Made by a program: the position numbers and the translations under genes
Source of the DNA: Hyaloperonospora brassicae
Taxonomy: Eukaryota; Oomycota; Peronosporomycetes; Peronosporales; Peronosporaceae
DNA length: 64,000 nucleotides
Reading direction: 5' to 3'
Assembly (NCBI GenBank): GCA_947650285.1
Contig: CANTFL010000233.1
Coordinates: 310,001 to 374,000 of the forward strand
The notes under the pieces: generated by a model
Seen by the model: only the letters and a program-made list of their open reading frames with translations
Database searches by the model: none
What the model was told of the DNA's origin: nothing
Shown here: positions 1-64,000 of the stretch, one piece after another
Position numbering within the stretch: position 1 is the stretch's first letter
Layout of the letters: each line of letters opens with the position of its first letter

Positions 1-285
1 GATGACAAGTTCGACGTCATCTTCGGGTTGCCTTGGCTCAGGAAATACGAGCCAAGGGTGAGTTGGCAGTATCGATAGGTAACGCTACCTGCTACTTGTT
101 TCTCAGATAATCACCTGACGAATATCTTGGAACGCCCACATTCACGTGGGTGTACTACGAGTGAGTGCGATGGCCTCACTTGTGGTACGGTCGTTAGCAC
201 GACTGTACAAGAACACAATGTAGATGATCACTACATTGTGGAGAAAGCTCTCCCAGATCCTGTGGAAGTGTTTCCCAGGAGGTAA
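1..285 (+). pseudogene. Retrotransposon protease, C-terminal part and linker (copy A)
   Basis: The first codons give the end of an aspartic protease fold: the run DDKFDVIFGLPWLRKY resembles the conserved segment after the flap in Ty3/gypsy proteases. The frame stops at a TAG at 76-78, where copy B has a sense codon (TCC). The linker to the reverse transcriptase then continues to TAA at 283-285, and the RT frame is reached only by a -1 change. Copy B has the same TAA and the same frame change. The active-site half of the protease lies outside the window. Confidence 0.7.
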
Positions 286-1548
286 TCGAGACACTGAATG
301 TCTTGGTTAATGACGGATCAAGCGTAGGCGCTTATACGCTTGATCTGATTGTGCCTCCGAAGTTGAATTCGGAGATAACTCAGTTGCCAACGCTAGAACC
401 GAAACGGTTCTTGCGTGGTCTGCATAGTGGCAAAGTCAAGCAGATCTGTGTACTCGTCGCGGAGGACGAGTACGTAACCAATATTCGATCGGCGACGGTG
501 TTTACTGGGACCGAGAGGGTTCTCAGCAGTTCATCGATGGACGAAAGTGTCATCGATGAGAAGACTCGGATTGAGAGATATGAATCTCAATACTGGAAGT
601 CGCTTCAGGCAAATCCTTTGTATAAAGATTTGATCGAATTCAAGGACGTGCTCCCTGAATCCGTACCTCGCGAGTTGCCTAAGGACAAAGGCACTCGACA
701 CGAGATCGAGCTCAAACAGGGCTCGAAGCACTGTGTCATGAAGCAGTGGCCACTGCCTCGTGAACAAGTGATAGCAATCGACAAGCTCTTTGCCGATCGC
801 TTAGCAGCGGGCCATGTGAGGGAATCAACATCCCCTCACAGCTCTCCGACCTTCTGTGTGCGAAAGGCCACAGGAGGGTGGCGGATAGTGCACGCATTCA
901 ACAAATTGAATGCTGCAACGGTACCGGCTCAGACGCCGATACCGAGGAAGGACGTAATCATAGATGGTGTGTCAAAGAGTACCATCTTTTCGTCCATGGA
1001 TCTGATGGACGGATTCTATCAGATCCTCATGCGTGAACGGGATGATCCGTACACAGCAGTGAGCACCCCCAGCGGTATGCTGTAGGAGTGGCTAGTGATG
1101 CCACAGGGGCTGAGTAATGCCCCTGCAATATTCAACAGATGTCGTTACAAATCTGTTAAGACCGGTGTGGGACTTCGCACTGAGTTATTTCGACGATGTG
1201 TTCGTCCATAGTCGGGCTATGGACGGAAAGACGGACGTTGAAGTTCACCGATCTCACGTTCGTCAGGTTCTTCAACTTATGCGCAAGAATAAGTTGTACG
1301 CCAACCTCAAGAAGTGTATATTTGCAGCCAGCGAAATACCACTTCTTGGGTGCATCATCGGCAAACACGGTGTCCGCCCTGATCCCGAAAAGATCAAGGC
1401 GATCACCAACTGGCCAGTGCTAGCCGATGTCAAGGGACTTCGAAAGTTCCTTGGTTTAGCGGCGTACTTGCACATGTACTCGCGCAATTACGCCGAGATG
1501 ACTGTTCATCTTTCTCGCTTGCTCAAGAAAAACGTGAAGTGGTTATAA
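286..1548 (+). pseudogene. Reverse transcriptase of copy A, broken
   Basis: Residues from about nucleotide 303 include the RT fingers and palm of a Ty3/gypsy enzyme, with SPTFCVRKATGGWRIVHAFN and the first catalytic segment FSSMDLMDGFYQI near 990-1025. The second catalytic motif, YFDD, is encoded at about 1186-1197. A TAG at 1083-1085 sits where relatives have tryptophan, and copy B shares it. A one-base insertion at about 1144, absent from B, shifts the frame within AIFNRC. The frame then runs to a TAA at 1546-1548 after NVKWL, again shared with B and probably replacing a tryptophan codon. Family assignment is firm; the exact ancestral codons are inferred. Confidence 0.85.
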
Positions 1549-2793
1549 AACGCTGACTGTCAGCGTTCCTTTGAAGGTATCAAAAAAACTTGATACAATC
1601 TCTCATCTTGGCGATTGAAGATCAGGACAGACCTTTTCATGTGGTCTGTGACACCAGCAATATTGCTATCGGATGTGCATTGATGCAGTATGACACAGAC
1701 GGCGCAGAGCGCGTCGTCTGCTATCAATCGCGTCAGCTGCAACCAGCTGAACGCAATTACCCAGTGCATGACAAGGAACTACTTGCCATAAAGTATGCAC
1801 TGACTAAGTTCCGGGTCTGTCTCTTAAGAGATAGACCGTACATCGTCGATTCGAACCATGCGTCATTACGCACGGCCGTAAACAGCCCACACCTCTCGCA
1901 AAGAATGGCGAGGTGGCTGTCTTTCTTCGCGGAGTATAACTTCTCCGTGGAGTATAAACCGGGACGACTCAATGTCGTCGCTGATGCGCTTTCGCGCCGG
2001 CCCGATTTCGAGCCGGACGCACAATCCAACAGTGAGGATAAGCCCACTGTTGCGACACTGTCAGTCAGTGTCCCGTCGTCAAGTTTACTTGACGACGTAC
2101 GAAAGGCATACGCGGAAGATAAGGATCTTCTGCGATTGATGGATCATCTGGTGAATCCATCCAGTAAATCCATGAGGGATTTACCGGCTTTGTACCTATC
2201 CTCATCGGATCGGTATATTACACGCAACGGATTGCTGTACTATACAGCTGTTGCCGACGACACCCCTCGTGTCGTCGTACCCGCTCATCATGACTTGCGT
2301 TTGCGCATCATGTACGAGTGTCACGATGCCCCAACAAGCGGCCATCGTGGAAGGGAAAAGACTTACCTCACGGTAAGTCGTGACTTTTACTGGCCCCGCA
2401 TGTATCAGTTTGTTTGCAAGTACATACGTGCTTGCGAGGTTTGTCAACGGGTGAAGCCTAGTCCTTCATCCCGTGCGCCATTGCAGCCTCTGCCTGTTCC
2501 GACAGAGTGCTGGCAGTCCGTTTCAATGGACTTCGTCTTCGGGTTTCCCGAAGACGCTCACAAGAATAATGGTATTCTTGTGTTTGTTGACCGATTCAGC
2601 AAGATGGTACATCTTGCTGCTGTCCCTGAGTCGATCAAGGCTCAAGGTTGTGCTCGTGTCTTTCTAGACACGGTCTTCAGACTCCACGAATTACCCCGTG
2701 AACTCGTATCCGACCGTGACCCTCGGTTCACGGCGGCATTTTGGCAAACCGTGTTCCGTACTCTCGGAACACGATTGAAGATGTCCACTTCTG
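1549..2793 (+). pseudogene. RNase H and integrase of copy A, up to the duplication
   Basis: After a -1 frame change within an A-run at about 1582-1588 the frame reads the RNase H domain (FHVVCDTSNIAIGCALMQY, then DKELLAIKYAL and the RNase H motif region altered to DSNHASLRTAVN, where copy B keeps TDHASLRTAVN). A spacer follows, then the integrase HHCC zinc module (HHDL near 2287, CEVCQRVK near 2434) and the catalytic core, with the first aspartate in SMDFVFGFP, the second in SDRDPRF, and the glutamate in TDGQTERANRVLEEIL just past 2800. The spacer codons at 2054-2276 contain seven perfect hairpins. The frame is lost at the 77-bp duplication that follows. Confidence 0.88.
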
Positions 2794-2947
2794 ACCATCC
2801 AGAAACAGATGGTCAGACGGAACGTGCGAACCGTGTCCTCGAAGAGATCCTTCGAGGATATGTCCACTCAACCATCCAGAAACAGATGGTCAGACGGAAC
2901 GTGCGAACCGTGTCCTCGAAGAGATCCTTCGAGGATATGTCCACTCG
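2794..2947 (+). repeat. 77-bp direct tandem duplication inside integrase of copy A
   Basis: The segment 2794-2870 is repeated exactly at 2871-2947, beginning with ACCATCCAGAAACAG in each copy. Copy B has a single unit. Because 77 is not a multiple of three, the duplication shifts the integrase frame just after the catalytic glutamate. Each unit begins at the left arm of a small inverted repeat (CCATC...GATGG), so slippage or template switching at a hairpin is a plausible origin. Confidence 0.95.
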
Positions 2948-4317
2948 TTTCCGAGTTGGAGCGAATTCCTACCCATGGTGGAATTCCCCACCAATAATTC
3001 GGTGCATGCTTCCACACAGCACACACCGTTCTTCGTGAATGGCTTACGCCATCCACGAGTGCCCACCCTTATAGAGTGTGACTCTTGGATAAGGGGGGAG
3101 GGACTCGCTCGAGCAAAATTTGTTTTGGCTCTTGCTCATCACGTGTCGACGTTAACGTCGTCACGTATGATGCCGATGTCGATCAAGTCGACATCGATGA
3201 AGAAGATCATCTCAATAATAGCGACGACGCTATTATTGATTCGGATGATGACGACGATGCTGGTATATTTAGCATCGTCAACGATTATGTCAGCGAGGAA
3301 GAAGACAACCTCGCTGAAGAATAGAGCAATCTCTTAGCAGTGCGCACGAAGCGCACTGCCAGACAAAACAAAGAGTCAGCAGAGAACTTCCTGCTGACTC
3401 GAGAAGCGGTAGTCCGTTTCGTTCAGGACTCCATCGCAAATTCGGTGGACCGTCAGAAACGGAACGCAGACAAGAATGGAAGAGCAAATGTTCTTTCATT
3501 TAAGGTTAACGACCTAGTACTACTGTCTACGGTAAACTTACCTGGACATGCAGTCACTAGTGTCGGCAGTAGTAAACTACTGCCGAAGTACATTGGGCCA
3601 TTTCGAGTGTTGCATCGCAAGGGCAATGCATACACACTCGAATTGCCACGTAGGATGCGCACGCATCCTACGTTTTACGTGGGGAGGCTTAGGTCGTACT
3701 GTCGGTACGAGCCTTCTTCTTCCGATGAAGATATCCCCCACGTTCAAGAACATACATCAAGTTCTTGCGTTCGCGCTCCAGACGATCCGTCTGGTCGCGC
3801 AGATATGATACCTCGGAACTCAACCGAGATATCTCCCCGCGAGCTGTCGCCAGCTCGCCGAATAGGGAGCGGACATCCCGCTCGACCTGAAGCTGCGCTG
3901 TGGCATAATCGGCGCGATCCCTCGCCCGATCAGCCTCGTGACCCTTGCGGTTCTTCCGCACGGTATCGGTCAAAGCGTAGCGCCGGTCGCGCTCGTGCTT
4001 CAAGTCATCGCGCAATTCATCGATTGCGCGATCCATCTCGTAAGGGTCGAGATGGTGAGCTGGATCATCTGGAGGAGGTCTTTCCTCCTCCACCACATCC
4101 TTTGGTGGATGCGCACGGTGATCAACGCTTTCTAGTGGAGCGTATCTTGAATCACCGTGACGATTCAGGATCAAGGACGAGCTACCTCGTCCAGTGGCGG
4201 GGGTATCCACCCTCTTGGAACAGCTGGGAGCCCCGCTCTCAGCTGTTGATGGATGTTGAAGGTCTCGTCCGCCAGTATGACGAGACCCATCTGATGAGTC
4301 CTGTGGCCCATCGGTAA
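2948..4317 (+). pseudogene. Integrase C-terminal region, GPF module and chromodomain of copy A
   Basis: After the duplication the remaining pol sequence continues in two frames. It includes PFFVNGLRHPR, an acidic linker rich in aspartate (about 3150-3320), a TAG at 3322-3324 shared with copy B, and then an uninterrupted stretch from 3340 to the TAA at 4315. This holds the integrase tail with KYIGPFRVLHRKGNAYTLEL (GPY/F-like module, near 3583-3640), a long arginine- and serine-rich linker, and a chromodomain at about 4120-4300 with [27 protein letters not shown] and LVRQYDETH. Chromodomains in this position can direct integration to marked chromatin in related elements. The linker and chromodomain overlap the antisense frame 3689-5299. 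Confidence 0.85.
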
Positions 4318-5299
4318 ACACGCGCCCTAGGCGCTTGTAGACGGATTGAAAGTTTGCAATCGCGTCACGCATCTCAGCCGAGATGTGTGCCCTTCCCCAG
4401 GGCGAATCTAGGGAATACACATCCCTATGTGCACGCTGCGAGTTGTCAACACAGCTCGCACAAGGGTCTCCCCATGTGAGGCAAGGAATGCCTGTCTCAC
4501 TCGATAAACAATGCAACCGGTACCTAGCACCGGTTGGCGTTCGCCTTTCGAACCTGAGGCGTGTCGCCTCAAGCTTCTTGAGCCACCCTTCTCGTCCAAA
4601 ATTCTTTACGTTTTGGACGAAGGCGTTCCACGCTGTCAAAAGCGAGTTCTTGTCACGCTTTTGTTTGCCATTGTACCATCGATGCCTAAAGAAGGCATCG
4701 AGATAAAAGTATTCCTCAGCGCGAAAGTTCTTCGCGCTGGAGCTCAAGCCGTGAAGCTCGGTTGCATCGAATAAGGGTATTCGATGGTGCTGGCCTGTCT
4801 CGTGAGACAGGCTATCGATGAGCCGTTCGGGCAAACGCCACGGCTTCAATTCATCACGCTTCACAGTGGTACCTGTTTCGGTACCACGGCTTACAGAATG
4901 ACGACGGCTCGCGCCATCGTCATCACGCTCGTGTGAAGACGCACGAGACGGTGGTGGTGAGGAATTCTATTCCTCACCACCCTTATCATCATCATCATCA
5001 CTGCCGAACAGACTGTGATGCAAATCACGAGTCAGTTCGTTCGGCAGTGGTCTTGGCGAATACTGAGGCGTCGCCGGTGAGCGAGACGCCTCTGGAGCAT
5101 TGCCCGAGTCAGACACGTCTGACTCGCCAGAGTAGATGACCTCTACATTTGAGTCATCGTGCGCACGCGGTGTGATACCGCGTGCACCTGCAACACCTGT
5201 TGCTGCAGGCGAAGAAGGGGCAGCAGACGACGAATCGTCTGCCGCAGAGGCTGGCACAGCACCGGGCTGTGTGGGTCTTGAGTCACCTCGCATAGACAT
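3689..5299 (-). pseudogene. Antisense accessory frame of copy A, one internal TAG
   Basis: On the strand opposite to the element a frame of 537 codons including the terminal stop runs from an ATG at 5299 to a stop at 3689, broken only by a TAG at 4967-4969 (codon 111). I recognise no family. Residues 1-110 are serine-, alanine- and aspartate-rich and probably disordered. The middle looks globular, with AEEYFYLDAFFRHRWYNG, many aromatic and basic residues and a cysteine cluster around CLTWGDPCASC. The end is a charged coiled coil (RDDLKHERDRRYAL to LERERKNLMYVLE) and finishes RKKKARTDSTT. It overlaps the sense chromodomain and linker. Copy B carries the same frame at 5959-7533. The ATG lies in the loop of a perfect inverted repeat (5286-5314). 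It could be a real antisense gene or partly a by-product of palindrome-rich DNA. Confidence 0.6.
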
Positions 5300-5314
5300 G
5301 TTAACTATGCGAGG
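5286..5314 (-). promoter_or_regulatory. Inverted repeat around the antisense start codon (copy A)
   Basis: Ten-base arms CCTCGCATAG (5286-5295) and CTATGCGAGG (5305-5314) enclose a 9-nt loop that contains the antisense ATG (complement of 5297-5299). Copy B has the same arrangement at 5945-5971. A role in translation is only inferred; the repeat is also one of many in this element. Confidence 0.45.
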
Positions 5315-5418
5315 TCAAGCGGAAAGTGAATGGAACGGACCCAACAAGTGCTCCTTGTCCCAATGGTGGCCAACGGGTGGCCTCCATATTTTCGATAGTC
5401 ACACGGTGACTATCAGTT

Positions 5419-5427
5419 AAGGGGGGG
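5419..5427 (+). other. Polypurine tract of copy A
   Basis: The run AAGGGGGGG followed by TGA lies immediately before the LTR start TGTAAC at 5431. This is the expected place for the primer of plus-strand synthesis. The corresponding tract of copy B is on the other strand at 5831-5842. Confidence 0.75.
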
Positions 5428-5430
5428 TGA

Positions 5431-5822
5431 TGTAACGGGGCAGCCCGTTACATGAAATTGTCACTTTAAGGAAAGTGACAATAAAGAATATAAAGATGGA
5501 TATTCTTTAAAACAATATCACCAAAGTGGTGATATTGAAGGGTCGACCAAAGGGTCTGTTCATTGGTTGATATCGTGATGATATCAACCCACCAATCGCC
5601 GCAAGACGCGCGCAATGAGTGGTGACGAGACGTCACCATACATCCAGTTATATTAGTATAGTTAAACTAAGTCAAACAGAGAGACAGTAGTTTAAAGATT
5701 TAATTATATTAATATAACAGTTCTACTTTTACCCTACCTACGCTTCCTCGCTTGCCACGTGTACGTCCGTCGGGGCACCCAAAACCCTTGCGTTAAGTTA
5801 CGCAAGGGTGTGCCCCGTTACA
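5431..5822 (+). repeat. Central complete LTR (392 bp), 3' LTR of copy A
   Basis: The LTR starts TGTAACGGGG and ends CCCCGTTACA, an inverted terminal pair with the canonical TG...CA. It is nearly identical to the inverted LTR at 12712-13078, which points to recent activity. Internally it consists of consecutive hairpins, including one at its left tip and a nested pair at its right end (outer arms 5771-5778 with 5810-5817; inner arms 5785-5793 with 5800-5808). Only the six bases GTTACA (5823-5828) separate it from the internal sequence of copy B, so copy B has no separate 3' LTR. Confidence 0.92.
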
Positions 5823-5958
5823 GTTACATCACCCCTCCCTTATCTGATAGTCACCGTGTGACTATCGATAATCAGTGGAAACCCGTTGGACACCAGTGGG
5901 ACAGGGAGCACTTGTTTGGTCATACCCATTCACTCCTGACCTTTCTCGCATAGTTAAC

Positions 5959-7533
5959 ATGTCTATGCGAGGTGATTCAAAGACCACACAGCCTACTGCT
6001 GTGCCAGCCTCTGCGGCAGACGCTTCGTCGTCTACTGCTTGTTCTCCGTCTGCAGCAGAAGGTGCTGCAGATGCACGCGGTATCGCACCACGTGCACATG
6101 ATGACATTGGCAATGAGGTCATCAATTATGGAGAGTCAGGCGTGCCTGACTCGCGCAACGTTCCAGAGGCATCCCGATCACCGGTAGTGCCTCATCGTTC
6201 GTCAAGAGCACTGTCGAACTAGCGGACTCGTGAAATGCATCACAGTCTGTTCGGCAGTGATGATGAACTCTATGGTTAGGACTACTATACCTCATCAGTA
6301 TCAACTCGTGCTTCCCCGCAAGAGCGTGATGACGATGGCGAGAGCCATCGTCATTCTGTAAGCCGTGGTACCGAAACAGGTACCACATTGAAGCGTGGTG
6401 AGCTCAAGCCGTGGCACTTGCCCGACCAGCTCATCGATAGCCTGTCTCACGAGACAAGCCAGCACCATCGAGTTCCATTATTCGATTCAACTGAGCTTCA
6501 TGGTTTAGGACCCAGCGCGAGAAACTTTCGCGCTGAAGAATACTTTTATCTCGATGCCTTCTTTAGGCATCGATGGTACAATGGCAAACAAAAGCGTGAC
6601 AAGAACTCGCTTTTGACAGCGTGGAACGCCTTCGTCCAAGACGTAAAGAATTTTGGACGAGAAGGGTGGCTCAAGAAGCTTGAGGCGACACGCCTCAGGT
6701 TCGAAAGGCGAACGCCAACCGGTGCTAGGTACCGGTTGCATTGTTTATCGAGTGAGACAGGCATTCCTTGCCTCACTTGGGGTGACCCTTGTGCGAGCTG
6801 TGTCTACAACTCGCAACGTGCACATAGGGATGTGTATTCCCTAGATTCGCCCTGGGGAAGGGCACACATCTCGGCTGAGATGCGTGACGCGATTGCAAAC
6901 TTGCAATCCGTCTACAAGCGCCTAGGGCGCGTGTTTACCGATGGGCCACAGGACTCATCAGATGGGTCTCGTCATACTGGCGGACGAGACCTTCAACATC
7001 CATCAACAGCTGAGAGCGGGGCTCCCAGCTGTTCCAAGAGGGTGGATACCCACGCCACCGGACGAGGTAACTCGTCCTTGATTCTGAATCGCCACAATGG
7101 TTCAAGATACGCTCCACAAGAAAGCGTTGACCACCGTGGGAGTCCACCAGTGGTTCCGGTGGCGGTGGAAAGACAAGGCCCGGCTCAGCCGCCGGGCCTG
7201 CACGAGACTTTGGGTAACCACGAGCGTTACCTGACCGAGCTGAGGGAGGACGTCGATCACGAATATGATCGTCGACACGCCTTGCTGTCGGGTGTGCGAC
7301 GTCTTCGATCCGATCGGGAGAAGGACCGATCGGAATTCGCGTTCGGTCAGCTTAAGAGTGAACGCGAGAAGCATCGTTTGCGCGACGAGCTAGAGACGGA
7401 TCGTCGCGAGACCGCGTCGCTGAAGGACCAACTTTAGTGTTTGGTCCGTGATCACAAGAATATGTTGGGGATTCTTGAGCGCGCCGGTTATCTCCGTTCT
7501 CGCAAGAGGCCTCGTACCGACAGTACGGTCTGA
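5959..7533 (+). pseudogene. Antisense accessory frame of copy B, three internal TAG codons
   Basis: This frame is antisense to copy B and equivalent to 5299-3689 in A. From ATG 5959 to TGA 7531-7533 it has 525 codons, interrupted only by TAG at 6220, 6277 and 7435. Domains match those of A: an alanine/serine-rich start, a middle region almost identical to A (AEEYFYLDAFFRHRWYNG, CLTWGDPCASC), and a charged coiled-coil end that passes the last TAG and finishes LRSRKRPRTDSTV, aligned with KKKARTDSTT in A. In the coiled-coil part the nucleotide sequences of A and B differ strongly while the heptad-like charged pattern and the C-terminal motif are kept. Function unknown. An intact longer open stretch runs 6388-7437. 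Confidence 0.58.
6935..7147 (-). pseudogene. Chromodomain of copy B, separated from the rest of pol
   Basis: The translation contains [36 protein letters not shown] and [17 protein letters not shown], the same chromodomain as in A. In B the sense frame leading into it is closed by a stop at about 7352, within a linker whose sequence is unrelated to that of A, so the chromodomain would not be made as part of pol without frame changes. The antisense frame crosses this region on the other strand. Confidence 0.8.
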
Positions 7534-8260
7534 GTCGCTCCACGTAAAACGTAGGATTCGTGCGCATCCTACGTAGAAATTTGATCGTGTATGCATTGCC
7601 CTTGCGATGCAACACTCGAAATGGCCCAATGTACTTCGGCAGTAGTTTACTACTGCCGACACTAGTGACTGCATGTCCAGGTAAGTTTACCGTAGACAGT
7701 AGTACTAGGTCGTTAACCTTAAATGAAAGAACATTTGCTCTTCCATTCTTGTCTGCGTTCCGTTTCTGGCGGTCCACCGCATTTGCGATGGAGTCCTGAG
7801 CGAAACGGACTACCGCCTCTCGAGTCAGCCAGAAGTTCTCTGCTGACTCTTTGTTTTGTCTGGCAGTGCGCTTCGTGCGCACTGCTAAGAGATTGCTCTA
7901 TTCTTCAGCGAGGTTGTCTTCTTCCTCGCTGACATAATCGTTGACGATGCTAAATATACCAGCATCGTCGTCATTATCCGGGTCAGTAATAGCGTCGCCG
8001 CTATTATTGAGGTGAGTTTCTTCATCGATGTCGACCAGATCGACATCGGCATCATACGTGACGACGTTGGCGTCGACACGTGATGAGCAAGAGCCAAAAC
8101 AAATTTTGCTCGAGCGAGCCCCCCCCCTGAATCAAGAGGCACTCTGTATGAGGTCGAGAATACGTGGGTGGCGTAAGCCATTCACGAAGAACGGTGTATG
8201 CGTCGTGGACGCATGCACGAAGTCGTTGATGGCAAACTCAACCATCGGCAAGCACTCACT
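7352..8260 (-). pseudogene. Integrase C-terminal region and GPF module of copy B
   Basis: Reading from 8260 downward, the sequence shows PFFVNGLRHP, an acidic linker that ends with a TAG equivalent to that at 3322 in A, then SAENFWLTREAVVRFAQDS and KYIGPFRVLHRKGNAYTI. The frame ends at 7352, before the chromodomain. The integrase tail is close to that of A up to the GPF module. Beyond it the linker diverges abruptly. Confidence 0.8.
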
Positions 8261-9583
8261 TCAATGTAAAAAGGAGTGGACGTATCGACGAAGAATTTCT
8301 TCGAGGACACGGTTCGCACGTTCTGTCTGACCATCTGTTTCTGGATGGTCAGAAGTGGACATCTTCAATCGTGTTCCGAGAGTACGGAACACGGTTTGCC
8401 AAAATGCCGCCGTGAACCGAGGTTCACGGTCGGATACGAGTTCACGGGGTAATTCGTGGAGTCTGAAGACCGTGTCTAGAAAGACACGAGCACAACCTTG
8501 AGCCTTGATCGACTTAGGGACAGCAGCAAGATGTACCATCTTGCTGAATCGGTCAACAAACACAAGAATACCATTATTCTTGTGAGCGTCTTCGGGAAAC
8601 CCGAAGACGAAGTCCATTGAAACGGACTGCCATCACTCTGCCGGGACCAGCAGAGGTTGTAACGGTGCACGGGATGAAGAGCTAGGCTTTACTCGTTGAT
8701 AGACCTCGCAAGCACGTATGTACTTGCAAACAAACTGATACATGCGGGGCCAGTAAAAGTCACGACTTACCGTGAGGTAAGTCTTTTCCCTTCCACGATG
8801 GCCGCTTGTTGGGGCATCGTGACACTCGTACATGATGCGCAAACGCAAGTCATGATGAGCGGGTACGACGACACGAGGGGTGTCGTCGGCAACAGCTGTA
8901 TAGTACAGCAATCCGTTGCGTGTAATATACCGATCCGATGAGGATAGGTACAAAGCCGGTAAATCCCTCATGGATTTACTGGATGGATTCAACAGATGAT
9001 CCATCAATCGCAGAAGATCCTTATCTTCCGCGTATGCCTTTCGTACGTCGTCAAGTAAACTTGACGACGGGACACTGACTGACAGTGTCGCAACAGTGGG
9101 CTTATCCTCACTGTTGGATTGTGCGTCCGGCTCGAAATCGGGCCGGCGCGAAAGCGCATCAGCGACGACATTGAGTCGTCCCGGTTTATACTCCACGGAG
9201 AAGTTATACTCCGCGAAGAAAGACAGCCACCTCGCCATTCTTTGCGAGAGGTGTGGACTGTTTACGGCCGTGCGTAGTGACGCATGGTCCGTGTAGACAA
9301 CAAACGGTCTATCTCTCAAGAGACAGACCCGGAACTTAGTCAGTGCATACTTTATGGCAAGTAGTTCCTTGTCATGCACTGGGTAATTGCGTTCAGCTGG
9401 TTGCAGCTGACGCGATTGATATCAGACGACGCGCTCTGCGCCGTCTGTGTCATACTGCATCAATGCACATCCGATAGCAATATTGCTGGTGTCACAGACC
9501 ACATGAAAAGGTCTGTCCTGATCTTCAATCGCCAAGATGGGAGATTGTATCAAGTTTTTTTGATACCTTCAAAGGAACGCTGA
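8261..9583 (-). pseudogene. RNase H and integrase of copy B
   Basis: The RNase H part keeps FVVYTDHASLRTAVN and the spacer matches copy A. A TGA at about 9421 replaces a cysteine codon of A within RVVCYQSRQ. The integrase keeps the core residues (SMDFVFGFP, SDREPRF, TDGQTERANRVLEEIL), but the zinc module reads CEVYQRVK instead of CEVCQRVK, which removes one metal ligand. The frame ends at 8261. There is no 77-bp duplication here. Confidence 0.87.
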
Positions 9584-9594
9584 CAGTCAGCGTT

Positions 9595-10839
9595 TTATAA
9601 CCACTTCACGTTTTTCTTGAGCAAGCGAGAAAGATGAACAGTCATCTCGGCGTAATTGCGCGAGTACATGTGCAAGTACGCCGCTAAACCAAGGAACTTT
9701 CGAAGTCCCTTGACATCGGCTAGCACTGGCCAGTTGGTGATCGCCTTGATCTTTTCGGGATCAGGGCGTACACCGTGTTTGCCGATGATGCACCCAAGAA
9801 GTGGTATTTCGCTGGCTGCAAATATACACTTTTTGAGGTTGGCATACAACTTATGCTTGCGCATAAGTTGAAGAACCTTACGGACGTGAGTTCGGTGGAC
9901 TTCAACGTCCCTCCTTCCATCCATAGCCCGGCTATGGACGAACACATCATCGAAATAACTCAGTGCGAAATCCCACACCGGTCTTAACAGATTTGTAAGA
10001 CATCTGTTGAATATTGCAGGGGCATTACTCAGCCCCTGTGGCATCACTAGCCACTCCTACAGCATACCGCTGGGGGTGCTCACTGCTGTGTACGGATCAT
10101 CCCGTTCACGCATGAGGATCTGATAGAATCCGTCCATCAGATCCATGGACGAAAAGATGGTACTCTTTGACACACCATCTATGATTACGTCCTTCCTCGG
10201 TATCGGCGTCTGAGCCGGTACCGTTGCAGCATTCAATTTGTTGAATGCGTGCACTATCCGCCACCCTCCTGTGGCCTTTCGCACACAGAAGGTCGGAGAG
10301 CTGTGAGGGGATGTTGATTCCCTCACATGGCCCGCTGCTAAGCGATCGGCAAAGAGCTTGTCGATTGCTATCACTTGTTCACGAGGCAGTGGCCACTGCT
10401 TCATGACACAGTGCTTCGAGCCCTGTTTGAGCTCGATCTCGTGTCGAGTGCCTTTGTCCTTAGGCAACTCGCGAGGTACGGATTCAGGGAGCACGTCCTT
10501 GAATTCGATCAAATCTTTATACAAAGGATTTGCCTGAAGCGACTTCCAGTATTGAGATTCATATCTCTCAATCCGATTCTTCTCATCGATGACACTTTCG
10601 TCCATCGATGAACTGCTGAGAACCCTCTCGGTCCCAGTAAACACCGTCGCCGATCGAATATTGGTTACGTACTCGTCCTCCGCGACGAGTACACAGATCT
10701 GCTTGACTTTGCCACTATGCAGACCACGCAAGAACCGTTTCGGTTCTAGCGTTGGCAACTGAGTTATCTCCGAATTCAACTTCGGAGGCACAATCAGATC
10801 AAGCGTATAAGCGCCTACGCTTGATCCGTCATTAACCAA
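9595..10839 (-). pseudogene. Reverse transcriptase of copy B
   Basis: The domain is the same as in A, with FSSMDLMDGFYQI and SYFDDVFVHSR as catalytic segments. The TAG after TPSGML (about 10055) and the TAA after NVKWL (9595) are shared with A at 1083 and 1546. The one-base insertion of A is absent, so NAPAIFNRCLTNLLRPVWDF reads through here. Without recoding or suppression the enzyme would be made in pieces. Confidence 0.88.
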
Positions 10840-10856
10840 GACATTCAGTGTCTCGA

Positions 10857-11462
10857 TTACCTCCTGGGAAACACTTCCACAGGATCTGGGAGAGCTTTCT
10901 CCACAATGTAGTGATCATCTACATTGTGTTCTTGTACAGTCGTGCTAACGACCGTACCACAAGTGAGGCCATCGCACTCACTCGTAGTACACCCACGCGC
11001 TTGTGGACGCTCCATGACGTTCATCAGATGGCTATCTGATGAACAAGCAGCAGGCATCTTCACGGATCGATGCTGCCAGCTCACCCTTGGCTCGTACTTT
11101 CTGAGCCAAGGTAATCCCAGGATGACATCAAATTTGTCATCCAGATCTAGCACGATGAAGTCATCATCGTACTGTTCGCCCTCTAACGTGTAGTGGATTC
11201 CTACTACACGTTTCTCAACGGTTATCGATGCGCCTGTTGCAAGGCGCACCGTCATCCTTGTGAGGGGAATGTCGCGCTCAACGAACTTGAGCCTACGACC
11301 CTCTAGTGACTGGCGACGAACAAAGTTGTTCGACGCCCCACAGTCTACTAGGGCACAAAGAGACAAATTATTTGTCGCTTCCAACTTCAAGGTTATGAGC
11401 GAAACGTCATCACCAGGTGCAGAGACACACAATGATTGTGTATCTGAAGCAACTTTCGTCAA
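10857..11462 (-). pseudogene. Retropepsin-like protease region of copy B
   Basis: The frame holds ALVDCGASNNFVRRQSLEG, the aspartic protease active-site segment with DCGA in place of the usual D(S/T)GA, followed by VVGIHYTLEG, FIVLDLDDKFDVILGLPWL and a linker to the reverse transcriptase. It is open over about 200 residues, so this is the best preserved domain of the copy. It ends with the stop that also closes the frame in A (283). The connection to RT needs a -1 change of frame. Confidence 0.85.
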
Positions 11463-11474
11463 GAGATTTGCAAA

Positions 11475-12667
11475 TTATCTTGAGGTTGCTGGATCAGTAG
11501 GGCGCTCCGCCCCTACTGACCCCGACCATTTTTTTGATGGTCCGTCTCGCTGTTGCGGCTTCGCAACAGCGCTGGGCCCACGCCCATTGCCCTTTCTGGC
11601 GAATGGTCGTCCATTTCGATCAGTACTGTTTGGTACTGGGCGTGGAGCACTACACTCGTATGCGTAGTGCCCTAACTTCTGACAGCGATTGCACCTCTGC
11701 AATCGCTTGTTGTTTGAAGAGCGAGGTCTCTCGTTCTCAACATGGCAGAGGTCCATTGGTTCTGGACCTCCGATCTCTTGTCGTCTCGGTGGACGATAAG
11801 AGTTTGAGCTAGCATGAGCCTGTCTCATGCTAAAGTCTTCTTGTTCCGCGGCTGATATCGCTTCTTCAAGCGTACTCAGCTCAAGGAGGAACAGATGGCT
11901 CCTGACGGGCCCTTCTGCGAGCCCTTTCATGAACACCATAATCAACGTGTGTTCATGTACTGGGTTAGCAGTTATACTACTCGCAAGGAGTCGTATATGT
12001 TGTGCGTAAGCGTGCACATCACGCTTACCCTGCTTGAGTTTCAGGAGCTCTGAACGAGCCCTGAACTCAGCCCGTGGCGGCTTAAACGTTTGTCTAAGCC
12101 GGGACTTGAATTCATCTAGCGACCTAAACACGTTTGGGTCGCTACTCTCGAGCCCCAGGGACTAAGTTTTGGCACGCCCTGCCAAGTGGGTATGAGCAAA
12201 TGTGAGTTTCATTTGCTCATCTTCGACGCGATGAGCCCTTAGGGCTCTGTCGAGTTCGACAAACCATAGTAACAGGGAGTCCTCCGGGACTCCACTGTAC
12301 TTGGAGATGTCAAATTTCATGACTTCAGGACGACGCGCATGCGCCGTCCCGCCCACAGCAGCATGGAATTGCTACTGTCTCAACAGCTCCGTCTGTTGAG
12401 CACCGAGTTCTCTCAACTGCTCGGCCTGTTGAGAGCCTTGCTGGTGAAGCAAGGCTACTTTTTTCTTTCGGCGACAAGTTCACTTTGGATGAACTTGGCT
12501 ATAGCGGCATGTTGTTGGTCTCTGTCTAGAGACTCCAACATGGCGCTAACGACGAGTTCGCCTACGGTAGAAATCATTCGTTCTACCGCACCCCATTCGA
12601 TGTCACTCAAATGGGTAAACCTTTCACGCGTGGCGTGAAAGGTGTCTTCTTCATCCAACATGTTCAT
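11475..12667 (-). pseudogene. Gag of copy B, broken by two stops and a frame change
   Basis: The sequence starts MNMLDEEDTFHATRERFTHL and has a helical N-terminal part. A frame change in an A-run near 12455 and a TAG near 12366 precede the capsid-like part (KFDISKYSGVPEDSLLLW). A second TAG (about 12162) sits after HLAGRAKT, where relatives have tryptophan. The remaining 218-residue frame 12131-11475 carries FRSLDEFKSRLRQTF and a CCHC zinc knuckle, CNRCQKLGHYAYEC, followed by a basic tail. The knuckle is typical of Ty3/gypsy nucleocapsid. Inverted repeats are dense here too (for example 12192-12220 and 12652-12675). Confidence 0.86.
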
Positions 12668-12693
12668 GTTGGATGATTTAATCCTTGGAAGGA

Positions 12694-12709
12694 CTACAAA
12701 GTGCTACCA
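12694..12709 (-). other. Primer binding site of copy B
   Basis: Two bases inside the LTR end (12712) the minus strand reads TGGTAGCACTTTGTAG. A tract starting TGG at this place is the usual primer binding site, complementary to the 3' end of a tRNA. I cannot name the tRNA. Confidence 0.6.
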
Positions 12710-12711
12710 GG

Positions 12712-13078
12712 TGTAACGGGGCACACCCTTGCGTAACTTAACGCAAGGGTTTTGGGTGCCCCGACGAACGTACACGTGGCAAGCGAGGAAGCGTAGGTAG
12801 GGTAAAAGTAGAACTGTTATATTAATATAATTAAATCTTTAAACTACTGTCTCTCTGTTTGACTTAGTTTAACTATACTAATATAACTGGATGTATGGTG
12901 ACGTCTCGTCACCACTCATTGCGCGCGTCTTGCGGCGATTGGTGGGTTGATATCATCACGATATCAACCAATGAACAGACCCTTTGGTCGACCCTTCAAT
13001 ATCACCACTTTGGTGATATTGTTTAAAGAATATCCATCTTTATATTCTTTATTGTCACTTTCCTTATAGTGACAATTT
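12712..13078 (-). repeat. 5' LTR of copy B, outer end missing
   Basis: In minus orientation this LTR ends CCCCGTTACA at 12712 and differs from the central LTR by only a few bases. The first part of the LTR (TGTAACGGGG and the following bases) is missing. The sequence instead turns directly into LTR E at about 13078. Confidence 0.9.
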
Positions 13079-13475
13079 GACAATAAAGAATATTACGTCG
13101 AATGTTCTTTCAACAATATCACAAAGGATGATGATATTGTTGGGATGACCGAAGGGTCTACTCATTGATTGATATTGTGATGATATCAACCCACCAATCG
13201 CTGCTAGACGCGCGCAATGGGTGGTGAGTAGACGTCATCATACGTTTAGTTAGATAAATATAATTAAGTCAGGACAACAGAGATTCAAGGAGTGATAGGA
13301 CTTAATTATATTAATACAGTTTTACCTTTACCGAGAGACTAGTCTGACTACTTTGTCTCCTTTCCTTCCTCTGTGTTTCCTTAAAACACCTAGCAGGGCA
13401 CTGTCGACCACTGTCGTCAGTGAAAGTATACTCCGTACTGGTCAACCAGTACGTAGTCAACAGTGCCCCATTACA
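13079..13475 (+). repeat. Diverged LTR E of the same family, head to head with the LTR of B
   Basis: The sequence runs parallel to the central LTR: GACAATAAAGAATATT at its start, a block with arms flanking ATATC, GCGCGCAATG near 13213, a TTAATTATATTAATA block, and a terminal GTGCCCCATTACA at 13463-13475. Many positions differ and the terminal hairpin is entirely different in sequence, so this is an older or separate subfamily. Its first bases are missing like those of the LTR of B, and the two meet inside a palindrome at 13046-13094. No internal element sequence follows, so it is solo on that side. Confidence 0.82.
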
Positions 13476-14798
13476 GATATTCTCACAAGCTGTTATTGGC
13501 AGGCCTCCAGGTGTTTAGTGACATCTGCTGCTGGCACTCATGCTGATGCAGCATATGCAAATGCTGAACATTTGGCTTCTGGAAAGGACACTCGTCCGCT
13601 GAATCTTGACCTGTTGACAGCACCGATCAGCTATTCGCAGCAGATCCAGACAGTGTGTCTTTCTTGGTACTTTTCTTCGCTCTACATCATATCTTCCCGT
13701 ACCAGGATAAATCACACGCCTTTGCTAAGCGCTCGTGAGCTGCCACATGACGCCGTGTGCGAAAGGCGGCGTGCAAATTATTCGCTTGCCAAAAGGTGAC
13801 ACATCTCAACATGCATTTCTTGAGCTGCTGTCCAAGTCAATTTGTAGCATTGCGAGGTGTTGTATGTCTTGCACCAAAAGTCATTGTTCTCCCTGAGTCT
13901 AGCTAGCCGTACAAAGCTGATTCAAGTCGTTGTAGCAGTGTTTACACGGGTCTCTATCGCCGAAAGCTGCTGATCAAGCCTAGCTAATTCTAGTATGGTG
14001 TACAAGGCAAAACAGTACATGAACTTAGGTTCGTAGCCGACGTCTGCCGTACCTTACAGGGCACATGTAGTGAGGCTTTCCGTGTACACGTCGACGTGGA
14101 CGGAACCAATGACAACATCAAGTCACTGTTTGACAGCACATCAACGGACGTGCTCCTTCGGAGAGGCGGAGGGGAGGGGGGGTAAGGTCTTCTCGTTCTA
14201 GTCGACACGATGACTGGTCGTCGACAGAAAGTCGTAGCCGCCAACATCTGTGACAGCATGTGACCTTTTTATAAACCGCACAGATGTTAACGTGTCGAGG
14301 GGAACGTTGCTCGGGCTTTGTGCAGACCAGATCGACCTTTTCTTTGTACTTGTGGGAAGGTCGACCAGCTCTCGGCGGACAAAGTGCAGCTCGGGCACTA
14401 GAGCAGCAGCTTCAGTCTATTCATGAGGGGTGAGAAGCGAGAGAGAGAGAGAGAGAGACTTGTGCCTGCGTTTAAGCGCTCTGTAAATGGTAACGGCGAA
14501 GCTCGATCGAGAATCGTTCACAGCAGACTACAGAGTCAACCTGTCTTGCCCAATCTGAATCTGAATGCGGTGGATAGCCGGCAACGTGTCGCTGTTCCGT
14601 GCAGCCATATGACACCGTCTATAAAGATGTGCTGCAAAAGGACGATGGGACCACTGCAGTGTCAACGCAAACACAACCGTATTTTCCAGCCATCGCACAC
14701 CATTTGTCAGTCATTGTCAGAGCAAGTAAGTATTTGGTTCATTGCAGAACGACCACAGCTTTTGCTCTGTTTGACAACAGCAGAAGTGAGAGAGAGAC
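13476..14798. other. Intergenic stretch upstream of the PLC-like gene
   Basis: I see no convincing gene. Short frames here overlap LTR E or lack protein-like composition. A (GA)n microsatellite lies at about 14438-14458, and a shorter GA run precedes the PLC start codon (14788-14797). The promoter of the PLC-like gene is presumably in this stretch, but I could not identify a core element with confidence. Confidence 0.6.
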
Positions 14799-17177
14799 AT
14801 GAACCTGCGTCGATGGGCCCTCTCGGTCTTCGTTGGTCTCTTTGTTCTCACGTGCCCCATCTCGTCGAGTGAAGTGCAGGCTATTGAGTGTCAAGCCAAG
14901 AATAAAACCTTTGGGTTTCTGGTGGATAGCCTGCCAACAGCCTACGGCATCAACACTTGCGTGGCCAACAACGTGCGGACCGTCAGTAAGGCCCTTGCAA
15001 GCACCATCTTCAGCCGATGTGGCATGTTGGATATCTACGAGGTGGTCAAGAACGAGGATTTCCACAACTTTGCCGCTTTATTGAAGAACATCACGGCGAA
15101 GCCCACCAAGATATCCCGACTCGTCTACGAGTACATGGCCAGCCACACTGACGAGTCCATGGACAACCTCTGCGATGCCTTTAGTGACGCGTTCGGACCG
15201 TGCGGAGGGAAAGTCATCCCGAAACTGCTGCCTGTGTTGCAAAAGGACGACAAGTGTTGCGCGGAATTCAGCGACTTGATCGACCTGCTGAGCATCTTCA
15301 TCGCACCCGACAAGAGTATGAGCCATTTCTTGGTGAACGGACTCATCAATGGCTTTAACCAAATGCTCTGCTCGAAAAAGGGTCGCGATTCCTGTGGACT
15401 CCATATCTTTAAATCGTACACGAGTATGTACACGGTGAAGAGCTTTGACTTTTTTCAGCACATGGTGCTGCCGTTCATGACCATTGGCGCCGGTGAGGAA
15501 TGCTCAGGTTTGTCGGGGAACCCGTATACGGACACGGCGTCCAAGAAGACAGCAACGACCATCGATTTCGGCTGCTGTGTTCACCACATGCGGCCGTTCA
15601 TTCAGACGATACAAGGCTCCGTCAGGAATGTTGTCGGTGACCCAGTATGGGACGTCTTTAGCGGCATGGTCTCGTTCAAGGATCCGGATGGCGCTTTTGT
15701 CGACACTCTTGCAGGGACTGCGGGATGCCGTGTCGGTAAGTGCGAGAACCCGAAGGGTATGGCCGACGATCTTGGAATGCTTCGTCACGTTGGTGCGAAC
15801 GACCCGGGCAAGAACAATTTGGTCGACACGAACTGCACCTTTGTAGAAAAGTGCAGCGGAGACAAGTCGGTGTGCAGCCGCGTGTGTGACAGAGGCTCAG
15901 TCATTGTTCCGGACTGGCTGGAGTCGACTCTAGCTTACCAACGCAATCTAGCGTTCAGCGGTCCGATTTGCCTCGCGCAGCTTCCTGCTTCGCACAACAG
16001 CGCTATTACCTTAGCTGATGGCTTTGGAAATCGTGATCAGCTTTTCAACAAAAATCTGGATGCGGACAAACCGTGGTCATACTTGCTGACAAACAACCAA
16101 GTGCTAAGTTTGACCGACCAGCTCGACATTGGCATCCGTTTCGTTGAGATTGACGTCCACTTTTTCCTGAACGACGTACGCAATGGACATTGTGGTGCTC
16201 TTAAGATGCCTACTGTAATTGAGTCCATCGAGACATTGGGCAAGACGCTCGGTAACTATGGCGTGTTTTCCTGGGGCGCAGAGCTGTTGGGCTGTTTCCC
16301 TTCCATTTCTGGCATCAAGGCTTCGGAGCAGCCAATGACGCAAGACTCTTTGGACGAAGTCAAGGCTTGGATCAAGGCGCACCCGACAGAGTTCGTTGTG
16401 GTGTACATGGACACGGGTCATGATATGACGCGATTGGACAAACTGGGCGCGATGGACACTCTGTTGATCGATACGTTCGGTGACTTGCTTGTTCCAACGA
16501 AAGCTCTTGATAAGCTTGCGAAAGACGAGTGGACAGGTGGTAGCATCAAGGGGTTTGTCAAAGCAGGATACCGAGTGTTGGCCCTGGCAAACTCCAAGAC
16601 GGCGAGTGCCTATAAGTTGCATGACATGTGCACCTCACAGGATCTTAAGGTCGAACACGTTGATGACATGCCTGACAGAAAGCGACAAATTGACGGACTG
16701 ACGGTCTACAGCGGCACAAGCTGGATCCGTACGTGGGGAGAGCAGCTTCGCTACATCTCCCTGTCTGCAACTGGAAAATTTACGCGAGAGCTGCCGGTGT
16801 TCTTGAACGCTGAATCAATTCCCAAATTTTTGCGCTGGAACATTAATCTCATTGCTCTGGACAACGTCGACGTAGCCAAGATGGCCGCTTACGTCTGGTC
16901 GTGGGCAATCAACGAGCCCAGCATTACGGAGAAGGGAGCGAGCGTGCTCATGAACAAGCATGGTCGCTGGGTGACTAGCACTAACGCTAAGAAGAAGAAG
17001 TTTCGAGCGTGCTGGAATGGTGCAAAGTTGAAGTGGTCCATCGTGCCTTTTGCAAAGGATTGCCCCGCCAAAACCATTTTCAAAGCCCCGACGGATCCTC
17101 ACCAGAACTACCTGTTACACCAGGCACTCGTTGCTAACGGTATAACGGGCACGTCACTGGTCATTATGCAACTTTGA
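14799..17177 (+). CDS. Secreted PLC-like phosphodiesterase with cysteine-rich N-terminal region
   Basis: This 792-residue frame is intact, intronless and starts at an ATG just after a GA run. Residues 1-28 look like a signal peptide (basic start, WALSVFVGLFVLTC core, cleavage near VQA), so secretion is likely. Residues about 30-385 form a cysteine-rich region without a family I recognise. Residues about 390-680 match the PI-PLC X / PLC-like phosphodiesterase barrel: LPASHNSAIT with His399, then GIRFVEIDVHFF with Glu450 and Asp452, and NGHCG with His464, later EFVVVYMDTGH. These correspond to the catalytic histidines and acidic residues of that superfamily. The Y domain and calcium-binding modules of eukaryotic PLCs are absent. 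The tail (about 700-792) may be a small carbohydrate- or lipid-binding fold. Substrate unknown. It is the only clearly intact host-type gene here. Confidence 0.9.
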   Translation: MNLRRWALSVFVGLFVLTCPISSSEVQAIECQAKNKTFGFLVDSLPTAYGINTCVANNVRTVSKALASTIFSRCGMLDIYEVVKNEDFHNFAALLKNITAKPTKISRLVYEYMASHTDESMDNLCDAFSDAFGPCGGKVIPKLLPVLQKDDKCCAEFSDLIDLLSIFIAPDKSMSHFLVNGLINGFNQMLCSKKGRDSCGLHIFKSYTSMYTVKSFDFFQHMVLPFMTIGAGEECSGLSGNPYTDTASKKTATTIDFGCCVHHMRPFIQTIQGSVRNVVGDPVWDVFSGMVSFKDPDGAFVDTLAGTAGCRVGKCENPKGMADDLGMLRHVGANDPGKNNLVDTNCTFVEKCSGDKSVCSRVCDRGSVIVPDWLESTLAYQRNLAFSGPICLAQLPASHNSAITLADGFGNRDQLFNKNLDADKPWSYLLTNNQVLSLTDQLDIGIRFVEIDVHFFLNDVRNGHCGALKMPTVIESIETLGKTLGNYGVFSWGAELLGCFPSISGIKASEQPMTQDSLDEVKAWIKAHPTEFVVVYMDTGHDMTRLDKLGAMDTLLIDTFGDLLVPTKALDKLAKDEWTGGSIKGFVKAGYRVLALANSKTASAYKLHDMCTSQDLKVEHVDDMPDRKRQIDGLTVYSGTSWIRTWGEQLRYISLSATGKFTRELPVFLNAESIPKFLRWNINLIALDNVDVAKMAAYVWSWAINEPSITEKGASVLMNKHGRWVTSTNAKKKKFRACWNGAKLKWSIVPFAKDCPAKTIFKAPTDPHQNYLLHQALVANGITGTSLVIMQL

Positions 17178-19331
17178 CGATAGCCGGAGCACCTACTTCG
17201 GCAATGGCAGACATTGCGCTGCCAAGCGACTCCACGGCGATATCACCACCCATCATCATCGTCGTCATCATCATCAGGGAATGAAGAGGAAATCATCTCT
17301 TCGTTATCATCGTCATTATCGTCACGTGATGCGATTGATACGCAGACGTAAATCGCTAGGAAGAGGGCTGCGGCACTGGGTCGAGAAGATGCAGAGAGTA
17401 TGGGTTCCTAGAAGGCCACTTGCAAAAGTTGTTGTCACGGTGACTTCTGTAAATCAATTTAATGTGACACAAGTTTGCGAGATCGATATGCAATACGTGT
17501 GCTTTGAGATGGGCGATGTCAGTGTAAGTGACTTTTGAGATGACATTTAGGTAACGCACAGGACCGTTTGTCAATGAGCTAGGAGCTGCGTCTGGACGTC
17601 AATGCGATCCTCTTTACATCCAGTTTGATATCTCGATTGTCATCTCTCTTTGTCTGTGAGAGGCCAAAACCATCACCTCCTGGAGCTTGCCTTACCACGC
17701 ATGAGCGCCTTTGCTTAGAGCCAAACACGTATGCTTGCAATTGTTGAGCATATTGCAAGGAATGTGCACACGCACGCTTCCTCAACTCATCTTCAGCGCA
17801 ACCTTGTGTACAACTTGGCCGTCGTCACCCAATGTCCTGTCAAACACTGGAAGTTTCACACCGTTGAGCCAAAACATATTCAGCACAACGGGTGCAGCTA
17901 TTCTGAAATTGACCCATCGGGAAATGCGGTAAAGCAAAACCTTCTGCTAACATGACAACATATCGAAGACTACCGCACGAACACCTGAATGGATACTCGT
18001 TCTTTTCCCAACTATATCAAGCCACAAACAACGCATAAAGCCTATTCCATGCGCATGAAGGGGATAGCCGAAAAGACACCCGCTGTTGAAGTGCTTGTGG
18101 GACTAGCTAGCTTGCCTCTGTAGAACGATACGCCAACACGACTTCGGCGATGAGCAGTGAAATACATTTAGTCACAGTAAACGGCAGCAAAGGATATGGC
18201 TTCGTTGAGCCTTAGTACGAGTCAGGTGTTGCCGTTTTAGTGTCTCGTCTACAGCTGCTGCTAGCAAGACCCAATCTGATTGGTATCACTGCGTAGTAGT
18301 ACTTCATATGTTTCTTACCAACTGACGGCGACGCATGCGCTCGTGTTCTCAAAGACTCGGAGGGCGGTCTTTCTGTCCGTGAATATACGGTGCTCTCAAA
18401 TCGAGCATGCCGACGCCGTGTGAGTAGCACAGGAGTAAGGGGTGTTCAGACTTGCTTGTTCTAGGGGACGATTACCGACAAAATGCCACTGTTTGAACCA
18501 AGTGACCTTTCCTTACCTCCCATGAAGCGCTTCATCATCGTGGGGTGCTAAGACACTGACTCCGTCATGCAGCAATGACTGTTGTTTCCAACAGTTCATA
18601 GCTGCTGATACGATGCTTTTTAAGAGTCCACGTCGACAGTGAGTTGGCTCCACTCGTAACAAATGCCAAAATGTCTGACAAAGCTCTACATCGACAACTG
18701 AGGTCTGACCCTAAAAGTTCAATTGCATTGGCTGAGCTGTACAATTGTCTAAGCTGTAGTTACTATACTCTCAGATGTGATCATGACAACGACATCTTGT
18801 CATGTGCTCTATCTGTCTATTTTCGATTACCATGTACATAAGGCTCTATGGCCGAGTGACCTGCGAAGAAGATGCGAGTCTCATGACGCAAATGAATCGA
18901 TTGTAGAACCCTTGGTCTTATGGACGTGATTGCTACATTTGTTCCGAGTTTTGACCGTTATCTGCAAAAGCTTAGTCCGCTTCCATTTTTTCGGTCAAAG
19001 ACAGATAAAGACGGTTGTTGCTGCGAATGTGCGCCAGGATTGGTGAAAGAATCTTGGCCAACAGATCGATAGAGCGGGCGGGTTTGGCAGCTGCAGCTGA
19101 CCGTCACGACAGTCATGAATCGAATGCGAGAATCTCTCGCTCACTTCTTTTGCATGACAGTTTCTTCACGAAAACAAGCAGGAGCCAGATAGCGCATTTC
19201 ACACTCCGGAATTCGAAGAGTGACTACAAGGCTCCGCTTGATAAGGTCGTTCCGCTACGTTTCGAGTCACTGATTGCCATTGAAACGCCGGAAACAAGGA
19301 GGAGGAGTTTCATGATCATCTATTGACATAT
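17178..19331. other. Intergenic stretch between the PLC-like gene and the LINE
   Basis: I see no supported gene. A short ATC/ATCATC-type simple repeat lies at about 17245-17277, directly downstream of the PLC stop. The remaining short frames have no recognisable motif. Confidence 0.6.
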
Positions 19332-21500
19332 TTAATGTGGACAAGAGGTCTGAAAAATCCTGAGCCAGGATATGAGCGCCGGTCGCGGCAGCGGATCGTG
19401 GCTGACACCCGCGTAGGGCGGGTGTCCACGGGGCTCTTGAATCAGTAGTTCAAGACAGGCATGAAGTCGGGCCCCTCGTACGGCCGTAGCCGCGGCTCGA
19501 TGCTCGCGTATTGCAATTGCCCGTAGCTGGCGAACACCGCGTGTCCAGTACCTTTGGACACTTGCGGATGGAGTAGTCACGGCTCCTCTAAAGACCGCCG
19601 AGTTCCGCTCGGTCCACAAATGTTCTTGGCAGATGGAGCTTAATATGAACCAGATCCGTTCGAATTCTGTTGCTGCGGCGTCAGAGTCATCTTGAAAACG
19701 GCTTTGCAACCGCAAACTCAGCTGACGTGGAATGGGCGGGGCTTTGCGATTGGCGCAGTGCTGAAAGAAGGTGGAAAGAACTGCGTTCGTCGCACCCCCA
19801 CCGGTCCAGTGTCCTATCAAGAGACACCAACACGCTCGCGCGATTGGGCACTCCCAGAAAATGTGCGCCGCTGTCTCTTTGCGTCCCCGGCAGTGCAGCA
19901 CCGTACGACAACTGTTGTCCAGCGTGCGACCGGCATGGTATAGATTTAGCTGCTTTGTCGCGATACGATAGCATGTCCAGACTTGATACTCCGTTAGCCC
20001 GTTTGCGTGTTTCCAAACTTGGGAAGGCGTTTGATTTGATGCAGCTGACTGCCAACTATTCGATACCGCCTGCGCGTCATAGGCCTTCAACCAGGACTGG
20101 AGGCCAGGGTGCAGAAGGCGTTTATGAACGTGAAACGCTTGCTTCATAAGCGTTGTCCACACATCTACATTGGCCACCGTCTCTGGCACACTCCAAGGGA
20201 AACGGTGAAGCTCCGGGTGGGCATGAAACACCAAGGTACGATGGTGCGAATGCTCCCAGTAGTTAGACACTTGCTCAGGCGACCCCCTTAATTCTGGTAA
20301 ATTCCCGTCAATCGACCAATGGATTCCATTGACATCTTGGCGGAGGCGAATCGCCGAGTTCGCGGACTCGACAGGGTCCCGACATGACCCGACAATTAAA
20401 TCAGCTCGTACCCGGGACCATTTATAAGCGCGCCGAAACGGCGGTGGATGACGTAAGACGAGCCCGGGCTCTACCGGTCCCGCACCGACAGCAAGGTGGG
20501 GTGACGAGAGCAGGATCGAAGTCGCCCAACGTTGTAATTTACAATGCATATGCCGAGACGGAGTACCGCCGAGAGACGGGAACGTAAATTGAAATTCATG
20601 TGACCCCAGTCGCCGAATGCACAGACTGCGCAGTGAACATGGAGGTATCCGGGCATATTTGGCCCGCTCTAGGGGCTTGCCGTCTGGCCCTTGAATCCAA
20701 GGATTGCCATCCCAGTGAAAGCGGCCCCAGAAAGCGGCTAATGTATCCATCCGGTGATCAGAAACAGCGGGATGGTCAGGAAACGTTTGATGGTATGAAA
20801 TTAACCATTCGTCACCGTCCCACTGACTGCTCGCCCCTACAGACATACGAGCGTGATGCGCGTCCAATCTGGCCCGAATCGACAGCACTTGTTCAGGAGA
20901 GGGTGCTAGGAGCCGTTCGAGATCCTGCGCCAGAGAGGAACGACCAGGTCCTCGCCTGATGTCAAACGTTGTTGAAGCAGACGGATGGAGCGCCGGGACG
21001 AGAGCCGATGTGGAACCTCCCACGCTATATGTCCAGCGCCGCCATGCTGTAAAATATTTGTCATGCGGCTGCGTTAGCCAACGCAACGCGTGCTTCGTCC
21101 GCTGAGTTTTGACGGCTACTTCGAACGAGGCCAGACCAACCCCGCCTGCCTTCTGGGGCGTAAAGAGGAGACCCGGGTTAATTTTGTGCCGACGTACGGC
21201 AGGCATAGAAGCGTGCGCCCACAGGAATTGGCGGTACAGCCGAGATATCTCCGTTCTCGCCCAGCTCGGCACATCGAAGACGGCCGCGGTGAACAGGATA
21301 GCCGGTAAAATGATCGCGTTAAGAATGAGGACACGATGTTGCACACTAGTCGCTACTTTCGCTGCAGTGAGAAGCCGCCGACGGATTTTCTGAAGCCGAA
21401 GCGCCCAGTTTCGATCGAATAATGCCCCTGTCCCCACTTCGTACCCCAGGTATCGCGTTGTCTCTCTGTGTTGTAAGACTGAGATGCCACCATACTGGAA
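19332..21500 (-). mobile_element. 5'-truncated LINE (non-LTR retrotransposon), 3' part of the RT ORF
   Basis: On the minus strand an open frame runs about 720 codons from roughly 21500 to the TAA at 19332. It begins within the thumb region of a non-LTR reverse transcriptase (GGISVLQHRETTRYLGYEVG, then RVLILNAIILPAILFTAA) and continues through the long region that follows RT in oomycete LINEs. Near its end there is a zf-RVT cysteine/histidine motif, CRGRKETAAHIFWECPIA. The catalytic palm with its YxDD motif is missing, so the copy is 5' truncated and inactive. The long absence of stops suggests a recent insertion. I see no poly-A tail past 19331. The 5' junction near 21500 is approximate. Confidence 0.85.
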
Positions 21501-22260
21501 AACGCCGGAAACAAGTACGAGTCCAAGGCAGATGATATTGTAGACATCGGGGATGCTATACTGATACTGCGCGCCGTTGTTGTCTGCGACGTCTGCAAGA
21601 AAGAGCTAGTGTGCCAAGTTGTGTGCAACTTGAAGAAGGAGCTGGCGGCAGTGCACCTTGTGACGGGGAATAGCTGAGCGGAGTAGTCAGAGTAATCATC
21701 ATCTCATACAGTTTCGGACAGCAATGTATTCATCTACGAAGATCCGTGTTATATGTCAGTCTGCAAGAACTCGGAACGCATGTGCTAATTAGTGTCAGAG
21801 ACGGCGCAATAGCTGCTTCCAAGTCTATAGAAGATGAATCCGGAGGAAGCATAACACGGATATATACGCACGATCGCATACGAAATTGGCGCAACGTGAA
21901 GCCGAGAGGGACGAAATGTGTTAACTTGTTGTCACATGAACAAGGGCTTTTGTATGCGGGTAAGTGCGCTGGCTAGCATGGAACTTGGTTATTACGATCA
22001 ATGAATCGTTGTGATATCCTCTTTTTACATGGTTGAGTGACTCATTTCATAGCCAATATTGATAAGATACATTGTAGATCTCGTACCTGTCACGAATAGC
22101 TGCACTTTTTGTCATCGATTGCAACATATATTAGGTTATTGAAATCATGTAGAGCCGGCGAGCTAAACATCATTATCGACAAGTTACGCAGCGTGGGAGC
22201 CTTGAAGTCGATCGTAGGTTGTCCAGTAGCTCTTTCTGAGAGCACCAGCGACCTCCCGAC
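21501..22260. other. Stretch between the LINE and the NSMAF-like relic
   Basis: The + strand shows short coding-looking fragments, for example VVCDVCKKELVCQVVCNLKK at about 21565-21625. These may be remnants of a host gene split by the LINE, but I recognise no family and frames change repeatedly. No intact gene is supported. Confidence 0.35.
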
Positions 22261-24190
22261 ATGTCGAATCGCCGTCGCAGCACGAAGACTGTCCAGGCAA
22301 CGCGTTTTTCTCTCCTGCTGCTAGAAGACGGTGAATGGTTTTTGGACGTACGCTGGACACTTTCCAGTATGATCATAAACTATGGGATTCGACGTGGCAC
22401 CTCTCGTTGCTAATCTTGCTGCTTGGATGGCTTGCAGGACCATTGCGCGCGTTGGTATCTCGAGCCATGGGCCACTACACCAAAGGAAGTGCCCGGCAGG
22501 CTCAAAGTTTGTACGCGGGGACTTTTTTCGTGCCTCACGACTTACAGGTACCCATTTTGCGGTTCCTTTTTCGCTCCATGGATTTTAAACCCATGACCGA
22601 ATGTTTCGGACCGATTCGAACTCACTCAGACATATCCAATAGCAATGGGTCTACAGAGACTAAACCGGTGGTATACTTGACGTCCAAGACCCAACAAGTT
22701 GTTGCCATGCGGACACGAGGCATTGACCACCCGTACATTTACAAAAGTACTGGCAGCATAGGTGACGTACCAATTGGGCGCAATGCACAACAGAACAGCA
22801 GTTGCGCTTTGTTCTTTGGCAGCGACAAACTGCCCGCCAAGTGCCTTATTACGCTGCAGCACGTGAAAATTGGCGTACGTACGCAAATTTCATTTTTCTC
22901 GATATGTTGGCCAAGTCTCGTTTTCAGCATTGGCACGAAGGCACACGAACTGCATTGGAGGAATACACTGAGTCTGAAGGTGGAGCGGACGAAAGCTCGT
23001 TGCCAGTTTACGATCGTCAAAGTTGTTGGCACCAGTACAGCCTCATTTGTTCGGAGACCTCCTTACAGTGCTTTCCAATCACTATGGAAGGGGTCTCCGC
23101 CCGTTTGCGAGGAAGTATGAGATCAGGCAAAGCACGTAAGAAGTGGAAATCCAGACTACGAACAAAACACAGTCTGTCCTTATCGTGGGGCTGGAAACAA
23201 AGATCAGCGAGCCGGTTGCACAAAGGGGAAGTCACGAGCACCGTTCTTTCCAGAGACGGCTCTTTTGTATTCACGACCAGCAAGGACAGCTCACTGAAGA
23301 TGCCTTCGACCAAAGGTGTGACGCCGTTCCACAGTGTGTCTGGCAAGTTTGCGCTTTCATGCTGTGATGTGTCCCCTGATGAAAGTGTCGTGCTATGTGG
23401 GTCATGGGTTAACGCCGTGCACATGGTCTCGGCCAGAACGGGGCAAGTGCTGGGCACGGTAGTCGCGCATCGGACGGCATCTCAGCCATACGCGTCCTAC
23501 AACGTCGTTTCTTGACAAGTTCGTGGGACTCGAGTATCCGAATCTGGAGTTATACGGCAAGTGACATCAACGTCACCCCGATTTGAACCTTTCTAGACTT
23601 TAGAGAGTCCGTCTGGTGCTTGGCTGTCAACAGCAATGAGCAATTCGGTGCAGCAGGAACTCGAAATGGGGACGTCTACGTATTCAATCTTGAAGCAGCG
23701 GTACTGTACAGCCATGCTCAACTAAGCTCGGAAGAGTGTCCATCCGGGATCTTGTCAGTTTCGTTTGGCAACGACTACAGGTCGTGCGTATGCATCACAA
23801 TGCGAAGCGAGGTGTTTTAGTGCAATCTCCACGGTGAAAAGCTATGGAGCATGGAGCTTCACACAGCAGGTCCAGTCCAGTACTTCGACAGCGATGGTGA
23901 CTATGGCGTAGGCGGCACTAGTGCTGGATCGATTGTGTTTTAAAGCTGCACGAGAAAGATGGTACAGAGGTCTTTGAGCTCCCGCGAGCCCACGAGGCGA
24001 GTAACACGTGTCTCGCAGTTTGCTGTTCCGGCTCATTTTAGCTTATGTCGGGCGCTCATGACGGGTCTGTGCACGTTTGGAAACTTGAACAGAAGTTGCC
24101 GTTCCATCATCCGACAGCCGATCCTCTCTGTTGGTCAAGGGGGTCAGAGAAACTGCCATCCGGTGGTGATATCGTTTCATCCACGTTAGC
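22261..24190 (+). pseudogene. NSMAF/FAN-like gene relic: GRAM/PH part and WD40 repeats, BEACH missing
   Basis: From ATG 22261 the start reads MSNRRRSTKTVQATRFSLLL followed by LEDGEWFLD, resembling the first residues of NSMAF (factor associated with neutral sphingomyelinase activation). The GRAM/PH-type part follows in several frames (FFVPHDLQVPILRFLFRSMD, ECFGPIRTHSDISNS, YKSTGSIGDV, then RFQHWHEGTRTALEEYTE). Instead of the BEACH domain of roughly 280 residues expected next, the sequence passes within about 100 codons to the WD40 part (LHKGEVTSTVLSRDGSFVFT, then LTSSWDSSIRIWSY, GAAGTRNGDVYVFNLEAA and GSVHVWKL). There are at least four frame changes and two stops. The living gene acts in TNF and membrane-trafficking pathways in animals; here it is dead. 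The family call is from memory of the domain sequence. Confidence 0.75.
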
Positions 24191-24250
24191 GTCCACTACT
24201 CGCACGTCAACTTGAATGCACTTGGACATTGCAAGTCGAGGACGGAGACA

Positions 24251-25690
24251 TGAATGAACCTTTCACTGACAATGACAATTTTCGTCATGCTAGGAGTGCC
24301 ACGTCAGTATCAAGAGCACGCCCGTGTCGCTCGTGCAGCGACGTCGCGGGACAAGCATGACCTGCTGAACGTCATAGACTGTCCTGGCCACGTGAGTATC
24401 CTAGTCAAGACAAAAGCTGCGCTACAGATCGATGATGGAGTGGGCTGATCGTGGACGCTATTGAAGACGTGATGATAAACTGTGAACGCGGGAGCCGTGA
24501 TGCTGTTTCTGTCGAGTGTGCTGACGTCATTGCTCCTACATTGGACGGTGTTATTGCTGTGTTACTGCTGTCTAAATTGTCAATGCTTTATAAAGGCGGA
24601 ACGCGCGTTGGGAGCCGCGTTGCGAGCTTAGGTGGCAATCGTGTTGGTGCTGAACAAGGTGGATCGGTTGATCATCAGACCCACATTGCCACCTGCTGAT
24701 GCGTACTTCAAGTTGCTGCACATGATTGTCGAAGTGATTGCAATTATTGACGCGCACAGACATCGGCGTACCAGAAGAAGCAGCAGCTATCGACAGAACT
24801 GGGCAACGCGTGCTTTGCCTCGGGGTAACACGGATGGAGCTTTACGCTTGAGTCGTTTGCACAGATTTATGCCGAGATGTACCCTGGTGTTCCATCAGCG
24901 ACTTTGGCAGCGCAGTTTTGGGGAGACAAGTACTACAATCCGCAGACGAGGACGTTTACGAAGAAGTCGGTATAGTTGACGCTATCTGACGTTCGCAGGA
25001 CGGGCCGCTGAGTTGTTGTGCTTTTGCGTTGTGTTTGTTCTGTCGATTGGTGGCGTGCTTGTAGCCCTATCCTGGCGCATTGAGGTCTTTTATCCAGTTT
25101 TACTGGAGCCACTGTACAAAATGTACTCGAAGGTGCTTAACGGTATTCTAAAACAGCTCGCTGCATCACTACGGGCCGTGGAAATACGGTTGAGAAAAGA
25201 GGGAAAGAATCTGAACCAGCGACCGATACTCAAGTTTGCGCTTGGCAGTTTTTGTTGGCAACGTAACGTCTGGCTTTGCAGATACGATCGTGGCTCACGT
25301 GCATTCACCGCTTGCGACCGCGCAGACCAAATTCGAGCACATTTATACCGGCAATTAGTCTTCTGAATTGCATATCGTGCGAGGTATCCAGTCTTGCGAC
25401 CCGAAGGCGCCGTTGATGGTAAAATCGCAAAATGCACTCGTCTCCTGATGGCACCACGTTCAGTGCTTTCGGTCGCGTGTACTCTGGCGAGGTTCGCGAA
25501 AACAAGGATGTCAAGATCCTGGGAGAGGCATATAGTGCTGAAGTGACTAGAACATGTGCACAAAGACGGCTGGAGGCGTTTGTATCGCCCAGGGACGATA
25601 CAACATCAAAGTGAACCGCATTCCAGCCGCCAAGTGGGTGTTACTGGAGGGCGTAGACAGTGCTGTGTTGGATGTGAAAGGCACGACCCA
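24251..25690 (+). pseudogene. Snu114/EFTUD2-like spliceosomal GTPase relic
   Basis: Fragments in all three + frames together follow the EF2-like GTPase Snu114 (U5-116K). The G3 box region reads LLNVIDCPGHV at about 24360-24390. It is followed by VDAIEDVMINCERG, the G4 box region VLVLNKVDRLI (about 24636-24670) with LPPADAYFKLLHM, and the Snu114-like FAQIYAEMYPGVPS and FWGDKYYNPQTRTFTKKS segment (about 24857-24970). Then come LEPLYKMYSKVLNG, FSAFGRVYSGEV and NIKVNRIPAAKWVLLEGVDS. Many frame changes and losses within the GTPase domain rule out function, and the C-terminal half is missing. It lies in the same orientation directly after the NSMAF-like relic. The choice of Snu114 rather than EF2 rests on the FWGD...NPQTRTFTKK segment. 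Confidence 0.78.
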
Positions 25691-26583
25691 GGCAGCTCGA
25701 GATGGCATACAGACAAGCAACAAGAGCAGACATATTATTAAAGAACCAGCAAATATATGTTGGTGCTATTGCATCTAATCATCTGCCACTATTTTGATCA
25801 CCAAGACTGCCATCATGCCGGACATAAACGTAATTAGCCCTACCAACAAAACGTAAGAGACCTTCCGCACGTAGGAAAGCGTCTGTGAAGAAAAACATTA
25901 ATTATACAGATGCACACTTGTCATTGACAAGTCTTGTGGATGCGGTTTATGGCATTTATACAAAACGTATCGTTGCTGACTGGTTTGCACAATTTTATCG
26001 ATTGCCCGAACTACAGAGTCGCCAAACAATAAGTGTTGCGTCTGCGTGGTAGTAATTGCAAGCTTTTGCTTCTTTTACGACCATTACGAAACGAATAGCA
26101 AAATATTGTTCGTACAACGAGCGCCTGTCGTGCCACAAATACGAGAGCAACACTAGCGTCCACACATACCGTGCCACAGACATATGAGCAACAACAAGCG
26201 TCCACATCTACTGGCTGCGAACCGTGGAAACACATACTACTAATTCGAGACGAGGCCGATTGCTCGGTACATACTAAATAATTTGCAGATGTTACGTATG
26301 CTACCTGGTCGATTTTGCGTGCCATCAGCTTTCATCAGTCTCAAAGTACATGCAGATTGATGAACGGACGCTCAACGGCCGATCCGACGCCCGGCACTCG
26401 TCGCGTGAGCACTCTCTATCCATTCACTACGGATTTGTATTTAAACAAAAATACCATACTTCTTTTATTAAGCCGTTTTCGAAGGCTCATACATATGCTC
26501 ACGCGCATTCCATACACATCGCTGGTGCCTTTTCTCTTTTTTTCGGCTATTGGGTGCATTACTTATATTTTTTTGGTTATCGA
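25691..26583. other. Stretch between the Snu114-like relic and the Mutator-like element
   Basis: I see no supported gene, only short frames without motifs. The composition becomes more AT-rich towards the right. Confidence 0.5.
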
Positions 26584-26592
26584 CTTTTTTTA
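26584..26592. repeat. Left target site duplication of the Mutator-like element
   Basis: CTTTTTTTA, identical to 27457-27465 at the other end. Low complexity makes a chance match possible, but both copies abut the TIRs exactly. Confidence 0.75.
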
Positions 26593-26769
26593 GGGAGCCG
26601 CTATTCACCACTCACTTTTTGCTAACCACCACTCACCCCAAATTAAAATACATTGTGATTAGTCAATTTAATAAGAATTAAAAACAGTGATACCGCTCTT
26701 ACTCAGTATTAATGATTCCTTTTTAGCTGCACAGCCATCGACATTCGAAACACCGCTCGCGTCGCCGGC

Positions 26770-27312
26770 ATGGATCGTTACCATGAACATTTCAACACCA
26801 GCTATGCTAGTCTAGAAAATGCGCGGGCTGCTCTTAACTCACTTTTTGCTGATGAAGGCTATATTATGACTGTTCTGCACACTAGGCGAGTCGGGAATAA
26901 GAAAGAAGGCGACATTAAAGCTGTTACTTTGCAGTGTTCATGCGCACCAAAAGTGACAGCAGCTGCCGCATTTAACAAACGCAAGCGTGTTAGGTCCCGA
27001 AGTGGGACAGGATGTATGTTCAAATGTTCTGTTCGCCGAGTTGAACGAGAAAATTACTGGGAAGTTCAAGTTGGCACCCACGATCACAATCACGGATCCT
27101 TTACCGACCAATCTGTTCGTCCTCAAGGACTCGCGCTATCTGAAGAGCAACGCAAATCAGTGATTCAAGCTGCAGTTGATCACCAGAAACCTTCCCGAAT
27201 AGTGGCTACAATGCGCCGCCGTGGGATAGCAATTACCTTCCGAGATGTATACAATGTTAAGCAAGACCGGATGAGCTTGAAAAGCACGCGCACCTATTTA
27301 ACGAGGATTTAG
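26770..27312 (+). CDS. FAR1/WRKY-GCM1-type DNA-binding protein of a Mutator-like element
   Basis: An uninterrupted 180-residue ORF from ATG 26770 to TAG 27310-27312. Residues about 35-115 form a FAR1-type zinc finger with cysteines in LQCSCAPK and GTGCMFKCSVRR and a terminal HDHNH, the C2H2 pattern seen at the N-terminus of MULE transposases and in FAR1/FHY3 proteins. Residues about 120-165 (LSEEQRKSVIQAAVDHQKPS, RDVYNVKQDRM) resemble the helical segment that normally joins this finger to the transposase core. The catalytic DDE domain and SWIM zinc finger are absent. The protein could bind the TIRs, and without a core it could act as a repressor of a full-length relative; that is inference. 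Confidence 0.78.
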   Translation: MDRYHEHFNTSYASLENARAALNSLFADEGYIMTVLHTRRVGNKKEGDIKAVTLQCSCAPKVTAAAAFNKRKRVRSRSGTGCMFKCSVRRVERENYWEVQVGTHDHNHGSFTDQSVRPQGLALSEEQRKSVIQAAVDHQKPSRIVATMRRRGIAITFRDVYNVKQDRMSLKSTRTYLTRI

Positions 27313-27407
27313 ATTCGCGTTAAATTTACGTTTAATCAAAATTTCTTTATCAATTTACATTTCTCCATTCAAAGCGCGAGTTAAAGTATGAAGTTCCTTG
27401 ATTAAAG

Positions 27408-27456
27408 GAGGGGGGTGAGTGATGGTTAGCGAAAATTGAGTGGTGAATAGCGGGTC
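27408..27456 (-). repeat. Right terminal inverted repeat of the Mutator-like element
   Basis: Read on the minus strand it gives CCCGCTATTCACCACTCA, then GCTAACCATCACTCACCCC, matching the left end 26593-26639 with a few mismatches. Confidence 0.85.
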
Positions 27457-27465
27457 CTTTTTTTA

Positions 27466-30400
27466 TTTATTTTCATATCTAGCGGATTTTTCTCTATTTA
27501 AGATGCATCCATTTTTTATGTCATTTGGTGTTTAAATATCTCCAACAACCTAAGTTTTGCATAATTGGAAGCACTAATGTGTGATACTTCACTTTGGAGC
27601 AGACCAAGCCGAAAGCATTCGAAGCGTTATAAAGGCGGCCACGTGTTCTTGTTGTCCCAAGTCGAAAGATATTGTTCCTTTCAGCACTTATCTGGTGAAG
27701 TAAGCTCACGAATTTGCTGTTTCGAAAACACCTGTCCTCTATTCTTCAGGCGTCGGAATATCATAGGGCTGTGGTAAAGCAGAATTTGTAATGTAATCTG
27801 ATGTACACTAATAGATCGGTACCGGTCCTTATAGCTCCGGTTTACCCGATAGTATTAGAGGACAGTCTTATAAATAACTTTACTGGCAAAAGTCGGATGC
27901 ACAATTAATTGATAATTTGATGTCTTAGGTGCAATATGCCGATGTTCGACGATGCGCAACTAATAAATTTGCCCCTTGCTTAGTGGTATAATATACAAAC
28001 AAGATGCACAATCTCCTCCTTTCTATATTTGGGGCCTAGGAGTGTCTTCGTTTTAGACCCCGAACAAAGAAAAGAAGCGATCGACAAATAATTAAAGATG
28101 AATCCGCAAAAATTATTAAGCGTATATAGACTTAACATACAAACCTTTTGGGCCTAAATATAAATTACAGGACAAGGGGTATAATATCATAACACGACGA
28201 TGGCATACTTCTATCCGGGTGATGTATTATATAATGAAAGGAGCATTCAAGTCAATAATATTCAAGAGAGATTAAGAATATATGTGACCGATCTAATGAG
28301 TATAACATCGAAAATTTACTGTGGAAGTAGATTGTACATAAGTAAATTGGTATAAGCCCCATATGTCTGGTGGTAAGACGATCGCGCGTAGTAGCGCCTT
28401 AATGCAAAATTGGGTTGAAAAGAATGCAATAACGTGTTGTTTTTACGTCAATCACTTGACGAAAGATTAATCAATACCTAGCGCAGAAGCATATAAGTAT
28501 GAGATCAGCCACGTTCTCTTTCCTAAGGATAGTCTTTTGTTATTAAGACGTGGTGACATAGTATGAACTCGACAAGATTACGCGAACGCATCGACAGAAA
28601 TTAGACCTTCAAATTTAGTAGGGATTGTCTTAATGACACCGTTTATTATTTTTGATGTATTGTAATTAAGCACATAATTTATAGGCACACCCAACATTCA
28701 CTGGCATCCTCATTATCAGGTAATCGAAAAATTCTATCTGAAATATTGCTTACGAGGCACAAGGTTTCGACATATGGCTAATGTACGCCATATATTAAGA
28801 TACAATTCGGAAGGGACATTTTCCAATAACCGATAGTAACTAATCGAATATTCCGCGAACGGCATTGATAGGTTTACAGTAATATTTTCGGTAACCACAC
28901 AATTTTTAACGATATCTTTCGAAGTACAACACGCGTCTACCTCCTTTACGCATAGCTTATTCTAATTTTTACGACTAAGAGTACGTGATCAGGTGCTCAA
29001 GATACCTGGCCTTTATATTTTTTGGTTAGGTATAATAAGTTCTTTTTACAAGCGACGTAAAGCTGTAATTGGCATTTATTACAAGAAAATGATGTTTATC
29101 ATATTACAAGACCGATCTTGCCGACAGAGTGGATGATGGTCTGATATTTTAAGAACTGTAATAGGAAAGAAGTTAACGAAGTTGAATGCTAGAAAAGTAC
29201 ACAATTTAAAATTCGCGGAGGAAAAATCACTATAGATAGATTTTCTAGATTGATAGAAAGGTCTCGGATATATGCGATCACGAGACAGCTCAATTAATCA
29301 GTATTTATACCGCGTAAATATACGACTAGATTAGTGCAGTCAAGTATACACGGAAGAATATCGATCGATCAACAAGCGAGATCTCCAATTTTCTTTTTCT
29401 GAGTGGATACTTACGTTCACTGATCGTGGTTGTCAGTATTGAAGCTTTAAATATATTAAGGTATGACTGAGGTCAATCGAGAAAAAACTTTACGTAAACC
29501 CATTGGTTCTATAGCTGCTATATGAGATGCTATAATGTAATAATAACTGCAATGTCGTATAATCCAATGCAGGTGCTTCATCTAATTTCATTCTGATTAC
29601 TTAGTCGTCCCGAAACGTATCTAAATCATCCAACGTGTTTGCGCCCGATAGCAATATGGAATTCTGCTGTCTGTGTTTTGACTCATTTATGCAAGCAATC
29701 CATGAGTTCGAATTAAATATAGCGTGCGACAATTCTTGTAAAATGCTGGGCGCTAAAGAAAATCTACGCGAAGGTTATCTACTCATGTCGTCCAGAGATA
29801 ATATACCAAATTTTATAATAATATAACTATCGTTTAAGTATCTGTGTCTCCGTATCAGCTGCCACGTGGCATATATCTTCGAAAATTATGATGATAATGT
29901 TTTACAATATGGTCCACCAGGCACGTTTATATACGTCGTGTATTGATCTCGGACCGTGGATGGCGGTGTAAAATATTTATGCGTGAATAAATTGGATCAA
30001 GATTGTAAAAGACCTGGGATCGCGGTTTGACGTCACCACGATAGATGAATCGCAGTCGAAATCTCAATTGTAGATTCAAGAAATAGGATTTTGAATTTCA
30101 GAATGCGGCACACATCTAAATGGTATTCTCTCACTTCAGGAGAGGCGAATCAGCCAACACAGATAGTAAGGCTTACGTTTTACCTACCGTTTTCCAACGT
30201 AACTTTTTAACTTGATTAATTTATTTGTTATAAAGACTCTTTTCCGCACCAAATTTTGTTTATAGTTATTAAAAGTTATACGATATAATGTATTGGCTTC
30301 GGGTCCCCGTTTCGATCACCATTACGGATTCTGAACCACTTTGTATTTATTCCGCCTATTATTTTGGGTTATCTTTTTATAATATCAATTTATAGTTGTA

Positions 30401-33400
30401 TCCATCGTTACATGCAGATCCAACAATTATGAAATATGTAATTAATTTTTAACAATAGCGTTAATTTGGACTGAATCGATCGCGCGATTGGTTCTTTGTT
30501 TTGATTCATTGATCTCTTTGCCGTAATTAAGAGAATCAAAGACGTACATGTTCAATTTATATGCTGCGTAGCTTTATCGAAACACTTCGTGAATAGAAAA
30601 AGAGTGTCTCGTAGGTATATACGCTCGCTGACGGATTGTTCTATGGTCCATTCACCGATAGATAATTCGAGTCATGCCTAATTTCTAAATAAGGAGTAGT
30701 TGATTAGGGCTAAAGCCTCCAATAAGACCACAATACCAGTCTATTTTACCATATGATCGATCCACGCTGGTCCATCATATCAGCCTTATCGATAGCGAAA
30801 CAATAGGCGCGCGCAGTGCGCAGAAATATCGCCTATCTAAGTTTGACTATGGCCGACATTCTAATATTGATGTATTGTAAAAGATGACGTAATGCAAGTC
30901 TTTATCGGGCTAGAGTTGCGTGGATCCTGACGACGGCATTACCGAACTATGAGTTAAATGATTTAACTCTGACCACATGCGGTATTCGAGACTGGTAATT
31001 AACCCTTCTGCTGCATACTTTCTTGCGTACATTAAGTGAAGTGTTGACATCCGCTCCATTTTGTAAATGCGATGGATAAATGTGCCCTGTTGTATGACAT
31101 AGGGACATTTTCGTGCCACGTCGCGCCTTACAAAGACTATTTCAGGCAGCATTACTCAAGGAGAAATGCAATTTGATAATGCGTGCAAAGGAAGATATAC
31201 GTAGTAAGTAAAGAAAAGAAAAATGGCAATATATGATATCTCTGTCGGTATATCGATAAAAAAGAATGAGACAAAAAGAGAAATACCTCGAGATCGCTTC
31301 GAAAGTCTTGTTAAATTATTTTTTTTGTCGATCTTTCATTTTCAGATCGCAACTTTTAAGCTTATCCGTATACTTCGAGCGTTAGGTGGGCGTGCTTGAA
31401 GTAAACCTTGACATTTCATTAGGTTATATAACTGTCATTGGTCAAGGCGAGCACAAAGCAGGCCACACGTGGCTACAGATAAATCTTATTAATACCTAAC
31501 ATGTGTATAGCGATGAGGGATGCGCGAAATACCATTCTGGCACTATTCCTGCCACAAAATGCGAAGCTATGTTTTGGTCTTAACAATTTTGCATATAATC
31601 TATTCACTGTACGGCTTACTTATGATGCGCCATAACTTCACCTTATCTTATCGACTATCAGTAGCCGTTGCAGGCGTATATCACAATAATGACCAACTTA
31701 GCAACTATAGAATTGGCCAAGGTCTCATTTGATCGCCATTTGGGCCATTCAATGCTACTTCGTATTTTAATAGGATTACATTATATCTAATCTTGCTGAA
31801 TGTTCAGGCACTGACCTAGCACAAAAACTATATTAGCGTCTGATGACGCAACCAAATAAATTCGACAATTAGTTTTTTTTATATATTCTTTATAACTGGT
31901 TTATCGTCTCATTAACAACATGGAGTAGTAAAGATCTACGTGATAATTATTAGAATGTACACATATTTTGAAACAGACCTAAAAATATATGGTTTTAATT
32001 TTTCGAAATATTTTACACAATTTTGTGTCTATCGAGACAAATTTCGTAAATGGTCATGTCGATTGCTGATAGGACGTATCTACTGTCTACCAAAGTCCTT
32101 GTAAATTCCAAATAAAGAACGCATTAACGTCCGACAAACTTCTATATTCAGATTTTACAAGAATAGTTGCGCCTAAACAAACACGTTAAGTGTGATAAGC
32201 GATTCACGATAGATTTTGATTACTTTGTTGTGATTTTAACGATGGGAATCAATAAATTATTCGTGATTTCTACAGCTCGCGCTGCCAGGTGTATATTTTC
32301 ATTTCTTCATCGCACAAATTCTTTACTTAAAAATATCAATTCTCGTGAAATAGGCTCTTAAATGGCATACTTATCTTATCCGACGATTTAGTGGCGATGT
32401 GCTAAATGATTACATTAATCGGCTTATTCTAGCTCACTATACAACGACACTTTCGTAAAAACTTCCATCTGCTATTTTTGTCATGGGCTAACGACTTCTT
32501 TTTCTTGCCCAAATTGTGATAACTCTGAAAGGTGCAGAATTTAATGTATAGCCACAAGTTTCTCGTAACTGCGACACTCGATGAGCAACTTTTACAGCTG
32601 CCAGAAATGACGACTGCTTATTACATACGGAAGATTTGATGTATCTGGAAAAAAGACACACGCCTCGGTGCTTCTGTTCTCTACTGTGCAATTAGCATTT
32701 CAGTCACCTCAATTATATCGGCAGCATAAAAGACACATGGACCATTAATAATGACGTTTTGTGCTGTGTAAAGATTTATGATGCACCAGGAAGCCTTCGT
32801 GTCCTCTTTGCTATTCGTCTGCACAAATATCATCAGCTCCTGTAATCTGATTTCATCCATTTTTTAAATTTATTTACCGTGATAAGTACAGACGTTATCG
32901 CATCGCTTGAGCAAAGCGCGGTCGTAGCTAAATGTACTTCGACACCACCACTATGTAGAATCAATACATTTAATTAAACCGAATATATTTTATTGTATAG
33001 AATGATTTCGCTCAATTTTGATCCTGCTATTGTGCCAAGGCTTGTTTTGAGCGCCATAAGATTTGCGGAACATATATCTTTTTTAATATACGCTAGAAAT
33101 ATGTGCCTTATCTAAGAACAACCCGATCCCTTTTGCAGATTAATAAACGAATGTGTGCAATTTTGATGGCATAGGTTAGTTTTGGCTAATATCGTGTTAT
33201 CAAATACCTTCAGCTAAATAGTGTTAAATAATCTACGGTCACGTATCTTGTATAATAACGCCGTGAATTTCCAAGTGCATATAATATACAAGGCATTGTC
33301 CAGATGTATCAAAGCAGATTTTAAAGTTAGTCGTGATTTCTGAATGCTTTAGGATCATTGATCGTCTAAGATAAACTTAACGACTCATAGATCAAATTTA

Positions 33401-36250
33401 CCACAACGCGAAGTATTATTAGAATATGGTAGCCGGAAGAGGGCACTGAGCGTAAATACATACCGTTATATATATAATGCAAACAGATCAATAACAAAGA
33501 GTCGTTTCCAGTACAAATTTGTAATGGATACAACACAATTATTGAGTCATCCTAACTTTTGATTTAACCCCAATAAAACATCTAAGTAAACTCATGCTAC
33601 CTAGCATGGATTCACAATATTTTTCACTCTATGGGTGATTTACACGCGTCTACACCTTTTATTGTTCGTAATTTCCCCCACAGATATCTGAAACGATCAT
33701 TAAGGTTTCGTCCTGTAAATAACGCCATATTATGTGGCTTCTTAAATTTTTATCTTGACCGCTGCTGTTCAGATCACACGATAAATACCAAGTACACATC
33801 AAATTGCAAAAGAATATGAAATGCTATAATAAAATGGCGCTTGGCCAATTTAAAAAGATGCACACGACATTGCCAAATGTGCATGTATACTATATGCACT
33901 GTCGATCATTCAAGATTGCTATAGATTATAGAGTAAAGTCACTGGATATAAATTATACAAGTTCTTGGGCTGATGAATGCCATATTTTGACGCGATTAAT
34001 ATGATAACCTCAAATTACTGTGTTTGAAGTTCCTTTTTTTCTTTTATTATTCTTTTGCATTTTTTAGTCTACAAAATCCCGGCAAAGTGACGGGAAATGC
34101 TCTTTAATACCGGCGAAGTAGGCGATTGCAAGATACTAAGTAATATCAATGTATATAGTACAGCTACAGCATGCAATGTGTAGATATCGGCGGCAGAGAT
34201 TGTCCGACACGTTTTGAACAAATTTAAATAATAATTTTAAAAATCACTATTGAATCTTTTGTTCTTTTTTTGTTAAATTTATGGCACCTATTAAAGCAAC
34301 TATCATACATTTGGTATATTACTCAACTTCTGCCGCTTTTGCAAAAAGTAATTTTTTTGTTTTTTAAGACGCTTTTGTTTTTCAACCCAAAAAATGATTT
34401 TTCGTTCATTTCCTGGTCCACTTTGACGTTTATGAGGTATATTTGGCATAGCACACAAATTCCTCTTCCAGGTCTTTTTAATTATATATCAATTTCTGCT
34501 AAAAGTGAGCACTACAGCACTAAATTAGAGCCTGCATTTTAAGATATCTAGGAATATATATTGTTTTAAGCAAACAATATTAGATGTATCAATAAAACAA
34601 TAATTGCATAGATGATCATTTTATTTCGTTTAGTCAAAGATTTGATTTCAAGATCTTCGCATTCATTACACGTACAGTATACAATCTAAAATATGTTAAT
34701 AATTTTAGCGGTACGGTATTCCCACAATTTCATTTAAATCGTGTGGCATTTACTTAAATCAGTAATAAATAATGAAAACAATTTAGAGAAAGATACAGAG
34801 AAAATACAATACACACTTATATTGATACGTCTGTAGTTTTTTTATTTATAAACGAACCCATGCCTACATAGAAAATAAAATCTTGTTTACGTAAAAGATG
34901 GATATTGTCACATAAAGTATAAATAATTGAACGTATCTGCAGTAGTGGTTTGGGTTTCATAATACACTGAATTATGATCATTGAAGAAACAAATCCCACT
35001 TTTTTAACGATCACGACATCTATAAAGATTGGTAATCAACCCTTTCTCGACAAGATATAGCTTTTTAATTGATTATATATCTCCTTTAGTGTTGATGCCA
35101 TCCAGAAGGACCACGCCAAACAAAAATATATTAACGTATCACGAACACTTTAAAAATTCATCTCCGCTTGTAAATTAATGGCTGATAACGCCATTGTGGC
35201 CAAAGTATGTCTGTTTTTCTTTATCTACACCTCAAAGCAAAATCGAGGAAAATACAAAGAGAGTTTTATAGAAAGCAAAGTTAGTCTGTTCAGTAATTAC
35301 TGACGGTGTTATCATTTACAAAAGGAAATATATTTGTAACTGCAAACTTAATGATATACATCATTGCGTTTTGATTCTTATTGATATTGTAAAATTCTGT
35401 TGATGTGACACCACAGAATGATAATTTTTTATAATGTCGTAAAATACGATACGTGCGAAAAAGCGCATCTCATTAAATTTAAGAGTTACAGCGTATACTA
35501 CATAATTACAGATCTTTAGGTAAACGCAAGATAGCGAATTTTGCGCGTATATAAATTATTAATGGATTACTTGGTACCAGACCCATATTTTAGTCGTATA
35601 TATCAGTGGCTCTCATAATCTGGCAGATATAGTCGCACTTAGTGTGAATTAAAACAAAATTTATAATAAACAGTTATATTTACGAGTCGTTAAAGATGGC
35701 TTTCTATCGCCTTTTTCACTTAAGACGATAATAGGGATCATACCCCCGTAACATCTAAAATCATATACTAATTCTTTTCCTAAACGATTCTGTCAATTTC
35801 ATGAATCAATCCCTGAAGGCTTCAGCTGTTTGCTGGAGTATTCTGACTTTCCTCATCTCATTCCTGTGGAACAGTAGCCATTATAGTGCTTCGCGGTGAT
35901 GTCTAATGAAGTTTATGTAACGTTGCTGATGATCACGGCGACGCCCGATCAATACCGGGCCGCTTTACAATAGTTCATAGTGCGTGAGCCCGCCGAAGCG
36001 AATCGGCCAATGTTGGCTCCCTTGAGCACCTCCCACTGAGAGGTCATTAAGATAGAGACATATACGTACTTCGGTGATGGTCCAGACCGTTCCATCTTTA
36101 TCCCTGGACATATATGAGGTCAATGTTGCGCTAGTGTCAAGGTTAGTGTGGCGCTCCGACAATTAAGGTTCATTTACTGCTGTCTCTAATCGAACGAAAA
36201 GACATGTAATGGGCCCTTGGCGAGCTCGTCAAAATTTAGTCGGCTTTTCA
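27466..36250. other. Long AT-rich stretch without recognisable genes
   Basis: About 8.8 kb in which frequent stops close every frame within at most about 100 codons. I recognise no protein motif, tRNA or LTR. The base composition is far more AT-rich than the flanking islands. It may be old, heavily mutated repeat DNA or a special chromosomal domain. The boundaries are judged by eye. Confidence 0.6.
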
Positions 36251-36309
36251 CACGCTTTATAGTATCCAGCGCAAATTACTACTGGCCTTAAAACCCCCAA
36301 GATGAGGCG

Positions 36310-36525
36310 CGCCTTCGTGCAGATACTATGACAGGTAATTTGACGATGCGTGACTTCGCGCAAAAAATACAAACTTTACTCAAAAACATCACACGGCCAA
36401 CCGACATGGCGTCTCAAATTTATGTCTTCGTATTTGGAATTCAAAAGGGCAGAAACGTTATCGCCTCATGCGTGATGGACCGAATAATTATGAAGAGAGG
36501 ATTGTACCGTCGCGCTTGGTAAAGA
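36310..36525 (+). pseudogene. Probable retrotransposon gag fragment
   Basis: The short frame contains TMRDFAQKIQTLLKNITRPT followed by DMASQIYVFVFGIQKG, which resembles the gag segment in which oomycete Ty3/gypsy proteins have a conserved M-x-D/T-x-x-x-x-V-x-x-F-x-x-G-M pattern before the zinc-knuckle region. No zinc knuckle or pol follows. The assignment is tentative because only about 40 residues match the pattern. Confidence 0.45.
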
Positions 36526-38014
36526 TCAGGCAGCCGCGTTCTTGTAATTTCACGTGGCGTCGTGAAGACGCGTACTTTTGTTCCACACCCTATCAATACT
36601 GATGCAATCGACGCATCGCGTGGTCTCAGCAACTTATATAGCCGCGACTTTTGTAGTTAAAACAAGATAAGATGTTTTAATTTCAGCAACATAGGCTGTC
36701 GTACGTCTGTACGCTTATCACTTGCGACGATAACGTAAATGCACAGCTGTACCACGTTGCGATGCTGTGGCGTCAATAGCACCGCCAAAAAACGAGCGGA
36801 AATGGTAGACGCGGGGCGCTGTACCAACAGCAATAGAATCCCGAGTACTTAGTTAGAAGCTCGAATTTTTCAGTTTTAGTGATACTTACTCAATTTATTG
36901 CCACCGTCATGCGTGACGATTCGAGATTATGTATTTACAGTTTTCTATTTGATTAAGCAAAAAGATCACTCCAACCGTTGTTTAATTCGGGTGCATCCAA
37001 CAACTTTTTAAAAGTATAGTGTTTGTTTCTTTCCCCGTCTATTCTGACGATTCAATATAGGCCAGGCGACATTGTTGTCAAACTTGCGACTAAAGAACCA
37101 CATCATGTCCTGCATTAAACATTGTTCTGTCTTATTTATTCGACATTTAAATAACAATGATGCATTTCGATTGAAGTTATGACTATGTAATTGATTGCAT
37201 TTTTACGAATTCCGTGGCCTTCACGGTATCAGCTGGCTGTAGATTGTCCAACTAGGACCGTTCAACGACGAAGCTGGTACGACGGGAGTAACGTGTTCAG
37301 TTATGTAAGAGTTGCGTCATCTGATTAACCTCGCATCTGGGTCCTAAACATAATCGCCACGACTAGACATAAGCACCGAGAGTGCAATGGATTCCTGTGC
37401 TCGGTATGTCTGTTCAGACTGAAAGAGGTACACATTGAAAATCTTGAACAGAAATGTCTGTAAACACAGACCTTAGTTGTGTAGAAGCCCCCGATCAATA
37501 TTGAGTCGGTAGAACAGTAGTTTCATATTATTAACGAGGTCTTTTAACAGGGGGTTCTGATTCCCAACAAGATGTCTAACAGGAGCTCCCTTTTACTCCG
37601 AAATCGGTCAAACAGAGGTTTCTGATTCCTGGCAGGCGGCCGAAAAGGGGATTTTGTGTACAGCACACCGAACGAGCAGATGCTCGTAATATATAATCGA
37701 GGCGGTCGACCACGAGGCCCCAAGTTTTGTCTTCGATATTAAGCGGACTGTGGATCCGATTGTGAACGTCTTGATGGAGACTAAGTATTCGGGACAAAAG
37801 GGAGGTTTATCAATTTTCATCACATTGACGTGCCATCCTCGTTTAGCGGCGTAATACGAAAGAAAATTCCAAGCTCAAGATAGAAGCACGTCAATTGCCG
37901 AGGCAACGAAAGCAGTGTTAAATTGGTGACGGAGATGGTATCGTCTTGACGGATCCGTATGACCGCTCAAATACGTGTAGTAGTGTCAAAATCGCCGAGA
38001 AAACATCAATGTAT
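36526..38014. other. Stretch without supported genes left of element C
   Basis: Less AT-rich than the preceding stretch. Short frames exist on both strands (for example 37576-37823, -) but none has a motif I can assign. Old transposon debris is likely. Confidence 0.4.
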
Positions 38015-39249
38015 TGTGTTGGTGTTGTATCGCTCACTTCGCGCGGCAATCTCGACTCTCCACTAGCGGCCAGACGACCTACTAACGGATGGGGCATCCT
38101 AATTTCGTGCTCTGTTTCTTCGTGCTCACCTTGTATAATCGTCGGTGGGGTGAGTTGCGCTCTTCTTGGTGAGCTTGAGCTGAAGCTAAACTAGCTCGTT
38201 TTATGGATAGCAGTTGATCGGGTGGAAATATCTCACCCGGCCAAACGTGGGGGTGGATTAAGTGAAAAATCTTCCTTCGATCGCGTGTATACTTGGGCGC
38301 TCTCCAAAGTCTTCTTTGTCTAATATGTGCTCGATGCGCGAGCCTTATGACCATTTGAGCCGTTTCCCGATCTTGGATCAGAACCGTTAGGTTTCCTGCG
38401 TCTAATAGCAGTATTAGGGGGTTGAGAATAATATTTCGCCTGGCCACAAAATTTGATCTCGAAGTTTGTATAAACGCAGATCACTATGCGATTAACGGGA
38501 GACAAAAGATACTGCCCGGGAGATGATGATACGTGCCCTTAGTATCAGATTCAATTCTGTATAATGTCAACCAGCCAAACAAGCCTATGACTATGACTAT
38601 CTGTTCAATAGATTACTGTTGCGTATCGCCTGTATAAGTATTTCATTTCTTGCGTCATTTAATCTACAGCAGATACTCAGGTAGCGGATCGATCCGTTGT
38701 AGATTGATCGGTAGTAGATCGCTCTATAGTAAATGGCTCGGGTAGTGGATCGCGAAATGTGATCCACACCAGTAATGTGCATATACAAAATCAAGAGGTA
38801 TTACTTAAAATAAATCGCGATTAATCTTTCTTGTCTTCTATTGGGCCTTATACGTCGAATCGCTATCGCATCTGAAACATCGCACGCTTGATGATTCGCT
38901 ACTTTAGCCTACTTCCACTTGCAACTATCTTCCCTTGTTGTTTTCGATTAAGCAATCAAGATAATGCTCACCTCTCGTGTGATCTGGTACTTGTAGCATA
39001 GTGATCCAAGCCCTTGATCGCGGATCGTGATCGTTCGATCGTCGATCCTTGACTTAACTCCTTCTTGATCGTTCGGTAGATCCATCCGCACTACTTCAAC
39101 TGTCGTTCTCTGTCACTTAGTTGTTTGATTCCATCAACCGTGCCAATGGGTCTATCTACGAGCGCGCTCCCCCAAACAAATCAATCTCGCACATGATGTT
39201 TTAGGCAATACTTACACTTTCCATCATCATTCTTCTGCGCTTCTTCACA
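38015..39249 (-). repeat. Left LTR (3' LTR) of element C
   Basis: It begins TGTGTTGGTG and ends near TTCTTCACA, giving TG...CA ends. It aligns with 49988-51251 throughout: GACTCTCCAC near the start, TTGAGCCG(T/A)TTCCCGATCT in the middle, GTCAACCAGCCAAACAAGCC at about 38568, and CACTTTCCATCAT near the end. The right boundary is uncertain by some bases because the copies have diverged. A degenerate GTAGNNGATCG-type minisatellite lies at about 38670-38755. Confidence 0.85.
38665..38760. repeat. Degenerate minisatellite inside the LTR of element C
   Basis: Units resembling GGTAGTGGATCG or GTAGATTGATCG recur about seven times with variation. The other LTR has a shorter version at about 50690-50765. 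The two LTR copies differ in unit number and sequence, as expected for a slipping repeat. Confidence 0.65.
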
Positions 39250-41860
39250 ATCGTTCCCTGAACCGGCGATCGACATACATTGTTGATCGGCTAAGCGCCT
39301 GCAACGCCCATGGACCCTGTATCTACCTCACCTTCCAGAACGGAGACTGGCAATACGTCCAGCCTTCCTCTCCTCTACCGATTTCGACGAGCGAAATGCA
39401 TACCGTGTTCTCTTCGTATCGGGTGAGCGCTAAGTCCTTGGTAATTGCGCAACTTCAAACGCGAGAATTGCGGCAATCTCCGATTAACTGCTTTTAATGA
39501 CGCGGTCTTTAGAAATTTCCAATATTTGGAGGAAGTATATCGGTACCACAAACGACAGACCTACCGTCTAGAAGACAAAGTTGCTATCGCACGTATATAT
39601 TGCTCGGTGCTTGGCGAACAATGCCCAAGAGCGTAATCTCAGCATCTGAACCGATAATCGGAACTTGATTGATAGGTCGCGCGCATTCCAAACGGGGCTG
39701 GCAAGACGCTTAGTCACGATGACGTGCTTTGAGAGCTTAAACACGCTCTTTATAAAATCTGAAGCAGACTTGAAGCGCGAATATGATCGGGGATTTCGAA
39801 AATTGGCCACAGTACAGCAGCAAGGAAAGACGTTGACTTTGCGCCTGGCAGACGCGGAACATAATTCGGGCAGCAATTATCAAACTGCAACGTTTACGGC
39901 ATACAAATACAAGAAACGTTTAGCAAGGTTGGTACAAAACTTAAATTACCATAGCGGCGTTGAAAGACTTGTCGAATACATAAAAAGCCGTTTCGCGAGC
40001 AAGATCGTGTTAAAGTATATGTGTAGCTTTTGCGATCGGACTCAGCAGACCGTGAAGCAAAGGGGGCGCCTAAGCAGTCAAACATTAGGCTGGAAACATA
40101 ATTGTTTTCGGTTTTACCGAACCGCGACGTGAGCCGTTCTTACTGGCTCACTAAGCTAATGGATCGGTCTGTTTTACTTTAGAAATCCTGCCTACGGATT
40201 CCGCTACCCTGCCAACAACAAACAGATATATAGTTCCACAGAACTTGATCTTTAGATCAAGCATCCCCGCGCTGTCAAGAGGTAGCGATCCGGAAGGAGA
40301 TTATTAATACTACTTCGACCAAGCAATTCAGTGGGCCCCCGCGATCCACTGGGTCTGTGCACTACGCCAACTTATCTGAATTTACCGGGACACGCGTCGT
40401 CTCGGAGCGACATTCTAGATTAGCTCCATCGGACGAGTCTGAAACCACGTCCGAATGTGCACGGACTGAATCTACTCCAGGCAACACGAGTGAAACGCGA
40501 TCCGCCTCCCAAGCAGGAAGCAAGTGGGCCTAGAAGCTTCCATCCAGCGATCCTTCTCTCTCCGATACGGAGCCATTCGACCCTTTTAAAGATGACACAC
40601 TGGACGCCTTGTCTGGATCGAGCCCTTCATTGCGGCGTCGTGGATCGTCGAGAACCACTTCGCTTTCGGATCGACTCCTGAACAAATCGTCGTGGATTCT
40701 CCCAGTCCCAATTCTGGATCTTTATCACCTTCTAGTGGAATCGCATTATCGGCGAAGCGTGAAGTGTCGAAGAACTACATATTTGGCGAAGCGTCGAGCG
40801 ACTCTAATAAATCGGTCAGCACGACCAGCGACGCGCAGGATGCCAGGACAATCGTGCTTCCGTTAGCTGAATACGACCGTTTGGTCACGAGCCGGGTGCC
40901 CCATGATCAATAAATTCGCGGATACCCCGATCGTCTACCCTATTGTTACAATTACGTACACCCGTTGTCGATTCATCCGGTTAGCTTGACTTGCGTGGCG
41001 TATGTGGAAGTGGGTACCCGGTTCAAGCATCTGAAGCGGCAAAGGTTAAACCTTTTCAACACCCACAAATCCTCAACCCAACGCTGCGTCCCTTAATTCG
41101 TGTGGATTCCACGGTTGGTCACCTCGGCTCGAGTGTTGGCGCTATACCAGCAAAAGCCTTGGAAAGATCATCGGAGCCAAGTCACACCGGTCTCTTATTG
41201 CGCGACGAATTGGCTCGAAGAGTTGTCGACCATGTATCGCGACTTCGAGGTCCCTCACCGGCCGGCCGTATGCGAAGCAACCAACTTCCTTAACCTGCCA
41301 GTCGAGCAGCGCGATTGCGATCTGGAGCTGGCAAAGCTTTACCAGCAGCACAAACAGCAACGATCACAATCCGATCCACAATGGAAAAAAGAGTTGCGTT
41401 TCATCTTTACAGTGATCGATGAAAATTGCGATCTAGATTTGTTGCTGGACCCCATCTTCATGCATTTCCTGTCGCCTTCTTCATGCATTTTCTGTCAACG
41501 GTTGAGATGAGTCCATGGTTCCCGGATTTAGATGATCCTCAGAACAACATACCCAGCCTCAACTCCGCCCTGACACGTCTAGATCCATCTAAATCTGGTC
41601 GCGATCAGTTTCTATCCCGCGAAAATGATCAAACAAGGTCGTTGACCGCGCTTTTATCCGTTAAGTTTTTTTCGGATAAGTTCAAGCAATCCAGGTATTC
41701 TCTTCATTATTCATTTACTACATCTCGATCGTTTTCTTTTTCTTCGATCGCCACATTCATTCGCATCTATTGCTTTTTTATTTATACCCAATGCAATCGG
41801 TCATCAATACCTTGAACCTCCTCAAGTCACACCTCTCCCAGTTCGCTCTCTGCAACCCTT
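39250..41860 (+). pseudogene. Broken antisense coding region between chromodomain and 3' LTR of element C
   Basis: On the strand opposite to element C several frames have protein-like composition although they are interrupted. At 39450-39900 a charged, coiled-coil-like part reads NFQYLEEVYRYHKRQTYRLE and later EADLKREYDRGFRKL. At 40360-40910 a serine- and threonine-rich part includes LAPSDESETTSECARTESTP and SGSSPSLRRRGSS. At 41100-41510 a globular-looking part reads WLEELSTMYRDFEVPHRPAV, then VEQRDCDLELAKLYQQHKQQ. Frame changes and stops prevent an intact product. I recognise no family. Position and strand parallel the antisense frames of A and B, but I see no clear sequence similarity to them. 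Confidence 0.4.
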
Positions 41861-42400
41861 TTGCAGGCCACTTCCGAGTTTTCAGGTCGGCAACTCGTCC
41901 ACTGTTTCTTCGTGTAATTGCATCACCTCGAAGCAATTATTGCTGACTCGATCGCGATCGAACTCTTGCAGCAAGGCCCTTCAGTTCAATTCGACCTCAT
42001 CTTAATAAGTCGAATCAACCGATTCTTTCCTTTACACCAAATACTGGCGCTACACTCTGCCAAAACGGGTCTGTTTGCCGGATCGCACATCCAATATCTT
42101 CTCGACTTCAAATTAATCTTCATCCAATGTGCCCTCCAGCTATATTCCGGCAGCAGAAATTCGTCAAAATCAAAGCGATCCGCCTCCTCAACGTTCAACA
42201 AGTTTTTAGGCCGATCCGTGAAGGTGTTCACCCGCTTAAGCTTGGATATATGTACCAACGGGAATAATCGATACGGTGTATTCGAGATCTCCAACCGTAC
42301 TGCGTGTCTCCCGTAAAGTTCCTTTACCCGGAATGGCCCATGCCACATATGTGCCAGCTTTCGGGCGTATCTTCTTTCACTCGATCCAAATGGACCCACA
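41861..42400 (-). pseudogene. Integrase tail and chromodomain region of element C
   Basis: The frame 42399-41986 reads KLAHMWHGPFRVKELYGRHA, RLEISNTPYRLFPLVHISKL and DRFDFDEFLLPEYSW, the post-integrase GPF-type module and linker of Ty3/gypsy elements. In shifted frames further on are EVEKILDVRSGKQTRFG-like and DRVSNNRFEVMQLHEE-like segments, the start and end of a chromodomain-type region. Frame changes separate these pieces. Confidence 0.75.
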
Positions 42401-43400
42401 ATTGCGATCCAGCTGTAATTTAATGCGATCCCTCCTCAGCGTTGTGGCGATCGACACGATCTTGGATCGCGATCCGTAGACGATCGTCAACGACTTCTCT
42501 CGCACGCTGGTATTGACGTTGTATATGGTAACGCTATCTTCGTGGGTCTTGGTCCCGTCGTTTCTAGCTTCCCAAAGGTAGAGTCCTTCCAGGGTCGATC
42601 GTGGGTCCCAATCGTGGATCAGGTAGAATGGCATATCTCCTCGCACACGGTCCTGTGCCGCATTAATGGCAAATGTCAATCTCTTTGCGTACTCGTCCCA
42701 ATCCTTCTGATTCGTATCTGTGACAAAGATACTCAACGCTCTCGTCATTGTCTGCACTATTTATTCTGCTGTTCTATTTGCTTGGGGTTGATATGCCATA
42801 GAAGCACGCTGTTTCTGCCCCGCGATCCGGTTGAACGCTCGGAAGAAGTCGGACATGAAATCTGGCTCTTAAACGATGGAGGATCGTTTCATTGGACCCA
42901 AATCTTCAAAGCAAATACTCTTCGTAACATTCAGCAATCGTTTGTGCAGTTCAAAGGTACTCACGTTTGCGATCACGTGATATAAGAACAGTTCCACCCA
43001 TAGCAGCAACTAAATGTACCGTTTTAAAGATCGCAACAACGATGGAATGTGTTATATCGCGTATATTTGAAACGGATAAGTGTATTGGGAATTTCTCGGA
43101 GATTCGCCGCGAAGAACAAATTTTCCTTTTCCTGTCGTGCAAGCAGCACATTCTCCCACATAACGATGGACTCTCCGATAGAGTCCTCTCCAGTGATTTA
43201 TGGACTAAATTCGTTATTGCGTTCGGCCTATCACTTTGTAGCTGCTCTCCAGACTGATGTGTTAGTAACTTAGGATTCCTTGCTGCGATAGTGCTGGTTA
43301 CACCAAACAAACCGACTCCACCCAATTTATCAGATCTTCCGGTGATCGAGGAAAGAATAACAATAATCCTCTCTCGTCTACTATATATTCGGACGCGATC
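42401..43400 (-). pseudogene. Integrase relic of element C
   Basis: The clearest part is 42757-42470, with MQTMTRALSIFVTDTNQKDW, RLTFAINAAQDRVRGD and MPFYLIHDWDPRSTLEG, the segment after the catalytic glutamate of an oomycete-type Ty3/gypsy integrase. The upstream zinc module and the first core aspartates are too broken to read with confidence. Confidence 0.7.
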
Positions 43401-43759
43401 CGAACGCATATTTTCACTTCATTGACACCCAACTTCGTTATGTCCCCGATCCGATATTCCTTCAGGTTGGCGATACCCTTCTCTTCTTCCTGTGCTTGCT
43501 TAATTCTCTCGATTCAGACCTGCCGAACGAACTCGTCTTGCCGCACGTCAGGATATCACCGGCCCCTTACGGCAGAACTAGTGACGGCAGATATATTCAC
43601 GACCCGATCGACACTTTTAAGTGTCTGCGACTCATCCAACCGATTCAATCAACCTAAAATCTGAGGATCTTGATCAGATTAGGCGATCCAGCCTTGCTCT
43701 TTTTGCAAATATTTGCTTGCCAGTCGATCGGCACTCTGATTTCTCTTCTCCATTATATG

Positions 43760-44120
43760 TAGGAAATCGTTGGTCGGTCACGATCGGAGTTTTTACATAG
43801 CCATATGACGTAACAACAATTCGGGCGCTTTGCAATTGATTTGTCCGCGCATCTGCCTGTCCACTAAGTTAAAATTGCCACAAATGATGATGCCTCCAGC
43901 GTTTAATCAGCCGAGAGATTGAAACTTAGTAGCAATCCACGGTACTCAGCCTCGTATCAATGTCAAGTCCGTCGCATATTCAGCCGCAGCAGTCAGTATG
44001 TTTCACTCTGGGAGCTTCCATACTATAGCGCGATATTCCCCGCCCTTTCATTTGGTTTGAACATTCCGTCGAAACTGACCACCCGAATACTTTCACCATC
44101 CTCCACCATTGGTGGTGGCA
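43760..44120 (-). pseudogene. Second RNase H-like domain of element C
   Basis: Between the gypsy RNase H and the integrase the minus strand shows VVSFDGMFKPN near 44080 and then IIICGNFNLVDRQMRGQINC followed by KAPELLLRHMA near 43870-43770. The pattern of a first acidic residue in FDG, a later CGD/N-x-x-LV-x-RQ-x-RG segment and CKAP-x-L matches archaeal-type RNase H domains known from some LTR elements. Element D shows the same domain more clearly. Stops interrupt it. Confidence 0.62.
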
Positions 44121-44199
44121 TACTAAAAGTATGTTACGGATGTTTCTGAGGGGTGATCGCGATCAATGTCTCGTCAACATCTTCTCGCGGCATGATGCT

Positions 44200-45609
44200 G
44201 GCAGCAAGTTTACTGAGTATTTCATCTTCTACATTTTCGCACTTCTTGATCTCTGGACTTTAATTTAATAGCATCTTCGCCCATCTCCCAAGCTTCTTTT
44301 TCAGGCCTAAAGAATGAACAGCCAATCCAACGTCAAATGACGCGTAAGTACCTTTATTTCACGTGAACAAGCATAGTTTAGCCGATATCCAGGATGCGCA
44401 AAAGAGCTAAAACCTCTTTTTCCACCATTACATATTTAATCTTTTTGGGTTTTAGCGTTCGCCTGGTAAACGCTACAGGCCAGTACACTCCATCGTGTTC
44501 TCATAGAAAAGCTGCATTTACTGCCCATTTGCTAGCAGAGACCACGACCACTAAAGAGCGGTCCGGATCAAATTGTTTGAGGATGGAAGTCTTAGCGATC
44601 TTATACTTTAAAATAGTGAACGAAATCATTGCTTTCTCCCATCGACTTCTGTCCGTTGAGGTCATATCGCTCCCTGCAACAGAGGAAAACGCACGATAGC
44701 CCCCTGTAACACTATCACGATTCGAAATGCCCTTTGCATCACCAATATAGGCTGGATCGCCTCTTAATACACCGTTTAGGATTGGAATTCGCTTGCATCA
44801 CCGGAATACGCTGGAACGCCCCCAGTACCACAAATATTTCTGGATTGCCACTTTCACACCGTTACGGTTTGGATCTCCATCAACACGGAACTTACTGTCG
44901 TCAACTTTGTTTTCATTCCTTACAGACGATGCCGTCTCATCCATGCGTCAGATTTCGTGGAAGTCGGCTTCACGTTACTCGTATAGCACTAATGCATGTA
45001 TCGCAAAGTTTTTAATGAATCGTCTATGATAATTCAAGCTCTCTAAAAAAGACTGCATCGACCGCATCGTTCGCGGAAACGGAATGTTGACTACGGGTCC
45101 GAATCCCTTGAGTAACTTTAACAGAGCAAAAAAATTATGATGACCGAGATATTCTAGCTTGAGCCGTGCCAAAAAAATGAGGTCAGGGTGATCTACAAAT
45201 TTTAAGTGTCGCTTGCACGTAGCAATCTATTCACTCTTTCGTACAAATCAACCCACGATCTAGCTGGAATCAGTATGTCATCGATGTACGATCTTCGACC
45301 TAGCACAGATGGTGTTTGACTGGTGTCCGGATCTCCTTCTGTGAATACGTCGATCCGTTCGGACGAATTCGTAAAGGAGGCGTCCGGATCAGCCTTGATC
45401 TTCATATATCCATACAATGCGTTGTCGATCAGGCGTTGGTAAATCTGTGGAGTGTTTTTAAACTTAAACCGCATCCGTAGCCATTCAAACAATCCTGATG
45501 GCGTGATGAATGCTGAAATACTTCTTGCTCGTTCAGTCATCTCCACCACATGAAATTCGTTTGCCATGTTTAGTGAGCTGCACCACATCGCTTTGTCTAT
45601 GTCTTGCAA
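44200..45609 (-). pseudogene. Reverse transcriptase and RNase H relic of element C
   Basis: The frame 45609-45202 contains WCSSLNMANEFHVVEMTERA, RSISAFITPSGLFEWLRMRF and RRSYIDDILIPARSW, in which YIDD is the catalytic motif. A later piece has SMQSFLESLNYHRRFIKNFA, the RT connection. RNase H pieces follow near 44700-44370 (LKQFDPDRSLVVVVSASKWA, YWPVAFTRRTLKPKKIN). The fingers upstream (about 45900-45620) are broken. Confidence 0.82.
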
Positions 45610-45939
45610 ATTTCATTGATCAATGGCATTGGGTACACCATCAGCATTGTCAACTAATTTACCCGTCAAGCGTCGATGCATAATAGAATGTTCTCGCCAT
45701 TCTTTTTGATGATAAAGACGATCGGCGAGGCCCAACGTGATGTGGAAGGTCGAATAATCTTGGCCGATAGCATTCCTTCAATCAAATCCGCTAAGTTTTT
45801 GCTAAACTTGGGTGCTACTGGCCGTTCTCTTTGCGTAATCGTGCTCGCTTCTCCTTTGTTAATATCGCATATCGTCCCTCGTGCGGCTAGAAAGAGTGCG
45901 TTCCCTTTACCAATAAGAAGGTGCTCATTTCTTCAGATC

Positions 45940-47140
45940 AGTTGTCGTAATCGTTCTTGGTCATTAGTCAGCGGTACGTCTGGATCGCCTACCTGTATAT
46001 CGTCGATCGCAACTTCAGCAGTGGGCGTAAAAATGTCGGGCAGTACCGTCATGTGCTGATCCACATCCTCGGCGTACGACTTCCACTTTGATGACGATAG
46101 GTAGCGACGTCCAATTCTCCCACCATCCGGTCATTATCCCGACCAGTATCTTCGTCGATCGTCACATCTGGTGAAGGTTCGGCCGCTTTCTTCGACTGAA
46201 TCTCTGCTCCATCTTTTGTCGTGCGTTCGTGAATCGTATGAACCACGAGCATGAAACCTGCACGTCGATGATCCTTATGTAAATCGCGGACCAGATCACG
46301 CAATTCGTCATGCAATGGATAAGTATCCCTATCCGTATTTGTTTTCGCGTCTTCCATTGGCTTCTCGGGTGATCGATCGTTCCCATGATTCTTCTCGATC
46401 GTGATAAAGACACGTAATAGGAGTCGATAGCGTGGAGCGACTTCTTCTCCTCGGACCGGACTGTCCGTTAATACATTATTCCCCTTAGGCCGACTTAAAA
46501 CCTTCTTTTGCGTAGGGTAAGTCGGGTTATCCACAAGCGGTCCAGCGTATACGGGAGGCACTTCTTTCTCTCTTTCAGTCTTGGCTTCAAAAGCTAGTGT
46601 TTGCCACTCGTTGTACCGTCGCAATCCAATCGAGACATAGCCTGGGTATCCAATCACCATTTCGGCAGCCATAATCCAGCTTAAGGTCGGTCCGCGATCG
46701 AGCGTAACTACCTTATCACTGAGGTTTGTCAGCTGCAACATTTTGTATCGACCTACCCAGTGGGTACGGTGGGTACCCATGTAGGATCGCATCTCACCCA
46801 GAGCTTGGCGTTAGAGTGAACGTTGCCGATCCTTATCGCCGCCTATCTACCGACCGGGAGCACCAAGTGCTGTTCTGGGGTCACGATCGGCTGCATGGAC
46901 GATCTGTACAGAGGTCTGCGCCCTGCTAGATAGATTCTCACTTTATCCGGCAAAGCCAGCGTCCCATCCGCTGAAATTTAGACGTGTACCTGCGGGTACC
47001 AGGAAATACATGCATAGGATTGCTTCTTGACTAACCTGATCACCCACCCATACATCAAAGTAGTACATTAGCGATCCATTTAGGGTAATCTTGATCTTGG
47101 TACGTCCCTCGGTCATGTACGTGTTTTCACCGATCCCCAC
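45940..47140 (-). pseudogene. Protease and linker relic of element C
   Basis: The frame 47140-46943 reads TKIKITLNGSLMYYFDVWVG then DQVSQEAILCMYFLVPAG, the type of protease fold found in this oomycete gypsy lineage. The frame 46792-46049 continues with PGYVSIGLRRYNEWQTLAFE, YAGPLVDNPTYPTQKK and a long charged linker with DVTIDEDTG. The active-site aspartate lies just upstream, where the frame is broken. The same linker motifs recur in element D. Confidence 0.65.
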
Positions 47141-47497
47141 ACACTCCTGTCTTGATTATCTCTAATGACACATTCCACCTTACGAGCAAAGACGGTGTCC
47201 ACGATCGAGATTTGAGATTTCGAGTCAAGTAGCATTGTGGCCTTTTCGTTGTTAATCTTTACAGCGCTTCAGCTTGCTTGAACTATTTTACTGGTGCATG
47301 GTATCTTTCCATATCCCCATGACTCGTCCGGCGGTAAGACAAGTTCCAATATTGTGGGCGATCGGGCGTACTCATCATGTCTTCAAATACTCAAAATGGA
47401 ACGTAAACAGTTTAAATTTAAATGTAGTTTTCCGATCATTCTGCTTGTCCTTGCTTCCGTCGACCTTTTCCTCTGCACAAATGCATATACGCAGATC

Positions 47498-49830
47498 CTA
47501 GAACGCTCGGCTCGTACCAGATCTCAACCTGGCGAGCTTCTCAATATAGCATCTTTTCGGCTTGTTCCGGCAACATCCCTGCATGCTTGGTAGGCACATA
47601 CCACTGACGGGATATGTGATAAAACTGTTCCATCGGGCGCTTTCCTTCTTCGTGGACATCCTTGCATACGGAACACACGTAGTAGCATTTCCCGCAGGAT
47701 GCCCTTTACGTCCACTTTTTTGACACATAAGTCTCTTCCAATAACCGCGATCGTCATGTCGCTTCGACCCACAGTGCGTACACACTGTTTGATGCTTTCC
47801 ACGATCGTAGTGCCGATTGCGGTCGACTTGCTCACTTTGAATGAGTGGATCTCCCGGATTCTGAGAGCAATCCGCAGCAGTAGCCATGTACACATTGTGT
47901 CGATCCGGCTTCTGAGCGCGATCCGTAGCCGTGGACATATAACCGTTGCGTCGATCCAATTTGGAGTCCGATCAGCAAGAGATTATGTCTGATTCACTGC
48001 TCACGTTTCCCACGTGGATCACTCTCACAGCTCGCGCTGCTTTTTCTGGAACTTAGGCCGCCTGTGGTGAAACAAGCTGTCGGAATTTGCTCGATCTCGG
48101 AGAGGCCTGAGCTTCTCGAACTTCCATGTTCTCACATTATTGCAGCGTTTTTCCCCGATCATTTACATATCTAAGGCGTAAAATCGTTAGCAGTCTATCC
48201 AGATCACGATCGTTCAAAGTATTGATGTAATCCTTTACATGTTCCTTGCAAGTGGCCGGCGATCCATCTCGTATCTTAATGTCCGCCCGGATCGCGGCCA
48301 CATTCAGACGGTGCAAGCACTCCAATAGAGTCTCGTTCGATCACTTACGCGCATGGTAATAGATTCGCCCAACTGAAACATTACTCTTTCCTCCGTTCTT
48401 GGACATGAAGCCTTCCAGGAGTGCATCCACAAAGTCCTCGTTGAGTGGCTGAGCTGGTTATACCAGTCACGCGCCGATTTCGTATAAAGATCGCTGAACA
48501 CTAAGCACTTCTCCACTTCTGGCGCTTGATCGTGTAGGAACGCCGACTTCACCCTTCTGATCCAGTTCGTGGCCCGTTCTTCATTCTTATCTCGGACAGA
48601 GAATTCTTTCAGATCGGCCATGGCAGAAATTCGAATGGTTTGATTAGAGAATTTGCCACTCTCTGCCGCTTCTGCTGTCGCCACCTGCGGCTATCTCTTG
48701 CCCTCATGCTCCCGATTCTCATGACCAAAGTCATGCCATTCGTTATGACACGATCCAACCGACTCCATGTCTGTGTCCGGCATGTGAATCTCCGGTTCGA
48801 TGGCGATCAACCGAATATCCAGAATTCATGTGAGCTTGTCCTAGCTCGTGCTTCTTCATGGCTGCTCGAAAATAAGAATTCACTTGTTCTGATTCCACCA
48901 TGTTCATAAACTGCGTCGCCGATGGCCTTCCCGCTTGCGCTTCTGCCGCATTCCGTTTAAATTACTTGCAAAACAGATCCGCACCCTTTTGTCTTATTGA
49001 CATCTGTTGGATTTCTAAGGTATCGATCGAGTCCTCTTCCGCTGAAAAATATCGAGGCAATCCTGTGTTTTCATCTTTAGGTAGCTTGTTGATAGGAGTG
49101 AAAACTTGACCCACCATGACTTTCGGTGTGATCCGTTGATCCTAGGTGCCGATCGGCGGGGTTGGGTTGTCTTCAGGGTCATGTATGCCTATAAGCAGAC
49201 TCAACATCCAAAGCAGCGACTGTCCGGCAGCGATGACGATATCGTGGTTACACTCTAGTAAAGTTTGTGCGTTGAACGTTCCGGCCGTGAACCACGCCTC
49301 CGCTAGCATATTTATTAGACGTTGGAGTGCCTCAAACACATTTAGAGAAGGTTGGCGTGCAGAGCTTGGTCCGCGTAGCGATCCGTTCAGCTTCGGCTTG
49401 AACGGCTTAAGCACAGGGTAGATCGACAACAGCTATTTCAGCTCCTGTAACTGGAGTTCCCAGCTAAATTCGTTAAATTGCCAATCTTCAAATTTCATTT
49501 CACGATCCACTGACTTTGAGGATCGATCCATCTTCTATGTCCTGACCTTTTCTCTGGCTTGCCGATTGTTGTAGACGTCTCGATATCTTTATATTGCGGC
49601 AAGCAATTGAAGTCATACAAACAACCTGCGTCTTTCTTAATCGTTTCTGATGTTACATCTGACATAAATAATCGTTTGACGATTTCTATAGGAATTCCAT
49701 CCAGCAGATCATACTTTGCCGCACTATATGCGGCGGCCCTCCAGAGGAACTCAGGAGGGAGATGGGGTTTCCTCCCTGATCGTTCAACTAATAATCCTTT
49801 TTTATTTCTTGTCTTCAAATCTCCTCCCAA
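47498..49830 (-). pseudogene. Gag relic of element C
   Basis: A capsid-like part at 48684-48304 reads DLKEFSVRDKNEERATNWIR and SAFLHDQAPEVEKCLVFSDL, then ARDWYNQLSHSTRTLW. The next frame, 48325-48137, has CLHRLNVAAIRADIKIRDG. A zinc-knuckle region lies near 47850-47690 (CTHCGSKRHDDRGYW, then CQKSGRKGHPAGN), partly degraded. Upstream frames 49830-49142 may be the gag N-terminus. Confidence 0.75.
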
Positions 49831-49971
49831 AATTTAGGCGATCTGGAGATCCTTCATCATCACGCGTCTGCGATGATCCCTCCTTCGCTGGCGCTTCTAT
49901 TCGAAATTAAGTATTTATCTTGACTCCTTCGCTCATGGACTCACAATAAAATCTTAAGTCACCAGAAGATT

Positions 49972-49986
49972 GGGGTACACGCGCCA
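49972..49986 (-). other. Candidate primer binding site of element C
   Basis: On the minus strand TGGCGCGTGTACCCC begins one base inside the LTR end at 49988, where a tRNA primer binding site is expected. The matching tRNA is not identified. Confidence 0.5.
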
Positions 49987-49987
49987 T

Positions 49988-51251
49988 TGTGGTGGAGTGT
50001 TGATCTTACTTTCCTTGTGACCCCGACTCTCCACTGGCACCCGGACGACCGAATAGCGAAGCGGTTGCTCCGATTCCATGTTCTGTGTCTTCTTGCTCAC
50101 CTTGTGTAACCGTAGTAAAGCGAATTGCGCTCTTCTTGGTGGACTTGAGCTGCAGCTAAAATTGACCTTTTTGGGGATAGGTGTTGATCGGGTAAAAATA
50201 CCTCACTTGGTCAAACGTTGGGTGTATCGAGTGGAAAAACATTTCCAATCAAACCTGGGGTGCACCGAGTGGAAAATCTTCCCTCGATCGCGCATATACT
50301 TTGGCTCTCTCCAAAGTCTCCTTTGTCCAAGATGTGCTCGGCGCGCGAGCCTTCTGACCATTTGAGCCGATTCCCGATCTTAGATCAGAACCGTAAGGTT
50401 TACTGCGTCCGATCGCAATATGAGGGGGTTGAGAAATGATGTTCCGCCTGTTCACATAATCAAAGAGCAAAGCTTGCACAGAAGCAGATCACTATCCGTT
50501 TCACGGAAAAAAAAGCTCGTGCTCGGAAGAAGCTATCTCGTGTCTTTCGTTGTAAATTAAATTTTGTATAACGTCAACCAGCCAAACAAGCCTATGACTA
50601 CACCTATCGGTTCGATATATCTCTGTCGCGTATTGCCTGTCTATGTAATTCATTTCTTACATCAAGTGGTCCACAGCAGATATTCGGATAGCAAATTGCT
50701 CAGTAGGAGATCGCTCGGTTGTGGATCGCATAGTAGTGGTTCGCCCGGTAGTGTATCACGGTATGTGGTCCACACAACTGTGTGTTTACTCAAATAAGCG
50801 TTTCACGCCCCGGATGGATCGTGATCAAATCGATGATTCATGGATAGAGCATTAACTGTGTAATCGTCGTCATTTTTGAGATATCCCATATTTGATGATC
50901 CTGACTATTCACTCACCCATCCTGTTTTCACGTCCACCTATCTTCCCTTGTTGTTATCGATTCGGATATGTATATGATGTTCACCTCTCGAATGATCTAA
51001 TCCTAAAGGCTAGATGATCCTAGCCCTTAATAGAGGATCGTGATCGATCAATGGTCGATACTTGACTCTACGACCGTTCAGTAGATTCACCCGCATAACT
51101 TCTACAGTCGTTTTCTGTCACTCAGTGGTTTAATATAATCTTTTGTATCAACGGTACCATATCAAAGCGCGCTCAACCAATCAAATCTATCTTGCACCTA
51201 ACATGGTTTGACGATCCACACTTTCCATCATAGTTCACCTGCGCATAGCCA
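49988..51251 (-). repeat. Right LTR (5' LTR) of element C
   Basis: It begins TGTGGTGGAG and ends near CATAGCCACA and aligns over its length with 38015-39249. It contains a direct internal repetition at about 50210-50280 (two GTG(T/C)A(T/C)CGAGTGGAAAA(A/T) units) that the left LTR lacks, and the short minisatellite at 50690-50765. Confidence 0.85.
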
Positions 51252-53080
51252 CACTCACACCTAGATTAGCGGCCCACTTTAAAGAATCGTAAATTTTTTA
51301 TATAGGTACTACACACTAGTACCTACAAAATACAATATTGAATATTCTTTTATGTGTACAACCTTCAGTTATACAGGTTACATTTGTGTCAGCTCACATC
51401 CTTGCGTATGAAACATGTTTTCATTACCCAATTCACACCCCTTAAAATATCCCGAACCATACCATTCCTCTACTGAAATTGTTCTTTTTATTTTGCGGAT
51501 GAGTTATGATACGAGCCTTTATTAAATCTGCAAAAACAGTAAGCTTTGCCACCGCTTGCTGCCACATCTTACAATCACTGCGATGCTAATAAAGGATGCT
51601 GCTTCGCGCCGAGGCTGTACCAAGTTTTTAGTACTGTAGGCTCTCGATTGACTATACATTGGCCTAATTGAAGTCCAACGAATCATTTGAACATATTATG
51701 TGATTGTCGTCAGACATTATAAGCCAATATGTCGCTTCTGTTGTACGAGGAGTGGCGTACAATCTCGGGGGACCCTTTAGCATTAATTAAAGTATCCCAA
51801 ACAACTTCAAGATATTATAAGGCAGAGGGATTGCGAAAGGTCGGAAGTTAGGTTGTAGCCATGGCGGCATAACCAACGGATTAGAGCTGTAAGACGTCAA
51901 TAAGATTTAAGAGCTTGCTAATCATGCGGCAACTCATTCGAATATGAAAAGTCTCCTCTCCTTTGAGACCATGAAGATAGGCTCGAGTTAACGTCTTGTC
52001 CATCATCTTTTGCTGTCCTCAGCTCCGTGTTGCTCTGTTGTTGTACATCTTGCTGTCGAACTAGAGGTGCACCCGTATCAACAATGTTGGATTCCCGAAC
52101 ATGTTGCTGTGACACGTGAATTAACTAAATATAAGGAAATTTATTCTAATCAGATTAGGCAAGCATCCATTAACTTTACGCTCCTGATGCAACGCACTCG
52201 TCAATCGGTACGGTGCTCGTATGAGTGCTGAGTCATTTTTTTAATTGTATGATTCACTTCTTAATTTGAGAGCTTTAACATTTTAGTCTACGATCTCACT
52301 GATGCAAATACATTGCTTGCGGCGTACTTAATAGTCTGACTTCACCTAAGCCATATCGTGTAGATTTTTGATCGATCGACTGTGGCGATCGATGGAGTAA
52401 AGTTTAAAGCTGCATATAACGTTAGCAGCGGCATGTGTCGCGGAAAGGATCATTTTTCCAACACATTACGACGCACACCTTGACTGTTGAATAATTTCCT
52501 CTACATATCCGGATCTGCGCGTTTAAGAACCAGCCAACGGTTGATACTGCTAGTTTTATCCATCTGCGAATGCATCCATAGCCATCTAATTCGAGCGGCT
52601 ACATACCAAAAAGAGGGTGATCAATGTTGATCCTGACTATATAATATGCATTAGATTGACTGTACTGCAACAAACGGAGACCTTTTGAATGCGTTTTGAT
52701 GCGCTGGTCCGCAAATGTTTTGAACTGTAATCAGTACAAGCTAAGTCTGTAGCATAAATTCAAGACAACGCATTAAGAAGCCTTTTTACAGCGGCTTTAT
52801 ATTCCGTTTACTTATTACACCATTATATGCGAGGGGGATACAGACTGTGTCACCTAATTCCATTATGTTCTTAGAATGACGAAAGCTGACTGAAAGCGTG
52901 CGTTAATGTCTCTACGACTATCAAAACACAAGCTTCATGCAGTGCCACTTCGTACATGCTACGTGTATGTCAAAAGTTGTCATGAAATAAGTTATTTTTA
53001 AGACATCAACAGATACTTATAAATCAGTTAAAGGGGTGTATTGAACAATGCAGATAATATTATACGCAAAGCTGTATGGT
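51252..53080. other. Stretch without supported genes between elements C and D
   Basis: Frames are short and have no motif I recognise. AT-rich, probably old repeat DNA. The 5' LTR of element D could be here but I could not delimit it. Confidence 0.4.
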
Positions 53081-53089
53081 GGCACAAAA

Positions 53090-56000
53090 GAATTTCATAC
53101 TACAGAAGGATGTAAACAAAGCAAAGAATGTTTACATCGTAGAGGTCAAAACTTTGAGCGATGGGAGACGTAGCTTTGGTACCAACGGTGACGGCCAGGC
53201 CGAGCAATATTATGTTCTTGCAGCTCACGAACGTAGGTACATCTGATATGGTGGTAAATTTTAGTGCCCCGCTGGACTTGTGGATGACGAAGAACATGAT
53301 ATTTTGATTAATAAATATGTCTCGGTTGGATTGAGACGGTACAACGAATGTAAGACGTTATCCTACGAAGCAACGATAGAGCTGAAGCGGAGGATATCAA
53401 CACATATGCGGGACCACTAATACACCATACGGTTTATACAAGGCCGATGCGGATACTGACTCGACCTGAAAAAGCAACAGTTATCTAGGACACCGCTGAG
53501 ATAGAAACGCAATCTCAAACGGACTGTGGAGAGATCGAGGCCCGATCTATTTCAAACAATAATGTTACGGTTTAGATCAATAAATATAACGCTAAACAAG
53601 AAGACGAATATGGTAGAGAATGAGATCTGTGATAGAGTTGAGTGTGGTTAAATTCTTAGCAAGGCTTCGAAACAATTGAGCGAGGGAGACGAGGATGATG
53701 ATCTTGATTGACATAGTCGGGTCCTGCTATACCTATCTGATCAAGTAGTGCAAGGAGCCGGCGTCGTACCGAGCGACGGGGACGCGCAGGAAGAAATACC
53801 ATGTTCTCTCCCATTGAATTATAATGAAGGATGTGACTTATTCGAGAAATATGTCGAACAACACTTGTCTGTGCTACCAGAGGTGGCAACATCGTCGACA
53901 GAGATAACAATTGATGATTTTTAAGCTGGAGATCCTAATGTTCCATTAACTGAAGATTATGGGGGTTCGCGACAGTTGATATGGAATAACAAGCATATGT
54001 AAGTTGGAAAAGTTAATGCTCAAACACCTGCAGCACGCGATGCGGAATGCGATACCCATGGCGTTTTTGCGAATCCAATTTCACAGCGTGTACGGCCGGT
54101 GGCACGCAAGTTTTAAGAGGTGTTGGCAGACGTAATCAAGGGATGTTGTCGGCAAAAATCATTCGACCTTTGATGCCGCCATGGGTGTCGCCAATAGTCC
54201 TGATCAACAAGAAAAACGGCGAAGACATTAGGATATGCATTAAATATTGGTGGCTGAATCAGAGAAGACGGATGATGGTCTACCCCATTCCGCTTATCAG
54301 CAAGCTGCTGCAAGATATGAACAAGGTACTGTGATGTTGCAACATGGATATAGATAGTTGATTTTAAGTGGTGGAGATGACCAAACGGGCCAGGATTGTT
54401 CTGCATTCATTACCCCTTCCGATATATTTGAGTGGTTGAGAATGCCTTTTGGATTGAAAAGCTTTCCACAACTATACCAGCGATTCATTGATAACGCGTT
54501 GTATTGTACTTAAAGATCGGTCAGAACATATTCTCGATCACAATAAGTCAATTTAATTTAAACTGACGGTTTTACGGAAGGAGGAACACGGACAGATCTA
54601 ATGCCTTTTGTACTGAGCAGACGATATTACTTGAAAGACATATTGATCCAAGCAGCAACGTGAACCTCCTTATTTGAAAAAAACGAAACGATTAATAGCA
54701 TTGTGTGATCGATGAAATTTATCAATTAGCTTGGACAAAAGCATCTGGGGTCAGCGCAAAGTAAATTGTCTGGGTCATCAAGTATCAGAAGCCGTATTGG
54801 GAGCTCACCTTAAAGATCCGGGGTCGCTAGTTAAGAAAAAGTTGTATATTTTCCTTTCTCTATGCCATTGCGTTCGAAGCAGTAGTTCTTGGGATGTCTG
54901 AACTACTACATCATTTTTATCGAAGAATTTGCGATCTACGCATCAGTGATAAACAAACTGAGCGATACCAAGTACTTTGAGATCAGCTTAATGGACATTG
55001 GTTGTACAGCGATCAAAAAGGAAAGTAAAGAAAGTCGTGATATAGCTATGGATGAAGAACGAGAGTGCGATCCAGAGAAAAGGACCCGGCGAGAGAATGC
55101 TACGATTGCATTCACCATGCTATAATCCAAATTCGCTCCTGCTCTCATCCTCAAGCACTTTGACCCAGATAGAATTTCGGTGATCTTAGAGTATGCAAGC
55201 AAGTGAGCGGTGTCATCATTACTTCTGCAGGAATACAATGGCGTATACTGGCGGGTGGCATTTGTGAGCCGCACCCTCAAGCCTAATGATATTAATTATG
55301 GCATGGGGAAGAAAGAGGTCTAAGCCTGCTTATAACTTGGATGTGTGCCACGTTATGTTAGTATCTCGAGAGATCAAAATACTCACTCGTTACCCAACTA
55401 CGGCTTACTAGTTCCAATCTTTGGGTCTTAATGATGGGATTGGGTGATGGGACGTGTTGTTGATGAGTTATACGCTGGAAGTTCGGAGATGTGAAAAAGA
55501 TAAGGATATAATACTCGGTATCCTTGCATCCTGAATAACGTCCCTTTTCGATGTAGACAGATCCCTAATGCTATCGCTACAAAGCGGCAACCAATACTGA
55601 CTATCTCAATGCCACAGCCTACGCTGGAAAAGGCGAGATCCTCCTGGTAATTGTTTTCGACGGATCTGCTCGGATTAAACGAAGGAGTGAGGCGTACAGT
55701 GCAATCATGTGGACACTTCCAGAATGAGCTATTTTGAAAGCTGCATCAGAATATGCGATCGATTTAACCGTAAAAACAGCGGAATATCGCGGTCGATTAA
55801 GGGTTCAATCTATTGAATAGGCAAACTAGGGGATGAATCATCATATGTGGTGATTCCGAATTGGTGATCCGCCATATGCGGGGTGACATAAATTGTAAGG
55901 CGCCGGAATTTCTGCTCTTACGACACAAGGCAATACAAAAACTACAGTCGTGGCCTGAACACGAGTTTCTACATATGAACCGGAAAGGAACCAGAGTGAT

Positions 56001-57860
56001 GATCGATTAAGAGCTCATCGTCGCTACAGGAGACAGGTAACGTCGTTACGTATGAATCTGAAATGCAAATATTGGTATCGTTGAATCGATTGGATGAACT
56101 GACCATACCAGAATTTACAAATCGAGTGATAAAGATTGCTGTGTCCACTCGATTATTATTATAAATACACGGTTGGCCCGAGGTGCTACGCGAAGAAATG
56201 GTATAATAAATTCGGATCAGGCAAATCAAACATCCGCAAGAGGAGGAAGGTTGGATCGTCAACTCGAAGAATAATCTGGTTGGTAATGCAGCTTAGATAT
56301 ATGATGAAGATACATATACTTGTTTTCGGATTGCATCAGAATTATGGATTGGACGAGAAGAAGTTGCAATTGTTCTAACCTGGAATGTCGGGATCATCCG
56401 AATATCGCACCGAGATGATCCGCCTCGTAGTGTCTGAACGGTTGCAACGTAAATTTTTGAATCATTACCACACGATTTCGGAAAGGGGACACCAAGAGAT
56501 CAGAAGGACTTATCGACGGATTCGATATAAAAACCTTTGGAGAGGGTTATATGGGAGCGTCCAGCGGTATGTGGGCGAGTGCGTAGACCGTACTACTGGT
56601 AAAAGTTTCCGTCGATTCCATCGGGGATCACAAGTAGTGTTCAAGCCAAATTCTCGTTTTAAATGATTAGAATGAGCCACATACCCTTTTTAGTTAGTTA
56701 TAAGGTAAAAAAGAATTCCTGTTCGGGTTGATCGGTCTTCAGAATATGTGGTGGCTGAATCAAGAGAATCCATAATGGCGTAAATTTAAGTATAGGAGGG
56801 TACAAGATATGCGAATTTCGGAGGTTCGGAGAAAGTGAATTAATACGGCATGATCGGGAACCCGAAATCATGTCAGATATTTTTCGAGCAATTATTAATA
56901 TCGCCGGACATAAGCAACGTGCTACTATGGCATATCTCTCTCAAGCGAATGGCGCAGCAGAGCGCATAATGCAAACGTTATCTCGAGCCACGAAAATCTA
57001 TGCAGATGTAGATCAACCGAATGAAGAATATTACGTTCAAAGACTGACGCTTGCGATCTATACGGCGCAAAAATCGTGTATGCGGAGATACTACGTTCTA
57101 CATGATCCACAGCCGAGACCCATGATCGACGTTGGAGGCAACTCTACCACTGAGAAGCAACAAGTTACGGGATCGGGCCCAAGGAGATGCTGATACAATC
57201 TTTAGCGTCAGTACCAGCGAGCTAGATTGATGTTGAACGAGCGACTCCATGTCGCAATTCAATATTGAGCAGATTGACACAATGCAGATAACGATCCGCA
57301 TAGCATATAGTGTGGGACGCAAGTATGACTCTACTCTTGGATAGAGTGAACGATGGATACGAATGCAAGCTTACACACATGAAGTATGGGCTGTTTCGGG
57401 TGGCGGGACTCTGCGTCGAGTATGCGGTTCGATTAGAAACTGCGGGAACGCCATATTGAATGCTTTCGGTCGTGCACGTCTATAAGTTTAAACAAAAGGT
57501 GAATTTTAAAGACCGGCACAGTGGTGGACTGATGGTTGACCATGGAGATCGCGTCGATTTGGATGAATTTTCCTTGCCGATGGATAGTTGAGTAATCGAT
57601 TTATATGCCGATGAATTGAAGTTAAGTAGATTTTAATGTACGATCAAGACGTCACACCCGTAGCATCTGGATACATAAACAGCATATAGTGCGGTAGAAG
57701 GACCACAAAGATCTGACCTGGATCGACGAAGCCGATCTAAACAGTGGAGCGTTGCTTCAAGAGCTTGTTCGGGATCGATTGAGTCGTAATCGATTCGAAG
57801 TGATGCAATCTTTAGAGGAAGAGATCGACAGCTAGTGGAATAGAGGTGAACAACATACAA
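53090..57860 (+). mobile_element. Decayed Ty3/gypsy element D, relative of element C
   Basis: On the + strand, through many frame changes and stops, the order is a protease linker (YVSVGLRRYNECKTLSYEA near 53310; EEIPCSLPLNYNEGCDL near 53790), then RT (AKIIRPLMPPWVSPIVLINK and KNGEDIRICIKY near 54150-54250). RNase H follows (LKHFDPDRISVILEYASK near 55150; VAFVSRTLKPNDINYGMG near 55260), then a second RNase H-like domain (VFDGSARIKRRSEAYSAIM near 55655; CGDSELVIRHMRGDINCKAP near 55850). Integrase comes next (LNHYHTISERGHQEIRRTY near 56457; TMAYLSQANGAAERIMQTLS near 56930) and a terminal chromodomain-type segment (DLTWIDEADLNSGALLQELV near 57715). The domain set equals that of C. No intact protein remains. 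Confidence 0.8.
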
Positions 57861-59533
57861 TGCGGTTGTATGAGAATGTGGAGGGGTAAATGTAACATGA
57901 GAGACGACCGTAGATCGCGGAGATCTGGTCGCGGCTGAAAAGCTGGATAAAAAAACCCGAAGATAATCTCATCAAGGACACAATATGATAGAACGAGAAG
58001 AGAATATATTAAATAATAAAGCTAAGGGAGCCAACATAGCAATTAAGCATTAAAATACTTTCCGCAAAATCTCGAGATCAACGATCCGGTCGTTAACGGA
58101 AAAAGTACGATACTAAGCTCTCAACGATTCATTGGTCTCTAGCAGGGACAGAGCGGTCGAAGTATCAGGGACGTTTAGACCTCGGCTGTTGAAGTCGGGA
58201 AATTTAGGTGGCACTTCTTTGAAGGCGGAGAATGTAGGAAAAGGGATCAAGCGGAATATCGAGAAAGCAGTTAACCGCGATCATACCTTCGATAATGTAC
58301 CAAAGGGCGATTCATACACCGGGCTCCATTTCGCGATCGCCTTAGTTTCCTCTGTTTCCAAAACTCAGCCAGACAAGATTGAAAATGTAGCTGCTTACAG
58401 GCGATAAAGATCGTATGAGTCAAGTCCCAAAGGGACTGACACCCACGATATTCATAGTCTTGCTATATAGTGACAATCTGGTCATCCTACCTCACACGAC
58501 AGAACGAGATTGGTGCGATCCGCAAAAAAGACGTTTTCCTAGGTATCGAGGCATTTAACATCTCAATCTGAGATGTCGGTACCAATCCAGGGGCCATATT
58601 AGCTGCGATGAATGAATGTTTTTTTAAACTTAATGTCGGAAATGAATACTGTTTTGGTTTGTCAAAATGGCGATGGATGCAATCCACGTCATACTCAGAA
58701 AAAAACGGATGCAGCTAATCCTTCATGCCGACGACGGCCTAACAAGATCGGGTTACGCGATCCCGGTATTTTTGGATCCACTTATCTCGATCTCTTGTGA
58801 CGCCAGGCAGATATTTATACTATGACCGCGTTAATGAATGGTTATCGGATTGATGCAGACGGTCGGTGACGCCGAATCCCCCTTCAGAATAAGTGGAATC
58901 GCCGATTCCATCTACAAGGGATGTTGCAGCCGGTACCTGTTCACCAGGGGAACTCTCAGCGATCGGAGAGGCGGATGATTTAACCGAACGTTGAGATTTG
59001 GCGCGGGGTGATTTGAGACGAGAAGAAGATCGCGATCCGGATAGCGCAGCAAGTGTCGCATCTTTGACCTCGGTACATTCTTCATCCTCATAAGCCGGCC
59101 GATCAGAGTGGCGTAGTCTGGAGTTGCTGGTTTGCGATCACGTCTAGTGCCCGCAGTATCTTGGCGGGTCCTAGGATCGGTCGATCTACCAGATTTACCG
59201 ACCGGGTTGTATTTAGGGGTGGAGATCGAGAATTGGGTGATCTCTTAGGGACGGTCTGTGGCAGTGAAGGCATTATTTCACGTTGGAAACCCGATACGAC
59301 TTTCGGGTCTCGGGGCAAATACAACAGTGACATATATTTATAGGATTAAGAGTCCTCTGACTACTCGGCCTTTATAACCTTATGCATAGTCTCACCAATG
59401 TTTTCTTGCAAACTCTCTGTTTTATTCCTGTGTATTCTGAGTTTAATCTAGTCGCAACCGAATATTATTTTACTCAGCTTCCAGTTCCACTCGCATTGAC
59501 AAGCTGCTGTTATGATTTGGTTCTTTTTTAACA
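57861..59533. other. Stretch without supported genes; includes a probable copia LTR at its right end
   Basis: Most frames lack motifs. The bases left of 59533 probably belong to the 3' LTR of the copia relic: on the minus strand TGTTAAAAAAG starts at 59533 right after a purine tract (59534-59543). I could not find the other end of this LTR. Confidence 0.4.
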
Positions 59534-60480
59534 CTCCTCCCTCAAAGCAAAATCTTCGAACCATGATTGGCCCGCACATATTAACCCCATTTCGAATAGG
59601 CGGAGAATCATCGAATTATTTAGCGGCTTTGTGAAAGCATCATCAGGGTCGCTGTCACCACGAACTTGCTTACGCTTCACCAGACCTCGCTGCACTTATT
59701 TTCGTACGTAATGCCAGCGCATCTCGATCAGTCGCGTCCTTCGCCTATAAGTGGGGTTTGTCGCCATCACGAGAGCAGACTGATTGTCGATCTCGATCAA
59801 TATATCCAACGTAGAAGCAGGTCACAATTCTTAGATAATATTCCATTCCGCCATAGCTTATATCATAGCTTCACACGCGGCGACGAATTAGGCTTCAGCT
59901 GTAGAAAGAGCAACGATTGGTTGACGCTTCGAGGCCCACGCTAATGCACCGCCTGCGATTGTTGACACGTATCCACCTATGCTCTTGCTATTTTCTGGAT
60001 CACTGACCCAGTCAATGTCCCAGAATCCGTTTATCACGATAGGTATGGCTTGATTGCCACGATCTTGCATCCGTTGGAGTTTGTACTGTCTTCCGTAATC
60101 GATCGTGTCGGCCAGGTAGCGTAATACGACTTTTAATACATCGTACATGTTAAATCATTGGTGCAAACCGACTCAGTTGTCCGGGCGAATACGCCAAATC
60201 GGGTCTTGTACAGGTAGCCAAATACGTACGCATACCAATCCCTTCACGTAAGTTAGATGTGGTGTCCACTTCATCATCATCCGCAGCACATCGCAGGTGT
60301 ATGTTATTCACCATAGGGTTTCCGGCCGCGAGAGCATTCTCATAACCACATTTTTCAAGTATCTATTTAGCTTACTTAGACTGATCGATTAAAATCGAAT
60401 CATCATGCACGTTCACGTTCACACCGAGGTACTCCTGTAGAAAACCTTGATCCTTTAACCCATATCGTTTCTGATATGGT
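59534..60480 (-). pseudogene. Ty1/copia relic: RT end and RNase H
   Basis: From about 60470 down, broken frames read QGFLQEYLGVNVNVHDD, SILIDQSK, ATCTRPDLAYSPGQLSRFAP (the end of copia reverse transcriptase). An open 86-codon piece at 60148-59888 has SIGGYVSTIAGGALAWASKR then QPIVALSTAEA, the copia RNase H signature, and further on EFVAACEAMI, DILIEIDNQSALVMATNPTY and HYVRK. A purine tract at 59543-59534 ends the internal part. Several stops and a frame change make it inactive. The upstream gag, integrase and RT core are missing or unreadable. Confidence 0.82.
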
Positions 60481-61669
60481 GCGCTTACGGTAAGGCAAAT
60501 TGCGATCGGAAGGATTGGCGGCCCCATGGATGGGATCGATTATCATTAAATGAGTTGAGATCGGTGCAGGTTTCCCTGTCACGCGCGATGCCAAACGATC
60601 TCCTCAAGGCAGATGCGCAGTCAGTTTTAGCTGTCAAGTCATAAAACGCAAAGCGCAGTTTTGTAAGCACGGATTCGCGATCCAGAAAAACACGTAGTAT
60701 CCGTGCACGTTCCGAATATTGATCTGCGACATTTGCCTGTTCTCGACTGAAATCGGCCTACAAGCTTCCTGAGGTGCTCAACAACGCGACGAAACTTGTC
60801 TTGGGATTGAGCGTATGATTTCTTATACTGGGCCTTTTTACCAGCACTCAGTCAAGTCGATTCGATAATGCTTCACGTTCAGCGACCAATCAATCTCCAG
60901 CTTCATCTATTTGCTTGCGACCCCGGCGATCTCACGCTTTTATTTTTCTTTAGCAATATGTCTGGCTTAAATGGCTTTTAAAATCTGTGTTACCAGGTGC
61001 GCGACCTCGAAGGCCTAATCTTCGACCTCGACATCTTGTATTTTGATCATGTTTAAAGAGTTGCCCAGATACTAGCTAAACCTCGTCGTCAGTTGCAACT
61101 CATCTTCAAGTTGCTTGTGCAGGGTATTGTACTTGCTTTGAACAAAATTTACAAACGAAGATGCATTGGCGCCGAACTCTCGATAATGCTTTTACAGGTG
61201 GCGGCTGCGGGCGATCTCAAGAACTCACGCTGTATCCATGTCTCCACAGCGGTTCATGATCTCTTGTTGATAGTTGAAGATGACCCCACGCGGAAGTTTG
61301 GAAGCATATCAGACTTTCCAGAATGGGAGCGCCGGATGTTGTTTTTCGTTTTTAAAATGAGCGGAGCATGGATCAAAGGCAAATCTGCGGTGGGAAACGG
61401 AAATGGAATAACGTCGAGCGTACCATCCGATGTGTCCATGGCTATAATCATCGAGCGATCGCAATCGTCCACAACAAGCGTGGAAGAGTCCGAAAATACA
61501 GAGCTGAATTTATCCGACGAAGCAATTATCGCCACAGACATTTCGGGTTGAGATCCTAGAACGCTCGAACTTATTAGTGAGTGATGTTGCGGCGACATGT
61601 GCAGGATGAATAATGCGTATTTGTTAAGTTTTACTGCTTTTTGGCAATTTTATGTTGTGGAATGTTAGC
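60481..61669. other. Stretch without supported genes between the copia relic and the tRNA-like fragment
   Basis: A 152-codon open frame on + (61093-61551) and an overlapping 114-codon frame on - (61598-61254) exist, but neither has a motif or composition that I can assign. They could be parts of the copia polyprotein or chance frames. Confidence 0.35.
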
Positions 61670-61755
61670 AATTTCAACGGAGCAACTGATTGGTTTAGTC
61701 GTTTGGGAAGGAGGATACAATCGGGTGAGTGCGGGTTCGAGTCCCGCCGTGTCCA
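61670..61755 (+). other. tRNA-like (SINE-type) fragment
   Basis: A T-arm with a perfect 5-bp stem and 7-nt loop (GCGGG TTCGAGT CCCGC, 61731-61747) contains a B-box, GGTTCGAGTCC (61734-61744). A possible A-box-like TGGTTTAGTCG lies at 61691-61701. The 3' acceptor half would be CGTGTCC (61748-61754) but no complementary 5' half is found, and an anticodon arm is unclear. This fits a tRNA-derived SINE or a decayed tRNA, not a working tRNA gene. Confidence 0.5.
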
Positions 61756-63190
61756 ACTTAATCTTAACTGATACTCTCGACCTGGTGTTTGGGGTTCACC
61801 AGAACTGCGACCCACCCGCAGTTACGTCCCCCACAACCACGCAATCGTTTTCATTCTGCATATGACAAAGCAGAGTTTTACCAAAGGTATATTACGAGAC
61901 GTAATTACCCAGTGATAAGTAAAACAAAAAGCGGTGGAGAAAGGGCACGAAATAGGTGGCTGAGGGTCACCGGCTTCTACTAGTCATTCGTTTTTGGAGA
62001 TAAGGTCAACATAAATACAACTCACTTTTCGGTTTTCATCTTCGGCCGTAAGACGGCTTTTTCTTCTGAATATCTCCATAGCCTAGTTAAATCTAACAGA
62101 ACTTACGTTATAAAGATGGGTGGAGTCTGAGGTGTAACAATGCTGCATTGTAAACAAATCAGTGCGATGAACAAAATGTAGCCAGAAGCTGCCAATGTGC
62201 GATGGATGCCCAGCTCGATCGACATCTTTTGTCAACGAACGGTGCGGAAGACAATTGTGGTTAAGCGCTCACGAGATTTAACGCTAAGTGAATATGTGGG
62301 AGCTCTCAATTTGCAGGTGCCAGTAAAGTCCGAAAGGGGCTCTGATTGGAAGGTTACTATCTCAAACGGATGTCTCACGGTCTCATACTGACCTCCCGAT
62401 CTTGATTTGATCTTTCGATCTGAGCTCTCAACCTCCAAATCTATTGTATACCGGTAGGGTGAGGGTCTCACTAAATTTCCAGAGGGAGCGCATTTTGCGT
62501 AATCCATAAAGGTACAAGGGGACGATCTTGGGAAGATGAGACACGTGGCTTCGAAATTATGATTGCAGATACATCTAGCGATGGGTTAGTTTTGAGTTAA
62601 ACGTTTTAACATAAACATGGTTTAACTTGCTTCGAATTAAACGTTTCGCCTTATATCCCGGGTTGGATCATTGGCCACCTGACGTCAAAGGAAGTTGCAT
62701 ACTTAAACTAAGTAATATCCCTCCATAGTTTGGCCAGGAATTGAAGACTCTCAACGAAACTTTTACTGCAATCGGATGCAGCAGACAAGTATAGGCGAAG
62801 CGTGCAAGATTACGAGACAAATCAGCGGTCAGAAGTCTCGCGGATCATGCGCCTACATTGGACACGGCGATCTCGTAGAGATCAGGGTGGCACATATCAA
62901 GCACCTCACAAGTACACCCGCTATCGTCTGGAGGTTTCTAAGCGACAATACCGATCCAAAACGGTTAGGCTTGATATCGACTCGAGTCCACCTAAAAGAG
63001 TGCAAACTGCCTTACCGACGAAAAGACAAGGTGATAGAAGCATACAGCACGGAATCGGAGTACCCCTCCATTCGTCGGTCGTCTGGTCGCCAGTGGAGAA
63101 TTGGGATCGACCCCACGAAAAGAGCGATTACCACTCCATCACATCACTTTGATTTTCTATATAATCTCGTATTGATTCATCTCTTTCTAA
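61756..63190. other. Stretch without supported genes
   Basis: Two overlapping + frames at 62776-63213 and 62802-63152 have no motif that I recognise. Most of the rest is short frames. Probably transposon debris. Confidence 0.35.
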
Positions 63191-63199
63191 TCTCTTTAA

Positions 63200-64000
63200 G
63201 CTCAAATAATTAAGCCTTTAGCCACATTGCTTCTGTGCAGCTTCTGTCACAGCTATGTACTCCGATTCCGTAAACGATAAAGTCACAGTTCTCTATTTCT
63301 TACTTCTCCAGCTTGTGCACCCATCATCTAATATGAACGCATACCCGCTTGTGCTTCGATATCATTCCTGATCTCCGGCCCATTCTGCATCGAAGTAGCC
63401 GTGCAATTTGTCACTGTTTGCCGCTTAATATTTAATTCCATACTGTTTAGTGCATTAAATGTAAGCAAAGAACCGCTTGATAAATTGCAAATGCGCAGGA
63501 ATAGGGTCTGCTGTAAACTGACTTGGAAAGACTTCCATCCCTAGGAAGAATTTGACGTCGCCAAGATCCGTCATGTCAAAGCGCTCACTTTGTGCATCTT
63601 TGGTGGATATATTCAGCTCGGTGTTCTTGCTTGCGAGAGTTAAATTACCAACTTACAGCGCTACAAAAATCACGACGACTCTATAATCTCGCTTGACGTA
63701 AATGCAATGGTCTGTCTTTCACTTGTGAAAGTTTAATTCCAGCATAAACTTGAATATGGTCTGGTTCCACATATGTGGTGACACTTCAGACCATATAGAG
63801 AACGCTATATTTGGCAGATAAAATCCGCATACTTCTAACGGTCGCATGAATCCGGCTGCGCCATGTAGATGTCTTTCTCAAGGTTTCCATTCAAAAATGT
63901 TATCTAGACGTCCATTTGGTGAATCATAAGAGAGTGCTTTGACGCCGAGCTAAGAAAGATTCTGATGGATGTAAAATTGGCGACAAGAGCGAAGGTCTCG
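63200..64000 (-). pseudogene. Second Ty1/copia relic, cut by the window edge
   Basis: At the right edge the minus strand reads ETFALVANFTSIRIFLSSAS followed by HQMDV and ITFLNGNLEKDIYMAQPD, the start of copia reverse transcriptase, with a stop inside. At about 63420-63215 are HGYFDAEWAGDQE, STSGYAFILDDGCTSWRSKK and SFTESEYIAVTEAAQKQC, copia RNase H, again with stops. Between them most of the RT core is lost or unreadable. It differs from the relic at 59534-60480, so it is an independent copy. Confidence 0.82.

What the first reader, a model, noticed from the sequence alone, without database searches (positions are those of the whole stretch)
1..13078. Both gypsy copies are tiled end to end with short perfect inverted repeats
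Seen directly: along copies A and B perfect inverted repeats with arms of 6-13 bp and loops mostly of 2-12 nt follow one another every few tens of bases, through LTRs, gag, pol, linkers and the antisense frame. Examples (arm/arm): 316-326/335-345; 1203-1211/1217-1225; 2075-2084/2087-2096; 3213-3223/3228-3238; 3648-3659/3662-3673; 4592-4601/4611-4620; 4953-4965/4969-4981; 12192-12202/12210-12220; 12652-12662/12665-12675. In the RNase H-integrase spacer alone seven occur within 2054-2276. The PLC gene and element C show nothing of this density by eye. Inference: the RNA or single-stranded cDNA would be a string of hairpins. Causes could be selection for RNA structure (packaging, stability, control of small RNA processing), or a mutational process in which reverse transcriptase template switching turns near-palindromes into perfect ones. 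I know of no described element with this property.
Basis: partly seen in the sequence, partly recalled or inferred. Interest (0 to 1): 0.92.

Follow-up and report, generated by a model that had tools for sequence, protein, structure and literature searches.

The report
Retrotransposons tiled with perfect hairpins
Four families of Gypsy jumping genes in a downy-mildew-like oomycete are filled with short, mostly flawless hairpins whose size differs from family to family and which, in the best-studied family, seem to be kept by selection only while the element copies itself, a pattern that ordinary RNA folding does not explain.

Summary
All nine listed arm pairs are exact. Perfect inverted repeats (arm >=7, loop 2-12) number 77 in A and 94 in B, against 3.3 and 4.1 in dinucleotide shuffles; 13/kb against 1.0/kb in 13401-64000. 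Codon-preserving shuffles do not explain it. In this oomycete genome all four Gypsy families sampled carry it, each with its own hairpin size; five of six Copia groups do not, and the sixth has an LTR octamer array. Stems are strictly Watson-Crick: in F2-F4 the wobble excess is about a tenth of that in structured ssRNA phages. In family F4, private mutations strike arms freely, but inherited variants are halved in arms, also at third codon positions (p=9e-6 against the rest), and hairpins are kept between subfamilies twice as often as wide-loop control repeats (p=3.6e-5). This favours selection on pairing during the replication cycle over a template-switch mutation bias; F1 does not confirm it against control arms. 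That each family's Gag reads its own hairpins as dispersed packaging signals is inference, and which nucleic acid folds is unproven.

The parts
1..5822 (+). Gypsy copy A (family F1), cut by the window start; 57 perfect inverted repeats with arm >=8, loop 2-12
   Evidence: the match of the other F1 copies to A's 3' part ends within a few bases of 5822
5823..13078 (-). Gypsy copy B (family F1), inverted, tail to tail with A; 68 perfect inverted repeats with arm >=8, loop 2-12; no 3' LTR of its own next to A
5455..5822 (+). 3' LTR of A (99.2% to B's LTR); hairpins run through it
12712..13078 (-). 5' LTR of B
303..1085 (+). A: open frame with weak RT match (PF00078, 27 bits, below the cut-off of 29.6); 6 hairpins arm >=8 against 0.25 in codon-preserving shuffles
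1590..3038 (+). A: RNase H - H2C2 - integrase frame; 12 hairpins arm >=8 against 0.47
3340..4317 (+). A: Tf2-1-like SH3 and chromodomain frame
2054..2277 (.). cluster of seven perfect hairpins, arms 6-11, in the RNase H - integrase spacer
3648..3673 (.). hairpin, arm 12, loop 2
4953..4981 (.). hairpin, arm 13, loop 3 (longest in A at loops 2-12)
10857..11462 (-). B: aspartyl protease frame
11475..12131 (-). B: Gag with CCHC knuckle

Best explanation
Four related Gypsy families of this oomycete carry dozens to more than a hundred separate, mostly perfect Watson-Crick hairpins spread at random over the element. The variant pattern in family F4 says that selection keeps them while the element replicates and not after insertion; for the other families this is suggested, not shown. 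Each family has its own hairpin size, so what reads them is most likely encoded by the element itself. I think they act in the genomic RNA as dispersed recognition sites for the element's own Gag/nucleocapsid, so that each family packages its own RNA in a cell where several families coexist.
For: Excess over codon-preserving shuffles in long open frames: F3 33 v 1.38, F2 17 v 1.45 (arm >=8), F4 97 v 19.9 (arm 5-6). Family-specific sizes. Five of six Copia groups at chance; the sixth (L066/L067) is mostly explained by an LTR octamer array. F4, 15 copies: private variants hit arms as often as control arms (.206 v .209) but inherited variants half as often (.067 v .137, p=3e-4); third codon positions 20/128 in arms v 73/228 in control arms v 138/370 elsewhere (arms v the rest p=9e-6). 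F4 subfamilies share 38 of 63 hairpins against 54 of 181 control repeats (p=3.6e-5). Hairpins kept across F1/F2/F3 27 of 156 v 16 of 220 (p=.003, directions not independent), some by double compensatory change. Loop bases differ by family and strand: F1 loops A 33%, F4 loops T 33%.
Against: RNA recognition should tolerate some G-U; none is seen in F2-F4, and inherited G-U variants are no commoner than A-C ones (8 v 6; control 47 v 38). No common loop motif was found. Folding excess does not differ between strands; only F4 has a sense-strand loop signal (p=.004), absent for arm 5-6 alone. In F1 the depletion of inherited variants is not beyond that of control arms (12/1356 v 5/519) and private variants are also fewer (OR 0.60). 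Within nine F4 copies of one subfamily the contrast with control arms is not significant (6/418 v 17/621, p=.2). Second codon positions in F4 show no difference. F2 and F3 have too few inherited variants (5 and 14 sites). No Gag-binding data.
Confidence: 0.4

Rival explanations
1. Mutation bias: during reverse transcription the nascent strand snaps back, copies itself for a family-typical length and returns, turning near-palindromes into perfect ones (templated, quasi-palindrome correction).
For: Perfect complementarity without wobble, sharp stem ends, random positions and gain in the active lineage are what copying would give. One F4 gain needs three changes in one arm. In copies A and B single mispairs of both transition kinds are commoner than the rest (internal pairs: A, G-T 50 and A-C 49; B, 72 and 51), as decay of perfect stems would give.
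Against: Arms should evolve faster or in concert; in F4 they evolve more slowly and only 1 of 38 shared F4 hairpins has a compensatory change, though one hairpin counted as lost had shifted with two. Amino acids coded by arms are not more derived than elsewhere, with a distant outgroup. Another multi-change gain was synonymous by my reading of its frame.
Confidence: 0.22
2. Genome-scale ordered RNA structure selected for general reasons (RNA stability, evasion of RNAi or of other RNA sensing), not for a specific reader.
For: Folding z -4.15 in A and -3.69 in B, beyond MS2 (-2.90) in windows of the same size. Phytophthora relatives make small RNAs from transposable elements, with abundant 25/26-nt ones (PMC3804510, passages read).
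Against: No G-U excess in F2-F4, little bulged or extended pairing; stem G+C only slightly raised in F1, F2 and F4, though clearly in F3; family-specific size is unexplained.
Confidence: 0.17
3. DNA-level function: cruciforms or dyad sites in cDNA or integrated DNA, which would need Watson-Crick pairs on both strands.
For: Strict Watson-Crick pairing and about equal G-T and A-C mispairs in F2-F4.
Against: The hairpins listed do not look like one shared site (no motif search was run); in F4 and F2 private mutations hit arms as freely as elsewhere, so any role is before integration, but in F1 they are fewer; loop base composition differs by strand.
Confidence: 0.1
4. Chance, base composition or codon usage.
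For: None found.
Against: 5-fold (F4) to 25-fold (A integrase frame) over codon-preserving shuffles, 23-fold over dinucleotide shuffles for A and B at arm >=7; Copia controls at chance.
Confidence: 0.01

Closest known systems
Genome-scale ordered RNA structure (GORS; the concept is recalled) and structured ssRNA phage genomes (MS2, Qbeta, GA, PP7, SP as yardstick)
   Same: Local folding excess along the RNA, coding and non-coding alike.
   Different: Here stems are mostly perfect and isolated; one-wobble excess relative to all-Watson-Crick excess is 0.01-0.02 in F2-F4 (0.04-0.07 in the old copies A and B, where A-C is about as high) against 0.18-0.21 in the phages; hairpin size is family-specific. 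Arm >=7 repeats: 2.2/kb in the phages (41 in 18.8 kb, expected 9.6), 13/kb in A and B.
Dispersed packaging signals (Twarock/Stockley model, PMC6281560, passages read)
   Same: Many short stem-loops over the genome, varied in sequence and affinity, that could be read by the coat protein.
   Different: The cases in those passages share a recognition motif (for MS2 (x)xYA in the loop plus a bulged A); here no shared motif was found and stem length is the common feature. No search of mine listed a case in an LTR retrotransposon.
Ty1/Ty3 genomic RNA packaging (PMC4974528, passages read)
   Same: LTR retrotransposon RNA selected by Gag NC; the review says that Gag binding sites in Ty1 or Ty3 RNA are not precisely defined.
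   Different: No element-wide array of perfect hairpins is mentioned in the passages read.
Quasi-palindrome correction / template-switch mutation (recalled)
   Same: Would create perfect hairpins from imperfect ones.
   Different: Evolution of the arms in F4 is slower, not faster, and rarely compensatory.
Short inverted repeat / cruciform surveys (PMC13155455, passages read)
   Same: Perfect inverted repeats with short spacers, counted genome-wide.
   Different: That survey uses arm >=10 and spacer up to 8, and mentions TIR transposons and MITEs; its text holds none of 'oomycete', 'Peronospor', 'stramenopile' ('Gypsy' was not looked for).

Membership tests
Ty3/gypsy LTR retrotransposon with chromodomain | RT, RNase H, H2C2 integrase order, LTRs, chromodomain | tested here: met
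   Pfam on A and B frames, RT below its cut-off, chromodomain in A; LTR pairs of 328 bp, 98-99% identical, in full-length F3 and F2 copies. The chromodomain was not looked for in F2-F4.
Genome-scale ordered RNA structure | folding energy excess along the whole genome | tested here: met
   mean z -4.15 A, -3.69 B, -2.09 F3, -1.79 F4, -1.16 F2; two window controls 0.07 and -0.16
Genome-scale ordered RNA structure | G-U pairs tolerated in stems, as in natural RNA helices | tested here: not met
   wobble excess 0.01-0.02 in F2-F4 against 0.18-0.21 in five ssRNA phages (ratios mine); inherited variants
Genome-scale ordered RNA structure | sense strand folds better than antisense | tested here: inconclusive
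   no clear difference in 5 of 5 elements (paired t -1.16 to 1.72); the yardstick is weak too (MS2 t -2.11, Qbeta -0.85); loop signal in F4 only
Dispersed packaging signals | multiple stem-loops spread over the genome | tested here: met
Dispersed packaging signals | shared recognition motif | tested here: inconclusive
   family-typical stem length, weak end-pair and loop preferences, no motif seen
Dispersed packaging signals | binding to the coat protein/Gag and effect on assembly | not testable with these tools
   needs binding assays
Quasi-palindrome template-switch process | arms evolve in concert (many compensatory changes) or faster than surroundings | tested here: not met
   F4:
Quasi-palindrome template-switch process | gains by several changes in one arm at once | tested here: inconclusive
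   few multi-change gains; one-sided and two-sided both seen
Functional cruciform DNA | extrusion in supercoiled DNA | not testable with these tools
   needs bench work

The most novel reading that the evidence does not exclude
A retroelement-encoded 'hairpin code': many strictly Watson-Crick hairpins whose stem length, not sequence, is the family-specific signal, written through coding and non-coding sequence alike by selection during replication and read by an element-encoded factor. It would be a new form of self/non-self recognition between coexisting retrotransposons.
Probability: 0.3. Interest if true: 0.96.

Novelty: categorically new. Interest (0 to 1): 0.9.

Why it matters
If true, a whole retrotransposon is under a second, structural code laid over its protein code, visible at synonymous sites. 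It would show that strictly Watson-Crick local pairing, rather than ordinary RNA folding, can be the selected trait. Families in one genome that differ in hairpin size, together with Copia elements that lack it, make the cause directly testable, whether it is Gag recognition, RT behaviour or host defence. In practice, hairpin density might help to tell young from old copies, since diverged copies have fewer hairpins.

Tried and rejected
Chance, composition and codon usage: rejected by shuffles and by Copia and window controls. Ordinary RNA structure: disfavoured by wobble and extension; the strand test does not decide. Faster-evolving or overwritten coding sequence at arms: not seen, but the outgroup F4 is distant. 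A Copia family with an apparent excess (L066/L067): the element read in full (L073, that of L067; L066 is 99% alike) has a tandem array of the octamer TGACGTCA in its LTR; besides the array three distinct arm >=8 repeats remain in 8.5 kb, so I do not count it as the same thing. Thermodynamic sense/antisense comparison of whole hairpins: no difference except F4 with 4-bp stems included (mean -0.09 kcal/mol, p=.03, -0.10 with dangling ends, p=.007; shuffled F4 shows -0.06). F1, A/B against the main group: fixed differences fall on 19 of 407 arm columns of a main-group copy and 1 of 285 of A, so A/B look like descendants of an unconstrained copy and cannot test selection. F1 inherited-variant test: depleted against everything else (pooled OR 0.35, p=1e-4) but not against control arms. 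Relatives in viral contigs: 57 pattern matches, none confirmed. Rfam and tRNA scans of the window: nothing. DNA of other oomycetes is not held here, so whether Phytophthora or Peronospora Gypsy elements share this could not be tested; only their proteins were seen.

Limits and rows dropped: F4 repeats with gaps in a subfamily were skipped; repeats classed 'private' (28, 19; 158 among the controls) lie outside the 63 and 181; hairpin and control sets use repeats intact in at least half the copies. Forward and reverse comparisons are not independent. F2, F3 and F4 counts over whole elements include both LTRs (F4 parts of them), so LTR hairpins count twice. Of 150 integrase matches listed (capped at 150 scored) 50 were read as loci. 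The variant tests with 5-7 F1 copies count some inherited variants as private.
Full report
WHAT IS THERE. The nine listed hairpins are exact and the cluster at 2054-2277 is as described. Copy A ends at 5822 with a 368-bp LTR (5455-5822); copy B lies inverted from 13078 to 5823. Pfam gives, over the two copies, protease, a weak RT match, RNase H, H2C2 and integrase, Tf2-1-like SH3 and chromodomain, and Gag with a CCHC knuckle: chromodomain Ty3/gypsy elements. The window lies in a 100.6-Mb assembly. Among the 120 proteins listed of 3466 found, the best named relative of the integrase frame is from Peronospora effusa (81%), followed by Phytophthora and Globisporangium, so the host is an oomycete near the downy mildews; the species was not determined.

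IS IT MORE THAN CHANCE. Arm >=7, loop 2-12: 77 in A and 94 in B, against 3.3 and 4.1 in 200 dinucleotide shuffles; 13/kb against 1.0/kb in 13401-64000. 36-51 kb has a mild excess of its own (19 v 8.35). The excess is at loops 2-12 and small or absent at wider loops. Codon-preserving shuffles of the long open frames of related families leave it standing: F3 33 v 1.38, F2 17 v 1.45 for arm >=8, F4 97 v 19.9 for arm 5-6.

HOW FAR IT REACHES. A search for the H2C2 domain listed 150 matches (capped); 50 were read as loci (30, 20). With A and B they fall into four nucleotide families: F1 (A, B, L052-L054, and by DNA search at least 40 copies), F2, F3 (open frame of 1795 aa and near-identical copies, so recently active) and F4. 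Each has its own hairpin size: F4 arm 5 (129 v 23) and 6 (33 v 6) at loops 2-6, none of 8 or more at these loops; F3 peaks at arm 8 (27 v 0.3); F2 at 8-9; F1 around 9 with loops 2-12. Older, diverged F3 copies (L042, L050) have fewer hairpins than the young ones (1.8 and 0.5 against about 5.7 per kb). Eight Copia loci fall into six groups: five are at chance, and the sixth owes its excess mostly to a tandem octamer in the LTR. So, as sampled, it is a Gypsy property, not a host-wide one.

WHAT THE HAIRPINS ARE LIKE. They are mostly isolated: beyond the first mismatch pairing is near chance in F4, F3 and F1 (F2 0.24-0.38), bulged continuation is rare, spacing is close to random (CV 1.0-1.4). Stems with one internal mismatch exist in the old copies A and B (12 and 14, expected 0.2 and 0.5) and not in the F3 and F2 loci tested (0 and 0). 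The folding excess is large (A z -4.15; MS2 -2.90) and does not differ between strands. Wobble: at internal pairs F4 has WC 618 v 105 background but G-T 48 v 52 and A-C 37 v 47. As a yardstick, five ssRNA phages have a one-wobble excess of 0.18-0.21 relative to the all-Watson-Crick excess (n=5, 6), against 0.021 (F4), 0.013 (F3), 0.016 (F2) and 0.04-0.07 (A, B, where A-C is 0.05-0.06) (my ratios). Ends have family preferences (outer G-C 73/149 in F4, 29/48 in F3, 17/26 in F2; closing Y-R 110/149 in F4 but G-C 22/48 and 16/26 in F3 and F2). Because both strands of an inverted repeat have the same stem, only loops and flanks reveal the strand: F1 loops are A-rich and F4 loops T-rich on the sense strand. 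F4 first mismatches favour types that are stabilising in RNA (recalled Turner rules; 175 v 104, control 1504 v 1307, p=.004), but not for arm 5-6 alone (p=.28) and not in F1-F3. G+C of stems is slightly raised in F4, F2 and F1, clearly in F3 (0.66 v 0.54).

HOW THEY EVOLVE. Control: equally long perfect repeats with wide loops, treated in the same way. F4, 15 copies: private variants hit hairpin arms and control arms alike (.206 and .209); inherited variants .067 v .137 (p=3e-4). By codon position, inherited variants in arms, control arms and elsewhere: first 4/137, 24/244, 41/344 (arms v rest p=.002); second 2/124, 2/252, 20/348 (p=.41); third 20/128, 73/228, 138/370 (p=9e-6). Within nine copies of one F4 subfamily: 6/418 v 74/1610 outside (p=.002) but 17/621 in control arms (p=.2). 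Subfamilies at about 88% identity share 38 of 63 hairpins, control 54 of 181 (p=3.6e-5), with about nine gains and about ten losses in one of them by my reading. Between families at 55-63% nucleotide identity most hairpins are not shared, but more are than in controls (27/156 v 16/220, p=.003), some through double compensatory change, such as the F3 hairpin at ORF position 4405. Against: F1 arms are depleted of inherited variants (pooled OR 0.35) yet not more than control arms (12/1356 v 5/519), and private variants there are also fewer (OR 0.60); F2 and F3 have too little inherited variation. Amino acids in hairpin codons are not unusually derived.

INTERPRETATION. Shown: a massive, family-specific excess of strictly Watson-Crick hairpins. 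Supported in F4: constraint on pairing in the replicating lineage and none after insertion. Inferred: that the RNA folds; that an element-encoded protein reads the hairpins; that it is Gag. The pattern fits dispersed packaging signals in outline (PMC6281560, passages), and Ty1/Ty3 Gag sites are said not to be precisely defined (PMC4974528, passages). The lack of wobble is the main difficulty for any RNA reading. A template-switching RT explains perfection but not the slow, rarely compensatory evolution of the arms.

LITERATURE. Eight searches listed nothing that, by title and start of abstract, describes this; they cover open-access full text only. Five papers were looked at by passages, none in full.

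Noticed in passing
window 5436-5823: B begins at 5823 with the sequence that lies just before A's 3' LTR, so B lacks its own 3' LTR next to A and the two copies meet tail to tail across A's LTR; origin (insertion or inverted recombination) not resolved.
   Followed up: partly
window 12801-13332: A 532-bp near-palindrome (78%): B's LTR faces a related LTR piece (13078-13332) head to head.
   Followed up: no
L062:1-1973 (C95:302001-303973): A tandem satellite of about 121 bp, copies 97-99% alike, upstream of copy A.
   Followed up: no
L073, reverse strand, 545-619 and 4962-5036: A Copia LTR carries a short array of the perfect octamer TGACGTCA.
   Followed up: partly
window 3689-4864 (-): A 391-aa antisense open frame overlaps the 3' part of A; the F3, F2 and F4 copies read also have long frames (465, 505, 437 aa stop to stop) on the opposite strand near the 3' end.
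   Followed up: no
window 2781-2946: An 89-bp tandem duplication in A that the seven other F1 copies compared, B included, lack.
   Followed up: partly
L061:3309-3667, L059:3422-3754: Tandem repeats inside the long frames of F2 and F3.
   Followed up: no
window 36001-51000: Mild excess of perfect inverted repeats of arm >=7 (19 v 8.35) outside the Gypsy copies.
   Followed up: no
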